DNA from: Chrysophaeum taylorii
Lineage: Eukaryota > Sar > Pelagophyceae > Pelagomonadales > Pelagomonadaceae
Reading direction: 5' to 3'
DNA length: 64,000 nucleotides
Assembly (NCBI GenBank): GCA_029834535.1
Contig: JAQMWT010000047.1
Span: 207,499 to 271,498 of the forward strand
Under the pieces are notes generated by a model, which worked only from the letters and a program-made list of their open reading frames with translations, was not told the DNA's origin and searched no databases. Both the position numbers and the translations under genes were made by a program. Position 1 is the first letter of the stretch. Each line of letters begins with the position of its first letter. Below, piece after piece: positions 1-64,000 of the stretch.

Positions 1-1045
1 GCAGCGCGACCCGTCGACGCCTTGGAAAACGGACGCCGGCGAGTGGAGACTCCGGACGTACGACTCGACTATCTACGCGGCAACCGACGACGCCGCGCTG
101 CTCGCGGGGGACTGGTACGAGGTCGGGGTGCTCGAGGACCTCCGAACCTGCGAGTGCCCCTCGCTCTACCCGCTCCCGCCGCTGACCCCCGGCTTTGGCG
201 CGTCCGGGCGCCTGCCGTCGTGGGTGCACAAGACGTCGTGCGACGGCGACTGGTGGCAACTCGGGGACTACGTCGCGGGTGCGCCGGGGGAAATTGGGAG
301 CTTCGAGGCAACGCCGGGCTGGGAGGACCTCTTCGAGCAGCGCAAAATCGACGCGGGAGACTTTTACGCCTCGAAAGACTTCGAATATCCAATCCGCGAC
401 TCGAACGCGACGCGCAGAATCAACTGGGGCTGGGCCCGGGTCCCGCCCGAGTCCGCGCAGACCCTGCCGCGCGAAATCACCTTCAACCCTCGTGCCCGGA
501 CCCTCGAACAAAAGCCGATCCTCGAGCTAACCGACCTGCGGCGTCGACTCGAAGCAAATTTATCGAACGTGCTCCTCGACGACGCCACCCCGCTCCGTCT
601 CGGCCTCGCCAAAGGGGTTGCCAAGTACTCCGAAACTTTTCTCTCTTTCGACGTCGTCAACGCGACGCTCCTCGCGCTCGAGGTCGAGGGCTGCGCCGCC
701 TGCACTATCAACCTTACTGAATCTCGCGACCTCCCCGTCGCCTGCGGCGCTGCGAGAGACGTGCTCCGCCTCCTCGACGACGAAACTTCCGTCGACCTCA
801 GGATCTTCGTCGACGCCACCTTCGTCGAAGCATACTTCCAGAATGGTCGCGTCGCCATCACGCGCTCCTGCTCTGACCCACCCGTCTCCCGAGACGCCGA
901 CATTTCGGTCGCCGCTACCCCCGTCGCAACGACAGACGCCCGTAGTCCGACATCGGTGCGCCTTCGGACCCTCCACGCCTATTCGCTCAACTCGATCTGG
1001 GTCGACGCCGACACCGTGCGCGCCGCGCCAAGGGTCTACTGGTGA
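1..1045 (+). CDS. GH32 beta-fructofuranosidase (invertase-like), 3' part
   Basis: The reading frame is open from base 2 to the TGA at 1043-1045 (347 residues); the 5' end lies outside the window. It shows GH32 landmarks in the right order: the Arg-Asp-Pro motif that stabilises the transition state (bases 5-13), the Glu-Cys-Pro motif whose Glu (152-154) is the general acid/base, a 'DAGDFYASKDFEYP' segment near 350-390, a 'RRINWGWA' segment near 415, a 'TLPREITF' segment near 465, and a C-terminal beta-sandwich motif 'RIFVDATFVEAYFQNGR' near 800-855. The family hydrolyses sucrose or fructans; the upstream Asp nucleophile motif is not in view. Several N-x-S/T sites and Cys residues suit a secreted or vacuolar enzyme. 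Substrate cannot be read from the sequence. No intron is needed in the visible part. Confidence 0.88.
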   Translation, partial: QRDPSTPWKTDAGEWRLRTYDSTIYAATDDAALLAGDWYEVGVLEDLRTCECPSLYPLPPLTPGFGASGRLPSWVHKTSCDGDWWQLGDYVAGAPGEIGSFEATPGWEDLFEQRKIDAGDFYASKDFEYPIRDSNATRRINWGWARVPPESAQTLPREITFNPRARTLEQKPILELTDLRRRLEANLSNVLLDDATPLRLGLAKGVAKYSETFLSFDVVNATLLALEVEGCAACTINLTESRDLPVACGAARDVLRLLDDETSVDLRIFVDATFVEAYFQNGRVAITRSCSDPPVSRDADISVAATPVATTDARSPTSVRLRTLHAYSLNSIWVDADTVRAAPRVYW

Positions 1046-1149
1046 CGCCGGCTGCTGACTCGCCGCGCGCCCCCCTTCCGCACACATCCTACGTCTTCTT
1101 TGGTATAATAATGTACCATCCCCCTCGCATCGCTGCCCCCCGTCGATTT
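1046..1149. other. 3' flank of the GH32 gene
   Basis: Short spacer between the GH32 stop codon and the first Helitron-like element. It includes an AT-rich 'ggtataataatgtacc' stretch near 1100 that could belong to the transcript end. No other feature seen. Confidence 0.4.
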
Positions 1150-1170
1150 TCCTAACTACTAATCGACAGA

Positions 1171-1217
<47 letters not shown>

Positions 1218-2204
1218 TTGTCCCTCGATTTAGGGTAAGGATCAGATAGGCGCGAGAGTAAGGATCAGGTAGGCGCGAGAGCCAGACAGTGATCCTCCAA
1301 GCCGTCTACGGCGACCTCGCAGACTATTTCCACGACCCGCGGCGGCTCTTTCAGCGCGCCATTCTCACGCCCCGTCGAAACGATGTTGTCGATGCTGACA
1401 ACGCGCGCATGACCGCGGCCTTTTTTTCCCGAAGACGAGGCGTCGGAGTTCTTTTCGGCCGACTAGGTTGGGTCGGAAGCCGACGCCTCGCTCTTTACAG
1501 TCGAGTTTTCAACTCCCTGACAACCAACGGCATGCTGACTTTGATCGCGAGCTTAAAGTCTTCGCAACCTCGACCCGTCGCACGGCCACTGCAACGGTAC
1601 CAGATACATGATCGATCGTGTCGTGTCACCGAGGCTCCTCCAACCTGTATCCCTCAAGCCCCACCGACGCCAAACGATCACCAAGAGCCAGGGCCAGACG
1701 CCCCGCGAGGTCGGCGTCCTCTTGCCCAAGCCCGTCTTCTGCCACGTCCAGCTCTACGTGGCTCTCTGTCGATCGGCAACCCCGAGGATATCCTCTTCTG
1801 AGTCGACGACTCCACCCTACCCCACACGTGCTGCGCAATACCGATAAGCCCCCTCCCGGCGTCTACACGCGCACGGTAGGTGAACTTACTGGGACCAGGT
1901 GAACTTACTGTGGTTTGAGATTGGGACTAGGTGAACTTAGTGACCAGGTGAACTTACTGAGACCAAGTGAACTTACAGGGGTTTTTAGAGTGAACGCAAA
2001 GGCGAGCGGCGTGTACGGATCAAAGCAGCTTAGATTGGCGGAGGTGAGAGCGACGAGCTCGAAGGAGAGTGGGGTGAGTGGATGTGAGCACGAGTGGGCT
2101 TACGCCGAATTTACTGGGGTTAGAGATTGGGACTATGTGAACTTACTGGGACCAGGTGAACTTACTGGGGTTAGAGATAGGTGAACTTACTGGCCTGCAC
2201 TTGT
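1150..2204 (+). mobile_element. Non-autonomous Helitron-like element, copy 1
   Basis: About 1.05 kb. It starts 'TCCTAACTACTAATCGACAG', runs into a (TCTG)n microsatellite (about 1171-1212), then a twice-repeated 'aaggatcaggtaggcgcg' block, a decayed helicase fragment, and a tail of tandem 'ggtgaacttactgg' units, ending 'CCTGCACTTG' before a T. The helicase fragment is recognisable in two different frames: 'RAILTPRRNDVVDADN' near 1350-1405, and 'TITKSQGQTPREVGVLL' with 'PVFCHVQLYVALCRS' near 1668-1780. These match the last conserved blocks of the Pif1-like helicase in Helitron Rep/Hel proteins. The frame change and the absence of a Rep domain make it non-autonomous. Confidence 0.8.
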
Positions 2205-2224
2205 CCTAACTACTAATCGACAGA

Positions 2225-2263
<39 letters not shown>

Positions 2264-3130
2264 TTGTTTGTCCCTCGATTTAGGGTAAGGATCAGGTAGG
2301 CGCGAGAGTAAGGATCAGGTAGGCGCGCGAGCCACAGACAGTGATCCTCCAAGCCGTCTACGGCGACCTCGCAGACTATTTCCACGACCCGCGGCGGCTC
2401 TTTCAGCGCGCCATTCTCACGCCCCGTCGAAACGATGTTGTCGATGCTGACAACGCGCGTATGACCGCGGCCTTTTTTTCCCGGAGACGAGGCGTCGGAG
2501 TTCTTTTCGGCTGACTAGGCTGGGTCGGAAGACGACGCCTCGCTCTCAAGAGTCGAGTTTTGAACTCCCTGACAACCAACGGCATGCTGACTTTGATCGC
2601 GAGCTTAAAGTCTTCGCAACCTCGACCCGTCGCACGGCCACTGCAACGGTACCAGATACATGATCGATCGTGTCGTTGTCACCGAGGCTCCTCCAACCTG
2701 TATCCCGTAAGGCCCGCCGACGCCAAACGATCACCAAGAGCCAGGGCCAGACGCCCCGCGAGGTCGGCGTCCTCTTGGCGAAGCCCGTCTTCTGCCACGT
2801 CCAGCTCTACGTGGCTCTCTGTCGATCGGCAACCCCGAGGATATCCTCTTCTGAGTCGACGACTCCACCCTACCCCACACGTGCTGCGCAATACCGATAA
2901 GCCCCCTCCCGGCGTCTACACGCGCACTGTAGGTGAACTTACTGGGACCAGGTGAACTTACTGGGGTTGGAGCAGGTGATCTTACTGGGTTTTTTAGAGT
3001 AAAGGGTTTTTAGAGCAAACTCAAAGGTTATCGGCGTGTGCGGATCGAAGCGCCTTAGATTGGCGGAGGCGAGAGCGACGAGCTCAAAGGAGTTGGTGTG
3101 AGCTAGGTGAACTTACTGGCCTGCACTTGT
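2205..3130 (+). mobile_element. Non-autonomous Helitron-like element, copy 2
   Basis: Directly abuts copy 1 head-to-tail: the left end follows the previous element's CTTG with no spacer. Same order of parts: TCTG microsatellite, 'aaggatcaggtaggcgcg' repeat, helicase remnant with 'TITKSQGQTPREVGVLLAK' (near 2728-2785), and a tail of 'ggtgaacttactgg' units that is shorter and more diverged than in copy 1. The right end is '...CTGCACTTG' followed by T. The helicase frame is broken in the same way as in copy 1, so the break predates the spread of this family. Confidence 0.8.
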
Positions 3131-3597
3131 ACTTTTCTAAACACCACACCCACCGTGTGCTGACGAAGTTTCTTCATGCGAAGAAGAAGAAGAAGAAGAA
3201 GAAGAAGAAGAAGGGGGTTTTGTTTTAGTTTACTTTAGTTTTGTTTAGTTAGGCGGGAGCGGCCCAGAAAAGTCCGCAGCTCCCCACCAGCCCGCCCGCG
3301 GAGTCCACGCGCAAAGAACCAGACTTCGTCCTTCTTTCTTTCTTTCTTTCTTTCTAAAAAGGGGTGATGAGCTCCGAGCCGAATATTTAAGTATACTGTA
3401 TAAGGGGGAGAGGACGTGTCCTGTGTGTGGTTCACGAGGGCATCAGAGTGGGGCATATCAGAGGGTGTGTGCACGCACGCACGCACGCAGGCACGCACGC
3501 GCAACCTTCTCAGAAGGAGATAAAAAAAACAACACCAAACGAGATAAGCGAGGGTTAAGTGTGGCGACGACAAAGAAAACGACCTCAGACGACGACG
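3131..3597. promoter_or_regulatory. 5' region of the 3598 gene with simple repeats
   Basis: Lies between the Helitron-like pair and the next gene. It holds a (GAA)n tract at 3181-3213, a (TTCT)n tract near 3335-3355, and a (GCAC)n tract near 3470-3498. 'aatatttaagtatactgtataag' near 3383 is the only AT-rich stretch and a possible core promoter, which is inference. Nothing else is supported. Confidence 0.35.
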
Positions 3598-4422
3598 ATG
3601 CACCGCAAGGCGCTGGTGCTTATCGCAACACTCTCCGGGGGCTGGAGCCTTCAATCTCCCTTCGCAGATTTAGGCGTCCCCGATATTCAAGCAATGATGC
3701 GACGAGACATTGGCCGACGTTACACCGAGTTGCAAGCGCTAGGCTGGCTGGGCCGCACGTATCTCGTCGCGCCCGCCGTTTTCGATGCGCTGCTCCCATC
3801 CGTCTTTCGACTCGAGGGCGCCGAGCCCACGAGCTTCGAACGAAAATCGCCAGAGGCGGTGCTGTGTAGTACGCTCAAGGAATCGAGCATCGTAAAGCGG
3901 GGCATTCCCATCCAGCTGCGGCTCGAGACGGCCGGCAACAACATTGTCTCGGCCGCGCTCGTTGGCTTTGGCTGTGACGTCGCCCGTGCCTCTCCGAAAC
4001 CCGCCGAGCTGTTGAGTAACGATGAGGCGCACGCGATCCTGACGCGAATCCGCGACGACCCGTCGACAAAGCGACTCGTAGTGCGCGCCATAACGCGGAC
4101 CATTTTCCGTGACCTCGACCCAGTCGCAGCGGCGGCACAGGGTGCTGCAGACCTTGTGTGCTGCGGACCAGAGATCTCGTTCCTACCCCGCAAGGATCTG
4201 TGGGCACGCGAGGGCAGCTCGGAAAAGTGGCTGCAGCAGGTAGCAGGGTACTATTTTGCGGCGAGTCGATTGCAGGAGGTCCGCTTCGCCTCATCCAAGC
4301 CTGGAGGTGTTCACTTCCTTTTCTACTTCGACCCTGCAGAGCCGGTCAACTCTGAAGACGTCAGACGTAATGTCAACCCGGAGGTTGTCTTCTGTAGTTT
4401 CGAGGATCTCTCAAGGTGCTGA
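3598..4422 (+). CDS. Hypothetical secreted or plastid-targeted protein, 274 aa
   Basis: Uninterrupted frame from the ATG at 3598 to the TGA at 4420-4422. I chose this ATG because it begins a signal-peptide-like N-terminus (Met-His-Arg-Lys, then 'ALVLIATLSGGWS'), followed by 'LQSPF', where an aromatic residue near the predicted cleavage site would suit import into a complex plastid. A longer in-frame version from 3559 would bury that signal. No transmembrane segment follows. The rest is a mixed soluble sequence with Cys-Cys near residue 200 and an Arg/Asp-rich middle. I do not recognise the family. It sits alone between transposon clusters. Confidence 0.6.
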   Translation: MHRKALVLIATLSGGWSLQSPFADLGVPDIQAMMRRDIGRRYTELQALGWLGRTYLVAPAVFDALLPSVFRLEGAEPTSFERKSPEAVLCSTLKESSIVKRGIPIQLRLETAGNNIVSAALVGFGCDVARASPKPAELLSNDEAHAILTRIRDDPSTKRLVVRAITRTIFRDLDPVAAAAQGAADLVCCGPEISFLPRKDLWAREGSSEKWLQQVAGYYFAASRLQEVRFASSKPGGVHFLFYFDPAEPVNSEDVRRNVNPEVVFCSFEDLSRC

Positions 4423-6406
4423 GGTTTGTGGTAGCTTTGTCGAAAAGAAAGCCGCATGAGTCGAGGACAGTCGCGCGCCACCAGAAAAGGTCGAAGTGTT
4501 ACGCTGGGCGGGATCACCAAGCGGAGGCGACTAAGAATGTTCCATCTCCTTGTCCAATCCGTTGCCCCCACCTCCTATTTCCACAACGTGTGTTCAACCT
4601 GCGTCGAGCGGGATCACGCTCCCTTCTGAGTGAGTAAAAGCGGCGGACTTGGGTTGCCTCATGACATGGTGGTAATGGCGGCGACTGCGGGTGCGCGGCG
4701 GCCCTGTCTCTGAACCAAGTCGCATCCTCTCTCCCACCCAAACACTCGCACTCCCCCCCCTCCGCATCTTATGCATTTCCTGCCTGCGTGCTCTATTCGC
4801 ATCCCCCCTCTATTTCTTCTTCCCTTGCCTCTTTCTATTTGCACTTTCTTGCTCCACTGCGGTCGTCTGCGGTCTTCAATTCTGTCTTTCGACTTCCCCT
4901 CTTCTGCGATCGATCATCTTTGAGCCTGCGGGTTGCGAAGCATAGTAAAAAAAAAAATTCTGGAGGACACTGGGGGACTTTCTTTAACCGACGGCAATCA
5001 CAATCATAGTGCAGATACCAGCGGACGATGGCGTAGTTTGACATCATGATTTTTCGATGGAATCCAATGCGCATTACCTGGCTCCAATTGGGTCCCATTC
5101 GAGGACGGGTATTTGCAACTGCCAAGAAGGCTGGGTAGCTACGCCCAATGGCGCGGGTACAGCCGGCCCGGTACCAATTCCCCTTTTATTTTTGCTATCG
5201 GGGACACGCACGCAAACCCGCTCGCAAACCCGCTCGCGCACCCGGGTCGGAGCACGCCCGCGTGGCAGCGTCTCAACGGGTATTTAGGGGGGTGACAGTC
5301 GCGCACGCGAGAACGGGAAACTCACCCTACATGACTCAAGGACTTGGGCGCGACCCCAAAATGATGCCTAGATGCGAATGTCTTCGTTCAATGGGCGCCC
5401 GCTCGCGGGCGTCACAAGTCTACTTGAGGAGGATCTCGAGGTACCGATTGCGTTTCACGATTCCGCCAATAACGACGATGACCGCGGACGCATCAACCGA
5501 TGGAGGAACCAGTCGACCCAGTTGATTGCGCCGACCCTCACCTTGGGAAACTAACTATCGCGCGCTTCTTCGCCTCACCGAAGAGAAAGAAGCCTCTGTA
5601 GTGGTGGTAGCCGGGCCTTAAAATTAACTCTCGCCTGCCTGTTGTAGAGCCAAAGGTAATAATCATTCAACGATCACCCAACAAGCGGAAAGAGACCAAA
5701 ACCGCTTGGATGATGACACTTCACCACTGCGCACGCCCGCTCGACTTGGCGTCTCTTATTGTTGCTCGGAATTAGCGTCTCGTGTGCGAGGAAGTCAGTT
5801 GCGCCACTATCGTCGTGCGCGATGCCACCAACACCGGCAACGAATGGCCCGGCTATTGCCAACGCGCCGACTTGACGGACTCATTGAGTGCGAGGCTTGT
5901 CGGTCACGCTGGTTCGAGCGAGAGCGCCTGTGAAAAAAAAATCGCGGCGAATCGAGACGCCGCCGCAGATTCCAAGAACATTCGTCTAGGGAACCGTCTT
6001 TCGTGCGGAAAGAGACCGAGTCGTCTCGTTGTTTTTACGCGGATAAAATCGTCGAGGGTGCGACGAGATGGCACATACCTATGTTTGAAATGCGAGGCTG
6101 TCGTGACTATGCACTGATACACAAATTAGCGGGCTGTTGGACTTTGGAGTTGGGAGAAGCTCCAGATCGCAGCACGGGATGAGCGGGCCTTCAGACGAAG
6201 AGGAACGCGGCCAGGAAGGTCGACGGGGCCTATAAACATAAATGTCACAACAGCAACACCAGCCCGTGTTGCGTTTTGTCACACCACCGAAGCGTGCCAA
6301 CTCTGGGTCGACTGGAATAATACGAGATGCGACTTCGTAGTATTTCGGAGGACCACCACCTCGTCATCAGAACTTGGGTGCGCACATAGATGCGACTGGC
6401 GCAGCT
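4423..6406. other. Intergenic region, no recognised gene
   Basis: About 2 kb without a convincing gene. A pyrimidine-rich stretch (4790-4920) ends in a motif resembling one inside the 47-64 kb array. One short ATG-initiated open segment of 60 codons (5372-5554, +) reads like protein but has no recognised match. The part nearest 6400 (about 6238-6320) is the 3' flank of the EGY-like gene and recurs, diverged, at about 11495-11585 beside the EGY-like pseudogene. Confidence 0.4.
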
Positions 6407-7996
6407 CTAGGAGGTAGTGAAAAAGGGGAAGGCGTTCAAGGGGGCGTCGAGGAGGTCGGCGACGGGGGGAGGGAGGGAGGATGTTTCGAAGAGCGAGAAG
6501 TTGTTCATAAACGTGGAGAAAAGTTCGGCGACGAGCGGGTAGGGAGCGAGGGTGAGAAGGGAAAGGAAGAGGAGCGCGGCGAAGACACGCGCTCTCGCGG
6601 GATCGACGGGCGAGACGTCGTCTCGGCAACGGACGTGGTAGAGATTTTCTTGAAGGAACATGGCGTTGATGACGTAGCTTCCAAAGTCGAGAGTGCCGCC
6701 GGCGTATAAGGTGGCGGCCACGGCGGCTAAGATGGCAAAGCCCCACTCGAGGTCGGCGAAGCAGCTGTAGAAGCCCGGTAACATCGTGGCGAGAGCGAGG
6801 CCGCCGCGGGTTGCGCGTCCGAGCGGGAGAAGCCTGACGGCGTTCGAGACGGAGTTGGCGAGGCCGGCGAGGAAGAGGGGGTGGACGGGAACGTCGTCGG
6901 CGGAGAAGATGTCGGGGGCAACGGCGGTCGCAACGAGCATCGCGAGACCAAAGTGCCGGAGGTCTGCGATTGGTATTCGGGGGGGATCCGCGAGCGCGAC
7001 GGACGAGCGGGCGCCGAAAGCGACGCAGACCAAGGAGGCGACGAGGCCAACGGCTGGCCCGGCGAGCGCGACGTCGAAAAGGTCGGTCCTCTTAGGAGCG
7101 TAGGCAGTGATCCTGAAGGTGGGCCCCCAGGAGCCGAACCGGGGGGTGGGAAACGGGACGCCGGACTGCCACCAGTCGGCGCCGAGGCGGAGCTTCATAG
7201 CCGCGTGGCCAAGCTCTGAAACGAGCTGGAGCGTGCAGAACCAAGCGACACCGCTCCATATGTTTCCCGAGCTGGCGTAAGAGAGCGCGTTTTCGACCAC
7301 AATAACCGCGGCGAGGACCCAGGCGCACGCGTCGACCGCGGGGGGCCTCGCGGGAATCGGTAAGTATATCGACTCCCTATCCATCACGAGAATCGCCGGA
7401 CGTAGCGCGGCGTCGATCCCCTCGCCATTAGCCAAACGCATTGTTGAGTCTTGATTCGGAATCTCGCGCACGAGATGCACGCGATACTCGGCGAACGCCT
7501 TCTCGAACCTGCGCAGGCACTCGCCGGGGGAGTCCTTGATTTGGCCTTGCAGCAGGATACCAGTCGAGGACCACTCGACGACGCGACACGCGAAAACTTC
7601 TTTGTGTTGCGCGGCGACGGCGCCGATCTTTACGGCGTCCTCGCGGGTCATCGTCGGCCGCGGGTAGATGTTGGGAACCATGAAGCGCAAAACCTTATAG
7701 AACGGATATTCGCGAGTCCCGGCAAAGACCGTCGCGTTACTCATGTCTACGATCGCCACGCGCTTCGGCGGCCTTGGTTGCCTTGGTTCTGATGGCGCCC
7801 TGCGATCCCTAGCGATCAGGAGTTCGTCACGAAACGCTTCGAGCCGAAGAGTCTCGGCCAGCAACTGGAGACGCTCGGCCTCTTCACGCAACTCGTTCCT
7901 CGCGGCCAACACTTTGCTGCTGGTTCGGGGGGAGGGCAGCATCACAAACCCAAGCGCCCGCGCAACGACGAGGACCGCGGCGATGAATGCGAACAT
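6407..7996 (-). CDS. EGY-like plastid site-2 protease homologue, predicted inactive
   Basis: 529 residues from the ATG at 7996 to the TAG at 6407-6409. The N-terminus 'MFAFIAAVLVVARALGF' is a signal peptide followed by A-L-G-F, like the motif at plastid import sites in algae with secondary plastids. The C-terminal half has several membrane segments and S2P/EGY landmarks: 'QLVSELGHA' (about 258-265), 'DVALAGPAVGLVASL' (about 308-322), 'HPLFLAGL' (about 372-379) and 'LLPLGRATRGG' (about 389-399). Plant EGY1/EGY2 proteases carry HExxH plus an Asp-containing NPDG/LDG motif. Here the first His is Ser (S-E-L-G-H) and the Asp position reads Arg-Gly-Gly, so zinc binding and proteolysis are unlikely. 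That resembles EGY3-type pseudoproteases. A role in thylakoid or photosystem maintenance is inference from the family. Confidence 0.78.
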   Translation of the reverse strand: MFAFIAAVLVVARALGFVMLPSPRTSSKVLAARNELREEAERLQLLAETLRLEAFRDELLIARDRRAPSEPRQPRPPKRVAIVDMSNATVFAGTREYPFYKVLRFMVPNIYPRPTMTREDAVKIGAVAAQHKEVFACRVVEWSSTGILLQGQIKDSPGECLRRFEKAFAEYRVHLVREIPNQDSTMRLANGEGIDAALRPAILVMDRESIYLPIPARPPAVDACAWVLAAVIVVENALSYASSGNIWSGVAWFCTLQLVSELGHAAMKLRLGADWWQSGVPFPTPRFGSWGPTFRITAYAPKRTDLFDVALAGPAVGLVASLVCVAFGARSSVALADPPRIPIADLRHFGLAMLVATAVAPDIFSADDVPVHPLFLAGLANSVSNAVRLLPLGRATRGGLALATMLPGFYSCFADLEWGFAILAAVAATLYAGGTLDFGSYVINAMFLQENLYHVRCRDDVSPVDPARARVFAALLFLSLLTLAPYPLVAELFSTFMNNFSLFETSSLPPPVADLLDAPLNAFPFFTTS

Positions 7997-8024
7997 CTTT
8001 CCTCGCCGCAAGAATTATGGGAAG

Positions 8025-9085
8025 ACAAGTGCAGGCCAGTAAGTTCACCTAGTCCCCAATCTCTAACCCTAGTAAGTTCACCTGGTCCCAGTAAGTTCAC
8101 CTAGTCCCAATCTCTAACCCCAGTAAGTTCGGTGTAACTTGCACTGTAAGCCCACTCGTGCTCACACACACTCACCCCACTCTCCTTCGAGCTCGTCGCT
8201 CTCACCTCCGCCAATCTAAGCCGCTTTGATCCGTACACGCCGCTAGCCTTTGCGTTCACTCTAAAAACCCCAGTAAGTTCACTTGGTCCCAGTAAGTTCA
8301 CCTGGTCACTAAGTTCACCTAGTCCCAATCTCAAACCCCAGTAAGTTCGCCTGGTCCCAGTAAGTTAACCTATAGTGCGCGTGTAGACGCCGGGAGGGGG
8401 CTTATCGGTATTGCGCAGCACGTTTGGGGTAGGGTGGAGTCGTCGACTCAGAAGAGGATATTCTCGGGGTTGCCGATCGACAGAGAGCCACGTAGAGCTG
8501 GACGTGACAGAAGACGGGCTTGTGGGCAAGAGGACGCGGACCTCGCGGGGCGTCTGGCCCTGGCTCTTGTTGATCGTTTGGCGTAGGCGGGCCTTAAGGG
8601 ATACAGGTTGGAGGAGCCTCGGTGACAACGACACGATCGATCATGTATCTGGTACCGTTGCAGTGGCCGTGCGACGGGTCGAGGTTGCGAAGACATTAAG
8701 CTCGCGATCAAAGTAAGCATGCCGTTGGTTGTCAGGGAGTTGAAAACTCTACTGTAAAGAGCGAGGCGTCGTCTTCCGACCCAGCCTAGTCAGCCGAAAA
8801 GAACTCCGACGCCTCGTCTCCGGGAAAAAAAGGCCGCGGTCATGCGCGCGTTGTCAGCATCGACAACATCGTTTCGACGGGGCGTGAGAATGGCGCGCTG
8901 AAAGAGCCGCCGCGGGTCGTGGAAATAGTCTGCGAGGTCGCCGTAGACGGCTTGGAGGATCACTGTCTGGCTCTCGCGCCTACCTGATCCTTACTCTCGC
9001 GCCTACCTGATCCTTACCCTAAATCGAGGGACAAACAAACAGACAAACAGACAGACAGACAAACATCTGTCGATTAGTAGTTAGG
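8025..9085 (-). mobile_element. Non-autonomous Helitron-like element, copy 3
   Basis: Same family as 1150-2204 but reversed: on this strand the 'ACAAGTGCAGG' (3') end is at 8025 and the 'CCTAACTACTAATCG' (5') end at 9085. The helicase remnant reads 'TINKSQGQTPREVRVLL' near 8530-8580, the best-preserved version of this motif in the window. The 5' TC is preceded by A and the 3' CTTG is followed by T, which fits Helitron insertion between A and T. It ends 28 bp upstream of the start codon of the EGY-like gene (7996), so it lies in that gene's promoter region. Confidence 0.8.
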
Positions 9086-9087
9086 AT

Positions 9088-10099
9088 ACAAGTGCAGGCC
9101 AGTAAGTTCACCTAGTCCCAATCTCTAACCCCAGTAAGTTCGGCGTAAACCCACTCGTGCTCACATCCACTCACCCCACTCTCCTTTGAGCTCGTCGCTC
9201 TCACCCCCGCCAATCTAAGCTGCTTTGATCCGCACACGTCGCTAACCTTTGAGTTTACTCTAAAAACCCCAGTAAGCTCACTTGGTCTCAGTAAGTTGAC
9301 CTGGTCACTAAGTTCACCTAGTCCCAATCTCCAACCCCAGTAAGTTCACCTGGCTCCAGTAAGTTCACCTGGTCCCAGCAAGTTCACCTACAGTGCGCGT
9401 GTAGACGCCGGGAGGGGGCTTATCGGCATTGCGCAGCACGTGTGGGGTAGGGTGGAGTCGTCGACCCAGAAGAGCAAATCCTCGGGGTTGCCGATCGACA
9501 GAGAGCCACGTAGAGCTGGACGTGGCAGAAGACGGGCTTCGCCAAGAGGATGCCGACCTCGCGGAGCGTCTGGCCCTGGCTCTTGGTGATCGTTTGGCGT
9601 CGGCGGGCCTTAAGGGATACAGGCTGGAGGAGCCTCGGTGACAACGACACGATCGATCATGTATCTGGTACCGTTGCAGTGGCCGTGCGACGGGTCGAGA
9701 TTGCGAAGACATTAAGCTCGCGATCAAAGTCAGCATGCCGTTGGTTGTCAGGGAGTTCAAAACTCTACTGTAAAGAGCGAGGCGTCGTCTTCCGACCCAG
9801 CCTAGTCAGCCGAACTCCGAACTCCGACGCCTCGTCTCCGGGAAAAAAAGGCCGCGGTCATGCGCGCGTTGTCAGCATCGACAACATCGTTTCGACGGGG
9901 CGTGAGAATGGCGCGCTGAAAGAGCCGCCGCGCGTCGTGGAAATAGTCTGCGAGGTCGCCGTGGACGGCTTGGAGGATCACTGTCTGGCTCTCGCGCCTA
10001 CCTGATCCTTACTCTCGCGCCTACCTGATCCTTACCCTAAATCGAGGGACAAACAAACAAACAGACAGACAGACAAACATCTGTCGATTAGTAGTTAGG
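9088..10099 (-). mobile_element. Non-autonomous Helitron-like element, copy 4
   Basis: Head-to-tail with copy 3 (two bases between them). It has the same parts: 'ggtgaacttactgg' tail units at 9100-9395, a helicase remnant with 'TITKSQGQTLREVGILLAK' near 9535-9595, the '...RAILTPRRN...' region near 9850-9930, the 'aaggatcaggtaggcgcg' repeat, and a TCTG-type microsatellite near 10045-10078. Immediately beyond it, 10107-10116 repeats the terminal 'ACAAGTGCAG', the stub of yet another copy. Confidence 0.8.
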
Positions 10100-10116
10100 A
10101 TATAAGACAAGTGCAG

Positions 10117-11296
10117 ACACTACTGGTAATAAAACCCAACTCACTACGTCCTTTTGAATGAGTCGTCGTGATTCACCTTCGTCTTAGTGGGAGAGGTCGA
10201 GACCACCGCAGGTTTCTGGGACATTGCAGAGCATGCCTGCCTTGGCAACAACACAAACGGTATCTCGGATTTCGATTATTCCCCTGCTTGGCGGTCACCC
10301 GTGTGGACTTCTTCCATACCGCAGCTTGTAAAAAATGCCGGATCAGACGGGGCGTCGCCTCATTCACAGCACGACGATCGGAAAACTGGCACAGCATCTG
10401 CTTACACTGACTCTTCGAAGAGTGCGACTCCCTGAGTGCCGCCCTTTGCGTTGTTGCGACGTGCAGTAAGTACATCGCCATGCTTCTTTATGAAAATGCA
10501 TGCTTGTTCCCTGCCTTCACGTCGTCGCCATCCGATTGTCAAGGCCGCCATGTATAGAACGAAAAGAACCGGACCTTAGTACATCATCCTCCTCCAGCGC
10601 CCTGGCCTGGAGAATGTCGATACCAATATTTCTCGCCGACAACTCCGCTAGGCAAGCCTTGCATGCTCTGGAGCCGACTGACTCCCTCGGAAAAAGATAC
10701 TCTTCTAAAGGTGCGCCTCCAAACATAACATACCCGCGGGTCCCCACAATTCACGCACGGCCGGGGTCTCAACAAGGCACTCCGCAAGTTTCACATATAC
10801 CAATGCAGATCTGGTACTCCCTCGCTCAAAACCGTGACAACTCGCGACAGACAGACAATCACCTCGCCATCAACCCACCTTTCTACACCCATCGTCTGAA
10901 CGCCCGTTAACTCTGATCCAACGCGGCGCTGGGATTATTAGCCTACGCCTCATGTACATTGGGCTGTGGTGGCCTCTGTGACCGACTTCCTTCGTGTCGC
11001 GCGGAAAATCGTATGGTATTAATGGTTTTGAGAGTCGACTGCTAGGAGGAGGAGGAGGAGGAGGAGGAGGAGGATAAATGGCTTATTATCTGGAGAAGCC
11101 GTCCTTAATGTCACCGCATTACCTCTTGTAAGTAAATTAAGGTATTGTCAGCGTACCTCAAGAAGGGCGCGATGCTAGGAGCGCGCTATGGTGGCATCCA
11201 CGTACTGCAGAATGCCTCGCGCGCCCACAAGGATACCACGCCTATATGTGAGGGCAGAAACAACAACTAAAGAACTTTTTAGTAGAAATTTTTTTT
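10117..11296. other. Gene-poor region with unidentified short open segments and a (GAG)n tract
   Basis: Contains protein-like open stretches that I cannot assign: on + at 10187-10435 (no ATG, preceded by a plausible 3' splice site 'cttcgtcttag'), and on - at 10517-10747 with a 'ACKACLAELSARNIGIDIL' segment. Both are short, so they may be exons of an unrecognised gene or gene fragments. A (GAG)n repeat lies at about 11047-11073. No RNA gene was recognised. Confidence 0.35.
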
Positions 11297-11460
11297 TGGT
11301 TCAGACGTAGCTCCGCGTCTGATCGAGGCAGGCCAGGACGGCGAGGCCTTTTCGGTCTGGTGGCGATCAGCTGCGAGGAGATGATGCGCGAGTTGACGAG
11401 CTCGACCTTCGCGCCGACGACGCCCACGGGGATCTGCGACGTGGTGTCTGGGGGGCCAGA
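11297..11460 (-). pseudogene. Fragment duplicate of the last WDR92 exon
   Basis: About 160 bp closely resembling 12460-12625, the fifth exon of the WDR92 gene. Shared blocks include 'tgatcgaggcaggccagga', 'gctgcgaggagatgatgcgc' and 'gacgacgcccacgggg'. Relative to the gene it lacks about 18 bases and carries substitutions, and the frame does not continue. It stops about where the exon's 3' splice site would be. It is a dead copy about 1 kb from its parent, in the same orientation. Confidence 0.75.
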
Positions 11461-11479
11461 TCAGTACGGCCGAGAGAAC

Positions 11480-12109
11480 CCACAATGATAGTTAGTACCA
11501 ACAACAACGTCAACCCGTGTTGCGTTTCATCACACCACAGAAACGTGCAATCTCGGAGTCGAGTGCGTGTTCTCTACCACAAGAACCGTCGTTAGGACCT
11601 AGGCGACCACGTCAACCTCCGGGCGCCTCCGTTGAATCGGTTCGTACATCGCGTCTTTAGCCATCGCGAAAATCTGCGGACGCGGCGCGGAGTTGGTCGC
11701 CTCGCCCAAAGCCAGAAGCGACCACGTGTCGTGCGTCGGAAAGTCGCGCACGAGCCGCACGCCATATTCGGCGTACACCGTCTCGAGCACTCGCCGGGGG
11801 GGTCCTTGATTCGGCCTCGAAGCAGGATTCCCTTCGGGGACCACTCGACAGCGCGGCACGCACGTCTTCGTGCTGCGTAGCGATGGCGCCGATCCCCTGA
11901 CAGCTTCCTGGCGCGACATCGTTGGCTGCAAGAAGATGCCCGGAAGGAAATAAGCGCACCGCCATCTGGAACGGAATCTCGTCAGTCCCGGCAACGACCG
12001 TCGCGTTGCTCTTGTCGACGATCGCCACGCGCCCCGGCGGCCTCGGTTGCCTTGGTTTTGATAGCGTCCTGCGATCCCTGGTGATCGCGAGATCGATCGT
12101 CCCGCGCAC
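11480..12109 (-). pseudogene. Truncated, frameshifted copy of the EGY-like gene
   Basis: Translation in two frames gives segments matching the EGY-like protein at 6407-7996: 'RQPRPPGRVAIVDKSNATV' near 12010-12060 (parent 'RQPRPPKRVAIVDMSNATV'), 'VYAEYGVRLVRDFP' near 11745-11790, and 'YEPIQRRRPEVD' near 11610-11645. At least one frameshift separates them. Everything after parent residue ~225, the entire membrane domain, is missing. The 3' flank of the parent (6238-6320) nevertheless reappears at 11495-11585, so the copy arose from genomic DNA followed by an internal deletion. Confidence 0.8.
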
Positions 12110-12453
12110 CTTCTTCGCTGTAGAAGAGACGCCTGCCTACTTGGGGTAGGCAGCGTGCAAGAAATATTAGGTGAACAAGCTTACGTGGTATGACGTGGCA
12201 AATCTAGGTTTTGATATAGGTGTTTCATTTTAAAAGCAGCGGCTTATATTAAAGTTATTATTAAAACGTTTTATGATCCGATGTTTAGACTTTTGCCACG
12301 CGATGTGCGCAGTGTTGTTTGTGGGCACCTACTTCGCGCTGTGTGTACTACAGAATGATGTCTCGAACCGCGCCCGAAAGAAAAAGAAGAAGAAAAATGA
12401 CACCGCGGGCTACAGTACTTGGACGACGGGGGTATGCAGGTAAGCTTATGATG
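12110..12453. other. AT-rich spacer
   Basis: Between the EGY-like pseudogene and the 3' end of WDR92. It is visibly AT-richer than the surroundings (12170-12280), with a run rich in 'ttattaaaa'. It probably includes the WDR92 3' UTR; otherwise nothing is recognised. Confidence 0.4.
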
Positions 12454-13692
12454 TTAAAACTTGTCGAGCTTGGTGCAGATGTAGACGCGGAGGGTCTGAT
12501 CGAGACAGGCCAAGACGGCGAGGCCTTCTCGGTCGGGGCTCCAGTCGAAGGTGACGATCGGCTGCGAGGAGATGATGCGCGAGTTAAGGAGCTCGACCTC
12601 GCCGACGACGCCCACGGGAATCTGCGGGGCGGTAGGAGGATCGCAACAAGGGGAGGACGCACATCGTTCATGGCCTTGGTGAAGCGCTTCTTGGGGTAGT
12701 GGTATGTGTAGAGGTTGAATCCGCCGTTGCCGCCGCCGGTCATCCAGACGTCGCGGTTCCTACGAGAAACGTCCCATCGAAAAAAAAGTGGACGTACTGC
12801 GGTAGGTGCTTGGCGAGCCAGACGGTGGCCTTGTGGGCCTTGACCGCGACGTGGGCGAAGCCCTCGTCGGGATGGTGCGTGCGCATATCGAAAACGCGAA
12901 ACTTGCTCTCGAGCGTGGTGACGACGAGCCTAGTAGGATTTGTCACACGACAAAGGGTGTTCGTACTTGTTCATTTCGATGTCGGGGCGGTCGAACTCGA
13001 CACAGGTGACGCCGTTGTTCGCGTTGGTTTCCCACCGCATCGAGTTGGTCCGGAGGTCGAAGAGCTTGACGTCGCCGTTGTCGTAGCCGGCGACGACCGC
13101 GCGCTCGTTGTCGACCGAGTTGCCAAAGGCGACCGACCAGCAGTCGCGGACGGGCTGTCCCTCGACGGGTTCGAGGGAGACGACGGGGTCCTGGACTCGG
13201 GGGTCCCAGACGCGGACTTTGCCGTCGCGCGAGCCGGTCGCGATTTCCGGCGCGCCACCCCCGATTCCGAGCCCTCCGATGCCGTCGATGGCGTTGATGA
13301 TGAGTCCGTGGGCCTTGGGGGCGGCGAAGGTCGGCGCGTCGAGACGCTCGAGATCCCAGACGGCGAGTCCTCCGCCGTAGTCCCCCGTCGCCACGGACCT
13401 CTGTTCGAACGACGACGCCCCAAAGGTGCTGCATTTGATGCCCTGCGGCCGCTGGCGCTCGTCGACTACATTCATCTTCCCGCTTCTGAGCTCGTAAATC
13501 TGCATCATGCCCTTGGCCTTGGGGTTGATCCCCGCGCATCTGTGTGTAGCTAACTATGCATACCGGTACTACGACTCACACGAATCTCGCCGAGCACGGC
13601 ACCCACCGCGTCTCGCAGGGGGTGTAGCTCAGCTGCTCGTGCTGGTGCTCGATGATCATCGGCGCGTTCTGCGACTCGATCGTCGCCGCCAT
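12454..13692 (-). CDS. WDR92: WDR92/DNAAF10 (monad), WD40 protein of dynein-arm assembly
   Basis: Five exons: 13692-13580, 13539-12967, 12929-12798, 12759-12663, 12621-12454, giving 360 residues. The introns are 40, 37, 38 and 41 bp, all GT-AG, and removing them restores collinearity with animal WDR92. Landmarks: 'RWVPCSARF' (exon 1), '[18 protein letters not shown]', '[14 protein letters not shown]', '[10 protein letters not shown]', '[14 protein letters not shown]' (exon 2), '[18 protein letters not shown]' (exon 3), '[18 protein letters not shown]' (exon 4) and '[17 protein letters not shown]' (exon 5). WDR92 works with R2TP/prefoldin-like chaperones to pre-assemble axonemal dyneins, so the organism probably makes a motile flagellum. 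Its start codon lies 60 bp from the divergent PhyH-like gene. Confidence 0.93.
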
Positions 13693-13752
13693 GGCGAGCG
13701 ACAACGCCTCCTTTCTTCGGGGGGAAGGGTTTAAGAAATAAGGGTTATTATA
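13693..13752. promoter_or_regulatory. 60-bp shared promoter of WDR92 and the PhyH-like gene
   Basis: The start codons of two confidently coding, oppositely oriented genes are separated by only these 60 bp. The side nearest the + gene is AT-rich (about 13730-13752). Both 5' UTRs and the core promoters must lie here or overlap the coding regions. No known motif was identified. Confidence 0.55.
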
Positions 13753-14727
13753 ATGGTGAGTCAAGGCGAGATAGACGCCTTCGTGGAGTTGGGGTACTGC
13801 GCCGTGCGCGAGGCCTTCTCGCCGGAGGTCGCTAGAAGGTGCCGGCGTGCCGTGTGGAAACATATTGAGCAGCAGGGCATCACGGAGGAGGACCCGTCGA
13901 CCTGGAGTCGCGCGCCCAAGGGCCGCCTTGGGTTGGCCGAAATCTTCCGCGACTCGGACCTCGGCGCCCCGTGGAGCGAGTGCTGGTCCCCGCGACTCCG
14001 CGAAGCCATCGATCAGGTCTGCGGCGCGGGCAAATGGGAACCCAACGGCTGCGGGTGGTGGGTGGTCACGTTTCCGGAAGACAACGCCGAACCCTGGGGC
14101 GTCCGGGGGAACTGGCACGTCGACGGCCACGGCTATCGCCACCTCGCCCAATCCCGGGAAGTCGGTCTGGTGTTGCTGATGCTCTTCTCGGACGTGGGTC
14201 CCAACGGCGGCGGAACGGCCCTCGCGCCAAATTCGCACCGCGTCGTCGCCGAGAAACTCCTTCGCGCCGGTGCCGATGGCCTCGCCGGCCCCGCGCTCTC
14301 GGCGGCGACGCGCGCCGCGGTCGACCTCGACAATCCCGTCGAGGCGCGCGGCCGAGCTGGCGACGTTTTTTTGCTTCATCCCTTTTTGTTGCACGCGCGG
14401 TCGAAAAATCTCAGCGGCCACGTCGTCCGCTTTCTGTGCCACCCCGTCCTCGCGCTCCGCGAGCCCCTCCGCCTCTTCCCGAGGCCCGCGGATCCGACCC
14501 CTGTCGAGCGAGTCGCCCTCGACGTCCTGGATCACCTCCCCCCGCCCCATGTCCTCCCCTCCCCCCCCCCGCCCGGGGGGGACTCCCCACGCCTCCCGCC
14601 GCGCGACAACACCATTGCCGCTGTCATGGGCTTCGACGCCTTCGCGCGCCAAAGAAGCGGAAACCTTCGCGCGCGAAAGAAGCGGAAATCACGACGACCA
14701 AGCCGACCCAGCTCCGAAAAGAGATAG
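13753..14727 (+). CDS. Phytanoyl-CoA dioxygenase (PhyH)-like 2OG-Fe(II) oxygenase
   Basis: 324 residues, single exon. The iron-binding facial triad is visible: H122-x-D124 in 'NWHVDGHG' and H214 in 'FLLHARSKN', with R225 ('HVVRF') positioned to bind 2-oxoglutarate. The spacing and the 'GLVLLMLFSDVGPNGGGTAL' segment suit PhyH rather than prolyl hydroxylase families. The C-terminal 70 residues are Pro/Arg/Lys-rich and low in complexity. No targeting sequence is obvious at the N-terminus (Met-Val-Ser-Gln-Gly). The substrate cannot be deduced; PhyH relatives act on fatty acyl-CoAs, secondary metabolites and halogenation substrates. Confidence 0.82.
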   Translation: MVSQGEIDAFVELGYCAVREAFSPEVARRCRRAVWKHIEQQGITEEDPSTWSRAPKGRLGLAEIFRDSDLGAPWSECWSPRLREAIDQVCGAGKWEPNGCGWWVVTFPEDNAEPWGVRGNWHVDGHGYRHLAQSREVGLVLLMLFSDVGPNGGGTALAPNSHRVVAEKLLRAGADGLAGPALSAATRAAVDLDNPVEARGRAGDVFLLHPFLLHARSKNLSGHVVRFLCHPVLALREPLRLFPRPADPTPVERVALDVLDHLPPPHVLPSPPPPGGDSPRLPPRDNTIAAVMGFDAFARQRSGNLRARKKRKSRRPSRPSSEKR

Positions 14728-14802
14728 GCGGGTAGTATATATAGGAGTCTTGTTGAATTTTTGATTGAAGGTGGTGGTGGTGGTGGTGGTGGCGGCGGAA
14801 AG

Positions 14803-17616
14803 ATGTCTCCTTCATCTTCTTCTTCGTCCGACGAGGGGCAGCACCAGATGAAGATGCTGGCGCTCGTGGTCGCCGGCGTGGTCATGATCGCGATCGATCG
14901 GCACTCGTTCGCGGGGAGGCAGCGAGTGCAAGTAGCAGCAGACTCCTCCTCGGCTCCGTGCGGGTGCGACCTTGGTGGAGGTGGTGGTGGAGAGTGGCGG
15001 CTGTCGGGTGGGGGCGTCGTCTCGGGACTCCCCGCGCGCGTGCCGGGGTACGCCCACGATGCGCTTCTCGAAGCGGGGGTGATCGATGACCCGTCCTATC
15101 GCACGAACGAGGTCGAGCAGGCGTGGGTCGCGCGCGCGAACTGGTCGTTCCGGACCGAGATCCACGTCGCCGCGGCCTGCCTCGCAACGAAGAAGTTGCG
15201 ATTGGTGTTCGACGGGATAGACACGGTGGCCACGGTCGCCGTGAACGGTGCTGTCGCGGCGAAGAGCGAGACGGCGTTCGTTCCGGTCGTAATCGACGAC
15301 GCGCGATCGTTTCTCGAACCTGGGCCCAACCTGATCGAAGTGTCGATCGAGAGCGCCCTCGGTTTCGCGCGGCAGAAGCGGGCTGCCTACGAGGCGCGCA
15401 CGCGCACCACAGTCCCGCACGCGAGCTTCTACAACGCGTGGGACGACGCGGGCGGCGGACGCTGGGGCGGCCGATCCGCCTCGGCGCGGAACTTTATCAG
15501 GAAACAACAGAGCGATTTCGGCTGGGACTGGGGACCTGCTTTCGTTCCCGCGGGAATAACGGGCGGCGTGAGGCTCGAAGAAAGCGCGTGCCAGCTGGAC
15601 GCCCTCGTCGTGCACCAGACGCACCGCGGAGCCGCGGGCGTTTTGCTGGAGGTCGCGGTCGACGTCGTCTTCGCCGACGCCGACGCGTGCCACCTCGCTG
15701 TAGAGATCGATTCCCCCGACGGCGACCTCGCCGCGCGCAAGGATGTTGACATCATCTTGGACGCCGCCGCAGGTCGTCGTCCGATCACCGTCGGCAAGAT
15801 CGTCGACCCGTCGCTCTGGTGGCCGCGCGGCTACGGGCGCCAGCCGCTCTACGCTCTGTCGGCGGAACTTTCGCGGAACGGCGTGACGACGAGTCGCGTC
15901 GCCAAGACCCTCGCCCTCCGGCACGTCGAACTCAAGCAAGAGCCGGTGAGTAATGGCACGTCCTTCGAGTTCCGCGTCAACGGCGTCGACGTCTTCGCCA
16001 AGGGCGCCGCCGTCGTCGCTTCCTCCTCCCGGGACTGGGACTGGCTGCTCGGGAGCGCCGCCCGAGCCAACATGAACTTGGTGCGCGTCTGGGGCTACCA
16101 AGCCGACGCATTTTTCGAGGCCGCCGACCGCCTCGGACTCCTCGCGTGGGTCGATTTCGCGTTCGCCGAGGCGGCGTATCCTTCCGACGACCTCGAAAGC
16201 TCCGTCTGGCGCGAGGTGAGCTACCAAACCAAGCGGCTCCAGTCCCGCGCGGCCATTTTCTGCGGAAATATCCAAGGCGAAGAGATGCTCGCGCGGTACG
16301 CGGGCAGCGATCGCGATCGCCTTCTCGTCGAGTACGATCGCCTCTTCGTCCAGACCGTTCGAAGGGCGCTCAGGGACGTCGACCCGCGAATTCCGTTCGT
16401 CGACTCGTCGCCTTCCAACGGCGCCCTCGTGGACGACAGGTACTCGTACGTCAAGCGATGGGGAAACCCCAATTCCCCTCACCACGGCGACGTTTTTGTC
16501 CGCGACGACGTCGATTGCCTCGGACGACGCGGCGGCGGACCTCCGAGGTTCGTGTCCGAATTCGGCGTCCAGTCCTTTCCCTCGTTCGAAAGCTACCTCC
16601 CGGTGACGGCCCCCTCCGACCGACGAATCGATTCCGACTTCCTCGCCTTTCGCCAACGTACGGAAAACGGCAACGAACGCGTCGACGCCGCTCTAAAACG
16701 ACGCGTCTTGTCGTCGGAAAGCATAGCCGCCATATCCTTCGCGGATTATTTGTGGGCGATGCAGCTCCGACAGGGCCTCTGCTACGAGACGGCGATCCAG
16801 GCGTGGCGCGCCGCGAAGAACCCGAAAGCACGCGCCGCCGGAATCATTACCCGCCAACTCGACGACGTCTGGCCGGGGCCCTCTTGGTCGACGCTCGAGT
16901 TCTCCGGCAAATGGAAGCTCTCGCACTCCATCCTTCGCCGGAACTTTGCCGACGCGCTATTCTTTGTCAGAGACGGTCGCGTCTGGTGCGCCAACGACGG
17001 CCTGGACCCGATCGACGTCTTCGGCATCACCGCCGAGCTCTGGAGTTGGCGGAATTCCACGAGTAGGATCGCCTCCGCGACTCTCGACCGTACCGTGCGA
17101 ATCAAAGGCCAGACCCTTGTCTGCATTTCCGGACTCGGCTTTGACGACCGAGATCGTCTCTTGTTGTCCCCGGACTGCGATCGACGTCTTCCTGCCGAAG
17201 CGCCTTCCTTCCTCCCCCTCGAGTCCGTCTTCGTGCGCGTCGCCGCCGACGACGACGACGACCAAAATCGCACCGGCGACGACGCCTTTGTTTTCTTCAC
17301 CCAACTCAAGGACGCCTCCCTCGTCCCGTCGCCTGACCTCGCAATTTCCGTCGCCGAAATTGTGGAGGGGAAGCGCGCCACCATAGTCTGCCGCTCCGAC
17401 GCCGTCATCGCATACCTTACCCTCGACCTCCCCGGCGTCGTCGGCTTCTTTTCCGACAACGCCTTTGTCCTCCTGCCATCCCGCCCGCGCACCCTCACCT
17501 TCACCGCCAAAACCCTCTTGCCATTCAACTCGACGGACCAACTCCGGGCCGCGATTCAATTTCGCAGCCTCAACCACCTCCGACCGACGACGACCACCGC
17601 CGGACACAACAGATGA
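14803..17616 (+). CDS. GH2 beta-mannosidase-like protein with N-terminal membrane anchor
   Basis: 937 residues. The start is the first ATG after a poly-Gly-coding GGT tract. Residues ~17-33 ('MKMLALVVAGVVMIAI') form a signal anchor. The body follows GH2 beta-mannosidases: 'GLPARVPGYAHDALL', 'FIRKQQSDFGWDWGPAFVP', 'NMNLVRVWGYQADAFFEAAD', 'LAWVDFAFAEAAYP', 'PRFVSEFGVQSFPSF' and 'DDVWPGPSWSTLEF'. E586 in Val-Ser-Glu-Phe is the expected nucleophile. The acid/base motif, normally Gly-Asn-Asn-Glu, reads Gly-Asn-Ile-Gln (488-491), putting Gln where the catalytic Glu should be. Family role: hydrolysis of terminal beta-mannosides in N-glycans or mannans. Activity here is doubtful. Confidence 0.86.
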   Translation: MSPSSSSSSDEGQHQMKMLALVVAGVVMIAIDRHSFAGRQRVQVAADSSSAPCGCDLGGGGGGEWRLSGGGVVSGLPARVPGYAHDALLEAGVIDDPSYRTNEVEQAWVARANWSFRTEIHVAAACLATKKLRLVFDGIDTVATVAVNGAVAAKSETAFVPVVIDDARSFLEPGPNLIEVSIESALGFARQKRAAYEARTRTTVPHASFYNAWDDAGGGRWGGRSASARNFIRKQQSDFGWDWGPAFVPAGITGGVRLEESACQLDALVVHQTHRGAAGVLLEVAVDVVFADADACHLAVEIDSPDGDLAARKDVDIILDAAAGRRPITVGKIVDPSLWWPRGYGRQPLYALSAELSRNGVTTSRVAKTLALRHVELKQEPVSNGTSFEFRVNGVDVFAKGAAVVASSSRDWDWLLGSAARANMNLVRVWGYQADAFFEAADRLGLLAWVDFAFAEAAYPSDDLESSVWREVSYQTKRLQSRAAIFCGNIQGEEMLARYAGSDRDRLLVEYDRLFVQTVRRALRDVDPRIPFVDSSPSNGALVDDRYSYVKRWGNPNSPHHGDVFVRDDVDCLGRRGGGPPRFVSEFGVQSFPSFESYLPVTAPSDRRIDSDFLAFRQRTENGNERVDAALKRRVLSSESIAAISFADYLWAMQLRQGLCYETAIQAWRAAKNPKARAAGIITRQLDDVWPGPSWSTLEFSGKWKLSHSILRRNFADALFFVRDGRVWCANDGLDPIDVFGITAELWSWRNSTSRIASATLDRTVRIKGQTLVCISGLGFDDRDRLLLSPDCDRRLPAEAPSFLPLESVFVRVAADDDDDQNRTGDDAFVFFTQLKDASLVPSPDLAISVAEIVEGKRATIVCRSDAVIAYLTLDLPGVVGFFSDNAFVLLPSRPRTLTFTAKTLLPFNSTDQLRAAIQFRSLNHLRPTTTTAGHNR

Positions 17617-17640
17617 TGATGATGATGATGATGATGATGA
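17612..17640. repeat. (GAT)n microsatellite over the stop codon of the GH2 gene
   Basis: A perfect trinucleotide run begins inside the last codon of the beta-mannosidase-like gene; its TGA stop is part of the run. Length changes in multiples of three would not move the stop. Confidence 0.8.
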
Positions 17641-18201
17641 AACGGAGCCCTTATGGTGCGTGGCATCGATCGGCGCAAGGTCGAACGACCCTAAATACAA
17701 TAACTTGTTTGTACATGTGGCGCGCGCGTTGATACCCAGTGGGATGCGGCGCCCGCCCGCCGAAACACTGTTGATTGTCGTTGCGGTCCCCAACCGGCAT
17801 CTTATGGGAAGGGGGGGGGGGGGGATAGATGCCGCGGCCCAATACGCAGCAGTAAGCATGTTGTAGCAAAGGCGGCGGCGGCCCTTGCTTGAGAAAGCTA
17901 CGACGCCGCGGCTCGTGGACCGCAGCCTGGCCTCTTTGCAGAACATTATTCTTCTCATGCGCGCAAGCCCGTCGTCGTCGTCGTCGATCCTATCCTGGTG
18001 GCGGTCGACCCCCCGACACATAGTTTTAGTTTACTACGATCCGTTGACTGCGGTTCCTCACTTCGAGAGAAAAAATCTTGCGTGCAAGTTTTCGAACAAG
18101 TTCAGAAAAGTGATCGAGTTGATCGTATTGACAACAACAACAACAACAACAGCAACCACCAACCGATATTGTGTTCATCTTCGCCTCGGTGGACGACGGC
18201 A
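17641..18201. other. Intergenic region
   Basis: Spacer between two + strand genes. It contains a G-run at about 17812-17823, a (GTC)n-like stretch near 17968-17985 and an (ACA)n stretch near 18132-18150. It should hold the 5' UTR and promoter of the next gene. No other gene seen. Confidence 0.4.
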
Positions 18202-19890
18202 ATGGTGACGTCCGTCCAAGGTCAGTCGGACGACGCCGTCGCCGAGTGGCTCTGTGCCGAGCAGCTCCCTGATGTGACACGGGTTTGCGTGGTGTCCAAA
18301 GCAAAACGCGTCACGCTTTCGCCTAGAGGGAAGTCCCCAAGCCCCGAAGAGGACCATCGACACGACGTGCCGCAAGAGGTGGCCGTGACGTTGTTGTGTG
18401 GAAGGGCCGCGCTGCACAGCGAAGACGAGCACGGCGTGCACCATTACTTGTTTCCCGCGGTCCGAACGATCGGGGAATTGTTGGTTGGATTCCTAAAGGA
18501 TCCGCCCCCAACCGCGGTCTCTTATGTCGAAAACGCCGGGACCGACGACTGCTACTATCTTGCTTCTGAAGATCACGTGCCACTCGCTGCAAGCACGACG
18601 CTCGCCGACGCGACGATTCGACACGGCAGCCCGAGCCAAGCCCCCGCCATCTCGCTTCGACTCGTGTCTCGGAACGAGTCTCGAGAGTCGGGGGAGGAGA
18701 GCGCCACAAAGACGCGGCGACGGGCGCGAAGCGTTTTTTCGCAGCCAGAAAAATCCTGTGCTACTATTATTGGATTCGGCGGCCGAACCAAACGCGCGTG
18801 GTCGACGCCAAATCCTGCGATTATGAAGCCGCCACAAAATGGCGCGACATTAGTTGAAAGACCTTTTGTGATCGAGAACGTGCACGGCGTGCGACCGAAA
18901 CCGGAACCACCGGGTGTTGTTAGGGATGCTCGTCCCGGCGATGCTCACCGCTGCACGTGGTACTACGACCCGAAGTGTCCGAAACTACAACAGCACGTCG
19001 CGCGAGTGCAAGTCATACCTTCTCACGAACCCGGACCGTGCTCGGTAGACATCTTTAAGACAAACGCCGTTCCTCCCGCCGACGCTTCTCCTCCGGATTT
19101 TCGGGTGTTCCATACTCTTGAACCTGTTCCCCGCCGCCGGGAGGTGGTGGCCAACCCCCAAAGCGATCATCAGAGGTCGAACCAAGCGCTTCGAGTTGGC
19201 GCAAAGGTCTTCGTTCCAATGCATCTTCGATTCGACGCACCGTACGACGCGTCGCTTCTTAAAGATCCAGCGCAGACCGCCGTGCAAGCGGCGACTGCTG
19301 CCTTCCTGGCGTCGGTCGCCGCGGTTGGTGGCGCGAGAGCCGCCATCGATGCCGTCTCTCTACTCGCGCGCGACACGGACTGCGAGACAGCAGAAAGCGA
19401 GAATCCGGGTCAACGTCGTGTCGATGATTATTCGAGAATTTCGTGTCGCGAAACTCAAAACGCAGGAGAAGACGAGGTTGACAGTTCACTTCAACCTGCC
19501 GACCGGTCGCCGACGACGCGTACGCCAGAACCTCGAGACGACCCGGAAACGCCGTTAGATTCGCGGGGCAAGCTCTCAACCGAAATGCGTCAGATTTTTG
19601 CAGAGGCGTCGAGGCTCGTTGGCCGAAAAGCAACGTTCCACGCCCGGCCAGGTGCAACGCACGCGGTGGTGACCCGCGCGGCATCCAACTGGCGCGAGCC
19701 GCCGCTGAGATTGAAGATTCAGCCAAAGATCCGAACACCCGTTGTGAGCGCGCCGGCGTCCCTCACTTCATTACGGCTCGGCCACGCTGGGCCGTCCCGG
19801 CAGCCAACGTTTTCGGAAATGGAACGGGCAATTGCCAAGGCATGCGGCATTGATGCAAACAAGAGCAGCAGAAACAAGACGGGCCCGTAG
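18202..19890 (+). CDS. Hypothetical protein, 562 aa
   Basis: Single open frame from the ATG at 18202 to the TAG at 19888-19890. Upstream in-frame sequence is open but begins without an ATG and is low in complexity, so I prefer this start. Residues ~60-140 look like a compact folded domain ('QEVAVTLLCGRAAL', 'HHYLFPAVRTIGELLVGFL', 'DDCYYLASEDHVPLAAS'). The rest is rich in Pro, Arg and Ser, with a second possibly ordered stretch near 335-400 ('VGAKVFVPMHLRFDAPYD'). There is no signal peptide or membrane segment. I do not recognise the family. Confidence 0.6.
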   Translation: MVTSVQGQSDDAVAEWLCAEQLPDVTRVCVVSKAKRVTLSPRGKSPSPEEDHRHDVPQEVAVTLLCGRAALHSEDEHGVHHYLFPAVRTIGELLVGFLKDPPPTAVSYVENAGTDDCYYLASEDHVPLAASTTLADATIRHGSPSQAPAISLRLVSRNESRESGEESATKTRRRARSVFSQPEKSCATIIGFGGRTKRAWSTPNPAIMKPPQNGATLVERPFVIENVHGVRPKPEPPGVVRDARPGDAHRCTWYYDPKCPKLQQHVARVQVIPSHEPGPCSVDIFKTNAVPPADASPPDFRVFHTLEPVPRRREVVANPQSDHQRSNQALRVGAKVFVPMHLRFDAPYDASLLKDPAQTAVQAATAAFLASVAAVGGARAAIDAVSLLARDTDCETAESENPGQRRVDDYSRISCRETQNAGEDEVDSSLQPADRSPTTRTPEPRDDPETPLDSRGKLSTEMRQIFAEASRLVGRKATFHARPGATHAVVTRAASNWREPPLRLKIQPKIRTPVVSAPASLTSLRLGHAGPSRQPTFSEMERAIAKACGIDANKSSRNKTGP

Positions 19891-20243
19891 ACGGACGAGA
19901 TCGGCATGAGGTCGCGCATCTTCAAGCCGGCGCGATGCGCCGCGTACTTATTCGTATGTTCAAGCCATTTGCCCGGCTGGACCGGTACCCGAGCTCTTAT
20001 TTTATTAGAGACAGGCACTCCATCCACCCCGTGGTGTCGGACACCTGCATCATATGGGCTGGTGCTTAAATAGTTCACGCCGGATACAACAATAGATACA
20101 TATACCAACAGCGTTTTTTCGCAAGTCCCTACTCAACGAAAGTTTACCCGCTTGCAGATAATCATATGATTATGCCCGCACTCAGTCGACACGTCGCGCG
20201 ACACCGTCTTGAATCCTATTAGGCAAAAGCCGACGCGCGAAAT

Positions 20244-23214
20244 ATGGCCGCCGTCATCCCGCTGAACGGTCGCGACCTAATGCCAGCGGGGCCGGCGAAA
20301 GGGGCGATGCTTGTAAAGTCGAAAGTCGCCAAGTCGTCGTCACGCGGGCGCCGGCCGCCGGCAAAGCCCGGCCCGACTGGAAAGTCTGACGTGAAGACAA
20401 AGCCCCCGTCAGCGCCCGAGACGGCGGCAAGCGGTCCGCGGTCGTTGGATGAGCTCAAGACGTTGGTACGCAAGACATTGCGTCGCGGCGAACGCGCGTT
20501 TGTCGACGAGGCTGTCGGCGATTGCGAGCCTGCGTCCGATCACACGACGGCGGCGTCCCCTGCGAAAGAAAAGAAATTAATGGCTTACGACGTACCCGTT
20601 TTCGCAGGTGGCCGGCCCCACAACGGCGTCGAGGCGTGCAGAAGTTGTTTGCTTCGTGAGTTCCGGTCGCTGTACCACGCTCTACGTATCGAGAACCTTA
20701 TCTTGTTTCGCAGGTATGATCCGGGGTTGAGTGGGACCGTGTCGCGTCGCGACTGTCGCGAGGTTCTTCGGTGCCTCGGGACGTCGCTCTCTGACGCAGA
20801 ACTTGGACGCGTGGTCGACGAAGCGGCCGATCGGCGGACGGGTCGCGTCGAGTACGCCTCGCTGACGCGAGGAGAACAGCGCCCCCAAGAAAGACGGCGC
20901 GAGGCTGGGGGCTACGCGGCGCAGTACGCTCTTGAGAAGCAGAAACAGCGCGATCGCGCATCGGAGGTCGAAGAGCGGCTGTGCGCCACGATGCGCGATT
21001 CGGCGCACGTCGCGACGCTCCGACGCAAGCTCCGATCGGCCGACGCATCTCGCTCGGGAAAGCTGGCCCCTTGCGAATTCGCGCGGGCGCTTCGGGAGTA
21101 TACAGGCGAGCCGCTCGAGGACGAGGACGAGATTGCCATTTGCGAGGCCTACGACCACCGCGTCCCTGCGCGCCTGCTCGAGGAAGACAGCCTGAAATCG
21201 CCGGCGGCGTTAGGCCGAACCGACGAGTTGTTTGACGACGACAACGACGATTTCGACGTGCCTCTGGCTTCGCCCCGCAAGTCGCGAACGCCACGCGAAG
21301 AGGACGAAGGCGCGCGGGCGTTGGTGGATCGGCGGCTTTTCTCGAAGCGCCGGGGCCAAGGATCGTATCACGTGAAGAAAAGCAAGAGCGACGAGGCGGC
21401 GCGATCGTCGCTTTGGCGGTCGGACGCGGACGCCGAGCCGGCGACGTTCAGGTCGCGGCTCGACGACGACGAGGGGAACGACGCGGATTGCCAACGTCCC
21501 GTCGTCGGATTTCGGCCGGTCCTCGGCCGATCGCACCGCGAGCCAGTTTTTGATCTCGTAGACTACGAGAAGTTCGCGGACAATCTCGAGAAACGAGCGG
21601 ACGAGATTTCCTCGGCGGCAAAAAAAGAGGCCAACGTTGGCAGCGAGTGGACGGCGACACGACGTCGAACGGTAAAGAAAATCGCGGCCGCCGTGGCGAA
21701 CCACGAGCAGCGAAATAACTGGGACCGCCAGTTCTTCGGCGTGGACGGCCCCGGCGAGTTCTCAAAGCCGAGCGACGCGGTCGCGGCGTTCGCGGCACTC
21801 GGGGTTGACCTCTCGAGACGCGAGCTGCTGGAGGCGTTGGACCTGGGTCGCACGCGTTCGGCCAATTTTGATCCAAAAGCGCTCGCCACAAAAGCGCTCG
21901 AAACCACGGAAGCTATCGAAACGGCCGAAGAAGCAAAGAAGGACGCGCTCTTCGAAACTACGCGCGTCAAAGCCGAAACTAAGCGGCGAGGCGGGGGCGC
22001 TGCCGTCGACGCGGCGCGGTCCTCGGCCGTACTGCGCCATCAGGCCCCCTCCGAAGTCTCGTCGAGTCGTCGTCGAAATCTCCAGGGCACGGGCTACTTC
22101 TACTCGACGCCGACGAATCGACCTCTGTTTCTCAGGTCGGAAGCCAACAGAGACAGACCGTCTCGAGCGGTCGACGACTCGGACCTGCCCCCGCCTGCCG
22201 GCATCAAGACGACTCCAATACGAAAGAAAAACCATGCAGTATCCCCCGAAACGGACGACGACGACGACGAGTTGAGGACCGCTCGATCGTCGCTCGATCG
22301 GCGCGAGCGACTCGTTTTCGAACGTGCCAAAGCCTCCATTTCGGAGCGGACATCGCGCGCGCGTCTCGCGGCAGCCCTCGAGGCGATGCCGGGTGGCGAC
22401 GACCAAGTTGTTGCGGCGGATGATTTGCAACGCACGCTCCGCCGGGTTGGTGCGCCGGTCGCGTCGTCCGACGCGGCGCGCATCGTCGCGCGCGCCGGCG
22501 GGGGCCGCGGCGCCTCGCGACATCAACTCGCCGACCTCTTGCTCGCGGGAGAATTCGACGAGGACCTTGGCAAGCCTACGGCTCGTCATCTTCCCCGGAG
22601 CGACGACGACACGAGTCGCGATTTTCTTTCCCTCGACGACGACGGCGAGGACGAAGCTCGCTACGCCAAACGCAAAGGCGCGGCGCACAAGAAGATGTCG
22701 AGCGACGCCGTCGCCGCAGACAAGATCGTGCGTCGTCTTTGTTTGCCTTGGTGTGTGATTCGTGTCGCAGCTCCGGGACTCGTTGGACACGATTGCTTTG
22801 GCTCCTAACCCCACTTTTGCGACCTCCGACGACCTGAGGAGCTGGCTGGGCGAGAAGTCGACCCCGCGGCGCGCGCGTGAGTGTGAGTTTTTCGCGCTCT
22901 TGTCTATCGTGTCCGTCTTAGGTGGCACTGCGAGGCGCCAAGACTCGCATCCTTGGAAATGGGAGGACCTCGCGCCGGGCGAAGAAGACTACGTGCCCCT
23001 CTTCCCCTCGACGTCGAGCCGCGGCTTGCTCGAGGCGTCGCGCGCGGCGAGAGCCCGAACGAGGCGCCGTAAACGTCCGCTCTCCGCTCCGCCTAAACGC
23101 GATCTGCTTTTCGCCGACGAATACCGTCGGTCGAACTCGGTCCCGCGACCGCTACGCGCGTTTATCGCCGAGCACCAGGAGAAATCGGCGGCTCGCGAGC
23201 GCCTTCTTTTATGA
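20244..23214 (+). CDS. EF-hand-like repeat protein, 960 aa, three exons
   Basis: Exons 20244-22727, 22771-22876 and 22922-23214; introns of 43 and 45 bp with GT-AG ends. Splicing replaces a short read-through tail of exon 1 and gives a 960-residue product ending in a basic region. It contains several helix-loop-helix units of EF-hand type, mostly with degenerate loops: 'LFRRYDPGLSGTVSRRDCRE' near 155-175, 'KLRSADASRSGKLAPCEFAR' near 258-277, and weaker ones near 505-545 and 700-770. Many linkers are acidic or Arg-rich. The architecture recalls multi-EF-hand ciliary proteins such as EFCAB6, but this is only a resemblance. The second intron is a multiple of three and has no stop codon, so it could be retained. 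Confidence 0.72.
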
Positions 23215-23608
23215 ATGAGAGCACGAGGGTACGACGATAAGGTACCATTTTGCACGCACTTCTTCGCTTGCCACCGTCGACAACAAACAAACAAACAAAC
23301 TCCGGTCGTGGGTGAAATGGAGACAACACAATTATTGTCCCTTTTTTTGATCCCCTCTTGGTCGGTGGTCGGTTAACACAGTTCGAAAGGGAGGGCCTCG
23401 CTTGACTGCCTAGAAAGAAATAGCTGATGCTGGTGACTCTCAAGCAGCACTGCCAATCAGCACCTTATCGAACTCCGTGGTTTATTATTAGTAAAGAAGC
23501 GCACACCTCGGTCTTGCAAACGCGCACCAAAAAGCCATGACAGTCTCACCGACGACTCGACAACAATATTATTTATCAACCTCGCACACTTTTTTTTTTT
23601 TCCGCCAA

Positions 23609-23642
<34 letters not shown>

Positions 23643-23731
23643 TATCTGCTCCTCCAAGGCTCCGCGAACTCAAAGGAGGGGTGGATGGAGGACGGGTTTT
23701 AATGACGCGGCGGCCGCGACGACGAGTATCT
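23215..23731. other. Convergent intergenic region with (GAC)n repeat
   Basis: Lies between the ends of two convergent genes. It holds an (AAAC)n stretch near 23283-23300 and a perfect (GAC)n run at 23611-23642 preceded by a T-run. It presumably contains both 3' UTRs. No gene seen. Confidence 0.5.
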
Positions 23732-25582
23732 TTATGCGGATGAGGCGGTCGCCATCGTGGGAGGTCCGACAACGACAAGTTGCGACGAGGAATCATCGGC
23801 GGCGGTTCGGCGGCGAGCTTTGAGTTCGTCGACGAGGGTTCGGACGGTCGCGATCTGCTTGGCCCTGGACTTGGCGAGACGAAGGGTCAATCTCGGCGGG
23901 AGGCCGCCAGCGGGGTCGACCATGGAGAGTGCGGTGACGTGCGTGTGATCGTTGTCCTGCGGCCTCAGGATGAAGCCGGTGACGACGACGTTCATGCGAA
24001 CCCTAGGGGGGTCCGGCGTCGCGAAGGGTCCCCCCGACGGCGGCTTGATCGAGGTCGACCAGCGGACGCGCGTCCCGGAGACGGGGTCGACGGCGTCGGT
24101 AATCGCGAGGAGCGCGTCGCGCGGCGAGGTCGGAAAGACAGCTTTGTAGCCGAGCCAAAGCCGCGGCGACGGTCTCGCGCGCACTAATCTGCCCGAATCA
24201 AACTTTTCGGGGGTAGCGAGGGGTTCGCGAAGGGACTTTGAGGCCTCGCGCATGCGGTCCAGCTTGGTGGTGCCGGTGTCGATCGCGTCGTAGACGGTCC
24301 GGACGTCCGCGCGCACGACGCCCCTCGTCAGCGCAAACTTCTCCTTCTGGAACCAAACCTGTATGCCGTCAAAATCCGACGAAGGCTCTCGCGTCCAGCC
24401 CGCACCACGCGGGTCGGCGTCGGCCAAGAGCAGCGTCGCCAGGGCAGCTTCGATGGCCTGAACGTCGTCGTCGTTGTTGTTGCGGGGAGTCGAGGGCCGG
24501 CCCCAGAGCGAGGGCTGCATCACGACCGTCGTGCGCCGGAGTCTAGCGAGAGCCATCGGCCGATCGAAGGCGACAAAGTTTACCACCGATTTGGGGACCG
24601 ATCCCTTCGGGTCCAGCGCGACGAGCGAGGTGACGCGCGTCTTGGTCGCATCGATCCGCTCGCACCGGTATCCGCCGCAGTGAATGTGCATGCGGACGTA
24701 CGCGGGATCGACCGGGCAGCTCCCGTCGTCGAGCGACGTCAACGCCAGCACCCCAACAGACTCGGTCTCGAGGCGAGCGTATGCGACCACTGCGTCGCGC
24801 GCCTGCGTCGGGAAGATGGCCACGTACTCGTCGCGCCGCACCACGAACGTCGAGACGCCGTTGACGCCGAGGGCTTGCTCGAGCGCGTCGGGCGCGCACT
24901 CGCGCAACACCGTCGTCCGCTTCCACTGCCTGTCGTAGTGCCGCTTGCACGTCTCGTCCTCGAGGGCTTTGAGGGTGGCCTCCAGCGGAGCCTCGACCGT
25001 CGCGACCCCCAGAGAGTGCTTCACGCCCGTTCTCCGATCAATTTTGAACCACACCTCGACCTCGTTCTTCACGCCCCATCGCGTCCACCCCTGCTCGCCC
25101 GGATTCACCGCCGACGCCTCGATGGTCGCGATGGCCCTGGCGAGGCTCCGCGCGACGCTGGCGTCGTCTTTCTGAACAACCACGACCCGCTCCTCCACTT
25201 CTTCTTCGTTTCCTGCCTTGCCATCGTCCGCCTCGGTCGTCCGATCGTACCACACGCCTATCATCGCGCCCGACAGAAAAATCGCGAGCTCGCGCACCAC
25301 AGCCGCCGGCGACGCGAACACGAACACAAACGCCACCATGGCAACCAGGGCTGCTGCCGACGCCATTCCGTTCACAAGCCGCCGCTCGCGGGCCTCGCGA
25401 CCCTGGCGACCGCGAACCTGACCACCACCACCACTCTTAGTCCGACGAGGAGGAGGGGTCTCTTCCACCACCGGCACCCGCCGCGACTGCGGAGGGCTCC
25501 GCGTACCTTCCCTACGAGACGCCGGCGGGACTGGTGGCGGCGGCCTCGCCGGCCCGCCGCGGCATCCCCCCATGCAGAACAT
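23732..25582 (-). CDS. Tandem START-domain lipid-transfer-like protein, 616 aa
   Basis: Start at the ATG at 25582 (another in-frame ATG at 25573 would begin Met-Gly-Gly-Cys, a possible acylation site). The order is a Pro/Arg-rich N-terminus; two hydrophobic segments at about 75-111 ('AALVAMVAFVFVFASP', 'ELAIFLSGAMIGVW') that should anchor it in a membrane; START-like domain 1 at about 155-335, ending 'KTRVTSLVALDPKGSVPKSV'; and START-like domain 2 at about 360-585, with 'VWFQKEKFALTRGVVRADV' and 'HTHVTALSMVDPAGGLPPRL'. The C-terminal helix of each repeat follows a 'DP-G-(L/S)P' motif typical of START. START domains bind sterols, phospholipids or ceramide; the ligand here is unknown. Convergent with the EF-hand-like gene. 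Confidence 0.75.
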   Translation of the reverse strand: MFCMGGCRGGPARPPPPVPPASRREGTRSPPQSRRVPVVEETPPPRRTKSGGGGQVRGRQGREARERRLVNGMASAAALVAMVAFVFVFASPAAVVRELAIFLSGAMIGVWYDRTTEADDGKAGNEEEVEERVVVVQKDDASVARSLARAIATIEASAVNPGEQGWTRWGVKNEVEVWFKIDRRTGVKHSLGVATVEAPLEATLKALEDETCKRHYDRQWKRTTVLRECAPDALEQALGVNGVSTFVVRRDEYVAIFPTQARDAVVAYARLETESVGVLALTSLDDGSCPVDPAYVRMHIHCGGYRCERIDATKTRVTSLVALDPKGSVPKSVVNFVAFDRPMALARLRRTTVVMQPSLWGRPSTPRNNNDDDVQAIEAALATLLLADADPRGAGWTREPSSDFDGIQVWFQKEKFALTRGVVRADVRTVYDAIDTGTTKLDRMREASKSLREPLATPEKFDSGRLVRARPSPRLWLGYKAVFPTSPRDALLAITDAVDPVSGTRVRWSTSIKPPSGGPFATPDPPRVRMNVVVTGFILRPQDNDHTHVTALSMVDPAGGLPPRLTLRLAKSRAKQIATVRTLVDELKARRRTAADDSSSQLVVVGPPTMATASSA

Positions 25583-25718
25583 CTTTCGTGGAAACAACGA
25601 ATCGAAAGACCGGCCGCGCGGTTATCGCGGGTGTATGTATGTCAAGTGGCGCTCGCGCGCTCACAAAACTGACGTGGTGTAGCCAATCAGGAGGCCGAGT
25701 TCATATTAGCCGGGTGAA
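25583..25718. promoter_or_regulatory. Upstream region of the START-domain gene
   Basis: Short 5' flank of the START-domain gene. It contains 'gtgtagccaatcaggagg', which includes a CCAAT box ('agccaatcag') about 105 bp from the start codon. A promoter role is inference from position. Confidence 0.4.
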
Positions 25719-25972
25719 CTAACTAACTAACTTCAGACCTCTCCCGAGCATGGGAGCCAGGCCGGACCGACAGGAGCCAGTCCGGAATCACGGGCCTGTA
25801 GACGAGGGGCGCCGAAAGGTGGGTCGGCGGAGAGTGATCATCAAGCTTGTCGCCATGCGACGAGGAGACCGCGATGTGACTGACAACCAACTCGTCGATA
25901 ACCTTCCGTCTGCGCCCCCCGGCCATACCCCGTCCCACTGCGAACGTTCCGGCTGCCAACCGGCCCGCCCGA
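25719..25972 (+). repeat. Short interspersed element with conserved ends, copy 1
   Basis: The first ~75 bp ('ctaactaacttcagacctct...', then a ctcccGAGCATgggag hairpin and a 'ccaggccggacc' block) recur at 38329-38410. The last ~40 bp ('ccccgtccca' ... 'gccaaccggcc') recur at about 38575-38616. The middle parts of the two copies look unrelated. No clear target-site duplication was found around this copy. Confidence 0.6.
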
Positions 25973-28591
25973 GAGGCGAATAGGTGCCAACCTCCGCCGG
26001 GAGGGCGGATGCCCTCGCAAGGCTCAGGATTCATGAGGCAATGTCCTCCATCGCAACCATGCGGTCGGCGATCAGGGTTAGCCGGGTGACAAAGGGGGTA
26101 TTAAACGACTTGCCCTTGACCGCACTGAACGAGGCAAACACGGACTCGGGGTCGGATATGCTCGCCACACACAGGGCTCGCGCTCACCAAGCCTCTCAAC
26201 TTGAGGATGAAGAGTTGGTTTATGATATAGCAAGATACGCCTCTCTCGAGGGAGAGGTATGACGTCACTAGGAAAGTAGGAAAAAGCGTCCCGTTGAACG
26301 GGTATCATGCCTTGAGAAGGGGGGGGAGCCTTAGCGGTCAGGAGTTGCCGCCACAGCACGGGTTTTGTAAGTACACACGACTGCTAAGACAGGGGGTACG
26401 GTGTAAAGACGTGAAAGATGCCAGAAAGGCGAAGGTGGCCCGTTCTCGGGTTCGGGGGATTGTGTGAAGACGTGAGGGACACCTTATAGAGGCGGGGGCC
26501 TAGTCATCGCCGAGGCGAAGAGAGGGCGGGCCTCGCCCGTCGGTCATACGCATGCTGCCGCCGGGCGTATGTGCGACGATGCGCGACGTCTTGCTGGGCG
26601 CGGGCGGCCTGAGTGGGGCTGCTGCCCGAGGCGGAAACTTGGCTAAGGCCGGTGAGGGCACAGCGCGCCAGGCCAAAGGCGTTGGCAATTTCCACTCGCA
26701 GTAGATGCGGCCGCGAACTTGGGCCGCATTAGCCTGGGTGAAGTTGGCACAGCCACTTTCCACCCAAGTCCGCGCTGCAATGCGCTCTGAGTACGCAAGG
26801 GGTTCAGTGGCTCGGGAAGATGTGCGGAAACGTGAGCGGTGCATATGCCCCGAGGCCTAGTCAGGCTCACCCCCGAGCCGCGGGGCAGGCGAAGAGAGGG
26901 GGGGTCCCGCCAGCAGGTCGCACGCATGCTGCTGTGGGTGGTACGGCCAAGTTGCTAGTTGGTGAAACGTCGGAAACAAAGGTAAAGGCGACGTGGCGGT
27001 CAATCGCCGCGGTTTCGGTCGTTCGATTCAACCAACACGGTTGTGCATTGCGCGTCGTGTCTGAAATGCGCACGTGCGAACCGGGCGCGGCAGCCAATTT
27101 GCCAAAAACCGGTCTGCTGGCTTGTTGCTACTGGTGTGACGCGGCTACAGCAACTGCAGAGCCACTGGCGTCAAGTCAAATATACTCCGTCAAAGTATCA
27201 GCTCGGTAGTATGCCAACCGCAAGCCAAGCATTTCCAGCAGCCATCGACAAGAATAAGGTAGTCTCGTGAGTTGCGCCATGGCGCGCGCTCGCCGTACGG
27301 CCAGATCCCTTTTGGAGAGCAGCTGCAGCACCGACATTAATCAGCGACGGCATATGGGGCGTGTTGACTTGGTGATATTTTCTGGTGCTCCTTGCGATGA
27401 CGATGTTTGCCCTGTAGCGGGCGGCTGCAATCGCAAATTCAGAGCCGACAACATCGCGCCTGGCTAAAAATGCGACATGTCTCTTGGGATGTCCGCAGGT
27501 CACGTCCGCGTCTGATCGCGTTTGCGCTCCAAATCGAGTACCATCGCGCTTTGTGAGGTATGGTTGGGCCGCCACAACATACTCCAGCGGCGGTCGAGCT
27601 CGTCATGCTGAGCGATAAGAACTTTTACTGGAGCAGAGAATGTTAGCTGTTATGCCACAAAACCCCGTAAATCAATGATGCACAGAATATCTCGTAAGTG
27701 TTTGATGTATCTGAGTCGACATCGTCCGCAACCATCATTTTTTGGGTGCCATCAAAAAACTCGTGATAATGTGCCATGTCAATGTTGGAAACTTTTAAGC
27801 TGCTTTCGAATAAAAAGTACCAGCCATTATTCTTTGCGTGCATGGCTCGACACCGTCAACATCGTGCTTCTACTCGCGTCTTTTCAGTGGCGTGAAGCAC
27901 CCAAGAAAGACTCTGGCTTGATTGACGTGACAACCACATCCATCACACAAAAGAAGGGTCGTCGCCGCAGCCGACGCGCAAGGAGGACAGCGTTGTATTG
28001 AAAAGAAGAAAAAAGGGCCGCCGGGCTATTCCTAGACCGCTGACTCGCACTTCCGGACAGTAATTTAGCGACTACATCTTCTCTCCTGGGGACATCGCCA
28101 ATTCACCAGTGGGTGGATTATAAATGGGGCTGCTGTCGGTCCCGACTCTGCACTTTAATTGATACAACCTCCACAAAGAAGAATATACGGAAAAACCTAC
28201 GAGCGCACGCCAATACGTCCGTCTCCTCGGTCTCGTTTGTCAAAGTTACGTGCTCGACTCGAGGTTAAATTATCTTTAGACATGGCGACGATACAAAAAG
28301 AAGATTGGCCCGAATACCCGATGAAACAACATTGAAAGCGCCCTATCATATGGTTGTTATATTTGGATTCTTCAAGAGCCGCCTTCTTCCTCCTTCGCAG
28401 AGGCGTATCTGGCTACCGAAAGAAGTCAAGATACGTCTCTCTCGTAACGGCGCACTCTGGGACTCCCTCGGTGCGCTGTTTTCGTCAGCTGCTGCGGGTT
28501 TTCAGTTTATCTAGCTACTCTTCGGCCCAATGGTATTTTTCGCGCGGCGCTTTTTTTTTTCTAACCCGACATCGTCGGAGCAGTAAGAAGA
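25973..28591. other. Gene-poor, repeat-rich region
   Basis: About 2.6 kb without a recognised gene. Within it, 26500-26590 and 26855-26945 are diverged tandem relatives ('gcgaagagaggg' ... 'cgcatgctgc'). 'gtgtaaagacgtgaaagatg' (26401) and 'gtgtgaagacgtgaggga' (26462) are another related pair. A 125-codon open stretch on - (27198-27575) and one on + (25984-26262) begin without ATG and match nothing I know. The stretch 27600-28300 is AT-richer than the window average. A decayed mobile element is likely, but I cannot name the class. Confidence 0.4.
27643..27843 (-). CDS. Small hypothetical ORF in an AT-rich island, 66 aa
   Basis: ATG to TAA, 66 codons, with protein-like composition ('NNGWYFLFESSLKVSNID', 'AHYHEFFDGTQKMMVADD') and A/T-ending codons unlike the strongly GC-ending genes nearby. 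No homologue is recognised. It may be an exon of a decayed mobile element. The odd codon use suggests foreign or transposon origin, which is inference. Confidence 0.3.
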   Translation of the reverse strand: MHAKNNGWYFLFESSLKVSNIDMAHYHEFFDGTQKMMVADDVDSDTSNTYEIFCASLIYGVLWHNS

Positions 28592-28620
28592 CACCCACCC
28601 ACCCACCCACCCACCCACCC
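28592..28620. repeat. (CCAC)n microsatellite
   Basis: Perfect tetranucleotide run beyond the 3' end of the syntaxin-5 gene. The spacer 28621-28828 holds no gene; it presumably contains the syntaxin 3' UTR. Confidence 0.85.
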
Positions 28621-28828
28621 CTCCGGCGGAGTTCAAAATGAAGGAGAGCCTATAATAAGAAGAAGAAGTAGGGCGGCCCGCCGGGTCATACGTAAAAAAT
28701 AACCAAGTCCTTTGGGGGGGCAAGTCGCCAACTTGTCGTCGTCGTCGAGGACGAAGCCGCGACTGGCGCCGCGAAGATCGGGCGGAGGGAGCCACGGCGG
28801 TTTTTGTATACTACTACTACTACGAAAA

Positions 28829-29827
28829 TTAGAAGAGGATGTAGATGATAATAAAGACAATAATGATGGCGAAGATCTTGAGGAGGAGGGCCCGGTTGCC
28901 CTGGATGATGGCCTGGGCCTTGGAAAGTTCGCCGTGGCCGGTCTCGACCTCGCGTCTCGCGTTCTCGACGTCGTCGTCGAGGCGTTCGACGACCTCGCCC
29001 TGCTGGGCGAGGAGGGTCGAAAAACGGGAGAAGAGCTCGCCGAGCTTGCCGATCTCTGACTCGATGGTGTGGGCGTGGTCGAGTCGTCGGCGCGAGGTCT
29101 GTTCCAAAAGGAGTTGCTGCTGCTGCGCCTGCTGGCGCTGCTGGAGCTGGAGCCTGGAATTGGTCGTCGTCGGCTGATGTTCGCGGACCGGAGGCCGGCG
29201 CGAGCGAAGTACCGGCGCCGAAAAAGTGCCGCCGACGATAGGAGGGGGTGGGCGAGCCGCGGGAGTCGGCGGAGTCGCCGGTTTGGGCGGCTCGAAGGGG
29301 GTGGAAAAGAGGGGGGTATCGAGCTGGACCTTGGCAGAGATCGAAGGCCCGGGGCGCGAGAATTTGTGGCGGCGCTCCTGCTGGTGCTTGAGGGTTTTCT
29401 GGCGCAAAACCGCGCAGTTTTGCACCTTCTTGGTCCGCTCGTCGAGCTGCGTGCGAAGATTTAGAGCGATCTGGCGCTCGAAGTCTCGCCGCTGTCCTCG
29501 TCGTTTCTCGGCCGCGTCGAGCGCGACGCCCACGGCGCGGTGCACCCATTTGCAGTCGACCTCGACGCTCTCCATCACGACTTCGAAGTTCTCGGCGCGC
29601 TCGCCTCTTCCGACGAGGGCCTCGAGCCGCGACACGAGGGTGTCGATGTCGCGCATTTTTGCCGCGATTTTCTCGGCGCGCGCCAGCGTCTCCGACGACC
29701 GCGCGGCGAAAGGCGTTGCCTCGGAATCGACGCACGCCCGACCCGCGCGTCGCAATTCGAGCTTGAGGGCGCTGCGCCACTCGCGAGTCCTGTCGCGGGA
29801 CGACGCGATGCGATGATGATGGAACAT
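28829..29827 (-). CDS. STX5: Syntaxin-5 / Sed5-type Qa-SNARE
   Basis: 332 residues, single exon. The C-terminus has the Qa-SNARE layout: SNARE helix about 248-310 ('HTIESEIGKLGELFSRFSTL', then 'LAQQGEVVERLDDDVENAR'), with Q276 at the ionic zero layer, followed by a transmembrane anchor at 313-332 ('LLLKIFAIIIVFIIIYILF'). The N-terminal half starts with Sed5-like 'SSRDRTREW' and a helical Habc-like region (about 40-150) with 'SVEVDCKWVHRAVGVALD', then a Pro-rich linker and a Gln-rich stretch (228-238). Sed5 mediates ER-Golgi and intra-Golgi fusion. It is divergent from the Kelch gene with 60 bp between start codons. Confidence 0.9.
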   Translation of the reverse strand: MFHHHRIASSRDRTREWRSALKLELRRAGRACVDSEATPFAARSSETLARAEKIAAKMRDIDTLVSRLEALVGRGERAENFEVVMESVEVDCKWVHRAVGVALDAAEKRRGQRRDFERQIALNLRTQLDERTKKVQNCAVLRQKTLKHQQERRHKFSRPGPSISAKVQLDTPLFSTPFEPPKPATPPTPAARPPPPIVGGTFSAPVLRSRRPPVREHQPTTTNSRLQLQQRQQAQQQQLLLEQTSRRRLDHAHTIESEIGKLGELFSRFSTLLAQQGEVVERLDDDVENARREVETGHGELSKAQAIIQGNRALLLKIFAIIIVFIIIYILF

Positions 29828-29887
29828 TGTGTGATGATTGCTGCCCGCCCGAGGGGTTTTGATTACGGGAGTGTGCTATCCGTTTGT
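29828..29887. promoter_or_regulatory. 60-bp shared promoter of syntaxin-5 and KLHDC4
   Basis: The two start codons face away from each other across 60 bp, the same spacing as the WDR92/PhyH-like pair. No sequence motif common to the two intervals is obvious by eye. Confidence 0.5.
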
Positions 29888-31465
29888 ATGGGGGGGAAGA
29901 AGAAGAAGAAGAAGGACCCGGCGAAGGATGCGGCGAAGAAGGCGCGGAAGGCCGCCAGGGCCGAGAAGGCCGCGCTGAAGCGCGACCGCAGGGAGGGTCG
30001 TGATGATGAAGAGGAGGAGGAAGATATCGACAAAGTGCTGTCCGAGGTGGCCAGGGCTGATGCCGAGCGGCGGGAGGTGACGTTGACCCCATTGGGCGAC
30101 TCCTCCTTGGTCCGCGGCATCGCCGGGCGGGCCAACTGCTCGTTGACGGCCGTGGGTCGCGACGAGATGTGGTTGTTCGGCGGCGAGCGGTGCGACGGAG
30201 ATGCCTGCCGCGCGCGCGGCGAGCTGTACCGACGTCGCAAGGACGAGTGGACGCGCGTCCAAGCTCCGGGAGGTCCGTGCCCGCGGTGCTCCCACCAGGC
30301 CGTCGAGATCGCGGGCAAGGTATACGTGTTTGGCGGCGAGTACGCGACGCTGACTCAGTTCCGCCACTTCAACGACCTCTGGGCGCTCGATCCGAAAAAG
30401 TTTTCGTGGGAGCAGAAGACCCCCGCGGGCAGGCGACCAGGTCCGCGGTCGGGTCACCGCGCCCGCAACTGGCGCGGCCAGCTGTTGGTGTTCGGCGGGT
30501 TCTTCAAGTCCCAGACCGAGAGCCGTTGGTTCAACGACCTGTGGGTCTACGCGCCGTCGCGGAACGAGTGGTCGGAAATCGAGACTTCGACGGTACCGGG
30601 CGCCGTCAAGCCGCCGGCTCGCTCGGCGTGCGGCCTCGCCCTCCACGGGGACCTCGTGTTTGTCTGGGGCGGCTATTCGGAGATCCAGTGCGACAACGCC
30701 GTCAAGGCCAAGGGCAAGGAGCACGTGGACTCGTGGATGCTCGATCTCTCTATCGAGAGCGAGAGCGAGAGCTCGAGGTCGAGGAGGAGGTGGAACCGCG
30801 CGGCGATAAAGGGACGCGGGCCTTCGCAGCGTGCGGGGTCTACGGCCGTCGTCCGCGGCGACCTGTGCTACGTCTTCGGAGGCGTCCACGACGACGACGA
30901 CGACGACGACGATGGTCTCCGGACGCGAAGCATTTTCTTCGGCGACGTCCATGTCCTTGATCTCGCCGCGAGGAGATGGCACGCCGTCGTCGCCTCGACT
31001 CCGCCGCCGGCGGCCCGCGTCGGCGCTGCCCTCGCGTTTAAGGATCCAAAGACCATTCTTCTTATCGGCGGCCTCCTGGAGACCAAGGGCGACCGCGAGC
31101 GCACCTTCGACGACATCTGGACCCTGGACGTCGGCAAGAGCGCGTGGACGTGCGTTATCGAGCCCTCGTCCTCCCCGCGAGAGGAGGAGGAGGAAGAAGA
31201 AGAAGAAGAAGAGGGGGACGAGTCGTGCGAAGAAGACGACGCCGAGGAGGAGGATGATGAAGAAGAAGAAGAAGACGAAGTCAAGGACGAGGAGAAGCGC
31301 GAAGACGCGGACGTTCGTCTTCGTCCGGGGGAGGCGCTCCGCGACTTTTTCGCGCGTACTCGCGCTCACTGGCTTGCCGAGGTCTCGGAAGACGCGTCGG
31401 AAAAGGAACGGAAGCGCGCTGCCTTTCACCTGGCATCGAAGTTTTTCCAGGACGTGGATAGATAA
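29888..31465 (+). CDS. KLHDC4: KLHDC4-like Kelch-repeat protein
   Basis: 525 residues, close to the ~520 of animal KLHDC4. The start Met-Gly-Gly is followed by six Lys, as in the family (Met-Gly-Lys-Lys in animals). An open frame continues upstream without a better start and overlaps the syntaxin gene. Six Kelch blades are visible: 'DEMWLFGGERCDGD', 'GKVYVFGGEYATLTQFRHFN', 'GQLLVFGGFFKSQTESRWFN', 'GDLVFVWGGYSEI', 'GDLCYVFGGVHDDDD' and 'KTILLIGGLLETKG'. A (GAC)n run encodes poly-Asp inside blade 5, and GAG/GAA runs encode an acidic tail (about 435-480) before a conserved-looking C-terminal helix ('LRDFFARTRAHWLAEV'). The cellular role of the family is poorly defined. Confidence 0.88.
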   Translation: MGGKKKKKKDPAKDAAKKARKAARAEKAALKRDRREGRDDEEEEEDIDKVLSEVARADAERREVTLTPLGDSSLVRGIAGRANCSLTAVGRDEMWLFGGERCDGDACRARGELYRRRKDEWTRVQAPGGPCPRCSHQAVEIAGKVYVFGGEYATLTQFRHFNDLWALDPKKFSWEQKTPAGRRPGPRSGHRARNWRGQLLVFGGFFKSQTESRWFNDLWVYAPSRNEWSEIETSTVPGAVKPPARSACGLALHGDLVFVWGGYSEIQCDNAVKAKGKEHVDSWMLDLSIESESESSRSRRRWNRAAIKGRGPSQRAGSTAVVRGDLCYVFGGVHDDDDDDDDGLRTRSIFFGDVHVLDLAARRWHAVVASTPPPAARVGAALAFKDPKTILLIGGLLETKGDRERTFDDIWTLDVGKSAWTCVIEPSSSPREEEEEEEEEEEGDESCEEDDAEEEDDEEEEEDEVKDEEKREDADVRLRPGEALRDFFARTRAHWLAEVSEDASEKERKRAAFHLASKFFQDVDR

Positions 31466-31891
31466 TGACGAAGCCGACACGAATAATAATTATCGGATAG
31501 TAGCGAAGTTCCTTCTCCCAAAGATAAAACCTACATCATCATCATCATCATCATGATACTGAGGTGGTGCGTTTTCGACTAACTGCTAGTTTTTAAAGAT
31601 CGACAGCTATCCGGAGTGTCGGGTCGGGTTTCGGGTCGAGGTATGTTCTTCTAATAATTGTTCTACGATGGACGTACAAAAGCGTTTTCTTCGTCCGTCT
31701 GCCCTTCCTTCCTAATCTGGAGTTGTGCGCGCCTCCGCTCGCTCGTGCTTGTGCTCGTGCTTGTGCTCGCGCGTGCTCTTGCTGTGGGCGGGGCGTCTTC
31801 TACTAGAAAGCATCATGCGTCGCATCGCAGCATGTCAGATCGCGTCGCGTCGCGGTGGCAGCGTTTCTAGCACAAATACGATAAAATCAAA
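31466..31891. other. Convergent intergenic region
   Basis: Between KLHDC4 (+) and the glycosyltransferase (-). It includes a (CAT)n run at about 31535-31553 and a (gtgctt)n-like stretch near 31745-31775. No gene recognised. Confidence 0.5.
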
Positions 31892-34384
31892 TCAACGCGA
31901 GGAGGAGGACGAAGATATCTCGTGCAAGGTGCAGGAGAAGTCGGCGACGAGGGGCGGGGAACATTTGTCGCTGAAGCACTTGACCCCGGGCTCGGGCCAT
32001 TTCTCAAAGATCTCCTGGAATTTCGTGCAGCCGATGCCGGGCCTGCCGGGCGAATCCACGTAGGCGTCGTTCTCTCCAGAAAGCCAGTAGTCGCGGACGC
32101 CGGAAACGATGGCGTCGCGCTCGTCGGGGGTAAAGTGCGTCGTCTCGCACGTGGATGCGACGGCGGGGGCTTTTGAATTCAGGCGACCCATGAGCTCCGT
32201 CGGGAGCGCTCTGAGGTGGTCCTCGAGAGCTTTCCGGTAAGTCTCGGCGTCGGCAATAATCGAGTCGAGCGTCTTGTTGCGCATGAAGCGGTCGATCGCG
32301 TCGGGAAGGTCGCGCCAATTTTCGACGAATACAAAGGGTGCTTTGACGGGGAAGTCGTCCGAGCCGTCGCGCCAGAACTTGGCCGGGTCGCCGCAGTTTT
32401 TGGCCGATAAGCCGCCGTCGGTCGCGTAGGTCGCGTCGACTATCGGGACAGATCCGAGCATTAACGACTCGATGACGCGGCCCGAGGTCCAGAAGTCGCC
32501 CGCCGGGGCGATGCTGAACAACGAGAGCCTCGTCATCTCGGCCACATCTTTACGACCGTTCGCGCCGAGGTGAATTCGCTCGTCGTTCGCGCCGGGGCGT
32601 TCGTCGGTAAAGTCGAAGACGCTCTCGAGCCCGGGGGCCTTGGCCAATCTAAGGTTTTCGAGGGCGTCGTAGCCGCCATCCACGAGCCACTCGAACAAAT
32701 AGGTGCGACTCGGTTTTCGGCGGTTGAGGGACGCCGAGAGCCCGATGAAAAATTTCCGTTCGGAAGCCGGAAGCGGCGGCTCGAGTTCGACGTCGTCGCG
32801 GATTTTTTCGCCAGAGGACGCCGCATCCAAAGCGCTCGCGTGGTCATCGAGTTCGACCTCGACACCTTCGAGCCCAAACGGAAACCAGGATGCCCTCGGA
32901 AGTTCAAAAGACGACGTCTTCTCGAGGTCGCGGTTGTAGGACTCGACCATATCGAGCGCGCCGTCGTTGGCGACGAGGAGCTTGTGGTGCGTCGGGGGAA
33001 GCTCGTGGTCAAGACGGCACGAGAGGTCGCCCGCCAGCACGATGGTCAGCGGTTGCTCGTACGCCAGGAGCTTCCGGAGGGTTTTCGACCGCAACACGAG
33101 GTTGTCGGCGAATTGGTAGACGCATTCCCTGTTGACGCGATCTTCGCAAAACTCTTTTTTAGCGTTCGAACCCGCGTAGCACGCGTCCATCGCCGCGTCG
33201 ATGGCTTGGGGGTCTTGGAGCGCCTCGAGCGACTGATCATTCCTCTTGCCGCCGCCGCCGCTTGGGACGTGATACGCCTCGATGAGCGAGTACAACACGT
33301 CCACGAAGACGACGGACCCCCCGAGTAATCGCCGCTCGTCGAGCGCTCGCGCGAGCACGTCCTCCGTCGTGTACACGTGGAGCTCGGCGTCGAACTTTTT
33401 CTCGCCCTCCTTCCCCAACAATCCGAACCGCCAATACGCGTACGCATCCTTGGAGAATCGCGCCTTGTATTGCCTCGAGTCGCGCACGATGTGTTCCTGG
33501 AGGGGAATCGCGCCGGGCGTTCCCCATCGCTGGACGTACTCGCCGTAGCCGTGGCTCGAGCCGCCAAAGCCCCGGCGCCAGGCCGGCGCAAACCCGTAGT
33601 ACTCCCGTTCCTTCTCCTGGTTATCGAGGGACTCGCACCACCGGTCCATGTCGTTCAGGGCCTTGAACGCCGACTCGGCGCCCGTGTACCCCGAGTTCAT
33701 CTCCGCGCCCTCGACCGCCCCGAAACCGCCGTAGTGCGCCGCGACGCGCTCGCACATCTCGCCGTCCGCATCCGCCGCCGACCCGCTAAAGCAGGCGTGG
33801 CACACCGCGTGCTCGTCGCAGTCGTACAGCCTCCCCCCCTCCACCATGTCTCCCACCAAAGGCCCGCTCGCGTCGTTCGGCGCGTTCCTCGAATGCGCGG
33901 GTCTCGTCGGCACGAACCTTCCGTCGCACACCGCCCGCATGTTGGCGACGGCTTCCCAGGCGCACACCATCGCGTACGCAAAGTCGGGGTCCACGCACGC
34001 ATCGTGGCACACCTCGTCAAACTTGGTGCCGGGCCCCGTGTGCTGCGGCTTGGAACACCACGACGCCACGTCGAAGTACGGACACGAGTCCGTCGAATCG
34101 GGCGGATCTTTCAGCCGGAACCGAAGGTCGTCGTCGTTGTTCACGCACGCCCTCCGCACCACGCCGCCCCCGAACGGCTCGCGAGGTGGGAACACGTCTT
34201 CCTCCTCCGCCGCGAGCGAACTCTTGTTGCGAATAATAACGGGGGTCGCTCGCGACACGCCGAGTAATCCCAACCCCGTCGCAGCCAGCACCCCGGCCGC
34301 GACGGCCACCCGTCTTCGCGTTTCCGCGACCTTCCCGCCCTCGACCGCCAGCAGCTGCGTCCGCTCATCACAAGACGAAGCCAT
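31892..34384 (-). CDS. GT47/exostosin-like glycosyltransferase, type II membrane protein
   Basis: 830 residues, single exon. A hydrophobic stretch at about 25-45 ('VAVAAGVLAATGLGLLGV') behind a charged N-terminus suits a Golgi type II enzyme. Residues ~80-260 are Cys-rich, with many paired cysteines, a lumenal module I do not recognise. The C-terminal part has the exostosin-type nucleotide-sugar-binding signature 'FSIAPAGDFWTSGRVIESL' followed by 'MLGSVPIVDATY' (about 625-660), matching the family's P-G-D-x-x-x-S-x-R...E...G-x-I-P-V-I pattern. A role in cell-surface or scale polysaccharide synthesis is inference. It is longer than most GT47 proteins because of the Cys-rich domain. Confidence 0.72.
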   Translation of the reverse strand: MASSCDERTQLLAVEGGKVAETRRRVAVAAGVLAATGLGLLGVSRATPVIIRNKSSLAAEEEDVFPPREPFGGGVVRRACVNNDDDLRFRLKDPPDSTDSCPYFDVASWCSKPQHTGPGTKFDEVCHDACVDPDFAYAMVCAWEAVANMRAVCDGRFVPTRPAHSRNAPNDASGPLVGDMVEGGRLYDCDEHAVCHACFSGSAADADGEMCERVAAHYGGFGAVEGAEMNSGYTGAESAFKALNDMDRWCESLDNQEKEREYYGFAPAWRRGFGGSSHGYGEYVQRWGTPGAIPLQEHIVRDSRQYKARFSKDAYAYWRFGLLGKEGEKKFDAELHVYTTEDVLARALDERRLLGGSVVFVDVLYSLIEAYHVPSGGGGKRNDQSLEALQDPQAIDAAMDACYAGSNAKKEFCEDRVNRECVYQFADNLVLRSKTLRKLLAYEQPLTIVLAGDLSCRLDHELPPTHHKLLVANDGALDMVESYNRDLEKTSSFELPRASWFPFGLEGVEVELDDHASALDAASSGEKIRDDVELEPPLPASERKFFIGLSASLNRRKPSRTYLFEWLVDGGYDALENLRLAKAPGLESVFDFTDERPGANDERIHLGANGRKDVAEMTRLSLFSIAPAGDFWTSGRVIESLMLGSVPIVDATYATDGGLSAKNCGDPAKFWRDGSDDFPVKAPFVFVENWRDLPDAIDRFMRNKTLDSIIADAETYRKALEDHLRALPTELMGRLNSKAPAVASTCETTHFTPDERDAIVSGVRDYWLSGENDAYVDSPGRPGIGCTKFQEIFEKWPEPGVKCFSDKCSPPLVADFSCTLHEISSSSSSR

Positions 34385-34729
34385 TCTCTACTAGTCCGCG
34401 TCACGTCGATTCCTTTTTTCTGATTTGTTTTGACGCAACAAGAAATTGCCGTTGGATACGAATTTCGCTTCGTGACGCCACTTTCAACTTGCTGTCGTTT
34501 TCCAGTAAGGAGAACATTGTATTCGTTCCTCAAACAACACCACATAGTCACTCACTCCTCTTCTTCCGTTGTTGGATTCGAGTTTTCCCGTTTTTTTGAC
34601 ACGACTCAAACACCACCACCACGCGTCGTCAGATTCTTTCACCACCCACGTGACGAGAGGTCGATCTCGTACGTACGTACATAGTGTTGTGTGCACACGC
34701 GTGATTTTTTCACTCTCTCCTGTTATTAT
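34385..34729. promoter_or_regulatory. 5' region of the glycosyltransferase gene
   Basis: Upstream sequence of the glycosyltransferase up to the next Helitron-like element. It contains short repeats ('acgtacgtac' near 34670) and 'ccacccacgtgacg' near 34642, with a CACGTG E-box-like palindrome. No gene recognised. Confidence 0.35.
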
Positions 34730-35831
34730 CCTAACTACTAATCGACAGATATTTGTTTGTCTGTCTGTTTGTCTCTTTGTCTTTAAATGTCGACTGCTAA
34801 GAGGGGGGGGTGTGTGTGGGGAGCATGAAGGATGTGGGTGGGTGTTTGTCCCTCGATTTAGGGTAAGGATCAGGTAGGCGCGAGAGTAAGGATCAGGTAG
34901 GCGCGAGAGCCAGACAGTGAGCCTCCAAGCCGTCTACGGCGACCTCGCAGACTATTTCCACGACCCGCGGCGGCTCTTTCAGCGCGCCATTCTCACGCCC
35001 CGTCGAAACGATGTTGTCGATGCTGACAACGCGCGCATGACCGCGGCCTTTTTTTCCCGGAGACGAGGCGTCGGAGTTCTTTTCGGCTGACTAGGCTGGG
35101 TCGTAAGACGACGCCTCGCTCTTTACAGTAGAGTTTTCAACTCCCTGACAACCAACGGTATGCTGACTTTGATTGCGAGCTTAATGTCTTCGCAACCTCG
35201 ACCCGTCGCACGGCCACTGCAACGGTACCAGATACATGATCGATCGTGTCGTTGTCGCCGAGGCTCCTCCAACCTGTATCCCTTAAGGCCCGCCTACGCC
35301 AAACGATCACCAAGAGCTAGGGCCAGACGCCCCGCGAAGTCGGCGTACTCTTGGCGAAGCCCGTCTTCCGCCACGTCCAGCTCTACGTGGCTCTCTGTCG
35401 ATCGGCATCCCCGAGGATATACTCATCTGGGTCGACGACTCCACCCTACTCCACACGTGCTGCGCAATACCGATAAGCCCCCTCCCAGCGTCTAGACGCG
35501 CACTGTAGGTGAACTTACTGGGACCAGGTGAACTTACTGGGGTTGGAGATTGGGACTAGGTGAGCTGAGTGACCAGGTGAACTTACTGAGACCACGTGTG
35601 AACTTACTGGGGTTTTTAGAGTAAAGGGTTTTTAGAGTAAACTCAAAGGTTGGCGGCGCGTGCGGATCAAAGCAGCTTAGATTGGCGGAGGCGAGAGCGA
35701 CGAGCTCAAAGGAGTTGGTGTGAGCTAGGTGAACTTACTGACCAGGTGAACTTATACGAAACTTACTGGGACCAGGTGAACTTGCTGGGGTTAGAGATTG
35801 GGACTGGGTGAACTTACTGGCCTGCACTTGT
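34730..35831 (+). mobile_element. Non-autonomous Helitron-like element, copy 5
   Basis: Left end 'TCCTAACTACTAATCGACAG' preceded by A; right end '...GCCTGCACTTG' followed by T. The microsatellite part is diverged and interrupted by a G-run near 34800-34830. The helicase remnant retains 'RAILTPRRNDVVDADN' (near 34985-35035), but the SQGQT block is damaged: 'TITKS' is followed by a stop. The tail has several 'ggtgaacttactgg' units and an insertion-like variant near 35740-35790. Confidence 0.78.
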
Positions 35832-35847
35832 TATTATTATTAGGGAT

Positions 35848-36110
35848 CCGTCAAGTTTGGTCAAAAAGTTTGGTGAATTTCTTTCATGTTTGCTCGATTT
35901 TGATGTATGATTAAGGAAAAACTCACATGTGTGGTCACTTTCCATAGAAGTTAGGTCAGTTAAGTTTGGTCACTCCGAAGTTGCATTAAGTTTGATCAAT
36001 CAACCCTTCAAGTTTGATTAATTTCCTTGTAAGTTTGGTCAACAAGTTTGATCACTACTCCTCAAACTTCCACAGTATTGACCAAACTTCGGCTTTTTTA
36101 ATCAAACTTA
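35848..36110. repeat. Array of AAGTTTGGTCA-type motifs, left cluster
   Basis: At least eight variants of 'aagtttggtca'/'aagtttgatca' lie within 260 bp. Near the right edge the motif turns over to 'tgaccaaactt' and 'taatcaaactta', so the cluster is inverted on itself. AT-rich against a GC-rich genome. This looks like the terminal region of a mobile element. Confidence 0.6.
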
Positions 36111-36984
36111 AGAAGGCTTTTCAAGGGGGCGCGTGAGCGCTTTTGGTGCGAAAATGCTTTAAAAACGAGAGCTAGGTGCTGCAGCCACGCAGAATCTACC
36201 GTCGCGTTACACGCGCGGCATGGGCACCCCCCCATGACCGCCTTAGAAGGAGGTCCATCCTAAGACAGCGCGGCGATACGCAAGGAGAGCGGGTAGCGAC
36301 GCGCGGCCTCGAGAGCAGATTCCCACGGCTTGGCGTATTTAAGCTGGGCCCATTCTCGTACCTTCCATCGTTCGTAGAAGCCACCCAAACCGCGACTCAC
36401 CACGGTGGTGTTGCCGTGGTCGTGCGTCATTCTTCAACAACAAGCGGACATAGGACACCAGACTTACACGGTCTGCGTGAGACGGATCACCCCATTCTGC
36501 ATCCCAAAACTCGAGAGGGAGCGCGTCTTTGATAATCGACTCGGGGTTGAGAACGCGAAACTCGACGACCTCGAGAAACTGCGCGAGCAACGCCCCTCAA
36601 GCACCCAAAGATTGTAGTCCCACACTTGTGCGGGACCGTACAGGACCACGTTCAGGAGTTCCTCACCGTCGCGTACCCGATCCGGAGTTAGCTGTCCAGC
36701 TTGATCATGGGACGGCAACGCGAGCACGTGCCGTTACGCCAGCATAAACAACTCGCACGACCGTAAGAGAACACCTCCTTATCCTCCTCCTCCTCGCGCA
36801 TCTCGACAACCCCGCCCTGCCGCAAGATCTCCCCGGGAGCTGCTGCTGCACCGTCGAGCACTGTACGAGAAAGTCGGCAAATACAAGCTGCGGCGCGAAG
36901 GGATGTCAAGACGTCGACAGCCTCGTTCCGGAAGATCGCCGACACCACCCCTGTGTAATTCTAACCCAGTCATCAGTACGAGTC
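36111..36984 (-). pseudogene. Unidentified decayed coding remnant between the motif arrays
   Basis: On the minus strand three overlapping frames give protein-like stretches in succession: 'FRNEAVDVLTSLRAA' and 'CLCWRNGTCSRCRP' (36688-36948), 'GQLTPDRVRDGEELLNVVLY' with 'GPAQVWDYNLWVLEG' (about 36590-36705), then 'FLEVVEFRVLNPESI' and 'LEFWDAEWGDPSHADRVS' (36420-36590). The frame changes imply frameshifts or lost introns. I do not recognise the protein. Its position between two 'aagtttggtca' clusters suggests it is the element's cargo or former transposase. Confidence 0.4.
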
Positions 36985-37040
36985 TAAAATATGACAAGTT
37001 TGATGTGATTGTTCGAAATTTGATCACACCAAATTGAATG
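36985..37040. repeat. AAGTTTGATCA-type motifs, middle cluster
   Basis: Contains 'caagtttgatgtg' and 'aatttgatcacacc', variants of the motif array at 35848-36110. Together with that cluster it brackets 36111-36984. The next Helitron-like element starts 19 bp further on. Confidence 0.5.
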
Positions 37041-37058
37041 CCTCCAAGTCTTATCTTT

Positions 37059-38088
37059 CTTAACTACTAATCGACAGATGTTTGTCTGTCTGTCTGTCTT
37101 TCTGTTTGTCCCTCGATTTAGGGTAAGGATCAGGTAGGCCCGCGAGCCAGACATTGATCCTCCAAGCCGTTTACGGCGACCTCGCAGACTGTTTCCACGA
37201 CCCGCGGCGGCTCTTTCAGCGCGCCATTCTCACGCCCCGTCGAAACGATGTTGTCGATGCTGACAACGCGCGCATGACCGCCGCCTTATTTTCCCGGAGA
37301 CGAGGCGTCGGAGTTCTTTCGGCCGACTAGGTTGGGTCGGAAGCCGACGCCTCGCTCTTTACAGTCGAGTTTTGAACTCCCCGACAACCAACGGCATGCT
37401 GACTTTGATCGCGAGCTTAATGTCTTCGCAACCTCGACCCGTCGCACGGCCACTGCAACGGTACCAGATACATGATCGATCGTGTCGTTGTCGCCGAGGC
37501 TCCTCCAACCTGTATCCCTTAAGGCCCGCCTACGCCAAACGATCACCAAGAGCTAGGGCCAGACGCCCCGCGAAGTCGGCGTACTCTTGGCGAAGCCCGT
37601 CTTCTGCCACGTCCAGCTCTACGTGGCTCTCTGTCGATCGGCAACCCCGAGGATATCCTCTTCTGAGTCGACGACTCCACCCTACCCCACACGTGCTGCG
37701 CAATACCGATAAGCCCCCTCCCGGCGTCTACACGCGCACTGTAGGTGAACTTACTGGGACCAGGTGAACTTACTGGGGTTTGAGATTGGGACTAGGTGAA
37801 CTTAGTGACCAGGTGAACTTACTGGGACCAAGTGAACTTACTGGGGTTTTTAGAGTGAACGCAAAGGCTAGCGGCGTGTACGGATCAAAGCAGCTTAGAT
37901 TGGCGGAGGTGAGAGCGACGAGCTCGAAGGAGAGTGGGGTGAGTGGATGTGAGCACGAGTGGGCTTACGCCGAACTTACTGGGGTTAGAGATTGGGACTA
38001 GGTGAACTTACTGGGACCAGGTGAACTTACTGGGGTTAGAGATTGGGACCAGGTGAACTTACTGGCGAACTTACTGGCCTGCACTTGT
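37059..38088 (+). mobile_element. Non-autonomous Helitron-like element, copy 6
   Basis: Left end slightly diverged ('cttaactactaatcgacag'), right end '...GCCTGCACTTG' followed by T. The microsatellite is short. The helicase remnant carries 'RAILTPRRNDVVDADN' (near 37223-37270), with 'TITKS' followed by a stop in the SQGQT block, the same lesion as copy 5. Copies 5 and 6 are therefore close relatives. Tail units 'ggtgaacttactgg' are well preserved at 37745-38070. Confidence 0.8.
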
Positions 38089-38267
38089 TTGACCATACAC
38101 ACGCATCAACATGCGAACACTCGCAGAACAACATATACAAACAAGGCCTGCGCAAGACAACGCTGATACCACGCTGTTTCGTCGCCCAAGATTATTCGGA
38201 TGCGCCTTATTAGTTCGATGTTTATGACAGACTACAGCGAACGATCCCGGTTCGTCATCTCGTGCCT

Positions 38268-39190
38268 TTAGCGGATGACATTGTTGCAGATGTCTATCAA
38301 ACGCATATGCCGAGAAGAGCCGCCTGACTGACTAACTAACTAACTAATTTCAGACCTCTCCCGAGCATGGGAGCCAGGCCGGACCGGCAGGAGCCGGTAC
38401 GGAATCACGGAGGAAAATCACGCAGTTGGGGCAGAGGCGAGGGACGAGGACGGACTTGTTGATGGTGGACCGCCACTGCGCGGTCTTGTGCGAGGTCGTG
38501 CAAAAGCGTCGCAGGCCGCGGACGTGTTGGTCCACGAACAATCGACCTGTCCGTCGCGCTCTGCCCAACCGAGCGAACCCCATCCCAGCGCGGACTTTCC
38601 GGGTGCTAACCGGCCAGCGAGCCGCCTGACTTGCCCTCCATAAAGCCCTTGATGAGGACCGACACGGCCTCGCAGAAGTGTGCTTCGCGCGATAGCTGGA
38701 TCTTTGTCGGCAAGAAGGTTCGGAGCAGGTGTGCCTTTTAGCACATGTGACGGTATTGTCTACTTGCACATCACAACGACCAGCACGCACATAAAAGCTG
38801 CATCTTACATATAGCACTTGAACGACAGCGCTGTCGCGCAGTAGACCATGATGCTGTACGCGCCGTCAACTTGCCGCCCGTGTCGAACATCAGATGCTGC
38901 TGCAAGTCGGCCTCGAGAACACACATGCTGAACTTGGCATCTTGGTTAGATCGAATAAAATGGAGCCTCGCATTTGCGCGCTCTGAGCTGCGACAGCGTA
39001 CTCGGCGATCTCTCGTAGTCGTTTACCTTCGTCTGGGCACGCGACTTCTTGTTTTCTTTCTCGGCGTCGTGGTCAACCGACGTCGGCGTGTTACCACCAC
39101 GCTCCCTCCCGCTCGACCTGAGCGACGAAACCCGCATCGATACCGTGTTCGTTTCGAAGTCGAAGGACACTCCGGAGTCTCAGTGCGACG
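38268..39190 (-). pseudogene. Unidentified gene remnant split by an insertion
   Basis: On the minus strand a protein-like frame runs about 38945 to 38811 ('SNQDAKFSMCVLEADLQQHL', then 'MFDTGGKLTAYSIMVYCATA'). After a gap with a good donor 'gtaaga', another frame reads 'TFLPTKIQLSREAHFCEAVS' and 'VLIKGFMEGKSGG' (38740-38625). That frame stops inside the inserted segment 38329-38618, but skipping the insertion it continues into 'SSRHMRLIDICNNVIR' and a TAA at 38268-38270. A reading-frame mismatch across the presumed intron also suggests decay. I do not recognise the protein. The upstream end near 39190 is unclear. Confidence 0.5.
38329..38618 (+). mobile_element. Short interspersed element, copy 2, flanked by a 12-bp duplication
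   Basis: 290 bp between two copies of 'gagccgcctgac' (38317-38328 and 38619-38630). It begins 'tgactaactaactaactaat' and 'ttcagacctctcccgagcat', and ends 'gggtgctaaccggcc'. Both ends recur at 25719-25972. The centre (about 38411-38570) is unrelated to that copy and, read on the minus strand, is open and protein-like ('FVDQHVRGLRRFCTTSHKTA'). The left end resembles a 3' splice site with CTAAC-type branch points. No terminal inverted repeat or transposase was seen. Confidence 0.6.
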
Positions 39191-39254
39191 TGGAGAACCG
39201 CTGAAAGCTTGATCACGGCGGGCCTTGTTTTGTCAGCGAACAGTATGTTTGCTC

Positions 39255-39360
39255 TCTAAGAGTACAAGTTTAGTCAGCCAAGATACGGATTGACTAAACT
39301 TAAGTGACCAAACTTGTTGAGGGTTTACGGTGACCAAACATATATGGTGGTTGGAAACTT
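39255..39360. repeat. AAGTTTAGTCA/TGACCAAACTT motifs, right cluster
   Basis: Includes a near-perfect inverted pair 'agtttagtca ... tgactaaact' (about 39268-39301), then 'gaccaaacttg' and 'gaccaaaca', mostly in the opposite orientation to the cluster at 35848. It may be the far end of a larger element, or another copy. Confidence 0.5.
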
Positions 39361-39400
39361 GACTTTTCCCTTATTATTATTCACAGTTGCGGCGCGCGTG

Positions 39401-40921
39401 TCAGTCATCAGACGGCACGATTTCGCAACATGGCGCCGCCGCCGCCGCCGCCAGCTCCTCGACGATGATATTAACATCAGGACGCGCATAAATAAACCTC
39501 AGAGCAGCCAAGCTTAACGACGACGACGACGACGACGACGATGTGAAAAAAAAACACGCTCCTCGTCCTTCGAGGTTACACTTGTGCACGCAAGCCGCCG
39601 CGGAAAGAGAAGCACGCAATCCCGCCCGCGCGTCGTCGAAAAGAAGGAGTACCAACAACAACAACAACAACAATACATGAGACGGCGAGTGGATGGATGC
39701 ATTTTCCCCTCGGGCGGGGGGATTCCGAGATCGATCTTCGACGAATATTGTATTCTGTTCGATAGACCCCACCTCCTCCTCGTCATGAAGCGGCGGGGTC
39801 TTTACGCTCGAAATGGACGAGGCACCTGGTGAGGCGGCGCTTATCAGCAGAGAAAAAACAACTAGAAGAGACACGGACTCGAGGTGCGGGGTTCGCGGGA
39901 AGGCGTCGAGGACGGCGAAGGAGCGTATTTGGTGTGTCTCCGCGAGGAAATCAAGGTCGGTCTGAAGGGCCGCGGGATTGCAGGAGACGTAGAGAACGTT
40001 GTCGTAGTGGCGGAGGATGCGGCGGGTTTTAGGGTCGAGGCCGCGACGGGGGGGGTCGACGAGAAGAGCGTCAAACAAATTTTTTATTTTCGCTCCAAGT
40101 CTAGCGCAGTACTTGGAGGCGTCGCTCGCCAGGACGGTCGCGTTGGTCACCCCGTTGCGGTCGAGGTTACGACGCGCGGCGGCGACGAGGGTCGCGTCGA
40201 CCTCGACGGCGACGACGGTCCGGCACAAGGCCGCGAGGGTTACGGTATGGTTCGCCGCGCCGCAGTAGAGCTCGAGAAGATCGCACTCGCCGATATCCCG
40301 GAGGCGCGCGCACAACCACTCGAGGGAGCGTTCGTTGGCGCGGGCGTTGGGGTGGCAGAAGGAACCCTCCGGAAACTCGAGGACGAAAGTCCTGTCGTCG
40401 ACGAACAGCTTTTCCAAGGTCGACGACCGATCGCACGCGAGCGTGAGACCCTTGGAGCGGCCGACGCAGTGGATTTCCGGCAGCAACGTTCTCGCGGCAT
40501 CAAGCCACGCGGCCTCGTCGAAGGGCGACGCGTATACGAGCGACACCAATATCGGGAAATCGAGGCTGCGCGGCGCGTGGAAGTGGACGGCGCGAAGTCC
40601 TAGGGAGAGGTTTTCGAAGGTTCGGAGGATCCTCGGCATCGCCGCGTTGATGCGGGGCGATGCGAGCTCGAAGCTGTCGACCCGTCTCTCGCCGACGCGG
40701 TAGTGCAACTCTGCGCCGGAACCTCCCACCGAGAACCGGCACCGCTGCCGGTACTGCGTCTCCTCCTCCGCCAACATGACCTCGGCCTCGAACCCGGAAG
40801 AAAAGGCCTCGAGGACGACGTCGATCTTGTTGCTGGACACAGTCGTCGTCGTCGTCGTCGTCGTCGACGTCCTCCTCGCCGAAAAGGAAGAAGCCAGGAC
40901 GCCCCCCCCATAGCGTCCCAT
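39401..40921 (-). CDS. TrmA-type tRNA (uracil-5-)-methyltransferase
   Basis: 506 codons as read; residues ~40-354 align along the whole of bacterial TrmA. Landmarks: 'YRQRCRFSVGGSGAELHYR' (57-75), 'RRVDSFELASPRIN' (79-92), 'LLELYCGAANHTVTLA' (215-230; SAM-binding motif I), 'LLVDPPRRGLDPKT' (286-299), 'VLYVSCNPAALQTDL' (309-323) with nucleophile C314, and 'RTPHLESVSLLV' (343-354) with catalytic E348. The family makes m5U54 in the T-loop of tRNA. A bacterial-type enzyme suggests an organelle or a gene of bacterial origin. The last ~150 codons are low-complexity (poly-Leu, poly-Ser, poly-Ala) and are not part of the family, so the real end may lie near 39850 or after an unseen intron. The start codon lies 51 bp from ClpB. 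Confidence 0.85.
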   Translation of the reverse strand: MGRYGGGVLASSFSARRTSTTTTTTTTVSSNKIDVVLEAFSSGFEAEVMLAEEETQYRQRCRFSVGGSGAELHYRVGERRVDSFELASPRINAAMPRILRTFENLSLGLRAVHFHAPRSLDFPILVSLVYASPFDEAAWLDAARTLLPEIHCVGRSKGLTLACDRSSTLEKLFVDDRTFVLEFPEGSFCHPNARANERSLEWLCARLRDIGECDLLELYCGAANHTVTLAALCRTVVAVEVDATLVAAARRNLDRNGVTNATVLASDASKYCARLGAKIKNLFDALLVDPPRRGLDPKTRRILRHYDNVLYVSCNPAALQTDLDFLAETHQIRSFAVLDAFPRTPHLESVSLLVVFSLLISAASPGASSISSVKTPPLHDEEEVGSIEQNTIFVEDRSRNPPARGENASIHSPSHVLLLLLLLVLLLFDDARAGLRASLSAAACVHKCNLEGRGACFFFTSSSSSSSSLSLAALRFIYARPDVNIIVEELAAAAAAPCCEIVPSDD

Positions 40922-40972
40922 CCCTTCCTTTCTTTGTTCTCAACGGCAGTCGAAGGTTCGTCGTCGACAAGA
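40922..40972. promoter_or_regulatory. 51-bp shared promoter of the TrmA-type gene and ClpB
   Basis: Interval between the two divergent start codons. Pyrimidine-rich on the TrmA side ('cccttcctttctttgttctc'). It must contain both transcription starts unless they lie inside the neighbouring coding sequences. Confidence 0.5.
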
Positions 40973-43915
40973 ATGATGATGATGTTGATGGGGGTAGCGA
41001 GCGGGTTCGTGCCGGCGGCGCCTACGACGTACTCCGGTCGGCGCGTGGTTGTGAAGGCGGCTACGGCGACCCCCGGGGCGATCACGCCCGAGGCGTTCAC
41101 CGAGAAAGCGTGGGAGGGGCTGCAGGGAAGTGCGGCGAACGCGATGCGCCGCGGCGGAACGGTCGTCGAAGCCGAGGACCTCGTGAAGGCGTTGCTGCTC
41201 CAGGGTCCGGACGGACTGCTGAAGCGGAGCCTCAATTTGTGCGAACCGACGGCGGACGCGGCTCTCCTGGAGCGATTATGCGACGAGAAGCTTTCGAGAG
41301 GACCTCGGGTCACGAGCGGCGGCCAGAATCCCGCGTTCGGGGCGGCCGCGCAGCGCGCCGTCCAGAGGGCGATGGAGCTGTCGTCGAACGCGGGGGACGA
41401 TTACACGAGCGTTGAGTTTCTGGGACTCGCGTTGTGCGAGGGAGCGGGAGATTTGTTCGAGCGCGCGGGCGCCGGGAAAGAGACGTTGGAGAAGGCCGTC
41501 GACAAGCTGCGCGGCGGGAAAAAGGTGACGAGCCGGACCCCCGAGTCGACGCTCGAGGCTCTGGAGAGGTACGGGCGCGACCTGACGGCGGCAGCGCGCG
41601 AGGGCAAGCTCGACCCCGTGATCGGTCGCGACGAAGAAATTCGACGGGCAATCCAGATCCTCTCGCGCCGCACGAAGAATAACCCTATCCTCGTGGGGGA
41701 GGCCGGGGTCGGGAAGACGGCCATCGCCGAGGCCCTGGCGCAGCGCGTCGCGGCCGGCGACGTGCCCGAGGCCCTCAAGGGTCGGACGCTCGTGTCGTTA
41801 GACATGGGCGCGCTGGTCGCCGGCGCCAAGTACCGAGGCGAATTCGAGGAACGGCTCAAGGCCGTGCTCGAGGAGGTCCAGGAGGCCGCGGGGAATATTA
41901 TCCTGTTCATCGACGAGGTCCACACTGTTGTGGGGGCCGGCGGGGGCGGCGCGATGGACGCGGCCAATCTCCTCAAACCCGCGCTCGCGCGCGGCGAATT
42001 GAGGTGCGTCGGCGCGACGACGCTCGCCGAGTACAAGAAGCACGTCGAGTCCGACAAGGCCCTCGAGCGGCGGTTCCAGCGGGTGATGGTGACCGAGCCG
42101 AGCGTCGAGGCGACGGTCTCGATATTGCGCGGTCTCAAGCAGCGCTACGAGAGCCACCACCGCGTCCGCATCCTCGACTCGGCTCTGGTCGCGGCCGCGC
42201 GCCTCACCGACCGGTACGTCGGCGGTCGATTCCTCCCCGACAAGGCGATCGACGTCGTCGACGAGGCCGCGGCCAAGCTCAACAACGAGGTGACCTCCAG
42301 GCCCGCCGAGCTCGACGCGGCGGAACGGGCGATCGTCCAGCTGGAGATGGAACGGTTCTCGTTGACGTCCGAGCAACGTCGCGGCGAAGAAACCGCCGCG
42401 ACCGCCGAGTCGGCGGCGACGCGCGCCGAGCGCGCCGAGCGCGTCGCCGCCATCGACGAGGAGCTCGCGAAGCGCCGCGAGGACCAGCAGCGCCTCACGA
42501 GGGCCTGGGAGTCCCAGCGGTACGCTGTGAACGATCTCTCGGAGCTCAAGGACGAGATCGCGCGCCTCGAGAAGCAAATCCGCGACGCCGAAGGCGGCTA
42601 CGACTTCGAGCGCGCCTCGGACATCCGGTACACGACACTTCCGGAGGCGCAGCAAAAGCTCGCTCAGGCCGAGCTCGACCTCGAACAGGGAGCTTCGATG
42701 GTCCGCGATACGGTAACCCCCGACGACGTCGCCGAAGTCGTCGCCTCGTGGACGGGAATCGCGGCCGCGCGCCTCGCGGATGCCGAGCGCGTTAAGCTCC
42801 GCGACCTCGAGACCCTGCTCTCCAAGCGCGTCGTCGGCCAGCCCGACGCCGTCGCCCTCGTCTCCGACGCCGTGCGCCGGTCTAAGGCTGGCCTCGGCGA
42901 TCCGACGAGACCAGTGGCTGCCTTCGCGTTCCTAGGGCCTACGGGCGTCGGGAAGACCGAGCTGGCCAAGGCCCTCGCCGCCGAGGTCTTTGACGACGCG
43001 AACGCCCTCGTCCGCATCGACATGTCCGAGTACGGCGAGAAGTTCTCGGTCTCGCGGCTCCTCGGGGCCCCGCCCGGCTACGTCGGCTACGAGTCGGGAG
43101 GACAGCTCACGGAAGCCGTGCGCCGGAAACCCTACTGTGTCCTCTTGTTCGACGAAATGGAAAAGTCGCACCCCGACGTCTTCGACGTGTTTCTCCAACT
43201 CCTCGACGACGGCCGCCTCACCGACGGCCAGGGAGAAACGGTCAGCTTCCGCGACGCGATCGTCCTCTTCACCTCGAACGTCGGCTCCCAGCTTATTTTG
43301 GACAGCGTCGAGGACTTCGCCAGGGCCGAGCGGAGCGACGAGACCGAGGCCCAAGTCGCCCTCGCGGAAGTCAAGCGCAAGGCGATCGACGCCATGCGCG
43401 CCAAGTTCCGTCCCGAGTTCATTAACCGCCTCGACGAAATCGTCGTCTTCGAGCCCCTCCGCCGGTCGACGCTCCGGGCGATCGCGCGCCTCGAGCTCGA
43501 CAAGGTCGCCGCCCGCGTCCGCACGGCCCACCAGGTCGAACTCCAAGTCTCCGACCGCACCCTCGACCACATCGCCACCGTCGGCTTCGACGCTGCTTTT
43601 GGCGCGAGACCCCTCAAGCGCGCCGTCCAGCGCGCCATCGAGACCCCCCTCGCAAACGCCGTCCTCAACGGCGACTTTTCCCCCGGCGCCGTCGCGCGTT
43701 TCGACGTCGAGAACGAACGACTCCACCTCACTGTCGTCCCGCGACACGACGATCCTCCACTTGTTGGCGGCGAGCATCAACAACCCCCCGCTGCTGCTGC
43801 TGCGGCTGCTGCTGCTGCTGCTGCTGCGCCGCGAGAATCAGAAACAGAAGCAGAATCGAAGTCAGAAGCAGAATCACCCCCCCCGCAGCCAGTCCAAGCC
43901 AGTGCCTCCTCCTAG
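40973..43915 (+). CDS. clpB: ClpB-type disaggregase (Hsp100), plastid-targeted
   Basis: 980 residues, single exon. The chosen ATG gives a hydrophobic signal ending Gly-Val-Ala-Ser-Gly-Phe-Val-Pro, very like the 'ASAFAP' motif of proteins entering complex plastids; the open frame upstream has no such signal. Domains: Clp N-repeats (about 40-175), AAA+ module 1 with Walker A 'GEAGVGKT' (242-249), Walker B '[13 protein letters not shown]' and 'RRFQRVMV', a coiled-coil middle domain (about 450-570) that marks ClpB rather than ClpC, AAA+ module 2 with Walker A 'GPTGVGKT' (655-662), Walker B '[14 protein letters not shown]', and '[17 protein letters not shown]'. The tail adds a poly-Ala tract from a (GCT)n repeat and an acidic/Ser/Pro end not seen in bacterial ClpB. 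Role: ATP-driven rescue of aggregated proteins with Hsp70. Confidence 0.94.
43790..43827. repeat. (GCT)n microsatellite coding poly-Ala in ClpB
   Basis: Slightly imperfect trinucleotide run near the 3' end of clpB, in the Ala frame. Confidence 0.8.
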
Positions 43916-44048
43916 GATCTACCACCGAGGGAGGTATTTATTACTTTATAATTCGTATACCCGTATAATGTGTATGTGTCGTGACCACAAAAAACTGCCA
44001 CTAGAAGTGGCGTCGATCGTCGTTGTCGTTGTTGTTGCACACATCCGC

Positions 44049-45821
44049 ATGCGGCGGCGGCGGCGGCGGCGGCGTAGCGCGGCGAGTTTTTGTTTCGTCG
44101 CTTCGGTCCTCGCCTACGTTGGCTTGTCCGTTCGTCTTTTTCTGATCGCTTCGCCGCGCGGCGGCGGCGGCGCTCTGGTCTCCGTGCAACGACTGATCCA
44201 CAACAACCTCGAGGAGGCAGATTTTTCGGGGTCCGTGGCGCACATAACCTTATCGGCGGCGCTCGAAGCGCTCGCGGCGATCATATTCCCCTCGAAGCAG
44301 CAGGGATCGGACCACGAAAGCCCTTCTTTGTATTACGCTCTTCGGAAGGAGAGACGAGCAGCAGATTTGGTTGCGACGAACGAGGCGAGTCCCGACGCCG
44401 CCGTTATTGATCCCGAGCCAATTACGGGCCTTACCAGCACCAAGGCAACAGGCGCCGTCCCTAACGAGAACGAGTCCGCCGTCCCCTCCGTCCGTATTCT
44501 CGAGAAGACGACAAGCGCGCCGCGCGATACGACGGCGAAAATGTGCGTGCGACACGACGGCGAGTTCGTCAAGCCGTTCCACGATCCGTTCACCGGTGGT
44601 CTCGACGAGCTGAATAATGTTTCGAGTAGTGTTTTTCCGGCAAACGGGAGCAGCGCCGAGGCACGGGGATACAAGTGCGTTAGCGGAGGTCCCGTCGGAA
44701 CGACGGTGTTGTGGGCTCGCGGGGGACTGGGGAACCAACTTCACTGCATGGCCGCGCTCCAGCGATTGGACCCAGAATGGATGGCCCTCGACCACACGCC
44801 GAGACCCTACCTGACCGACGAGTTCGCGCGCACGCGCATGATCCCCGAGGAAAAAGGGCGCGCGCCCAACGAAACGATTCGCCGTCGCGGCGGCGTCTCG
44901 CTTTTCCCGTTTATTGCCGCGGACCATCCCTCGACGCTGCCCGGCAACTGCTGGCGCGTCGCCGCGTTCGAGGGCGACGCGTGCGGGCCCGAGGAAGAGG
45001 CGCTCGTTCCACCGAATGAAACGCTGCGCGCGCGAACGATCGCCGCATTCGCCGCGCTGCCGATCGAGCCGCGCCTCAAGTTCGAGGCCAAGGTGTTCGT
45101 GTCGCAGCTCGTCAAATGGAACGCTTCAAAGAAACGACCGCTAATCGCCGTCCATACGCGCACGGGAAGCCTCCTCGTGGACGGCATGAAGCGGTGGAAC
45201 CTCGCGCAGCTCGAGGCGAGGCACGCCGGAACGACCGAATGGAATTACCGCGGCAAACCACCGCTTAACTTCGACACGACGCGCCTCGTCGTCGTCGTTT
45301 TAAACGAGAGCCGAAAGATGCGAGCTCGAACCGGCCTCGCGCCGGTGGTCCTCCTTGCGAGCGACAACCCCCTCGTCGCGCGGGTGCTCTCGTACCGACT
45401 GCGCGAGCGGACGCCGAACGAATGGGGTCGCCGCCATAGATTCGACGACGACGACGACGACGAGTTTCGCGTCGTCCTGACGCGACGATTATTCCGGGCA
45501 GGCTTGGAGAAGCTGGAAAACGATATGCTTGAGCTCCTGGCGATCTCGCACGCCGACCTCATCATCAAGGACAACTATTTGCGCGAGTCCACCTTTTCAG
45601 AGGCAGCTTGGTGGCTCGGTGGCGCTACCGCGAGACGAATATTCACGCCCAACAGCGAGCGCATCCTCTTGCTGCAGTGCCTCCGACACTCCACCGAATA
45701 CAATCGCCCGACCCATACTGCAATGATGCCCACACCTACTACTTCTTCTGCAGTGCCCCACCCATCCGCCCGCGAGAAACCCCGAGTTCCAACGGCCTCG
45801 TACCGGCGTCTAGCTAGCTAG
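44049..45821 (+). CDS. Fucosyltransferase-like type II membrane protein
   Basis: 590 residues from the ATG at 44049, which starts Met plus eight Arg followed by a signal anchor ('FCFVASVLAYVGLSVRLFL'). An in-frame ATG at 43968 would add 27 residues. A stem of ~180 variable residues precedes a catalytic-looking region with 'ARGGLGNQLHCMAAL' (GGLGNQ at 225-230), 'RPLIAVHTRTGSLL' (H369, R371), 'APVVLLASDNPLVARVLSY' and 'LLAISHADLIIKDNYLRES'. The G-G-L-G-N-Q and H-x-R motifs and the late S-D/D-x-x-I pattern resemble GDP-fucose-dependent enzymes (GT11/GT23/POFUT group). Exact specificity is unknown. A (GAC)n run encodes poly-Asp near 465. It follows clpB by 133 bp on the same strand. Confidence 0.62.
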   Translation: MRRRRRRRRSAASFCFVASVLAYVGLSVRLFLIASPRGGGGALVSVQRLIHNNLEEADFSGSVAHITLSAALEALAAIIFPSKQQGSDHESPSLYYALRKERRAADLVATNEASPDAAVIDPEPITGLTSTKATGAVPNENESAVPSVRILEKTTSAPRDTTAKMCVRHDGEFVKPFHDPFTGGLDELNNVSSSVFPANGSSAEARGYKCVSGGPVGTTVLWARGGLGNQLHCMAALQRLDPEWMALDHTPRPYLTDEFARTRMIPEEKGRAPNETIRRRGGVSLFPFIAADHPSTLPGNCWRVAAFEGDACGPEEEALVPPNETLRARTIAAFAALPIEPRLKFEAKVFVSQLVKWNASKKRPLIAVHTRTGSLLVDGMKRWNLAQLEARHAGTTEWNYRGKPPLNFDTTRLVVVVLNESRKMRARTGLAPVVLLASDNPLVARVLSYRLRERTPNEWGRRHRFDDDDDDEFRVVLTRRLFRAGLEKLENDMLELLAISHADLIIKDNYLRESTFSEAAWWLGGATARRIFTPNSERILLLQCLRHSTEYNRPTHTAMMPTPTTSSAVPHPSAREKPRVPTASYRRLAS

Positions 45822-46508
45822 GTCTAGCTAGCTAGCTAGCTAGCGGGTGATTATTCATACCGAAGCATGCAGCAACACCCCCCGTTGGTCTGTCTATAAT
45901 ATAAACTCGCTATTGACTAGTTTCCGACACACGATGCTTGGTGTCGTCACGTGATAATCACAACTTCGTGCAGTCTGCGTGCACCGACGACCAACCACTC
46001 ACTGCGTGTTCGTTCGTTCGTTCGTTCGTTCGTTCGTTCGTTCGTTCAGAGAGGCGCAATTCTTACTTACTTACTTACTTATTAATTCGGGGTGGTGCCG
46101 TCCGTGTTGTGTGATGGTACTGCGGCTATAGTGCTGGGCTCGAGCTGCCGATTGCGCGAGTCTTACGACAACAAAAACTACACGTGGTTAATGCGAGTAA
46201 TAACACGTACACGCCGCGCGGACGTCTATTGGCATACGTAGTCCTTGCTTCCTTCGCGGCCTTTGCTTGCGCTTCTCTCGCCGAGCTAGCACCCCCTTCT
46301 GTTGCGGACCTGACTGCGTCTGACTCTTCTTCTTCTTCTTCTTCGTCTTCTTCTTCTTCGATGTTTCTGAAGATGGATGATGATGATGAGAGGTCACTTC
46401 AAGAGACGCCGGTCGTCCTCGCTGTCGTTGTTGTCTTGGACGGGGTGGAGGGGCACAACGAGGGAGAGGGTGAACGATATGACACTTGTGGTACGAGGTG
46501 AATAGTAG
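45822..46508. other. Intergenic region with tetranucleotide microsatellites
   Basis: Holds (CTAG)n at 45810-45844 (overlapping the preceding stop codon), (TTCG)n at 46009-46047 and (TTAC)n at about 46064-46082. A + strand open stretch at 46184-46501 reads like a signal peptide plus poly-Ser but has no ATG and rests on a (TTC)n repeat, so I do not call it. Confidence 0.55.
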
Positions 46509-47042
46509 CTAGAGCGTATTTCCCTCTCCGCGTTCTTGGTCGGCGTCCTTCGAGACGGGCGTTCGCTGCATCTCAATACGCACCGGCCTGTCCTCGGCGA
46601 CATCATCATCCGGGGGTGGCGACGTGGGTGCTACCCCGAGGCCTTTTTGAGCGGCTAAGTTGGCTTCATAGTCGGATGCTATCGCGTCCATGTATGCAAC
46701 GGTTTCTGCGCCCAGGCTCCCTTGGTCGGGGTGGTTCAGAAACCAACAAAAGAAACGGACGGCGCTCTCTTCATCCGGCCATGAGAGGGGTATTTCGGGT
46801 GAGGGCGGTACGACGCCGGGGTCGTTTTGACCGCCTGCCTTGGCTTTAGCGTTGGCTTCTACAGCGGCGGCGTACGCAATGTCTTCTTCGGCGCGAGCTT
46901 GTTCGCTAACCTTGTCGAGCGCCTTAAATAGACCGGCGTAAGCCTCTGCTAGGTGCGATACATGCACTTTCTTTTTAAGATGTCCAAGCTTGCGCGTCGG
47001 CCCTCTCTTGATGAGTCGACCTCTCTTCATGGTTCGACCCAT
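46509..47042 (-). CDS. Hypothetical protein, 177 aa
   Basis: ATG at 47042, TAG at 46509-46511. The first 30 residues are strongly basic (Met-Gly-Arg-Thr..., 'RGPTRKLGHLKKKV'), followed by a helical Ala-rich part ('HLAEAYAGLFKALDKVSEQA'), a compact 'PDEESAVRFFCWFLNHPD' segment and an acidic Pro-rich tail. The composition is protein-like over the whole length. No family is recognised. It is the last gene before the tandem array and reads away from it. Confidence 0.5.
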   Translation of the reverse strand: MGRTMKRGRLIKRGPTRKLGHLKKKVHVSHLAEAYAGLFKALDKVSEQARAEEDIAYAAAVEANAKAKAGGQNDPGVVPPSPEIPLSWPDEESAVRFFCWFLNHPDQGSLGAETVAYMDAIASDYEANLAAQKGLGVAPTSPPPDDDVAEDRPVRIEMQRTPVSKDADQERGEGNTL

Positions 47043-47309
47043 GCTGCCGAACGTGTCTGGCTGCGAGGAATCTCCTCAAATTGTCACAACGTCCGTGTAT
47101 CCGGAGTTTTCGTTCAATGTACTAATACATACTGGTTTTGTATATACTGAAGAATTCTGCAGTGGAAGATTCGCCAAACGTTTCTAAACGTTTGTGTGGG
47201 GGGGGGGGGTAGCCGGGCTCTGACCCCACCACCTGACGTCAGTCACACGTTTAGGCGCATCTTCGAGAGAGCCTACTAGAGTGACGCGGATCTTGTGGCT
47301 ATAGTACAC
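47043..47309. other. Left flank of the tandem array
   Basis: Contains a direct pair 'aaacgttt' ('cgccaaacgtttctaaacgt') near 47172 and a long G-run near 47197-47208, just before similarity to the repeat unit begins. No gene recognised. Confidence 0.4.
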
Positions 47310-47496
47310 AGTTCGCGGGAAACGCGTTACGATTGCATCGCGGAGAGCGCCGCACGTGAGTGTCGCATAACCAAGCGGCGTCAGAGCGTTGAGTGCATCT
47401 TCTCTTCGCCAACGCTGTGTCTCGACCGTATCTCGGATGAGTCACGACTGCAAGAGGACGCTTGCCGTAAATCATTGCTGTTGCCTACTACACCAG

Positions 47497-48048
47497 ATTG
47501 GGCCGAGCCTTAAAATAAAACGGGGGATAAAGCTGCCAACAGACAAGATTATCATTACCCTCATACAGCTTCGTTGCGATTCCGTTGCGAGAAGATATGG
47601 AGTGTGCGTTTACGACTTGTTGGTGGAGGCGCAACCTCTTTTGTCAAATGCTCACACGTGACAGACAATAAGGAGCGCATCGTGTTACGTTAGTGTCAGA
47701 AAGAGCGTGTTGCAAGAAAGCGTGGAATTTACTTGCGATCGCGCCGCCCTCCCTGAGCGCAATGCGATTGACCACGCGGCGAGTTGTTTGCGGCCTTCCG
47801 AACCGCTGCACTTCGTCGTACGCCCGCGACACGAGATCGACCATATGAGTGCGCCCATCATTCGACGACGTTTCTGCTCCTGAATATTTTTTCGAGCCAT
47901 ATGCCTCTATGCCAAAGCAGTGGTGCTGGGCACGTATGGTGACTGATTTATTATTTATCTCGGAATCAGCCGAACCCCCACCGTCCACGCGACATCGAAC
48001 AATTATTTTCCCCTGTGCCAGAATCGCTCTGGCTCCGCACGGTTCATC
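47497..48048. other. Extra segment present only in array unit A
   Basis: Units B-D go straight from the 'cttgccgtaaatca' region to the 'tctcgaaatccgtctacgtc' region within about 60 bp; here they are about 550 bp apart. The segment holds a minus-strand open stretch (47644-47988) without ATG that reads protein-like ('VDLVSRAYDEVQRFGRP'). It is either an insertion in A or ancestral sequence lost before the other units multiplied. Confidence 0.6.
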
Positions 48049-48323
48049 GTGTCTCGAAATCCGTCTACGTCACTGAGCATTCTGATCGTCCACGCGCGGG
48101 GTCTGACTACCCCCCCCCCACACCCCCCCACGCATCCCTCCCAATCATCACATAATACGGGGGTAAGGTATCGTTTTCTCAAGAACGATGGAGAACGCTC
48201 TTCGAAATCGAAAGAGAGGACGATGGAGAAGAAGAGTCCTGAAGGATTTCGAAATCGAAGATATCACTTTGATAAGACCAAAGCGTCGCAGACGAACAAA
48301 AGGAAAACACCTATCACACCGAG

Positions 48324-48938
48324 ATGGAAGCACGAACCAACGATACGCTAGGGAGCGAAGAGATGTTGAAGGGGATGGAGCTCGTGCGTGAGTTCGAAGA
48401 GCGCCTCCGTGAATTGGAGGCAGCCGTCAGCGAGGACCCGGACGAGAAGGCGCGAGTCGATGCTATGCGAGAGCGCGTCCAGGGCCTGTACGCCAATCTC
48501 GAGGCCAAGAAAGACTCTTTGGTAGCGAATCGCGAGGAGACTGGCGCGCAGAAGGAAGATGCCGAAGACGACGCTAATGCGGAGACGACAGCCGAAGAGC
48601 GCGCCGACCCTGCGGCCAAGGTCAGGTTGCAAAAACTGGCCGAGCTCGAGGCCAAGGCGGCCGAGGCTCGCGAGGATCGCGAGGTTAAGACGCGGGAGCT
48701 CGCTGCCCTCGCGCGGGAGCACGCTCAAGCCGAGGCGAGCGCCCGCAAGGAACGCGAGAAGCGCCAGGCGGAGATCGACGAGCTCCTGCGCGTCGAGCGC
48801 AAGGCGATGATGGAACGCTGCGTCCTAGATTGCCCTGGCATCGTCGACACCCACCTTTTCCTGGCGCCTCGGCGCACCGTGGCCCTTCGTGCTTCGTCCA
48901 ACATTAACCGCCTGCCCTTGCTCGTCTGGGCCTTCTAA
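48324..48938 (+). CDS. Array coiled-coil protein, 204 aa (unit A)
   Basis: ATG to TAA. Residues ~15-165 are almost entirely charged and Ala-rich with heptad-like spacing ('LVREFEERLRELEAAVSEDP', 'KLAELEAKAAEAREDREVKT', 'ARKEREKRQAEIDELLRVER'), a long coiled coil. The last ~38 residues change character ('MERCVLDCPGIVDTHLFLAP') and end hydrophobic. No known domain. The same ORF is intact in units B and C with few substitutions, so this is the best candidate product of the repeat. Promoter and expression are unknown. Confidence 0.6.
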   Translation: MEARTNDTLGSEEMLKGMELVREFEERLRELEAAVSEDPDEKARVDAMRERVQGLYANLEAKKDSLVANREETGAQKEDAEDDANAETTAEERADPAAKVRLQKLAELEAKAAEAREDREVKTRELAALAREHAQAEASARKEREKRQAEIDELLRVERKAMMERCVLDCPGIVDTHLFLAPRRTVALRASSNINRLPLLVWAF

Positions 48939-49100
48939 GAGGGACGATCCTTTCGGCCCTTGCGCGCATGCATGAACAACCCTGAAACACCCCTGCCCCC
49001 AGTTCACCGCCTTTCGGTGTCAGTCTGCGCAGAAGGAGCACGCCACCCACCCCTTGCCCGTAATGATACTGTAGACTCTTCTGGTTGCTATATCTCTACC

Positions 49101-49355
49101 ATGGTACACACTAAATCTAATTACTTTGAACCGATGTCCGGGCGCGAAGGAAACATTTGGAATGAAAGATTCGGTTGGTTGAAATTGTCGACTGCGTATC
49201 GGTTGGGTTCTCGAACATCCGCAACCCTCGAAAATGCCAGATCACCACCATCTTGGGTTGACGAAATTCATGCGGGTCCTTTGAAATGGATGGCGCGTTC
49301 CATGCATCGCGGTGCCCTTGCGACAAGGCTGATTGAGGGGCACATTCGTCTGTAA
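49101..49355 (+). CDS. Array ORF of 84 codons (unit A)
   Basis: Begins Met-Val-His-Thr-Lys and ends at a TAA that overlaps a following ATG (TAAATG). It is open with the same start and stop in all four units (53418-53672, 56968-57222, 61292-61546). Differences between copies are mostly amino-acid-changing (for example Leu-Ser-Thr-Ala versus Trp-Ser-Thr-Pro), which argues against strong selection. No family recognised; coding status uncertain. Confidence 0.3.
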   Translation: MVHTKSNYFEPMSGREGNIWNERFGWLKLSTAYRLGSRTSATLENARSPPSWVDEIHAGPLKWMARSMHRGALATRLIEGHIRL

Positions 49356-51964
49356 ATGCCAGTTTGCTCACCTTCATTACCACGAATCGTACACGTTTCG
49401 GCTGGGTCGAGGGCACCATCGTATTGACCAGCGCAACCGACGTGCAACTTGCTCGGGTGGACCGCTCCCTGTCTCCGCCGCTGACTCTGATCGGACCGTC
49501 GTGGATCTCACGCTGGCTGCTTTGGTTGACCGGCCCCGGATATTATCAAAATGCAGCGGGTGGGCCACGAGAACAAGGTTTGGTGGTCTACCCCCTTCCT
49601 CGCGGCGGACGGCTGTGCCTTTCTTGTCGCATGTGTTCCTCCTTCGGCGGCGGACCGTGCTTGGTGCGTCGGGCGCTTGAAGACATTACTTCGTCCATGT
49701 GGATGCTACCGGTCTTGTTGGGCCCGGGATTCGGGCTGATCGCACTATGGCAAGTGTCACCCGTGTTGACATGTTGCCTTGTGCATGGTTGACGGCCGCT
49801 TGCGCATAGTTGAGGTGCGAGACACGGGTGGTTATAGCGCGCTTGACTGTGAACTGAAATCCCCGACCTACCACCGCGAGCTGCATCCAGGTTCGGCTTA
49901 CGGTAAAATCGAAGGGGTTTGGCACGGCGACACGGGCCGCTGCAGACACGTCCGCATTCATTATTGCGCTGGTGGCGACCAGTGGCCTTTGACACTGAAG
50001 GCTGTGCGACACTTCTGTTTTCTCCCGGGACAGACTGGGATCGTACATTGTGGTTTATCCCGACTACCACAGCTATTAGGGTTTCTTGAGTCGGTTTGCA
50101 TCGCCTCCACGTGCAACGTCGCCGCTCCGCTGGCGAGTTTCATCGGAAACATTTCTCTTTGCCACTAGGCCACGCCGCATGTATGACGAAACTCCTCGTT
50201 CCAATACTCGCCGTAACACATCCATACATGCATCCCACGCCCCTTCCTCTCTCCCGGACCTCGGTTGGGGCACCTACCCCGCGACTGTTTCCTACGCGGG
50301 CCACGCCTTGCTCTGCACGTGATGCCTGTGATGCCCGACTACCCACCGACCAGATCTCTACGTGGCCAGCGACGGAAATGGGTGCAGAGGTGAGGGTGGG
50401 GTTGCTGTGGCCATTTTCGACCCTATCGCCCCACGCCTCTACGCTTTCGCTTTGCGGGTCACTCCCGGCCCTGGAACTCTACCTGCGTATCTCGCTCAGG
50501 TCTTGGGCATCGCTGCATTTTGATTCCTTCGTAATATGTTTCCTCGGTTACGCCAGAGAGCTGCTCTTGACAATAAGGGCGCTGTGCTCGCGCGTTCTGG
50601 CGTCTCGCAGCGCGCCCCAGTCACATCCGTCGATATTTGGGATGAGACTGCGCACTTTATGTCGCACAAGCTGGACTTTTATATCCCTTCACGCATGATG
50701 TGCTTCCTCGGTTAAATTCAATGCCCGCGAGAGCTCTTCTTGACGATAAGGGCTTGCACATTCTAGCTTCTCGCAGCGCGCCACAGTCACATCCTGCGAC
50801 ATTCGGGATGAGGTTGCGTTCCACACTCCGCGCCTAGCGGCGCATTTTGGATCGTGTGACTTCGAGTGGGTGCGTGGCAACCCCGAACACCGCAAATCCT
50901 CTGCCCAGTTCACCATTGTCGAGTCTCTCCAGCATCTTACTGATGGTCTTGCGGCGTGTTGCGCGTGCGGATGACCCTTCTTGCACGCATTTCTCTCATG
51001 GCCCGCGCTGGTTTGTCGGCTTGCAGCGGCGCCGTCTTTTTGATGGGGTTTTCTCGACTTTGCCGACCCAGCTTGGCGTTGCGCACCTTCGTGCATATGA
51101 GCCTTCGGATGTCGACCCTCAATCTTGGTTCGCCCAAACGTCTATTGTCGGACCGTGCAAGTCCTGCATGAGACGCGCCATGCAGGTTCAATGAGTTCCT
51201 CATGGCGCAATTAGCCATCCGACAGCGCTCTCGGGGTTTGCTGTCCCTGATCACACGTGTCGCTGTTGTCGCCACCCTGGTGCTTCCGAGTCGCTTCACT
51301 ATCTGTTGACTACGTGCTCACATCCCACTTTGACGACGGCGACAAAGAGTTATGTGGCTACTCTGCTGCTTCATCCTTTTGTACTCGCGAGCACGACTTT
51401 TCGCGACTGGTTTATCTTCCGTCTCTCTGCTCCCCACACTCCCCTTTCTCTTCATTTACGGACGCGGCATTCGTCTGCTCTCCCCGTAGGATATGGCAAC
51501 GACGTTGTTTATAACTTCGTGCGCGGTCGTTTTGCCTGCGGAGCTCGTTGACATCATTGTTGCATATACCGTGAATGCTGATGACATGTGATTACCATGT
51601 GTTCTCGCGACATTCGGCCGCTTCGCCTGGACAAAACTAGAACGGCCTGTTTGGGAGGTAAGGTTTTATGCCGTGACCGTCTCCTAGCGTCGTTTTCTCG
51701 TATCTTTCTTCATACCTACGCCTGCCGCTCCTCTCTCTAAGTCTTTTTAACTCTCGTTCCTTCTGCGTCTCCATTTTGCTGTCTATTCTTTCGCTCTTCC
51801 TTCTCCAGTTTTTGCTATCCTCACTTGTCCGGGTTGTCCCTCCCCTTCCTGCTTCTGCCGTCTCCCTTTGCGTTCTTGCTTCTTCTCTGATTCCCTCTGT
51901 GCTCAACCATTCTCGCTCTTTGAGCCCGGGAGTTGCGAACCATCGTTTGGCTTCGAACTTGGTA

Positions 51965-52201
51965 ATGCGAAAAAGAGTAGCGGAAAGAAGAAAGGAGCAT
52001 CGGGGCGAGGCCCCTATGAGGACGGTGATCCTGCAGGGGGTGCAGAGTATGCCCGGGACCTCGACAAAGAGGGAAGAGCACATGCATGTCCGCGAGAGAC
52101 TACGAGCGTCACCCGAAAAACGTGGCTGGATAGTTCGCGGGAAAACACGTAATGATTGCATCGCGGAGAGCGCCGAGCGCGAGTGTCGTAACGGCGCATA
52201 G
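51965..52201 (+). CDS. Array ORF of 78 codons spanning the A/B join
   Basis: Begins Met-Arg-Lys-Arg-Val after a pyrimidine-rich stretch and ends at a TAG. Basic, with 'ERRKEHRGE' and 'GWIVRGKTRNDCIAESAERE'. The equivalent in unit C (59834-60076) is 80 codons because of a 6-bp in-frame insertion, a length change that keeps the frame. Unit B lost most of it by deletion. No family recognised. Confidence 0.3.
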   Translation: MRKRVAERRKEHRGEAPMRTVILQGVQSMPGTSTKREEHMHVRERLRASPEKRGWIVRGKTRNDCIAESAERECRNGA

Positions 52202-55200
52202 TTAAGCGGCGTCTGTGCGTTGAGCGCATCTTCGCCAGCGCTGTGCCTCGACCCTATCTCGGATGAGTCACGACTGCAAGAAGGCTCTTGCCGTAAATCA
52301 ATCATTGATGTTGCCTCCTACGCCACATCATTGTTTCGAAATTGTCTGACCGGAAACGTGTCTCGAAATCCGTCTACGTCACTGAGCATTCTGACTGTGC
52401 ACCCGCGCTGGCTCCGCGGGGTCTGACTACCCCGCCTCGCCCCCGCACGCATCCCTCCCACTCAGCACATATTACGAGGGTAAGGTATCGTTTTCTCAAG
52501 AACGATGGAGAACGCTCTTCGAAATCGAAAGAGAGGACGATGGAGAAGAAGAGTCCTGAAGGATTTCGAAATCGAAGATATCACTTTGATAAGACCAAAG
52601 CGTCGCAGACGAACAAAAGGAAAACACCTATCACACCGAGATGGAAGCACGAACCAACGATACGCGAGGGAGCGAAGAGATGTTGAAGGGGATGGAGCTC
52701 GTGCGTGAGTTCGAAGAGCGCCTCCGTGAATTGGAGGCAACCGTCAGCGAGGACCCGGACGAGAAGGCGCGAGTCGATGCTATGCGAGAGCGCGTCCAGG
52801 GCCTGTACGCCAATCTCGAAGCCAAGAAAGACTCTTTGGTGGCGAATCGCGAGGAGACTGGCGCGCAGAAGGAAGATGCCGAAGACGACGCTAATGCGGA
52901 GACGACAGCCGAAGAGCGCGCCGACCCTGCGGCCAAGGTCAGGTTGCAAAAACTGGCCGAGCTCGAGGCCAAGGCGGCCGAGGCTCGCGAGGATCGCGAG
53001 GTTAAGACGCGGGAGCTCGCTGCCCTCGCGCGGGAGCACGCTCAAGCCGAGGCGAGCGCCCGCAAGGAACGCGAGAAGCGCCAGGCGGAGATCGACGAGC
53101 TCCTGCGCGTCGAGCGCAAGGCGATGATGGAACGCTGCGTCCTAGATTGCCCTGGCATCGTCGACACCCACCTTTTCCTGGCGCCTCGGCGCACCGTGGC
53201 CCTTCGTGCTTCGTCCAACATTACCCGCCTGCCCTTGCTAGTCTGGGCCATCTAAGAGGGACGATCCTTTCGGCCCTTGCGCGCATGCATGAACAACCCT
53301 GAAACACCCCTGTCCCCAGTTCACCGCCTTTCTGTGTCAGTCTCCCCAGGAGGAGCACGCCGCCCACCCCTTGCCTGTGATGATACTGTAGACTCTTCTG
53401 GTTGCTATAACTTTACCATGGTACACACTAAATCTAATTACTTTGAACCGATGACCGGGCGCGAAGGAAACATTTGGAATAAAAAATTCGGTTGGTTGAA
53501 ATTGTCGACTGTGTATCGGTTGGGTTCTCGAACATCCGCAACCCTCGAAAATGCCAGATCACCACCATCTTGGGTTGACGAAATTCATGCGGGTCCTTTG
53601 AAATGGATGGCGCGTTCCTTGCATCGCGGTGCCCTTGCGACAAGGCTGATTGAGGGGCACATTCGTCTGTAAATGCCAGTTTGCTCACCTTCATTACCAC
53701 GAATCGTACACGTTTCGGCTGGGTCGAGGGCACCATCGTATTGACCAGCGCAACCGACGTGCAACTTGCTCGGGTGGACCGCTCCCTGCCTCCGCCGCTG
53801 ACTCTGATCGGACCGTCGTGGATCTCACGCTGGCTGCTTTGGTTGACCGGCCCCGGATATTATCAAAATGCAGCGGGTGGGCCACGAGAACAAGGTTTGG
53901 TGGTCTACCCCCTTCCTCGCGGCGGACGGCTGTGCCTTTCTTGTCGCATGTGTTCCTCCTTCGGCGGCGGACCGTGCTTGGTGCGTCGGGCGCTTGAAGA
54001 CATTACTTCGTCCATGTGGATGCTACCGGTCTTGTTGGGCCCGGGATTCGGGCTGATCGCACTATGGCAAGTGTCACCCGTGTTGACATGTTGCCTTGTG
54101 CATGGTTGACGGCCGCTTGCGCATAGTTGAGGTGCGAGACACGAGTGGTTATAGCGCGCTTGACTGTGAACTGAAATCCCCGACCTACCACCGCGAGCTG
54201 CATCCAGGTTCGGCTTATGGTAAAATCGAAGGGGTTTGGCACGGCGACACGGGCCGCTGCAGACACGTCCGCATTCATTATTGCGCTGGTGGCGACCAGT
54301 GGCCTTCGACACTGAAGGCTGTGCGACACTTCTGTTTTCTCCCGGGACAGACTGGGATCGTACATTGTGGTTTATCCCGACTGCCACAGCTATTACGGTT
54401 TCTTGAGTCGGTTTGCATCGCCTCCACGTGCAACGTCGCCGCTCTGCTGGCGAGTTTCATCGGAACATTTCTCTTTGCCACTAGGCCACGCCGCATGTAT
54501 GACGAAACTCCTCGTTCCAATACCCGCCGTAACACATCCATACATGCATCCCACGCCCCTTCCTCTCTCCCGGACCTCGGTTGGGGCACCTACCCCGCGA
54601 CTGTTTCCTACGCGGGCCACGCCTTGCTCTGCACGTGATGGCTGTGATGCCCGACTACCCACCGACCAGATCTCTACGTGGCCAGCGACGGAAATGGGTG
54701 CAGAGGTGAGGGTGGGGTTGCTGTGGCCATTTTCGACCCTATCGCCCCACGCCTCTACGCTTTCGCTTTGCGGGTCACTCCCGGCCCTGGAACTCTACCT
54801 GCGTATCTCGCTCAGGTCTTGGGCATCGCTGCATTTTGATTCCTTCGTAATTTGTTCCCTCGGTTGCGCCAGAGAGCTGCTCTTGACAATAAGGGCGCTG
54901 TGCTCGCGCGTTCTGGCGTCTCGCAGCGCGTCCCAGTCACATCCGTCGATATTTGGGATGAGACTGCGCACTTTACGTCGCACAAGCTGGACTTTTATAT
55001 CCCTTCACGCATGATGTGCTTCCTCGGTTAAATTCAATGCCCGCGAGAGCTCTTCTTGACGATAAGGGCTTGCACATTCTAGCTTCTCGCAGCGCGCCAC
55101 AGTCACATCCTGCGACATTCGGGATGAGGTTGCGTTCCACACTCCGCGCCTAGCGGCGCATTTTGGATCGTGTGACTTCGAGTGGGTGCGTGGCAACCCC

Positions 55201-55703
55201 GAACACCGCAAATCCTCTGCCCAGTTCACCATTGTCGAGTCTCTCCAGCATCTTACTGATGGTCTTGCGGCGTGTTGCGCGTGCGGATGACCCTTCTTGC
55301 TCGCATTTCTGTCATGGCCCGCGCTGGTTTGTCGGCTTGCAGCGGCGCCGTCTTTTTGATGGGGTTTTCTCGACTTTGCCGACGCAGCTTGGCGTTGCGC
55401 ACCTTCGTGCATATGAGCCTTCGGATGTCGACCCTCAATCTTGGTTCGCCCAAACGTCTATTGTCGGACCGTGCAAGTCCTGCATGAGACGCGCCATGCA
55501 GGTTCAATGAGTTCCTCATGGCGCAATTAGCCATACGACAGCGCTCTCGGGGTTTGCTGTCCCTGATCACACGTGTCGCTGTTGTCGCCGCCCTGGTGCT
55601 TCCGAGTCGCTTCACCATCTGTTGACTACGTGCTCACATCAAGGAAGAGCACATGCATGTCCGCGAGAGACTACGAGCGTCACCCGAAAACCGTGGCTGG
55701 ATA
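52133..55703 (+). repeat. Array unit B, with ~0.75-kb deletion
   Basis: Shorter than the others because the sequence jumps at 55640/55641 from the position equivalent to 51324 in unit A to that equivalent to about 52070. The lost part includes the pyrimidine-rich stretch and most of the 78-80 codon ORF. Otherwise collinear with units C and D. Confidence 0.85.
52641..53255 (+). CDS. Array coiled-coil protein, 204 aa (unit B)
   Basis: Intact copy of the ORF at 48324-48938. Differences include Thr for Leu-region residues near the start ('NDTRGSEEM' here, 'NDTLGSEEM' in A), Ala to Thr in 'LEATVSEDP', and a C-terminal Ile instead of Phe. Length and both ends are unchanged. Confidence 0.6.
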   Translation: MEARTNDTRGSEEMLKGMELVREFEERLRELEATVSEDPDEKARVDAMRERVQGLYANLEAKKDSLVANREETGAQKEDAEDDANAETTAEERADPAAKVRLQKLAELEAKAAEAREDREVKTRELAALAREHAQAEASARKEREKRQAEIDELLRVERKAMMERCVLDCPGIVDTHLFLAPRRTVALRASSNITRLPLLVWAI

Positions 55704-58700
55704 GTTCGCGGGAAAACACGTAATGATTGCATCGCGGAGAGCGCCAAGCGCAAGTGTCGTAACGGCGTATAGTTAAGCGGCGTCTGTGCGTTGAGCGCAT
55801 CTTCGCCAGCGCTGTGCCTCGACCCTATCTCGGATGAGTTACGACTGCAAGAAGGCTCTTGCCGTAAATCATTGATGTTGCCTCCTACGCCACATCATTG
55901 TTTCGAAATTGTCTGACCGGAAACGTGTCTCGAAATCCGTCTACGTCACTGAGCATTCTGACTGTGCACCCGCGCTGGCTGCGCGGGGTCTGACTGCCCC
56001 GCCTCGCCCCCGCACGCATCCCTCCCACTCAGCACATATTACGAGGGTAAGGTATCGTTTTCTCAAGAACGATGGAGAACGCTCTTCGAAATCGAAAGAG
56101 AGGACGATGGAGAAGAAGAGTCCTGAAGGATTTCGAAATCGAAGATATCACTTTGATAAGACCAAAGCGTCGCAGACGAACAAAAGGAAAACACCTATCA
56201 CACCGAGATGGAAGCACGAACCAACGATACGCGAGGGAGCGAAGAGATGTTGAAGGGGATGGAGCTCGTGCGTGAGTTCGAAGAGCGCCTCCGTGAATTG
56301 GAGGCAGCCATCAGCGAGGACCCGGACGAGAAGGCGCGAGTCGATGCTATGCGAGAGCGCGTCCAGGGCCTGTACGCCAATCTCGAAGCCAAGAAAGACT
56401 CTTTGGTGGCGAATCGCGAGGAGACTGGCGCGCAGAAGGAAGATGCCGAAGACGACGCTAATGCGGAGACGACAGCCGAAGAGCGCGCCGACCCTGCGGC
56501 CAAGGTCAGGTTGCAAAAACTGGCCGAGCTCGAGGCCAAGGCGGCCGAGGCTCGCGAGGATTGCGAGGTTAAGACGCGGGAGCTCGCTGCCCTCGCGCGG
56601 GAGCACGCTCAAGCCGAGGCGAGCGCCCGCAAGGAACGCGAGAAGCGCCAGGCGGAGATCGACGAGCTCCTGCGCGTCGAGCGCAAGGCGATGATGGAAC
56701 GCTGCGTCCTAGATTGCCCTGGCATCGTCGACACCCACCTTTTCCTGGCGCCTCGGCGCACCGTGGCCCTTCGTGCTTCGTCCAACATTACCCGCCTGCC
56801 CTTGCTCGTCTGGGCCATCTAAGAGGGACGATCCTTTCGGCCCTTGCGCGCATGCATGAACAACCCTGAAACACCCCTGTCCCCAGTTCACCGCCTTTCA
56901 AGGAGCACGCCACCCACCCCTTGCCCGTAATGATACTGTAGACTCTTCTGGTTGCTATAACTCTACCATGGTACACACTAAATCTAATTACTTTGAACCG
57001 ATGTCCGGGCGCGAAGGAAACATTTGGAATGAAAGATTCGGTTGGTTGAAATGGTCGACTCCGTATCGGTTGGGTTCTCGAACATCCGCAACCCTCGAAA
57101 ATGCCAGATCACCACCATCTTGGGTTGACGAAATTCATGCGGGTCCTTTGAAATGGATGGCGCGTTCCTTGCATCGCGGTGCCCTTGCGACAAGGCTGAT
57201 TGAGGGGCACATTCGTCTGTAAATGCCAATTTGCTCACCTTCATTACCACGAATCGTACACGTTTCGGCTGGGTCGAGGGCACCATCGTATTGACCAGCG
57301 CAACCGACGTGCAACTTGCTCGGGTGGACCGCTCCCTGTCTCCGCCGCTGACTCTGATCGGACCGTCGTGGATCTCACGCTGGCTGCTTTGGTTGACCGG
57401 CCCCGGATATTATCAAAATGCAGCGGGTGGGCCACGAGAACAAGGTTTGGTGGTCTACCCCCTTCCTCGCGGCGGACGGCTGTGCCTTTCTTGTCGCATG
57501 TGTTCCTCCTTCGGCGGCGGACCGTGCTTGGTGCGTCGGGCGCTTGAAGACATTACTTCGTCCATGTGGATGCTACCGGTCTTGTTGGGCCCGGGATTCG
57601 GGCTGATCGCACTATGGCAAGTGTCACCCGTGTTGACATGTTGCCTTGTGCATGGTTGACGGCCGCTTGCGCATAGTTGAGGTGCGAGACACGGGTGGTT
57701 ATAGCGCGCTTGACTGTGAACTGAAATCCCCGACCTACCACCGCGAGCTGCATCCAGGTTCGGCTTATGGTAAAATCGAAGGGGTTTGGCACGGCGACAC
57801 GGGCCGCTGCAGACACGTCCGCATTCATTATTGCGCTGGTGGCGACCAGTGGCCTTCGACACTGAAGGCTGTGCGACACTTCTGTTTTCTCCCGGGACAG
57901 ACTGGGATCGTACATTGTGGTTTATCCCGACTGCCACAGCTATTACGGTTTCTTGAGTCGGTTTGCATCGCCTCCACGTGCAACGTCGCCGCTCTGCTGG
58001 CGAGTTTCATCGGAAACATTTCTCTTTGCCACTAGGCCACGCCGCATGTATGACGAAACTCCTCGTTCCAATACCCGCCGTAACACATCCATACATGCAT
58101 CCCACGCCCCTTCCTCTCTCCCGGACCTCGGTTGGGGCACCTACCCCGCGACTGTTTCCTACGCGGGCCACGCCTTGCTCTGCACGTGATGGCTGTGATG
58201 CCCGACTACCCACCGACCAGATCTCTACGTGGCCAGCGACGGAAGTGGGTGCAGAGGTGAGGGTGGGGTTGCTGTGGCCATTTTCGACCCTATCGCCCCA
58301 CGCCTCTACGCTTTCGCTTTGCGGGTCACTCCCGGCCTTGGAACTCTATCTGCGTATCTTGCTCAGGTCTTGGGCATCGCTGCATTTTGATTCCTTCGTA
58401 ATATGTTCCCTCGGTTGCGCCAAAGAGCTGCTCTTGACAATAAGGGCGCTGTGCTCGCGCGTTCTGGCGTCTCGCAGCGCGCCCCAGTCACATCCGTCGA
58501 TATTTGGGATGAGACTGCGCACTTTACGTCGCACAAGCTGGACTTTTATATCCCTTCACGCATGATGTGCTTCCTCGGTTAAATTCAATGCCCGCGAGAG
58601 CTCTTCTTGACGATAAGGGCTTGCACATTCTAGCTTCTCGCAGCGCGCCACAGTCACATCCTGCGACATTCGGGATGAGGTTGCGTTCCACACTCCGCGC

Positions 58701-60006
58701 CTAGCGGCGCATTTTGGATCGTGTGACTTCGAGTGGGTGCGTGGCAACCCCGAACACCGCAAATCCTCTGCCCAGTTCACCATTGTCGAGTCTCTCCAGC
58801 ATCTTACTGATGGTCTTGCGGCGTGTTGCGCGTGCGGATGACCCTTCTTGCTCGCATTTCTGTCATGGCCCGCGCTGGTTTGTCGGCTTGCAGCGGCGCC
58901 GTCTTTTTGATGGGGTTTTCTCGACTTTGCCGACGCAGCTTGGCGTTGCGCACCTTCGTGCATATGAGCCTTCGGATGTCGACCCTCAATCTTGGTTCGC
59001 CCAAACGTCTATTGTCGGACCGTGCAAGTCCTGCATGAGACGCGCCATGCAGGTTCAATGAGTTCCTCATGGCGCAATTAGCCATACGACAGCGCTCTCG
59101 GGGTTTGCTGTCCCTGATCACACGTGTCGCTGTTGTCGCCGCCCTGGTGCTTCCGAGTCGCTTCACCATCTGTTGACTACGTGCTCACATCCCACTTTGA
59201 CGACGGCGACAAAGAGTTCTGTGGCTACTCTGCTGCTTCATCCTTTTGTACTCGCGAGCACGACTTTTCGCGACTGGTTTATCTTCCGTCTCTCTGCTCC
59301 CCACACTCCCCTTTCTCTTCATTTACGGACGCGGCATTCGTCTGCTCCCCCCGTTGGATATGGCAACGACGTTGTTTATAACTTCGTGCGCGGTCGTTTT
59401 GCCTGCGGAGCTCGTTGACATCATTGTTGCATATACCGTGGATGCTGATGACATGTGATTACCATGTGTTCTCGCGACATTCGGCCGCTTCGCCTGGACA
59501 AAACTAGAACGGCCTGTTTGGGAGGTAAGGTATTATGCCGTGACCGTCTCCTAGCGTCGTTTTTTCGTATCTTTCTTCATACATACGCCTGCCGCTCCTC
59601 TCTCTAAGTCTTTTTAACTCTCATTCCTTCTGCGTCTCCATTTTGCTGTCTATTCTTTCGCTCTTCCTTCTCCAATTTTTTTGCTATCCTCACTTGTCCG
59701 GGTTGTCCCTCCCCTTCCTGCTTCTGCCGTCTCCCTTTGCGTTCTTGCTTCTTCTCTGATTCCCTCTGTGCTCAACCATTCTCGCTCTTTGAGCCCGGGA
59801 ATTGCGAACCATCGTTTGGCTTCGAAATTGGTAATGCGAAAAAGAGTAGCGGAAAGAAGAAAGGAGCATCGGGGCGAGTTCGAGGCCCCTATGAGGACGG
59901 TGATCCTGCAGGGGGTGCAGAGTATGCCCGGGACCTCGACAAAGAGGGAAGAGCACATGCATGTCCGCGAGAGACTACGAGCGTCACCCGAAAAACGTGG
60001 CTGGAT
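55704..60006 (+). repeat. Array unit C, complete (4303 bp)
   Basis: The best reference unit. Order: upstream region with an internal duplication around 'gatttcgaaatcgaa' (56065-56150), 204-codon ORF, 84-codon ORF, overlapping open stretches (57200-58560), internal imperfect duplication (58400-58520 and 58580-58700), a stretch ending 'CAVVLPAELVDIIVAYTVDA' (near 59389-59450), a pyrimidine-rich tract (59540-59770) and the 80-codon ORF. It lacks about 20 bp near 56899 present in the other units. Confidence 0.85.
56208..56822 (+). CDS. Array coiled-coil protein, 204 aa (unit C)
   Basis: Intact. It differs from the unit A and B versions by Val to Ile in 'LEAAISEDP' and Arg to Cys in 'AREDCEVKT'. 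Start, stop and length are conserved. Confidence 0.6.
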   Translation: MEARTNDTRGSEEMLKGMELVREFEERLRELEAAISEDPDEKARVDAMRERVQGLYANLEAKKDSLVANREETGAQKEDAEDDANAETTAEERADPAAKVRLQKLAELEAKAAEAREDCEVKTRELAALAREHAQAEASARKEREKRQAEIDELLRVERKAMMERCVLDCPGIVDTHLFLAPRRTVALRASSNITRLPLLVWAI

Positions 60007-60076
60007 AGTTCGCGGGAAAACACGTAATGATTGCATCGCGGAGAGCGCCGAGCGCGAGTGTCGTAACGGCGCATAG
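59834..60076 (+). CDS. Array ORF of 80 codons spanning the C/D join
   Basis: Same ORF as 51965-52201 but with two extra codons (Phe-Glu, after 'KEHRGE') from a 6-bp insertion. Basic, no recognised domain. It crosses the arbitrary unit join. Confidence 0.3.
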   Translation: MRKRVAERRKEHRGEFEAPMRTVILQGVQSMPGTSTKREEHMHVRERLRASPEKRGWIVRGKTRNDCIAESAERECRNGA

Positions 60077-63000
60077 TTAAGCGGCGTCTGTGCGTTGAGC
60101 GCATCTTCGCCAGCGCTGTGCCTCGACCCTATCTCGGATGAGTCACGACTGCAAGAAGGCTCTTGCCGTAAATCAATCATTGATGTTGCCTCCTACGCCA
60201 CATCATTGTTTCGAAATTGTCTGACCGGAAACGTGTCTCGAAATCCGTCTACGTCACTGAGCATTCTGACTGTGCACCCGCGCTGGCTCCGCGGGGTCTG
60301 ACTACCCCGCCTCGCCCCCGCACGCATCCCTCCCACTCAGCACATATTACGAGGGTAAGGTATCGTTTTCTCAAGAACGATGGAGAACGCTCTTCGAAAT
60401 CGAAAGAGAGGACGATGGAGAAGAAGAGTCCTGAAGGATTTCGAAATCGAAGATATCACTTTGATAAGACCAAAGCGTCGCAGACGAACAAAAGGAAAAC
60501 ACCTATCACACCGAGATGGAAGCACGAACCAACGATACGCGAGGGAGCGAAGAGATGTTGAAGGGGATGGAGCTCGTGCGTGAGTTCGAAGAGCGCCTCC
60601 GTGAATTGGAGGCAACCGTCAGCGAGGACCCGGACGAGAAGCGCGAGTCGATGCTATGCGAGAGCGCGTCCAGGGCCTGTACGCCAATCTCGAAGCCAAG
60701 AAAGACTCTTTGGTGGCGAATCGCGAGGAGACTGGCGCGCAGAAGGAAGATGCCGAAGACGACGCTAATGCGGAGACGACAGCCGAAGAGCGCGCCGACC
60801 CTGCGGCCAAGGTCAGGTTGCAAAAACTGGCCGAGCTCGAGGCCAAGGCGGCCGAGGCTCGCGAGGATCGCGAGGTTAAGACGCGGGAGCTCGCTGCCCT
60901 CGCGCGGGAGCACGCTCAAGCCGAGGCGAGCGCCCGCAAGGAACGCGAGAAGCGCCAGACGGAGATCGACGAGCTCCTGCGCGTCGAGCGCAAGGCGATG
61001 ATGGAACGCTGCGTCCTAGATTGCCCTGGCATCGTCGACACCCACATTTTCCTGGCGCCTCGGCGCACCGTGGCCCTTCGTGTTTCGTCCAACATTACCC
61101 GCCAGCCCTTGCTCGTATGGGCCTTCTAAGAGGGACGATCCTTTCGGCCCTTGCGCGCATGCATGAACAACCCTGAAACACCCCTGTCCCCAGTTCACCG
61201 CCTTTCTGCGTCAGTCTCCCCAGGAGGAGCACGCCGCCCACCCCTTGCCTGTCATGATACTGTAGACTCTTCTGGTTGCTATAAGTCTACCATGGTACAC
61301 ACTAAATCTAATTACTTTGAACCGATGTCCGGGCGCGAAGGAAACATTTGGAATGAAAGATTCGGTTGGTTGAAATGGTCGACTCCGTATCGGTTGGGTT
61401 CTCGAACATCCGCAACCCTCGAAAATGCCAGATCACCACCATCTTGGGTTGACGAAATTCATGCGGGTCCTTTGAAATGGATGGCGCGTTCCTTGCATCG
61501 CGGTGCCCTTGCGACAAGGGTGATTGAGGGGCACATTCGTCTGTAAATGCCAGTTTGCTCACCTTCATTACCACGAATCGTACACGTTTCGGCTGGGTCG
61601 AGAGCACCATCGTATTGACCAGCGCAACCGACGTGCAACTTGCTCGGGTGGACCGCTCCCTGTTTCCGCCGCTGACTCTGATCGGACCGTCGTGGATCTC
61701 ACGCTGGCTGCTTTGGTTGACCGGCCCCGGATATTATCAAAATGCAGCGGGTGGGCCACGAGAACAAGGTTTGGTGGTCTACCCCCTTCCTCGCGGCGGA
61801 CGGCTGTGCCTTTCTTGTCGCATGTGTTCCTCCTTCGGCGGCGGACCGTGCTTGGTGCGTCGGGCGCTTGAAGACATTACTTCGTCCATGTGGATGCTAC
61901 CGGTCTTGTTGGGCCCGGGATTCGGGCTGATCGCACTATGGCAAGTGTCACCCGTGTTGACATGTTGCCTTGTGCATGGTTGACGGCCGCTTGCGCATAG
62001 TTGAGGTGCGAGACACGAGTGGTTATAGCGCGCTTGACTGTGAACTGAAATCCCCGACCTACCACCGCGAGCTGCATCCAGGTTCGGCTTATGGTAAAAT
62101 CGAAGGGGTTTGGCACGGCGACACGGGCCGCTGCAGACACGTCCGCATTCATTATTGCGCTGGTGGCGACCAGTGGCCTTCGACACTGAAGGCTGTGCGA
62201 CACTTCTGTTTTCTCCCGGGACAGACTGGGATCGTACATTGTGGTTTATCCCGACTGCCACAGCTATTACGGTTTCTTGAGTCGGTTTGCATCGCCTCCA
62301 CGTGCAACGTCGCCGCTCTGCTGGCGAGTTTCATCGGAACATTTCTCTTTGCCACTAGGCCACGCCGCATGTATGACGAAACTCCTCGTTCCAATACCCG
62401 CCGTAACACATCCATACATGCATCCCACGCCCCTTCCTCTCTCCGGACCTCGGTTGGGGCACCTACCCCGCGACTGTTTCCTACGCGGGCCACGCCTTGC
62501 TCTGCACGTGATGGCTGTGATGCCCGACTACCCACCGACCAGATCTCTACGTGGCCAGCGACGGAAATGGGTGCAGAGGTGAGGGTGGGGTTGCTGTGGC
62601 CATTTTCGACCCTATCGCCCCACGCCTCTACGCTTTCGCTTTGCGGGTCACTCCCGGCCCTGGAACTCTACCTGCGTATCTCGCTCAGGTCTTGGGCATC
62701 GCTGCATTTTGATTCCTTCGTAATTTGTTCCCTCGGTTGCGCCAGAGAGCTGCTCTTGACAATAAGGGCGCTGTGCTCGCGCGTTCTGGCGTCTCGCAGC
62801 GCGTCCCAGTCACATCCGTCGATATTTGGGATGAGACTGCGCACTTTACGTCGCACAAGCTGGACTTTTATATCCCTTCACGCATGATGTGCTTCCTCGG
62901 TTAAATTCAATGCCCGCGAGAGCTCTTCTTGACGATAAGGGCTTGCACATTCTAGCTTCTCGCAGCGCGCCACAGTCACATCCTGCGACATTCGGGATGA

Positions 63001-64000
63001 GGTTGCGTTCCACACTCCGCGCCTAGCGGCGCATTTTGATCGTGTGACTTCGAGTGGGTGCGTGGCAACCCCGAACACCGCAAATCCTCTGCCCAGTTCA
63101 CCATTGTCGAGTCTCTCCAGCATCTTACTGATGGTCTTGCGGCGTGTTGCGCGTGCGGATGACCCTTCTTGCTCGCATTTCTGTCATGGCCCGCGCTGGT
63201 TTGTCGGCTTGCAGCGGCGCCGTCTTTTGATGGGGTTTTCTCGACTTTGCCGACGCAGCTTGGCGTTGCGCACCTTCGTGCATATGAGCCTTCGGATGTC
63301 GACCCTCAATCTTGGTTCGCCCAAACGTCTATTGTCGGACCGTGCAAGTCCTGCATGAGACGCGCCATGCAGGTTCAATGAGTTCCTCATGGCGCAATTA
63401 GCCATACGACAGCGCTCTCGGGGTTTGCTGTCCCTGATCACACGTGTCGCTGTTGTCGCCGCCCTGGTGCTTCGAGTCGCTTCACCATCTGTTGACTACG
63501 TGCTCACATCCCACTTTGACGACGGCGACAAAGAGTTCTGTGGCTACTCTGCTGCTTCATCCTTTTGTACTCGCGAGCACGACTTTTCGCGACTGGTTTA
63601 TCTTCCGTCTCTCTGCTCCCCACACTCCCCTTTCTCTTCATTTACGGACGCGGCATTCGTCTGCTCCCCCCGTTGGATATGGCAACGACGTTGTTTATAA
63701 CTTCGTGCGCGGTCGTTTTGCCTGCGGAGCTCGTTGACATCATTGTTGCATATACCGTGGATGCTGATGACATGTGATTACCATGTGTTCTCGCGACATT
63801 CGGCCGCTTCGCCTGGACAAAACTAGAACGGCCTGTTTGGGAGGTAAGGTATTATGCCGTGACCGTCTCCTAGCGTCGTTTTTTCGTATCTTTCTTCATA
63901 CATACGCCTGCCGCTCCTCTCTCTAAGTCTTTTTAACTCTCATTCCTTCTGCGTCTCCATTTTGCTGTCTATTCTTTCGCTCTTCCTTCTCCAATTTTTT
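60007..64000 (+). repeat. Array unit D, cut by the window end
   Basis: Collinear with unit C to the last base. It carries several one-base losses, mostly in short homopolymers, relative to all other units: near 60641, 62443, 63038, 63227 and 63472. The pyrimidine-rich tract is just reached at the end. Confidence 0.85.
60516..61129 (+). pseudogene. Array coiled-coil ORF with one-base deletion (unit D)
   Basis: Matches the 204-codon ORF, but one G is missing near 60641 ('gagaagcgcgag' against 'gagaaggcgcgag'). After about 42 codons the frame shifts and reads into Arg/Ser-rich sequence. The original frame is open again from about 60656 to 61129. The rest of the sequence is conserved. It could be a true lesion or a base-calling error. 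Confidence 0.7.

Follow-up and report, generated by a model that had tools for sequence, protein, structure and literature searches.

Tandem copies of a 4.3-kb unit combining a gene-like reading frame with a decayed LINE fragment in Chrysophaeum taylorii

The window analysed here, 64,000 nucleotides of the pelagophyte Chrysophaeum taylorii (C47:207499-271498, contig JAQMWT010000047.1), ends with the last base of its contig, which is 271498 bases long. Self-BLASTN of the window showed direct tandem copies across 48048-64000, with five array alignments at 97.7-98.5% identity, the longest of which pairs 48048-55640 with 55924-63510 (98.4%). All copies lie on the forward strand. Copy 1 (48048..52356, 4309 bp) and copy 3 (55924..60231) bear out the predicted unit size of 4.3 kb. 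Copy 2 (52357..55923) has a 745-bp deletion covering unit 3278-4022, with its joint near 55640/55643, so that the spacing from copy 2 to copy 3 is 3.57 kb. Copy 4 (60232..64000) runs only as far as unit position 3767, where the contig ends, and four copies is therefore a lower bound. Taken part by part with gaps excluded, the copies are 95-100% identical to one another, copy 1 being the most diverged in several parts of the unit. Self-BLASTN and copy alignment thus confirm the original prediction of a tandem array of four near-identical direct copies. The array had been placed at 47310..64000, which holds from 48048 onwards; positions 47310-47495 are not a unit copy and resemble the unit's terminal part at 80-81%.

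Since near-identical versions of the unique parts of the unit were found on no other contig and C47 ends within the array, the assembly provides no independent check. Haplotypes or misjoined reads placed in tandem could produce such a picture, and the fall of the contig end inside the array is in keeping with that. However, the copies are set apart by distinct indels, namely the 745 bp absent from copy 2, 17 bp lost from copy 3, 1 bp in copy 4, and 11 bp distinguishing copy 1, and the identical joint recurs three times between copies. We therefore regard an assembly artefact as highly improbable. An array of ribosomal DNA or of another known RNA gene was ruled out, as the window gave no Rfam match at gathering scores and no tRNA gene with ARAGORN; the earlier reading of the locus as something other than rDNA stands. 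None of the titles and abstracts listed in a literature search describes this array.

The left flank holds a second, older trace of the unit. Within the end of the unit, past the LINE described below, lies what we call segment X (52095..52329 in copy 1, forward strand), which is similar to a diverged copy, X', left of the array (47268..47499, forward strand). The limits of both are approximate. Alignment is better over roughly 47268-47499 than in the rest of the flank; for sequence left of 47300 the highest score was 75.0, no more than shuffling yields (20 shuffles: mean 71.3, best 89.0). As X' is separated from copy 1 by 548 bp of other sequence that is absent at the inner joints, X' and X alone fail to explain the joint. 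An ORF resembling ClpB lies about 4 kb upstream of the array. This neighbour bears on the possibility that the array is a subtelomeric or centromeric megarepeat with a structural role, in which the gene is a passenger. The position at a contig end and the similarity of the copies would suit such a repeat, but the own-genome search found near-identical copies of the non-LINE parts of the unit on contig C47 only, and this, with the ClpB-like ORF, speaks against a structural megarepeat, which we rate as very unlikely.

As judged from its sequence, about two thirds of the unit (approximately 1111-3896, about 2.8 kb) comes from a non-LTR retrotransposon (LINE), of which it retains the 3' part, truncated on the 5' side and with broken frames. 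This part occupies 49158..51943 in copy 1, with weaker similarity from about unit position 1071, and, with approximate starts, 53478..55640 in copy 2, where the 3' end has gone with the 745-bp deletion, 57028..59812 in copy 3, and 61352..64000 in copy 4, where it is cut by the contig end; all four are on the forward strand. One unit used as a query against its own genome gave at least 93 matching pieces on at least 34 other contigs, all of them inside unit 1111-3897; these counts are lower bounds, with 39 of 238 candidates scored and C47 itself not among the matches listed. Pieces longer than 600 bp are 70-86% identical to the unit, and the dispersed pieces have differing limits and a common 3' end. 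At protein level, a piece from the RNase H side of the relative at locus L007 matched the window copies with E values of 2e-23 to 3e-76 in changing frames, and a middle piece from L003 reached 2e-69 at best. No match to the reverse transcriptase (RT) piece of a LINE relative was reported within the window, as the window copies are truncated before that domain. The original prediction had left the array unclassified and had seen no hallmark of a LINE; the dispersed family, its RT-bearing members and the roughly 2.8 kb of LINE 3' sequence in each full unit refute both statements.

The fuller members of the family indicate what the intact element may have looked like. The stretch L007:402-1550 matched the Pfam reverse transcriptase model RVT_1 with an E value of 7.4e-5 and 23 bits, under the curated threshold of 29.6, while a piece from L024 gave 0.045 and a piece from L021 gave no match. 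Read by eye, an RNase H-like D-E-D-H-D order (SDG, AE, LDN, WVQGH, and DG before LAA) occupies a single frame in L024 and L007 and is spread over two in L003. The RNase H label rests on this motif reading, because Pfam found no such domain in the LINE pieces given; a PDB sequence search found none either. The end of the element is zinc-knuckle-like. A match to zf-RVT was non-significant (E 0.14). For an endonuclease, Exo_endo_phos appeared in one of eight pieces (L021:8053-8718, minus strand) at a non-significant E of 0.059, and PF14529 gave nothing across the genome. In PDB, the RT piece had one unrelated match (E 0.45), and in viral contigs a LINE piece gave four stretches, none of them confirmed. 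AAT repeats or A-rich tails follow the LINE 3' end in many relatives, and the window copies are without a tail. A 60-nt query from the 3' end had at least 48 matches in the genome, six of them to the AAT part only (40 of 59 candidates scored). The 3' stem folded no better than shuffled sequence (z -0.59; window version -0.76).

According to PMC4640811, D-E-D-H-D is the RNase H residue order, and LINEs bearing an RNase H comprise the I group, plant L1, Proto1, and Dualen/RandI. The relatives described here resemble those elements in having an RT and, farther downstream, residues that read as an RNase H-like D-E-D-H-D order, along with an end that is zinc-knuckle-like. The window copies differ from those elements in being fragments.

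Outside the LINE, and ending about 180-220 bp before LINE similarity begins, lies a 204-codon ORF, originally labelled a coiled coil. It occupies 48324..48938, 52641..53255 and 56208..56822 in copies 1 to 3, all on the forward strand. The frame is open in these three copies, as predicted, and in copy 4 (60516..61129, forward strand) a 1-bp gap with a frameshift splits it into two pieces in two frames. Protein relatives were found in the same genome on contigs C684, C531 and C695. Residues 163-204 scored 98 against C684 (best of 2000 shuffles 46) and 60 against C531 (best of 2000 shuffles 50). At the N-terminus the match to C531 is borderline, one of 2000 shuffles reaching its score. The C531 relative is an open frame of 391 codons; used as a query, its protein did not return C684 among the relatives listed, and the C-termini of C531 and C684 scored 38 against each other, not beyond shuffles (best 49; 42 of 2000 reached 38). 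At the DNA level, the non-LINE 5' part of the unit has matches on C47 itself and on C684, the latter at 75% identity over 318 columns. Because its C-terminus is common to the C684 relatives and, less strongly, to that on C531, the ORF is probably a small host gene, as far as sequence comparison can indicate.

Position-specific G+C of the ORF (0.74/0.42/0.76) resembles that of the ClpB-like ORF (0.72/0.48/0.81). Codon-usage log-odds of the region were 0.128 for its own frame, 0.471 for the +1 frame and 0.193 for one minus-strand frame; this score speaks against the ORF and is given little weight, the training set being about 1400 codons. Six of the variable codons among copies 1 to 3 are amino-acid-changing and three silent, and the ORF and the LINE part have diverged to a similar degree (7/615 and 20/1974, respectively, between copies 1 and 2), so that no selection since the duplication is visible. 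The pN/pS values were 0.393/0.578 against C531, and 0.358/0.623 and 0.388/0.494 against two separate C684 pieces; among copies they were 0.0086/0.0207 (copies 1 and 2), 0.0107/0.0139 (1 and 3) and 0.0064/0.0069 (2 and 3), with 4 to 7 changes per pair. Little rests on these values, since the alignments are partly low-complexity. No Pfam cut-off was reached that would place the ORF in a gene family, and DUF4407, the one family that came up (E 0.052), was rejected at 13.3 bits, its cut-off being 31.3. PDB gave no match, and among viral contigs 194 stretches fitted the pattern, none of them confirmed.

We conclude, with a probability of about 0.83, that the array arose by recent DNA-level tandem segmental amplification of a block made up of the gene, an old LINE fragment downstream of it, and a short stretch including segment X. 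The relative ages of the parts are plain, the LINE part being 70-86% identical to its relatives and the array copies 97.7-98.5% identical to one another overall. A LINE would first have inserted beside the gene and decayed, leaving within the block an RNase H-like part, a zinc-knuckle-like end and the 3' end. Much later, the gene-LINE-X block would have been duplicated in tandem through unequal exchange or replication slippage. The copies may then have been partly homogenised by exchange, while the 745-bp deletion of copy 2, the 17-bp loss of copy 3 and the 1-bp frameshift of copy 4 arose. Among the three readings first proposed, the best fit is a recently amplified gene, given the diverged ORF relatives with a common C-terminus and the near-identical non-LINE parts on C47 only; that the amplified sequence is a gene is the probable rather than the observed part of this reading. 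A non-autonomous element replicating in tandem is unsupported, as the LINE part alone, and never the ORF part, was matched in the 28 loci compared.

The order of the parts could also have come about if the LINE reverse transcriptase had begun on LINE RNA and switched templates to the ORF's mRNA, with the fusion being inserted and later amplified in tandem. The Magnaporthe chimeric retrogenes, as presented in PMC2104539, likewise have a truncated LINE preceded on its 5' side by non-LINE sequence, and the ORF is one open frame. However, the relative on C531 also has a single open frame, and no recent parent of the gene was found, its closest DNA relative being just 75% identical over 318 columns. 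The present array further departs from the Magnaporthe cases, as given there, in the spacer between ORF stop and LINE similarity and in the missing AAT tail, and no flanking target-site duplication was evident at the unit edges inspected. A chimeric retrogene is thus very unlikely.

The array is an ordinary kind of repeat, not a new one. Ordinary tandem gene duplications are homogenised by unequal exchange, and the array resembles them in its direct adjacent copies, its overall identity and the greater divergence of copy 1 in several parts; it differs in that a dead LINE makes up most of each unit. A close precedent is the chicken HinfI tandem repeat, whose array unit has an embedded CR1 LINE represented by the 3' UTR and part of ORF2 (Li and Leung 2006, as related in PMC9659126). 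Both have a LINE 3' part inside a tandem array unit, whereas here the unit is 4.3 kb long, was found at one locus in at least four copies, and includes a gene-like ORF.

The LINE of the array also occurs within other repeats. Contig C196 carries two 4.1-kb direct copies, 98.4% identical, that hold the same LINE, and on contig C533 direct and inverted repeats join it with a frame resembling an antenna protein.

The recognition of the LINE fragment strikes the unclassified megarepeat off the list of candidates, and shows that the eye can miss decayed LINE sequence in this genome. Should the ORF be a working, expressed gene, the effect of the array, if any, would be a higher copy number of that gene and perhaps a change in dosage. 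It is conceivable, though unlikely, that fragments of this LINE family act as a recurrent seed for the tandem amplification of adjoining sequence, on the kilobase scale, in this genome. Were this true, the LINE would be a motor of gene-copy variation, and the locus would offer a local case for studying gene-copy variation created by the remains of mobile elements.

The original prediction placed the start of a direct tandem array of four near-identical 4.3-kb copies at 47310. A self-comparison of the window bore out such an array, but running from 48048 to the window end, as only a short stretch (approximately 47268-47499) ~80% like the unit end, segment X, lies at the predicted start. The units are 97.7-98.5% identical overall and 95-100% by part, gaps excluded. 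Copy-by-copy alignment placed the first copy (c1) at 48048-52356, the second (c2), which lacks 745 bp, at 52357-55923, the third (c3) at 55924-60231, and the fourth (c4) at 60232-64000. The window stops where its contig, C47 (271498 bases), stops, which cuts the last copy off at unit position 3767; the copy number is therefore at least four.

One unit was searched against the genome it comes from (697 contigs, 70.8 Mb). With 39 of 238 candidates scored there were at least 93 matches, spread over 34 contigs; none of those listed is on C47. All 93 fall inside unit 1111-3897, so that part is a dispersed repeat family, its pieces longer than 600 bp being 70-86% identical to the unit; the ORF part had no match in any of the 28 loci compared with the unit. 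In a fuller relative, L007, a reverse transcriptase (RT) frame at 402-1550 matched RVT_1 in Pfam (E 7.4e-5, under the curated cut-off), and pieces from two other relatives gave E 0.045 and nothing, respectively. Downstream of the RT, in a single frame in L007 and locus L024, SDG, AE, LDN, WVQGH and DG follow the D-E-D-H-D order of RNase H residues, as given in PMC4640811. A CRCC...SLHHLLTTC stretch comes next (zf-RVT in Pfam, weak, E 0.14). Up to ~2.1 kb 5' of the L007 RT piece is common to relatives, with a weak endonuclease match there (E 0.059). Both the RNase H and the endonuclease label come chiefly from reading motifs, because Pfam and PDB sequence searches of the pieces given returned nothing significant for either. 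The family 3' end is common among copies and is followed in many by AAT repeats or an A-rich tail; a 60-nt query from it had at least 48 matches (40 of 59 candidates scored), 6 of the 48 over the AAT part alone. Together, the RT, the RNase H-like order, the zinc-knuckle-like stretch and the common 3' end with its tails make up the anatomy of a LINE, and the earlier statement that the unit bears no LINE hallmark does not hold for its dispersed part. Two loci of the survey, L004 (C428) and L006 (C437), have near-equal match values and shared frames, and are perhaps duplicated or uncollapsed haplotype contigs.

The window LINE copies themselves are dead pieces of the family. Their matches to protein pieces from L007 and another locus, L003, jump from frame to frame and are interrupted by stops (E 2e-23 to 3e-76 for the L007 RNase H-side piece; best E 2e-69 for the L003 middle piece), and c4 has Q and N where E and H of the RNase H-like pattern are expected. 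They are without the 5' RT-bearing part and the AAT tail, and a ~90-bp local duplication, 77% identical, lies within the LINE part. The 204-codon ORF, labelled coiled-coil in the original prediction, lies upstream of this part, at unit 277-891, a layout similar to that of the chimeric retrogenes described in PMC2104539; however, such an origin does not fit the unit well, given the spacer between ORF and LINE part and the missing tail.

As the copies are far more alike (97.7-98.5%) than the LINE part is to its relatives (70-86%), the LINE insertion came first and the tandem amplification of the unit later. Differences between copies are patchy (c2 and c4 differ at 3/1970 positions in the LINE core and at 5/219 behind the ORF), which suggests exchange between array copies. 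The three inner joints match one another but not the left edge, at which c1 and X', an older diverged copy of X left of the array, lie 548 bp apart. A first duplication step by plain exchange between X' and X does not account for this arrangement.

The same LINE family is found inside two direct 4.1-kb copies, 98.4% identical, on C196 (58149-66413; L014, L015), and LINE pieces lie in direct and inverted repeats of ~90-95% identity on C533 (237000-252500; L027, L028), joined with frames that we take to be chlorophyll-binding antenna-protein-like. These three loci, C47 included, were chance finds among the loci examined and are too few for a causal claim; that the family causes tandem duplication of neighbouring sequence is improbable.

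The ORF has an unbroken frame in three copies, as originally predicted (c1-c3), and is shifted in c4 through a 1-bp gap. As DNA, the 5' part of the unit matches only C47 and C684 (75% over 318 columns), and protein relatives occur on C684 (frame-broken), C531 (an open frame of 391 codons) and C695; searching with the C531 protein brought in C427, C480 and C81 as well, though not C684. ORF residues 163-204 scored 98 against C684 (best of 2000 shuffles 46) and 60 against C531 (best of 2000, 50), and the N-terminal part was marginal against C531, with 1/2000 shuffles reaching its score. Between C531 and C684, the same C-terminal region scored no better than shuffles (38 versus 49; 42/2000 reached 38). 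With moderate confidence, these resemblances point to the ORF as a small gene of the host, one whose family has diverged. Against this reading, a small codon-usage test preferred other frames over the ORF's own. No sign of selection since duplication was seen among c1-c3, where 6 codons vary with a change of amino acid and 3 vary silently, and the ORF has diverged about as much as the LINE part (7/615 versus 20/1974 between c1 and c2).

The C684 relative (176500-183500; L050, L042) adjoins a copy of a dispersed ~1-kb family, beside a presumably antenna-protein-like frame. In the window this family lies at 1187-2205, 2237-3102, 8024-9065, 9099-10079, 34843-35724 and 37120-38043; it is marked by internal repeats of 19 bp and a run of (TGTC)n. 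Scoring 40 of 2931 first-look candidates in the same genome gave at least 58 matches; among those listed, the full-length ones, query excluded, are 97-99% identical, and some copies stand in tandem (C331, C1, C629). Some carry a 213-codon frame, which we assumed to resemble the end of a PIF1/Helitron helicase; Pfam and PDB searches gave this no support. A long ORF with ClpB-type AAA domains (AAA_2, ClpB_D2-small) lies at 40703-43912, ~4 kb upstream of the array.

LINE fragments within tandem repeat units are already known. The chicken HinfI repeat holds the CR1 3' UTR and part of ORF2 inside its unit (Table 1 of PMC9659126, its reference 7), and, since both it and the C47 array have a LINE fragment within the repeat unit, the array of C. 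taylorii would belong to this known kind.
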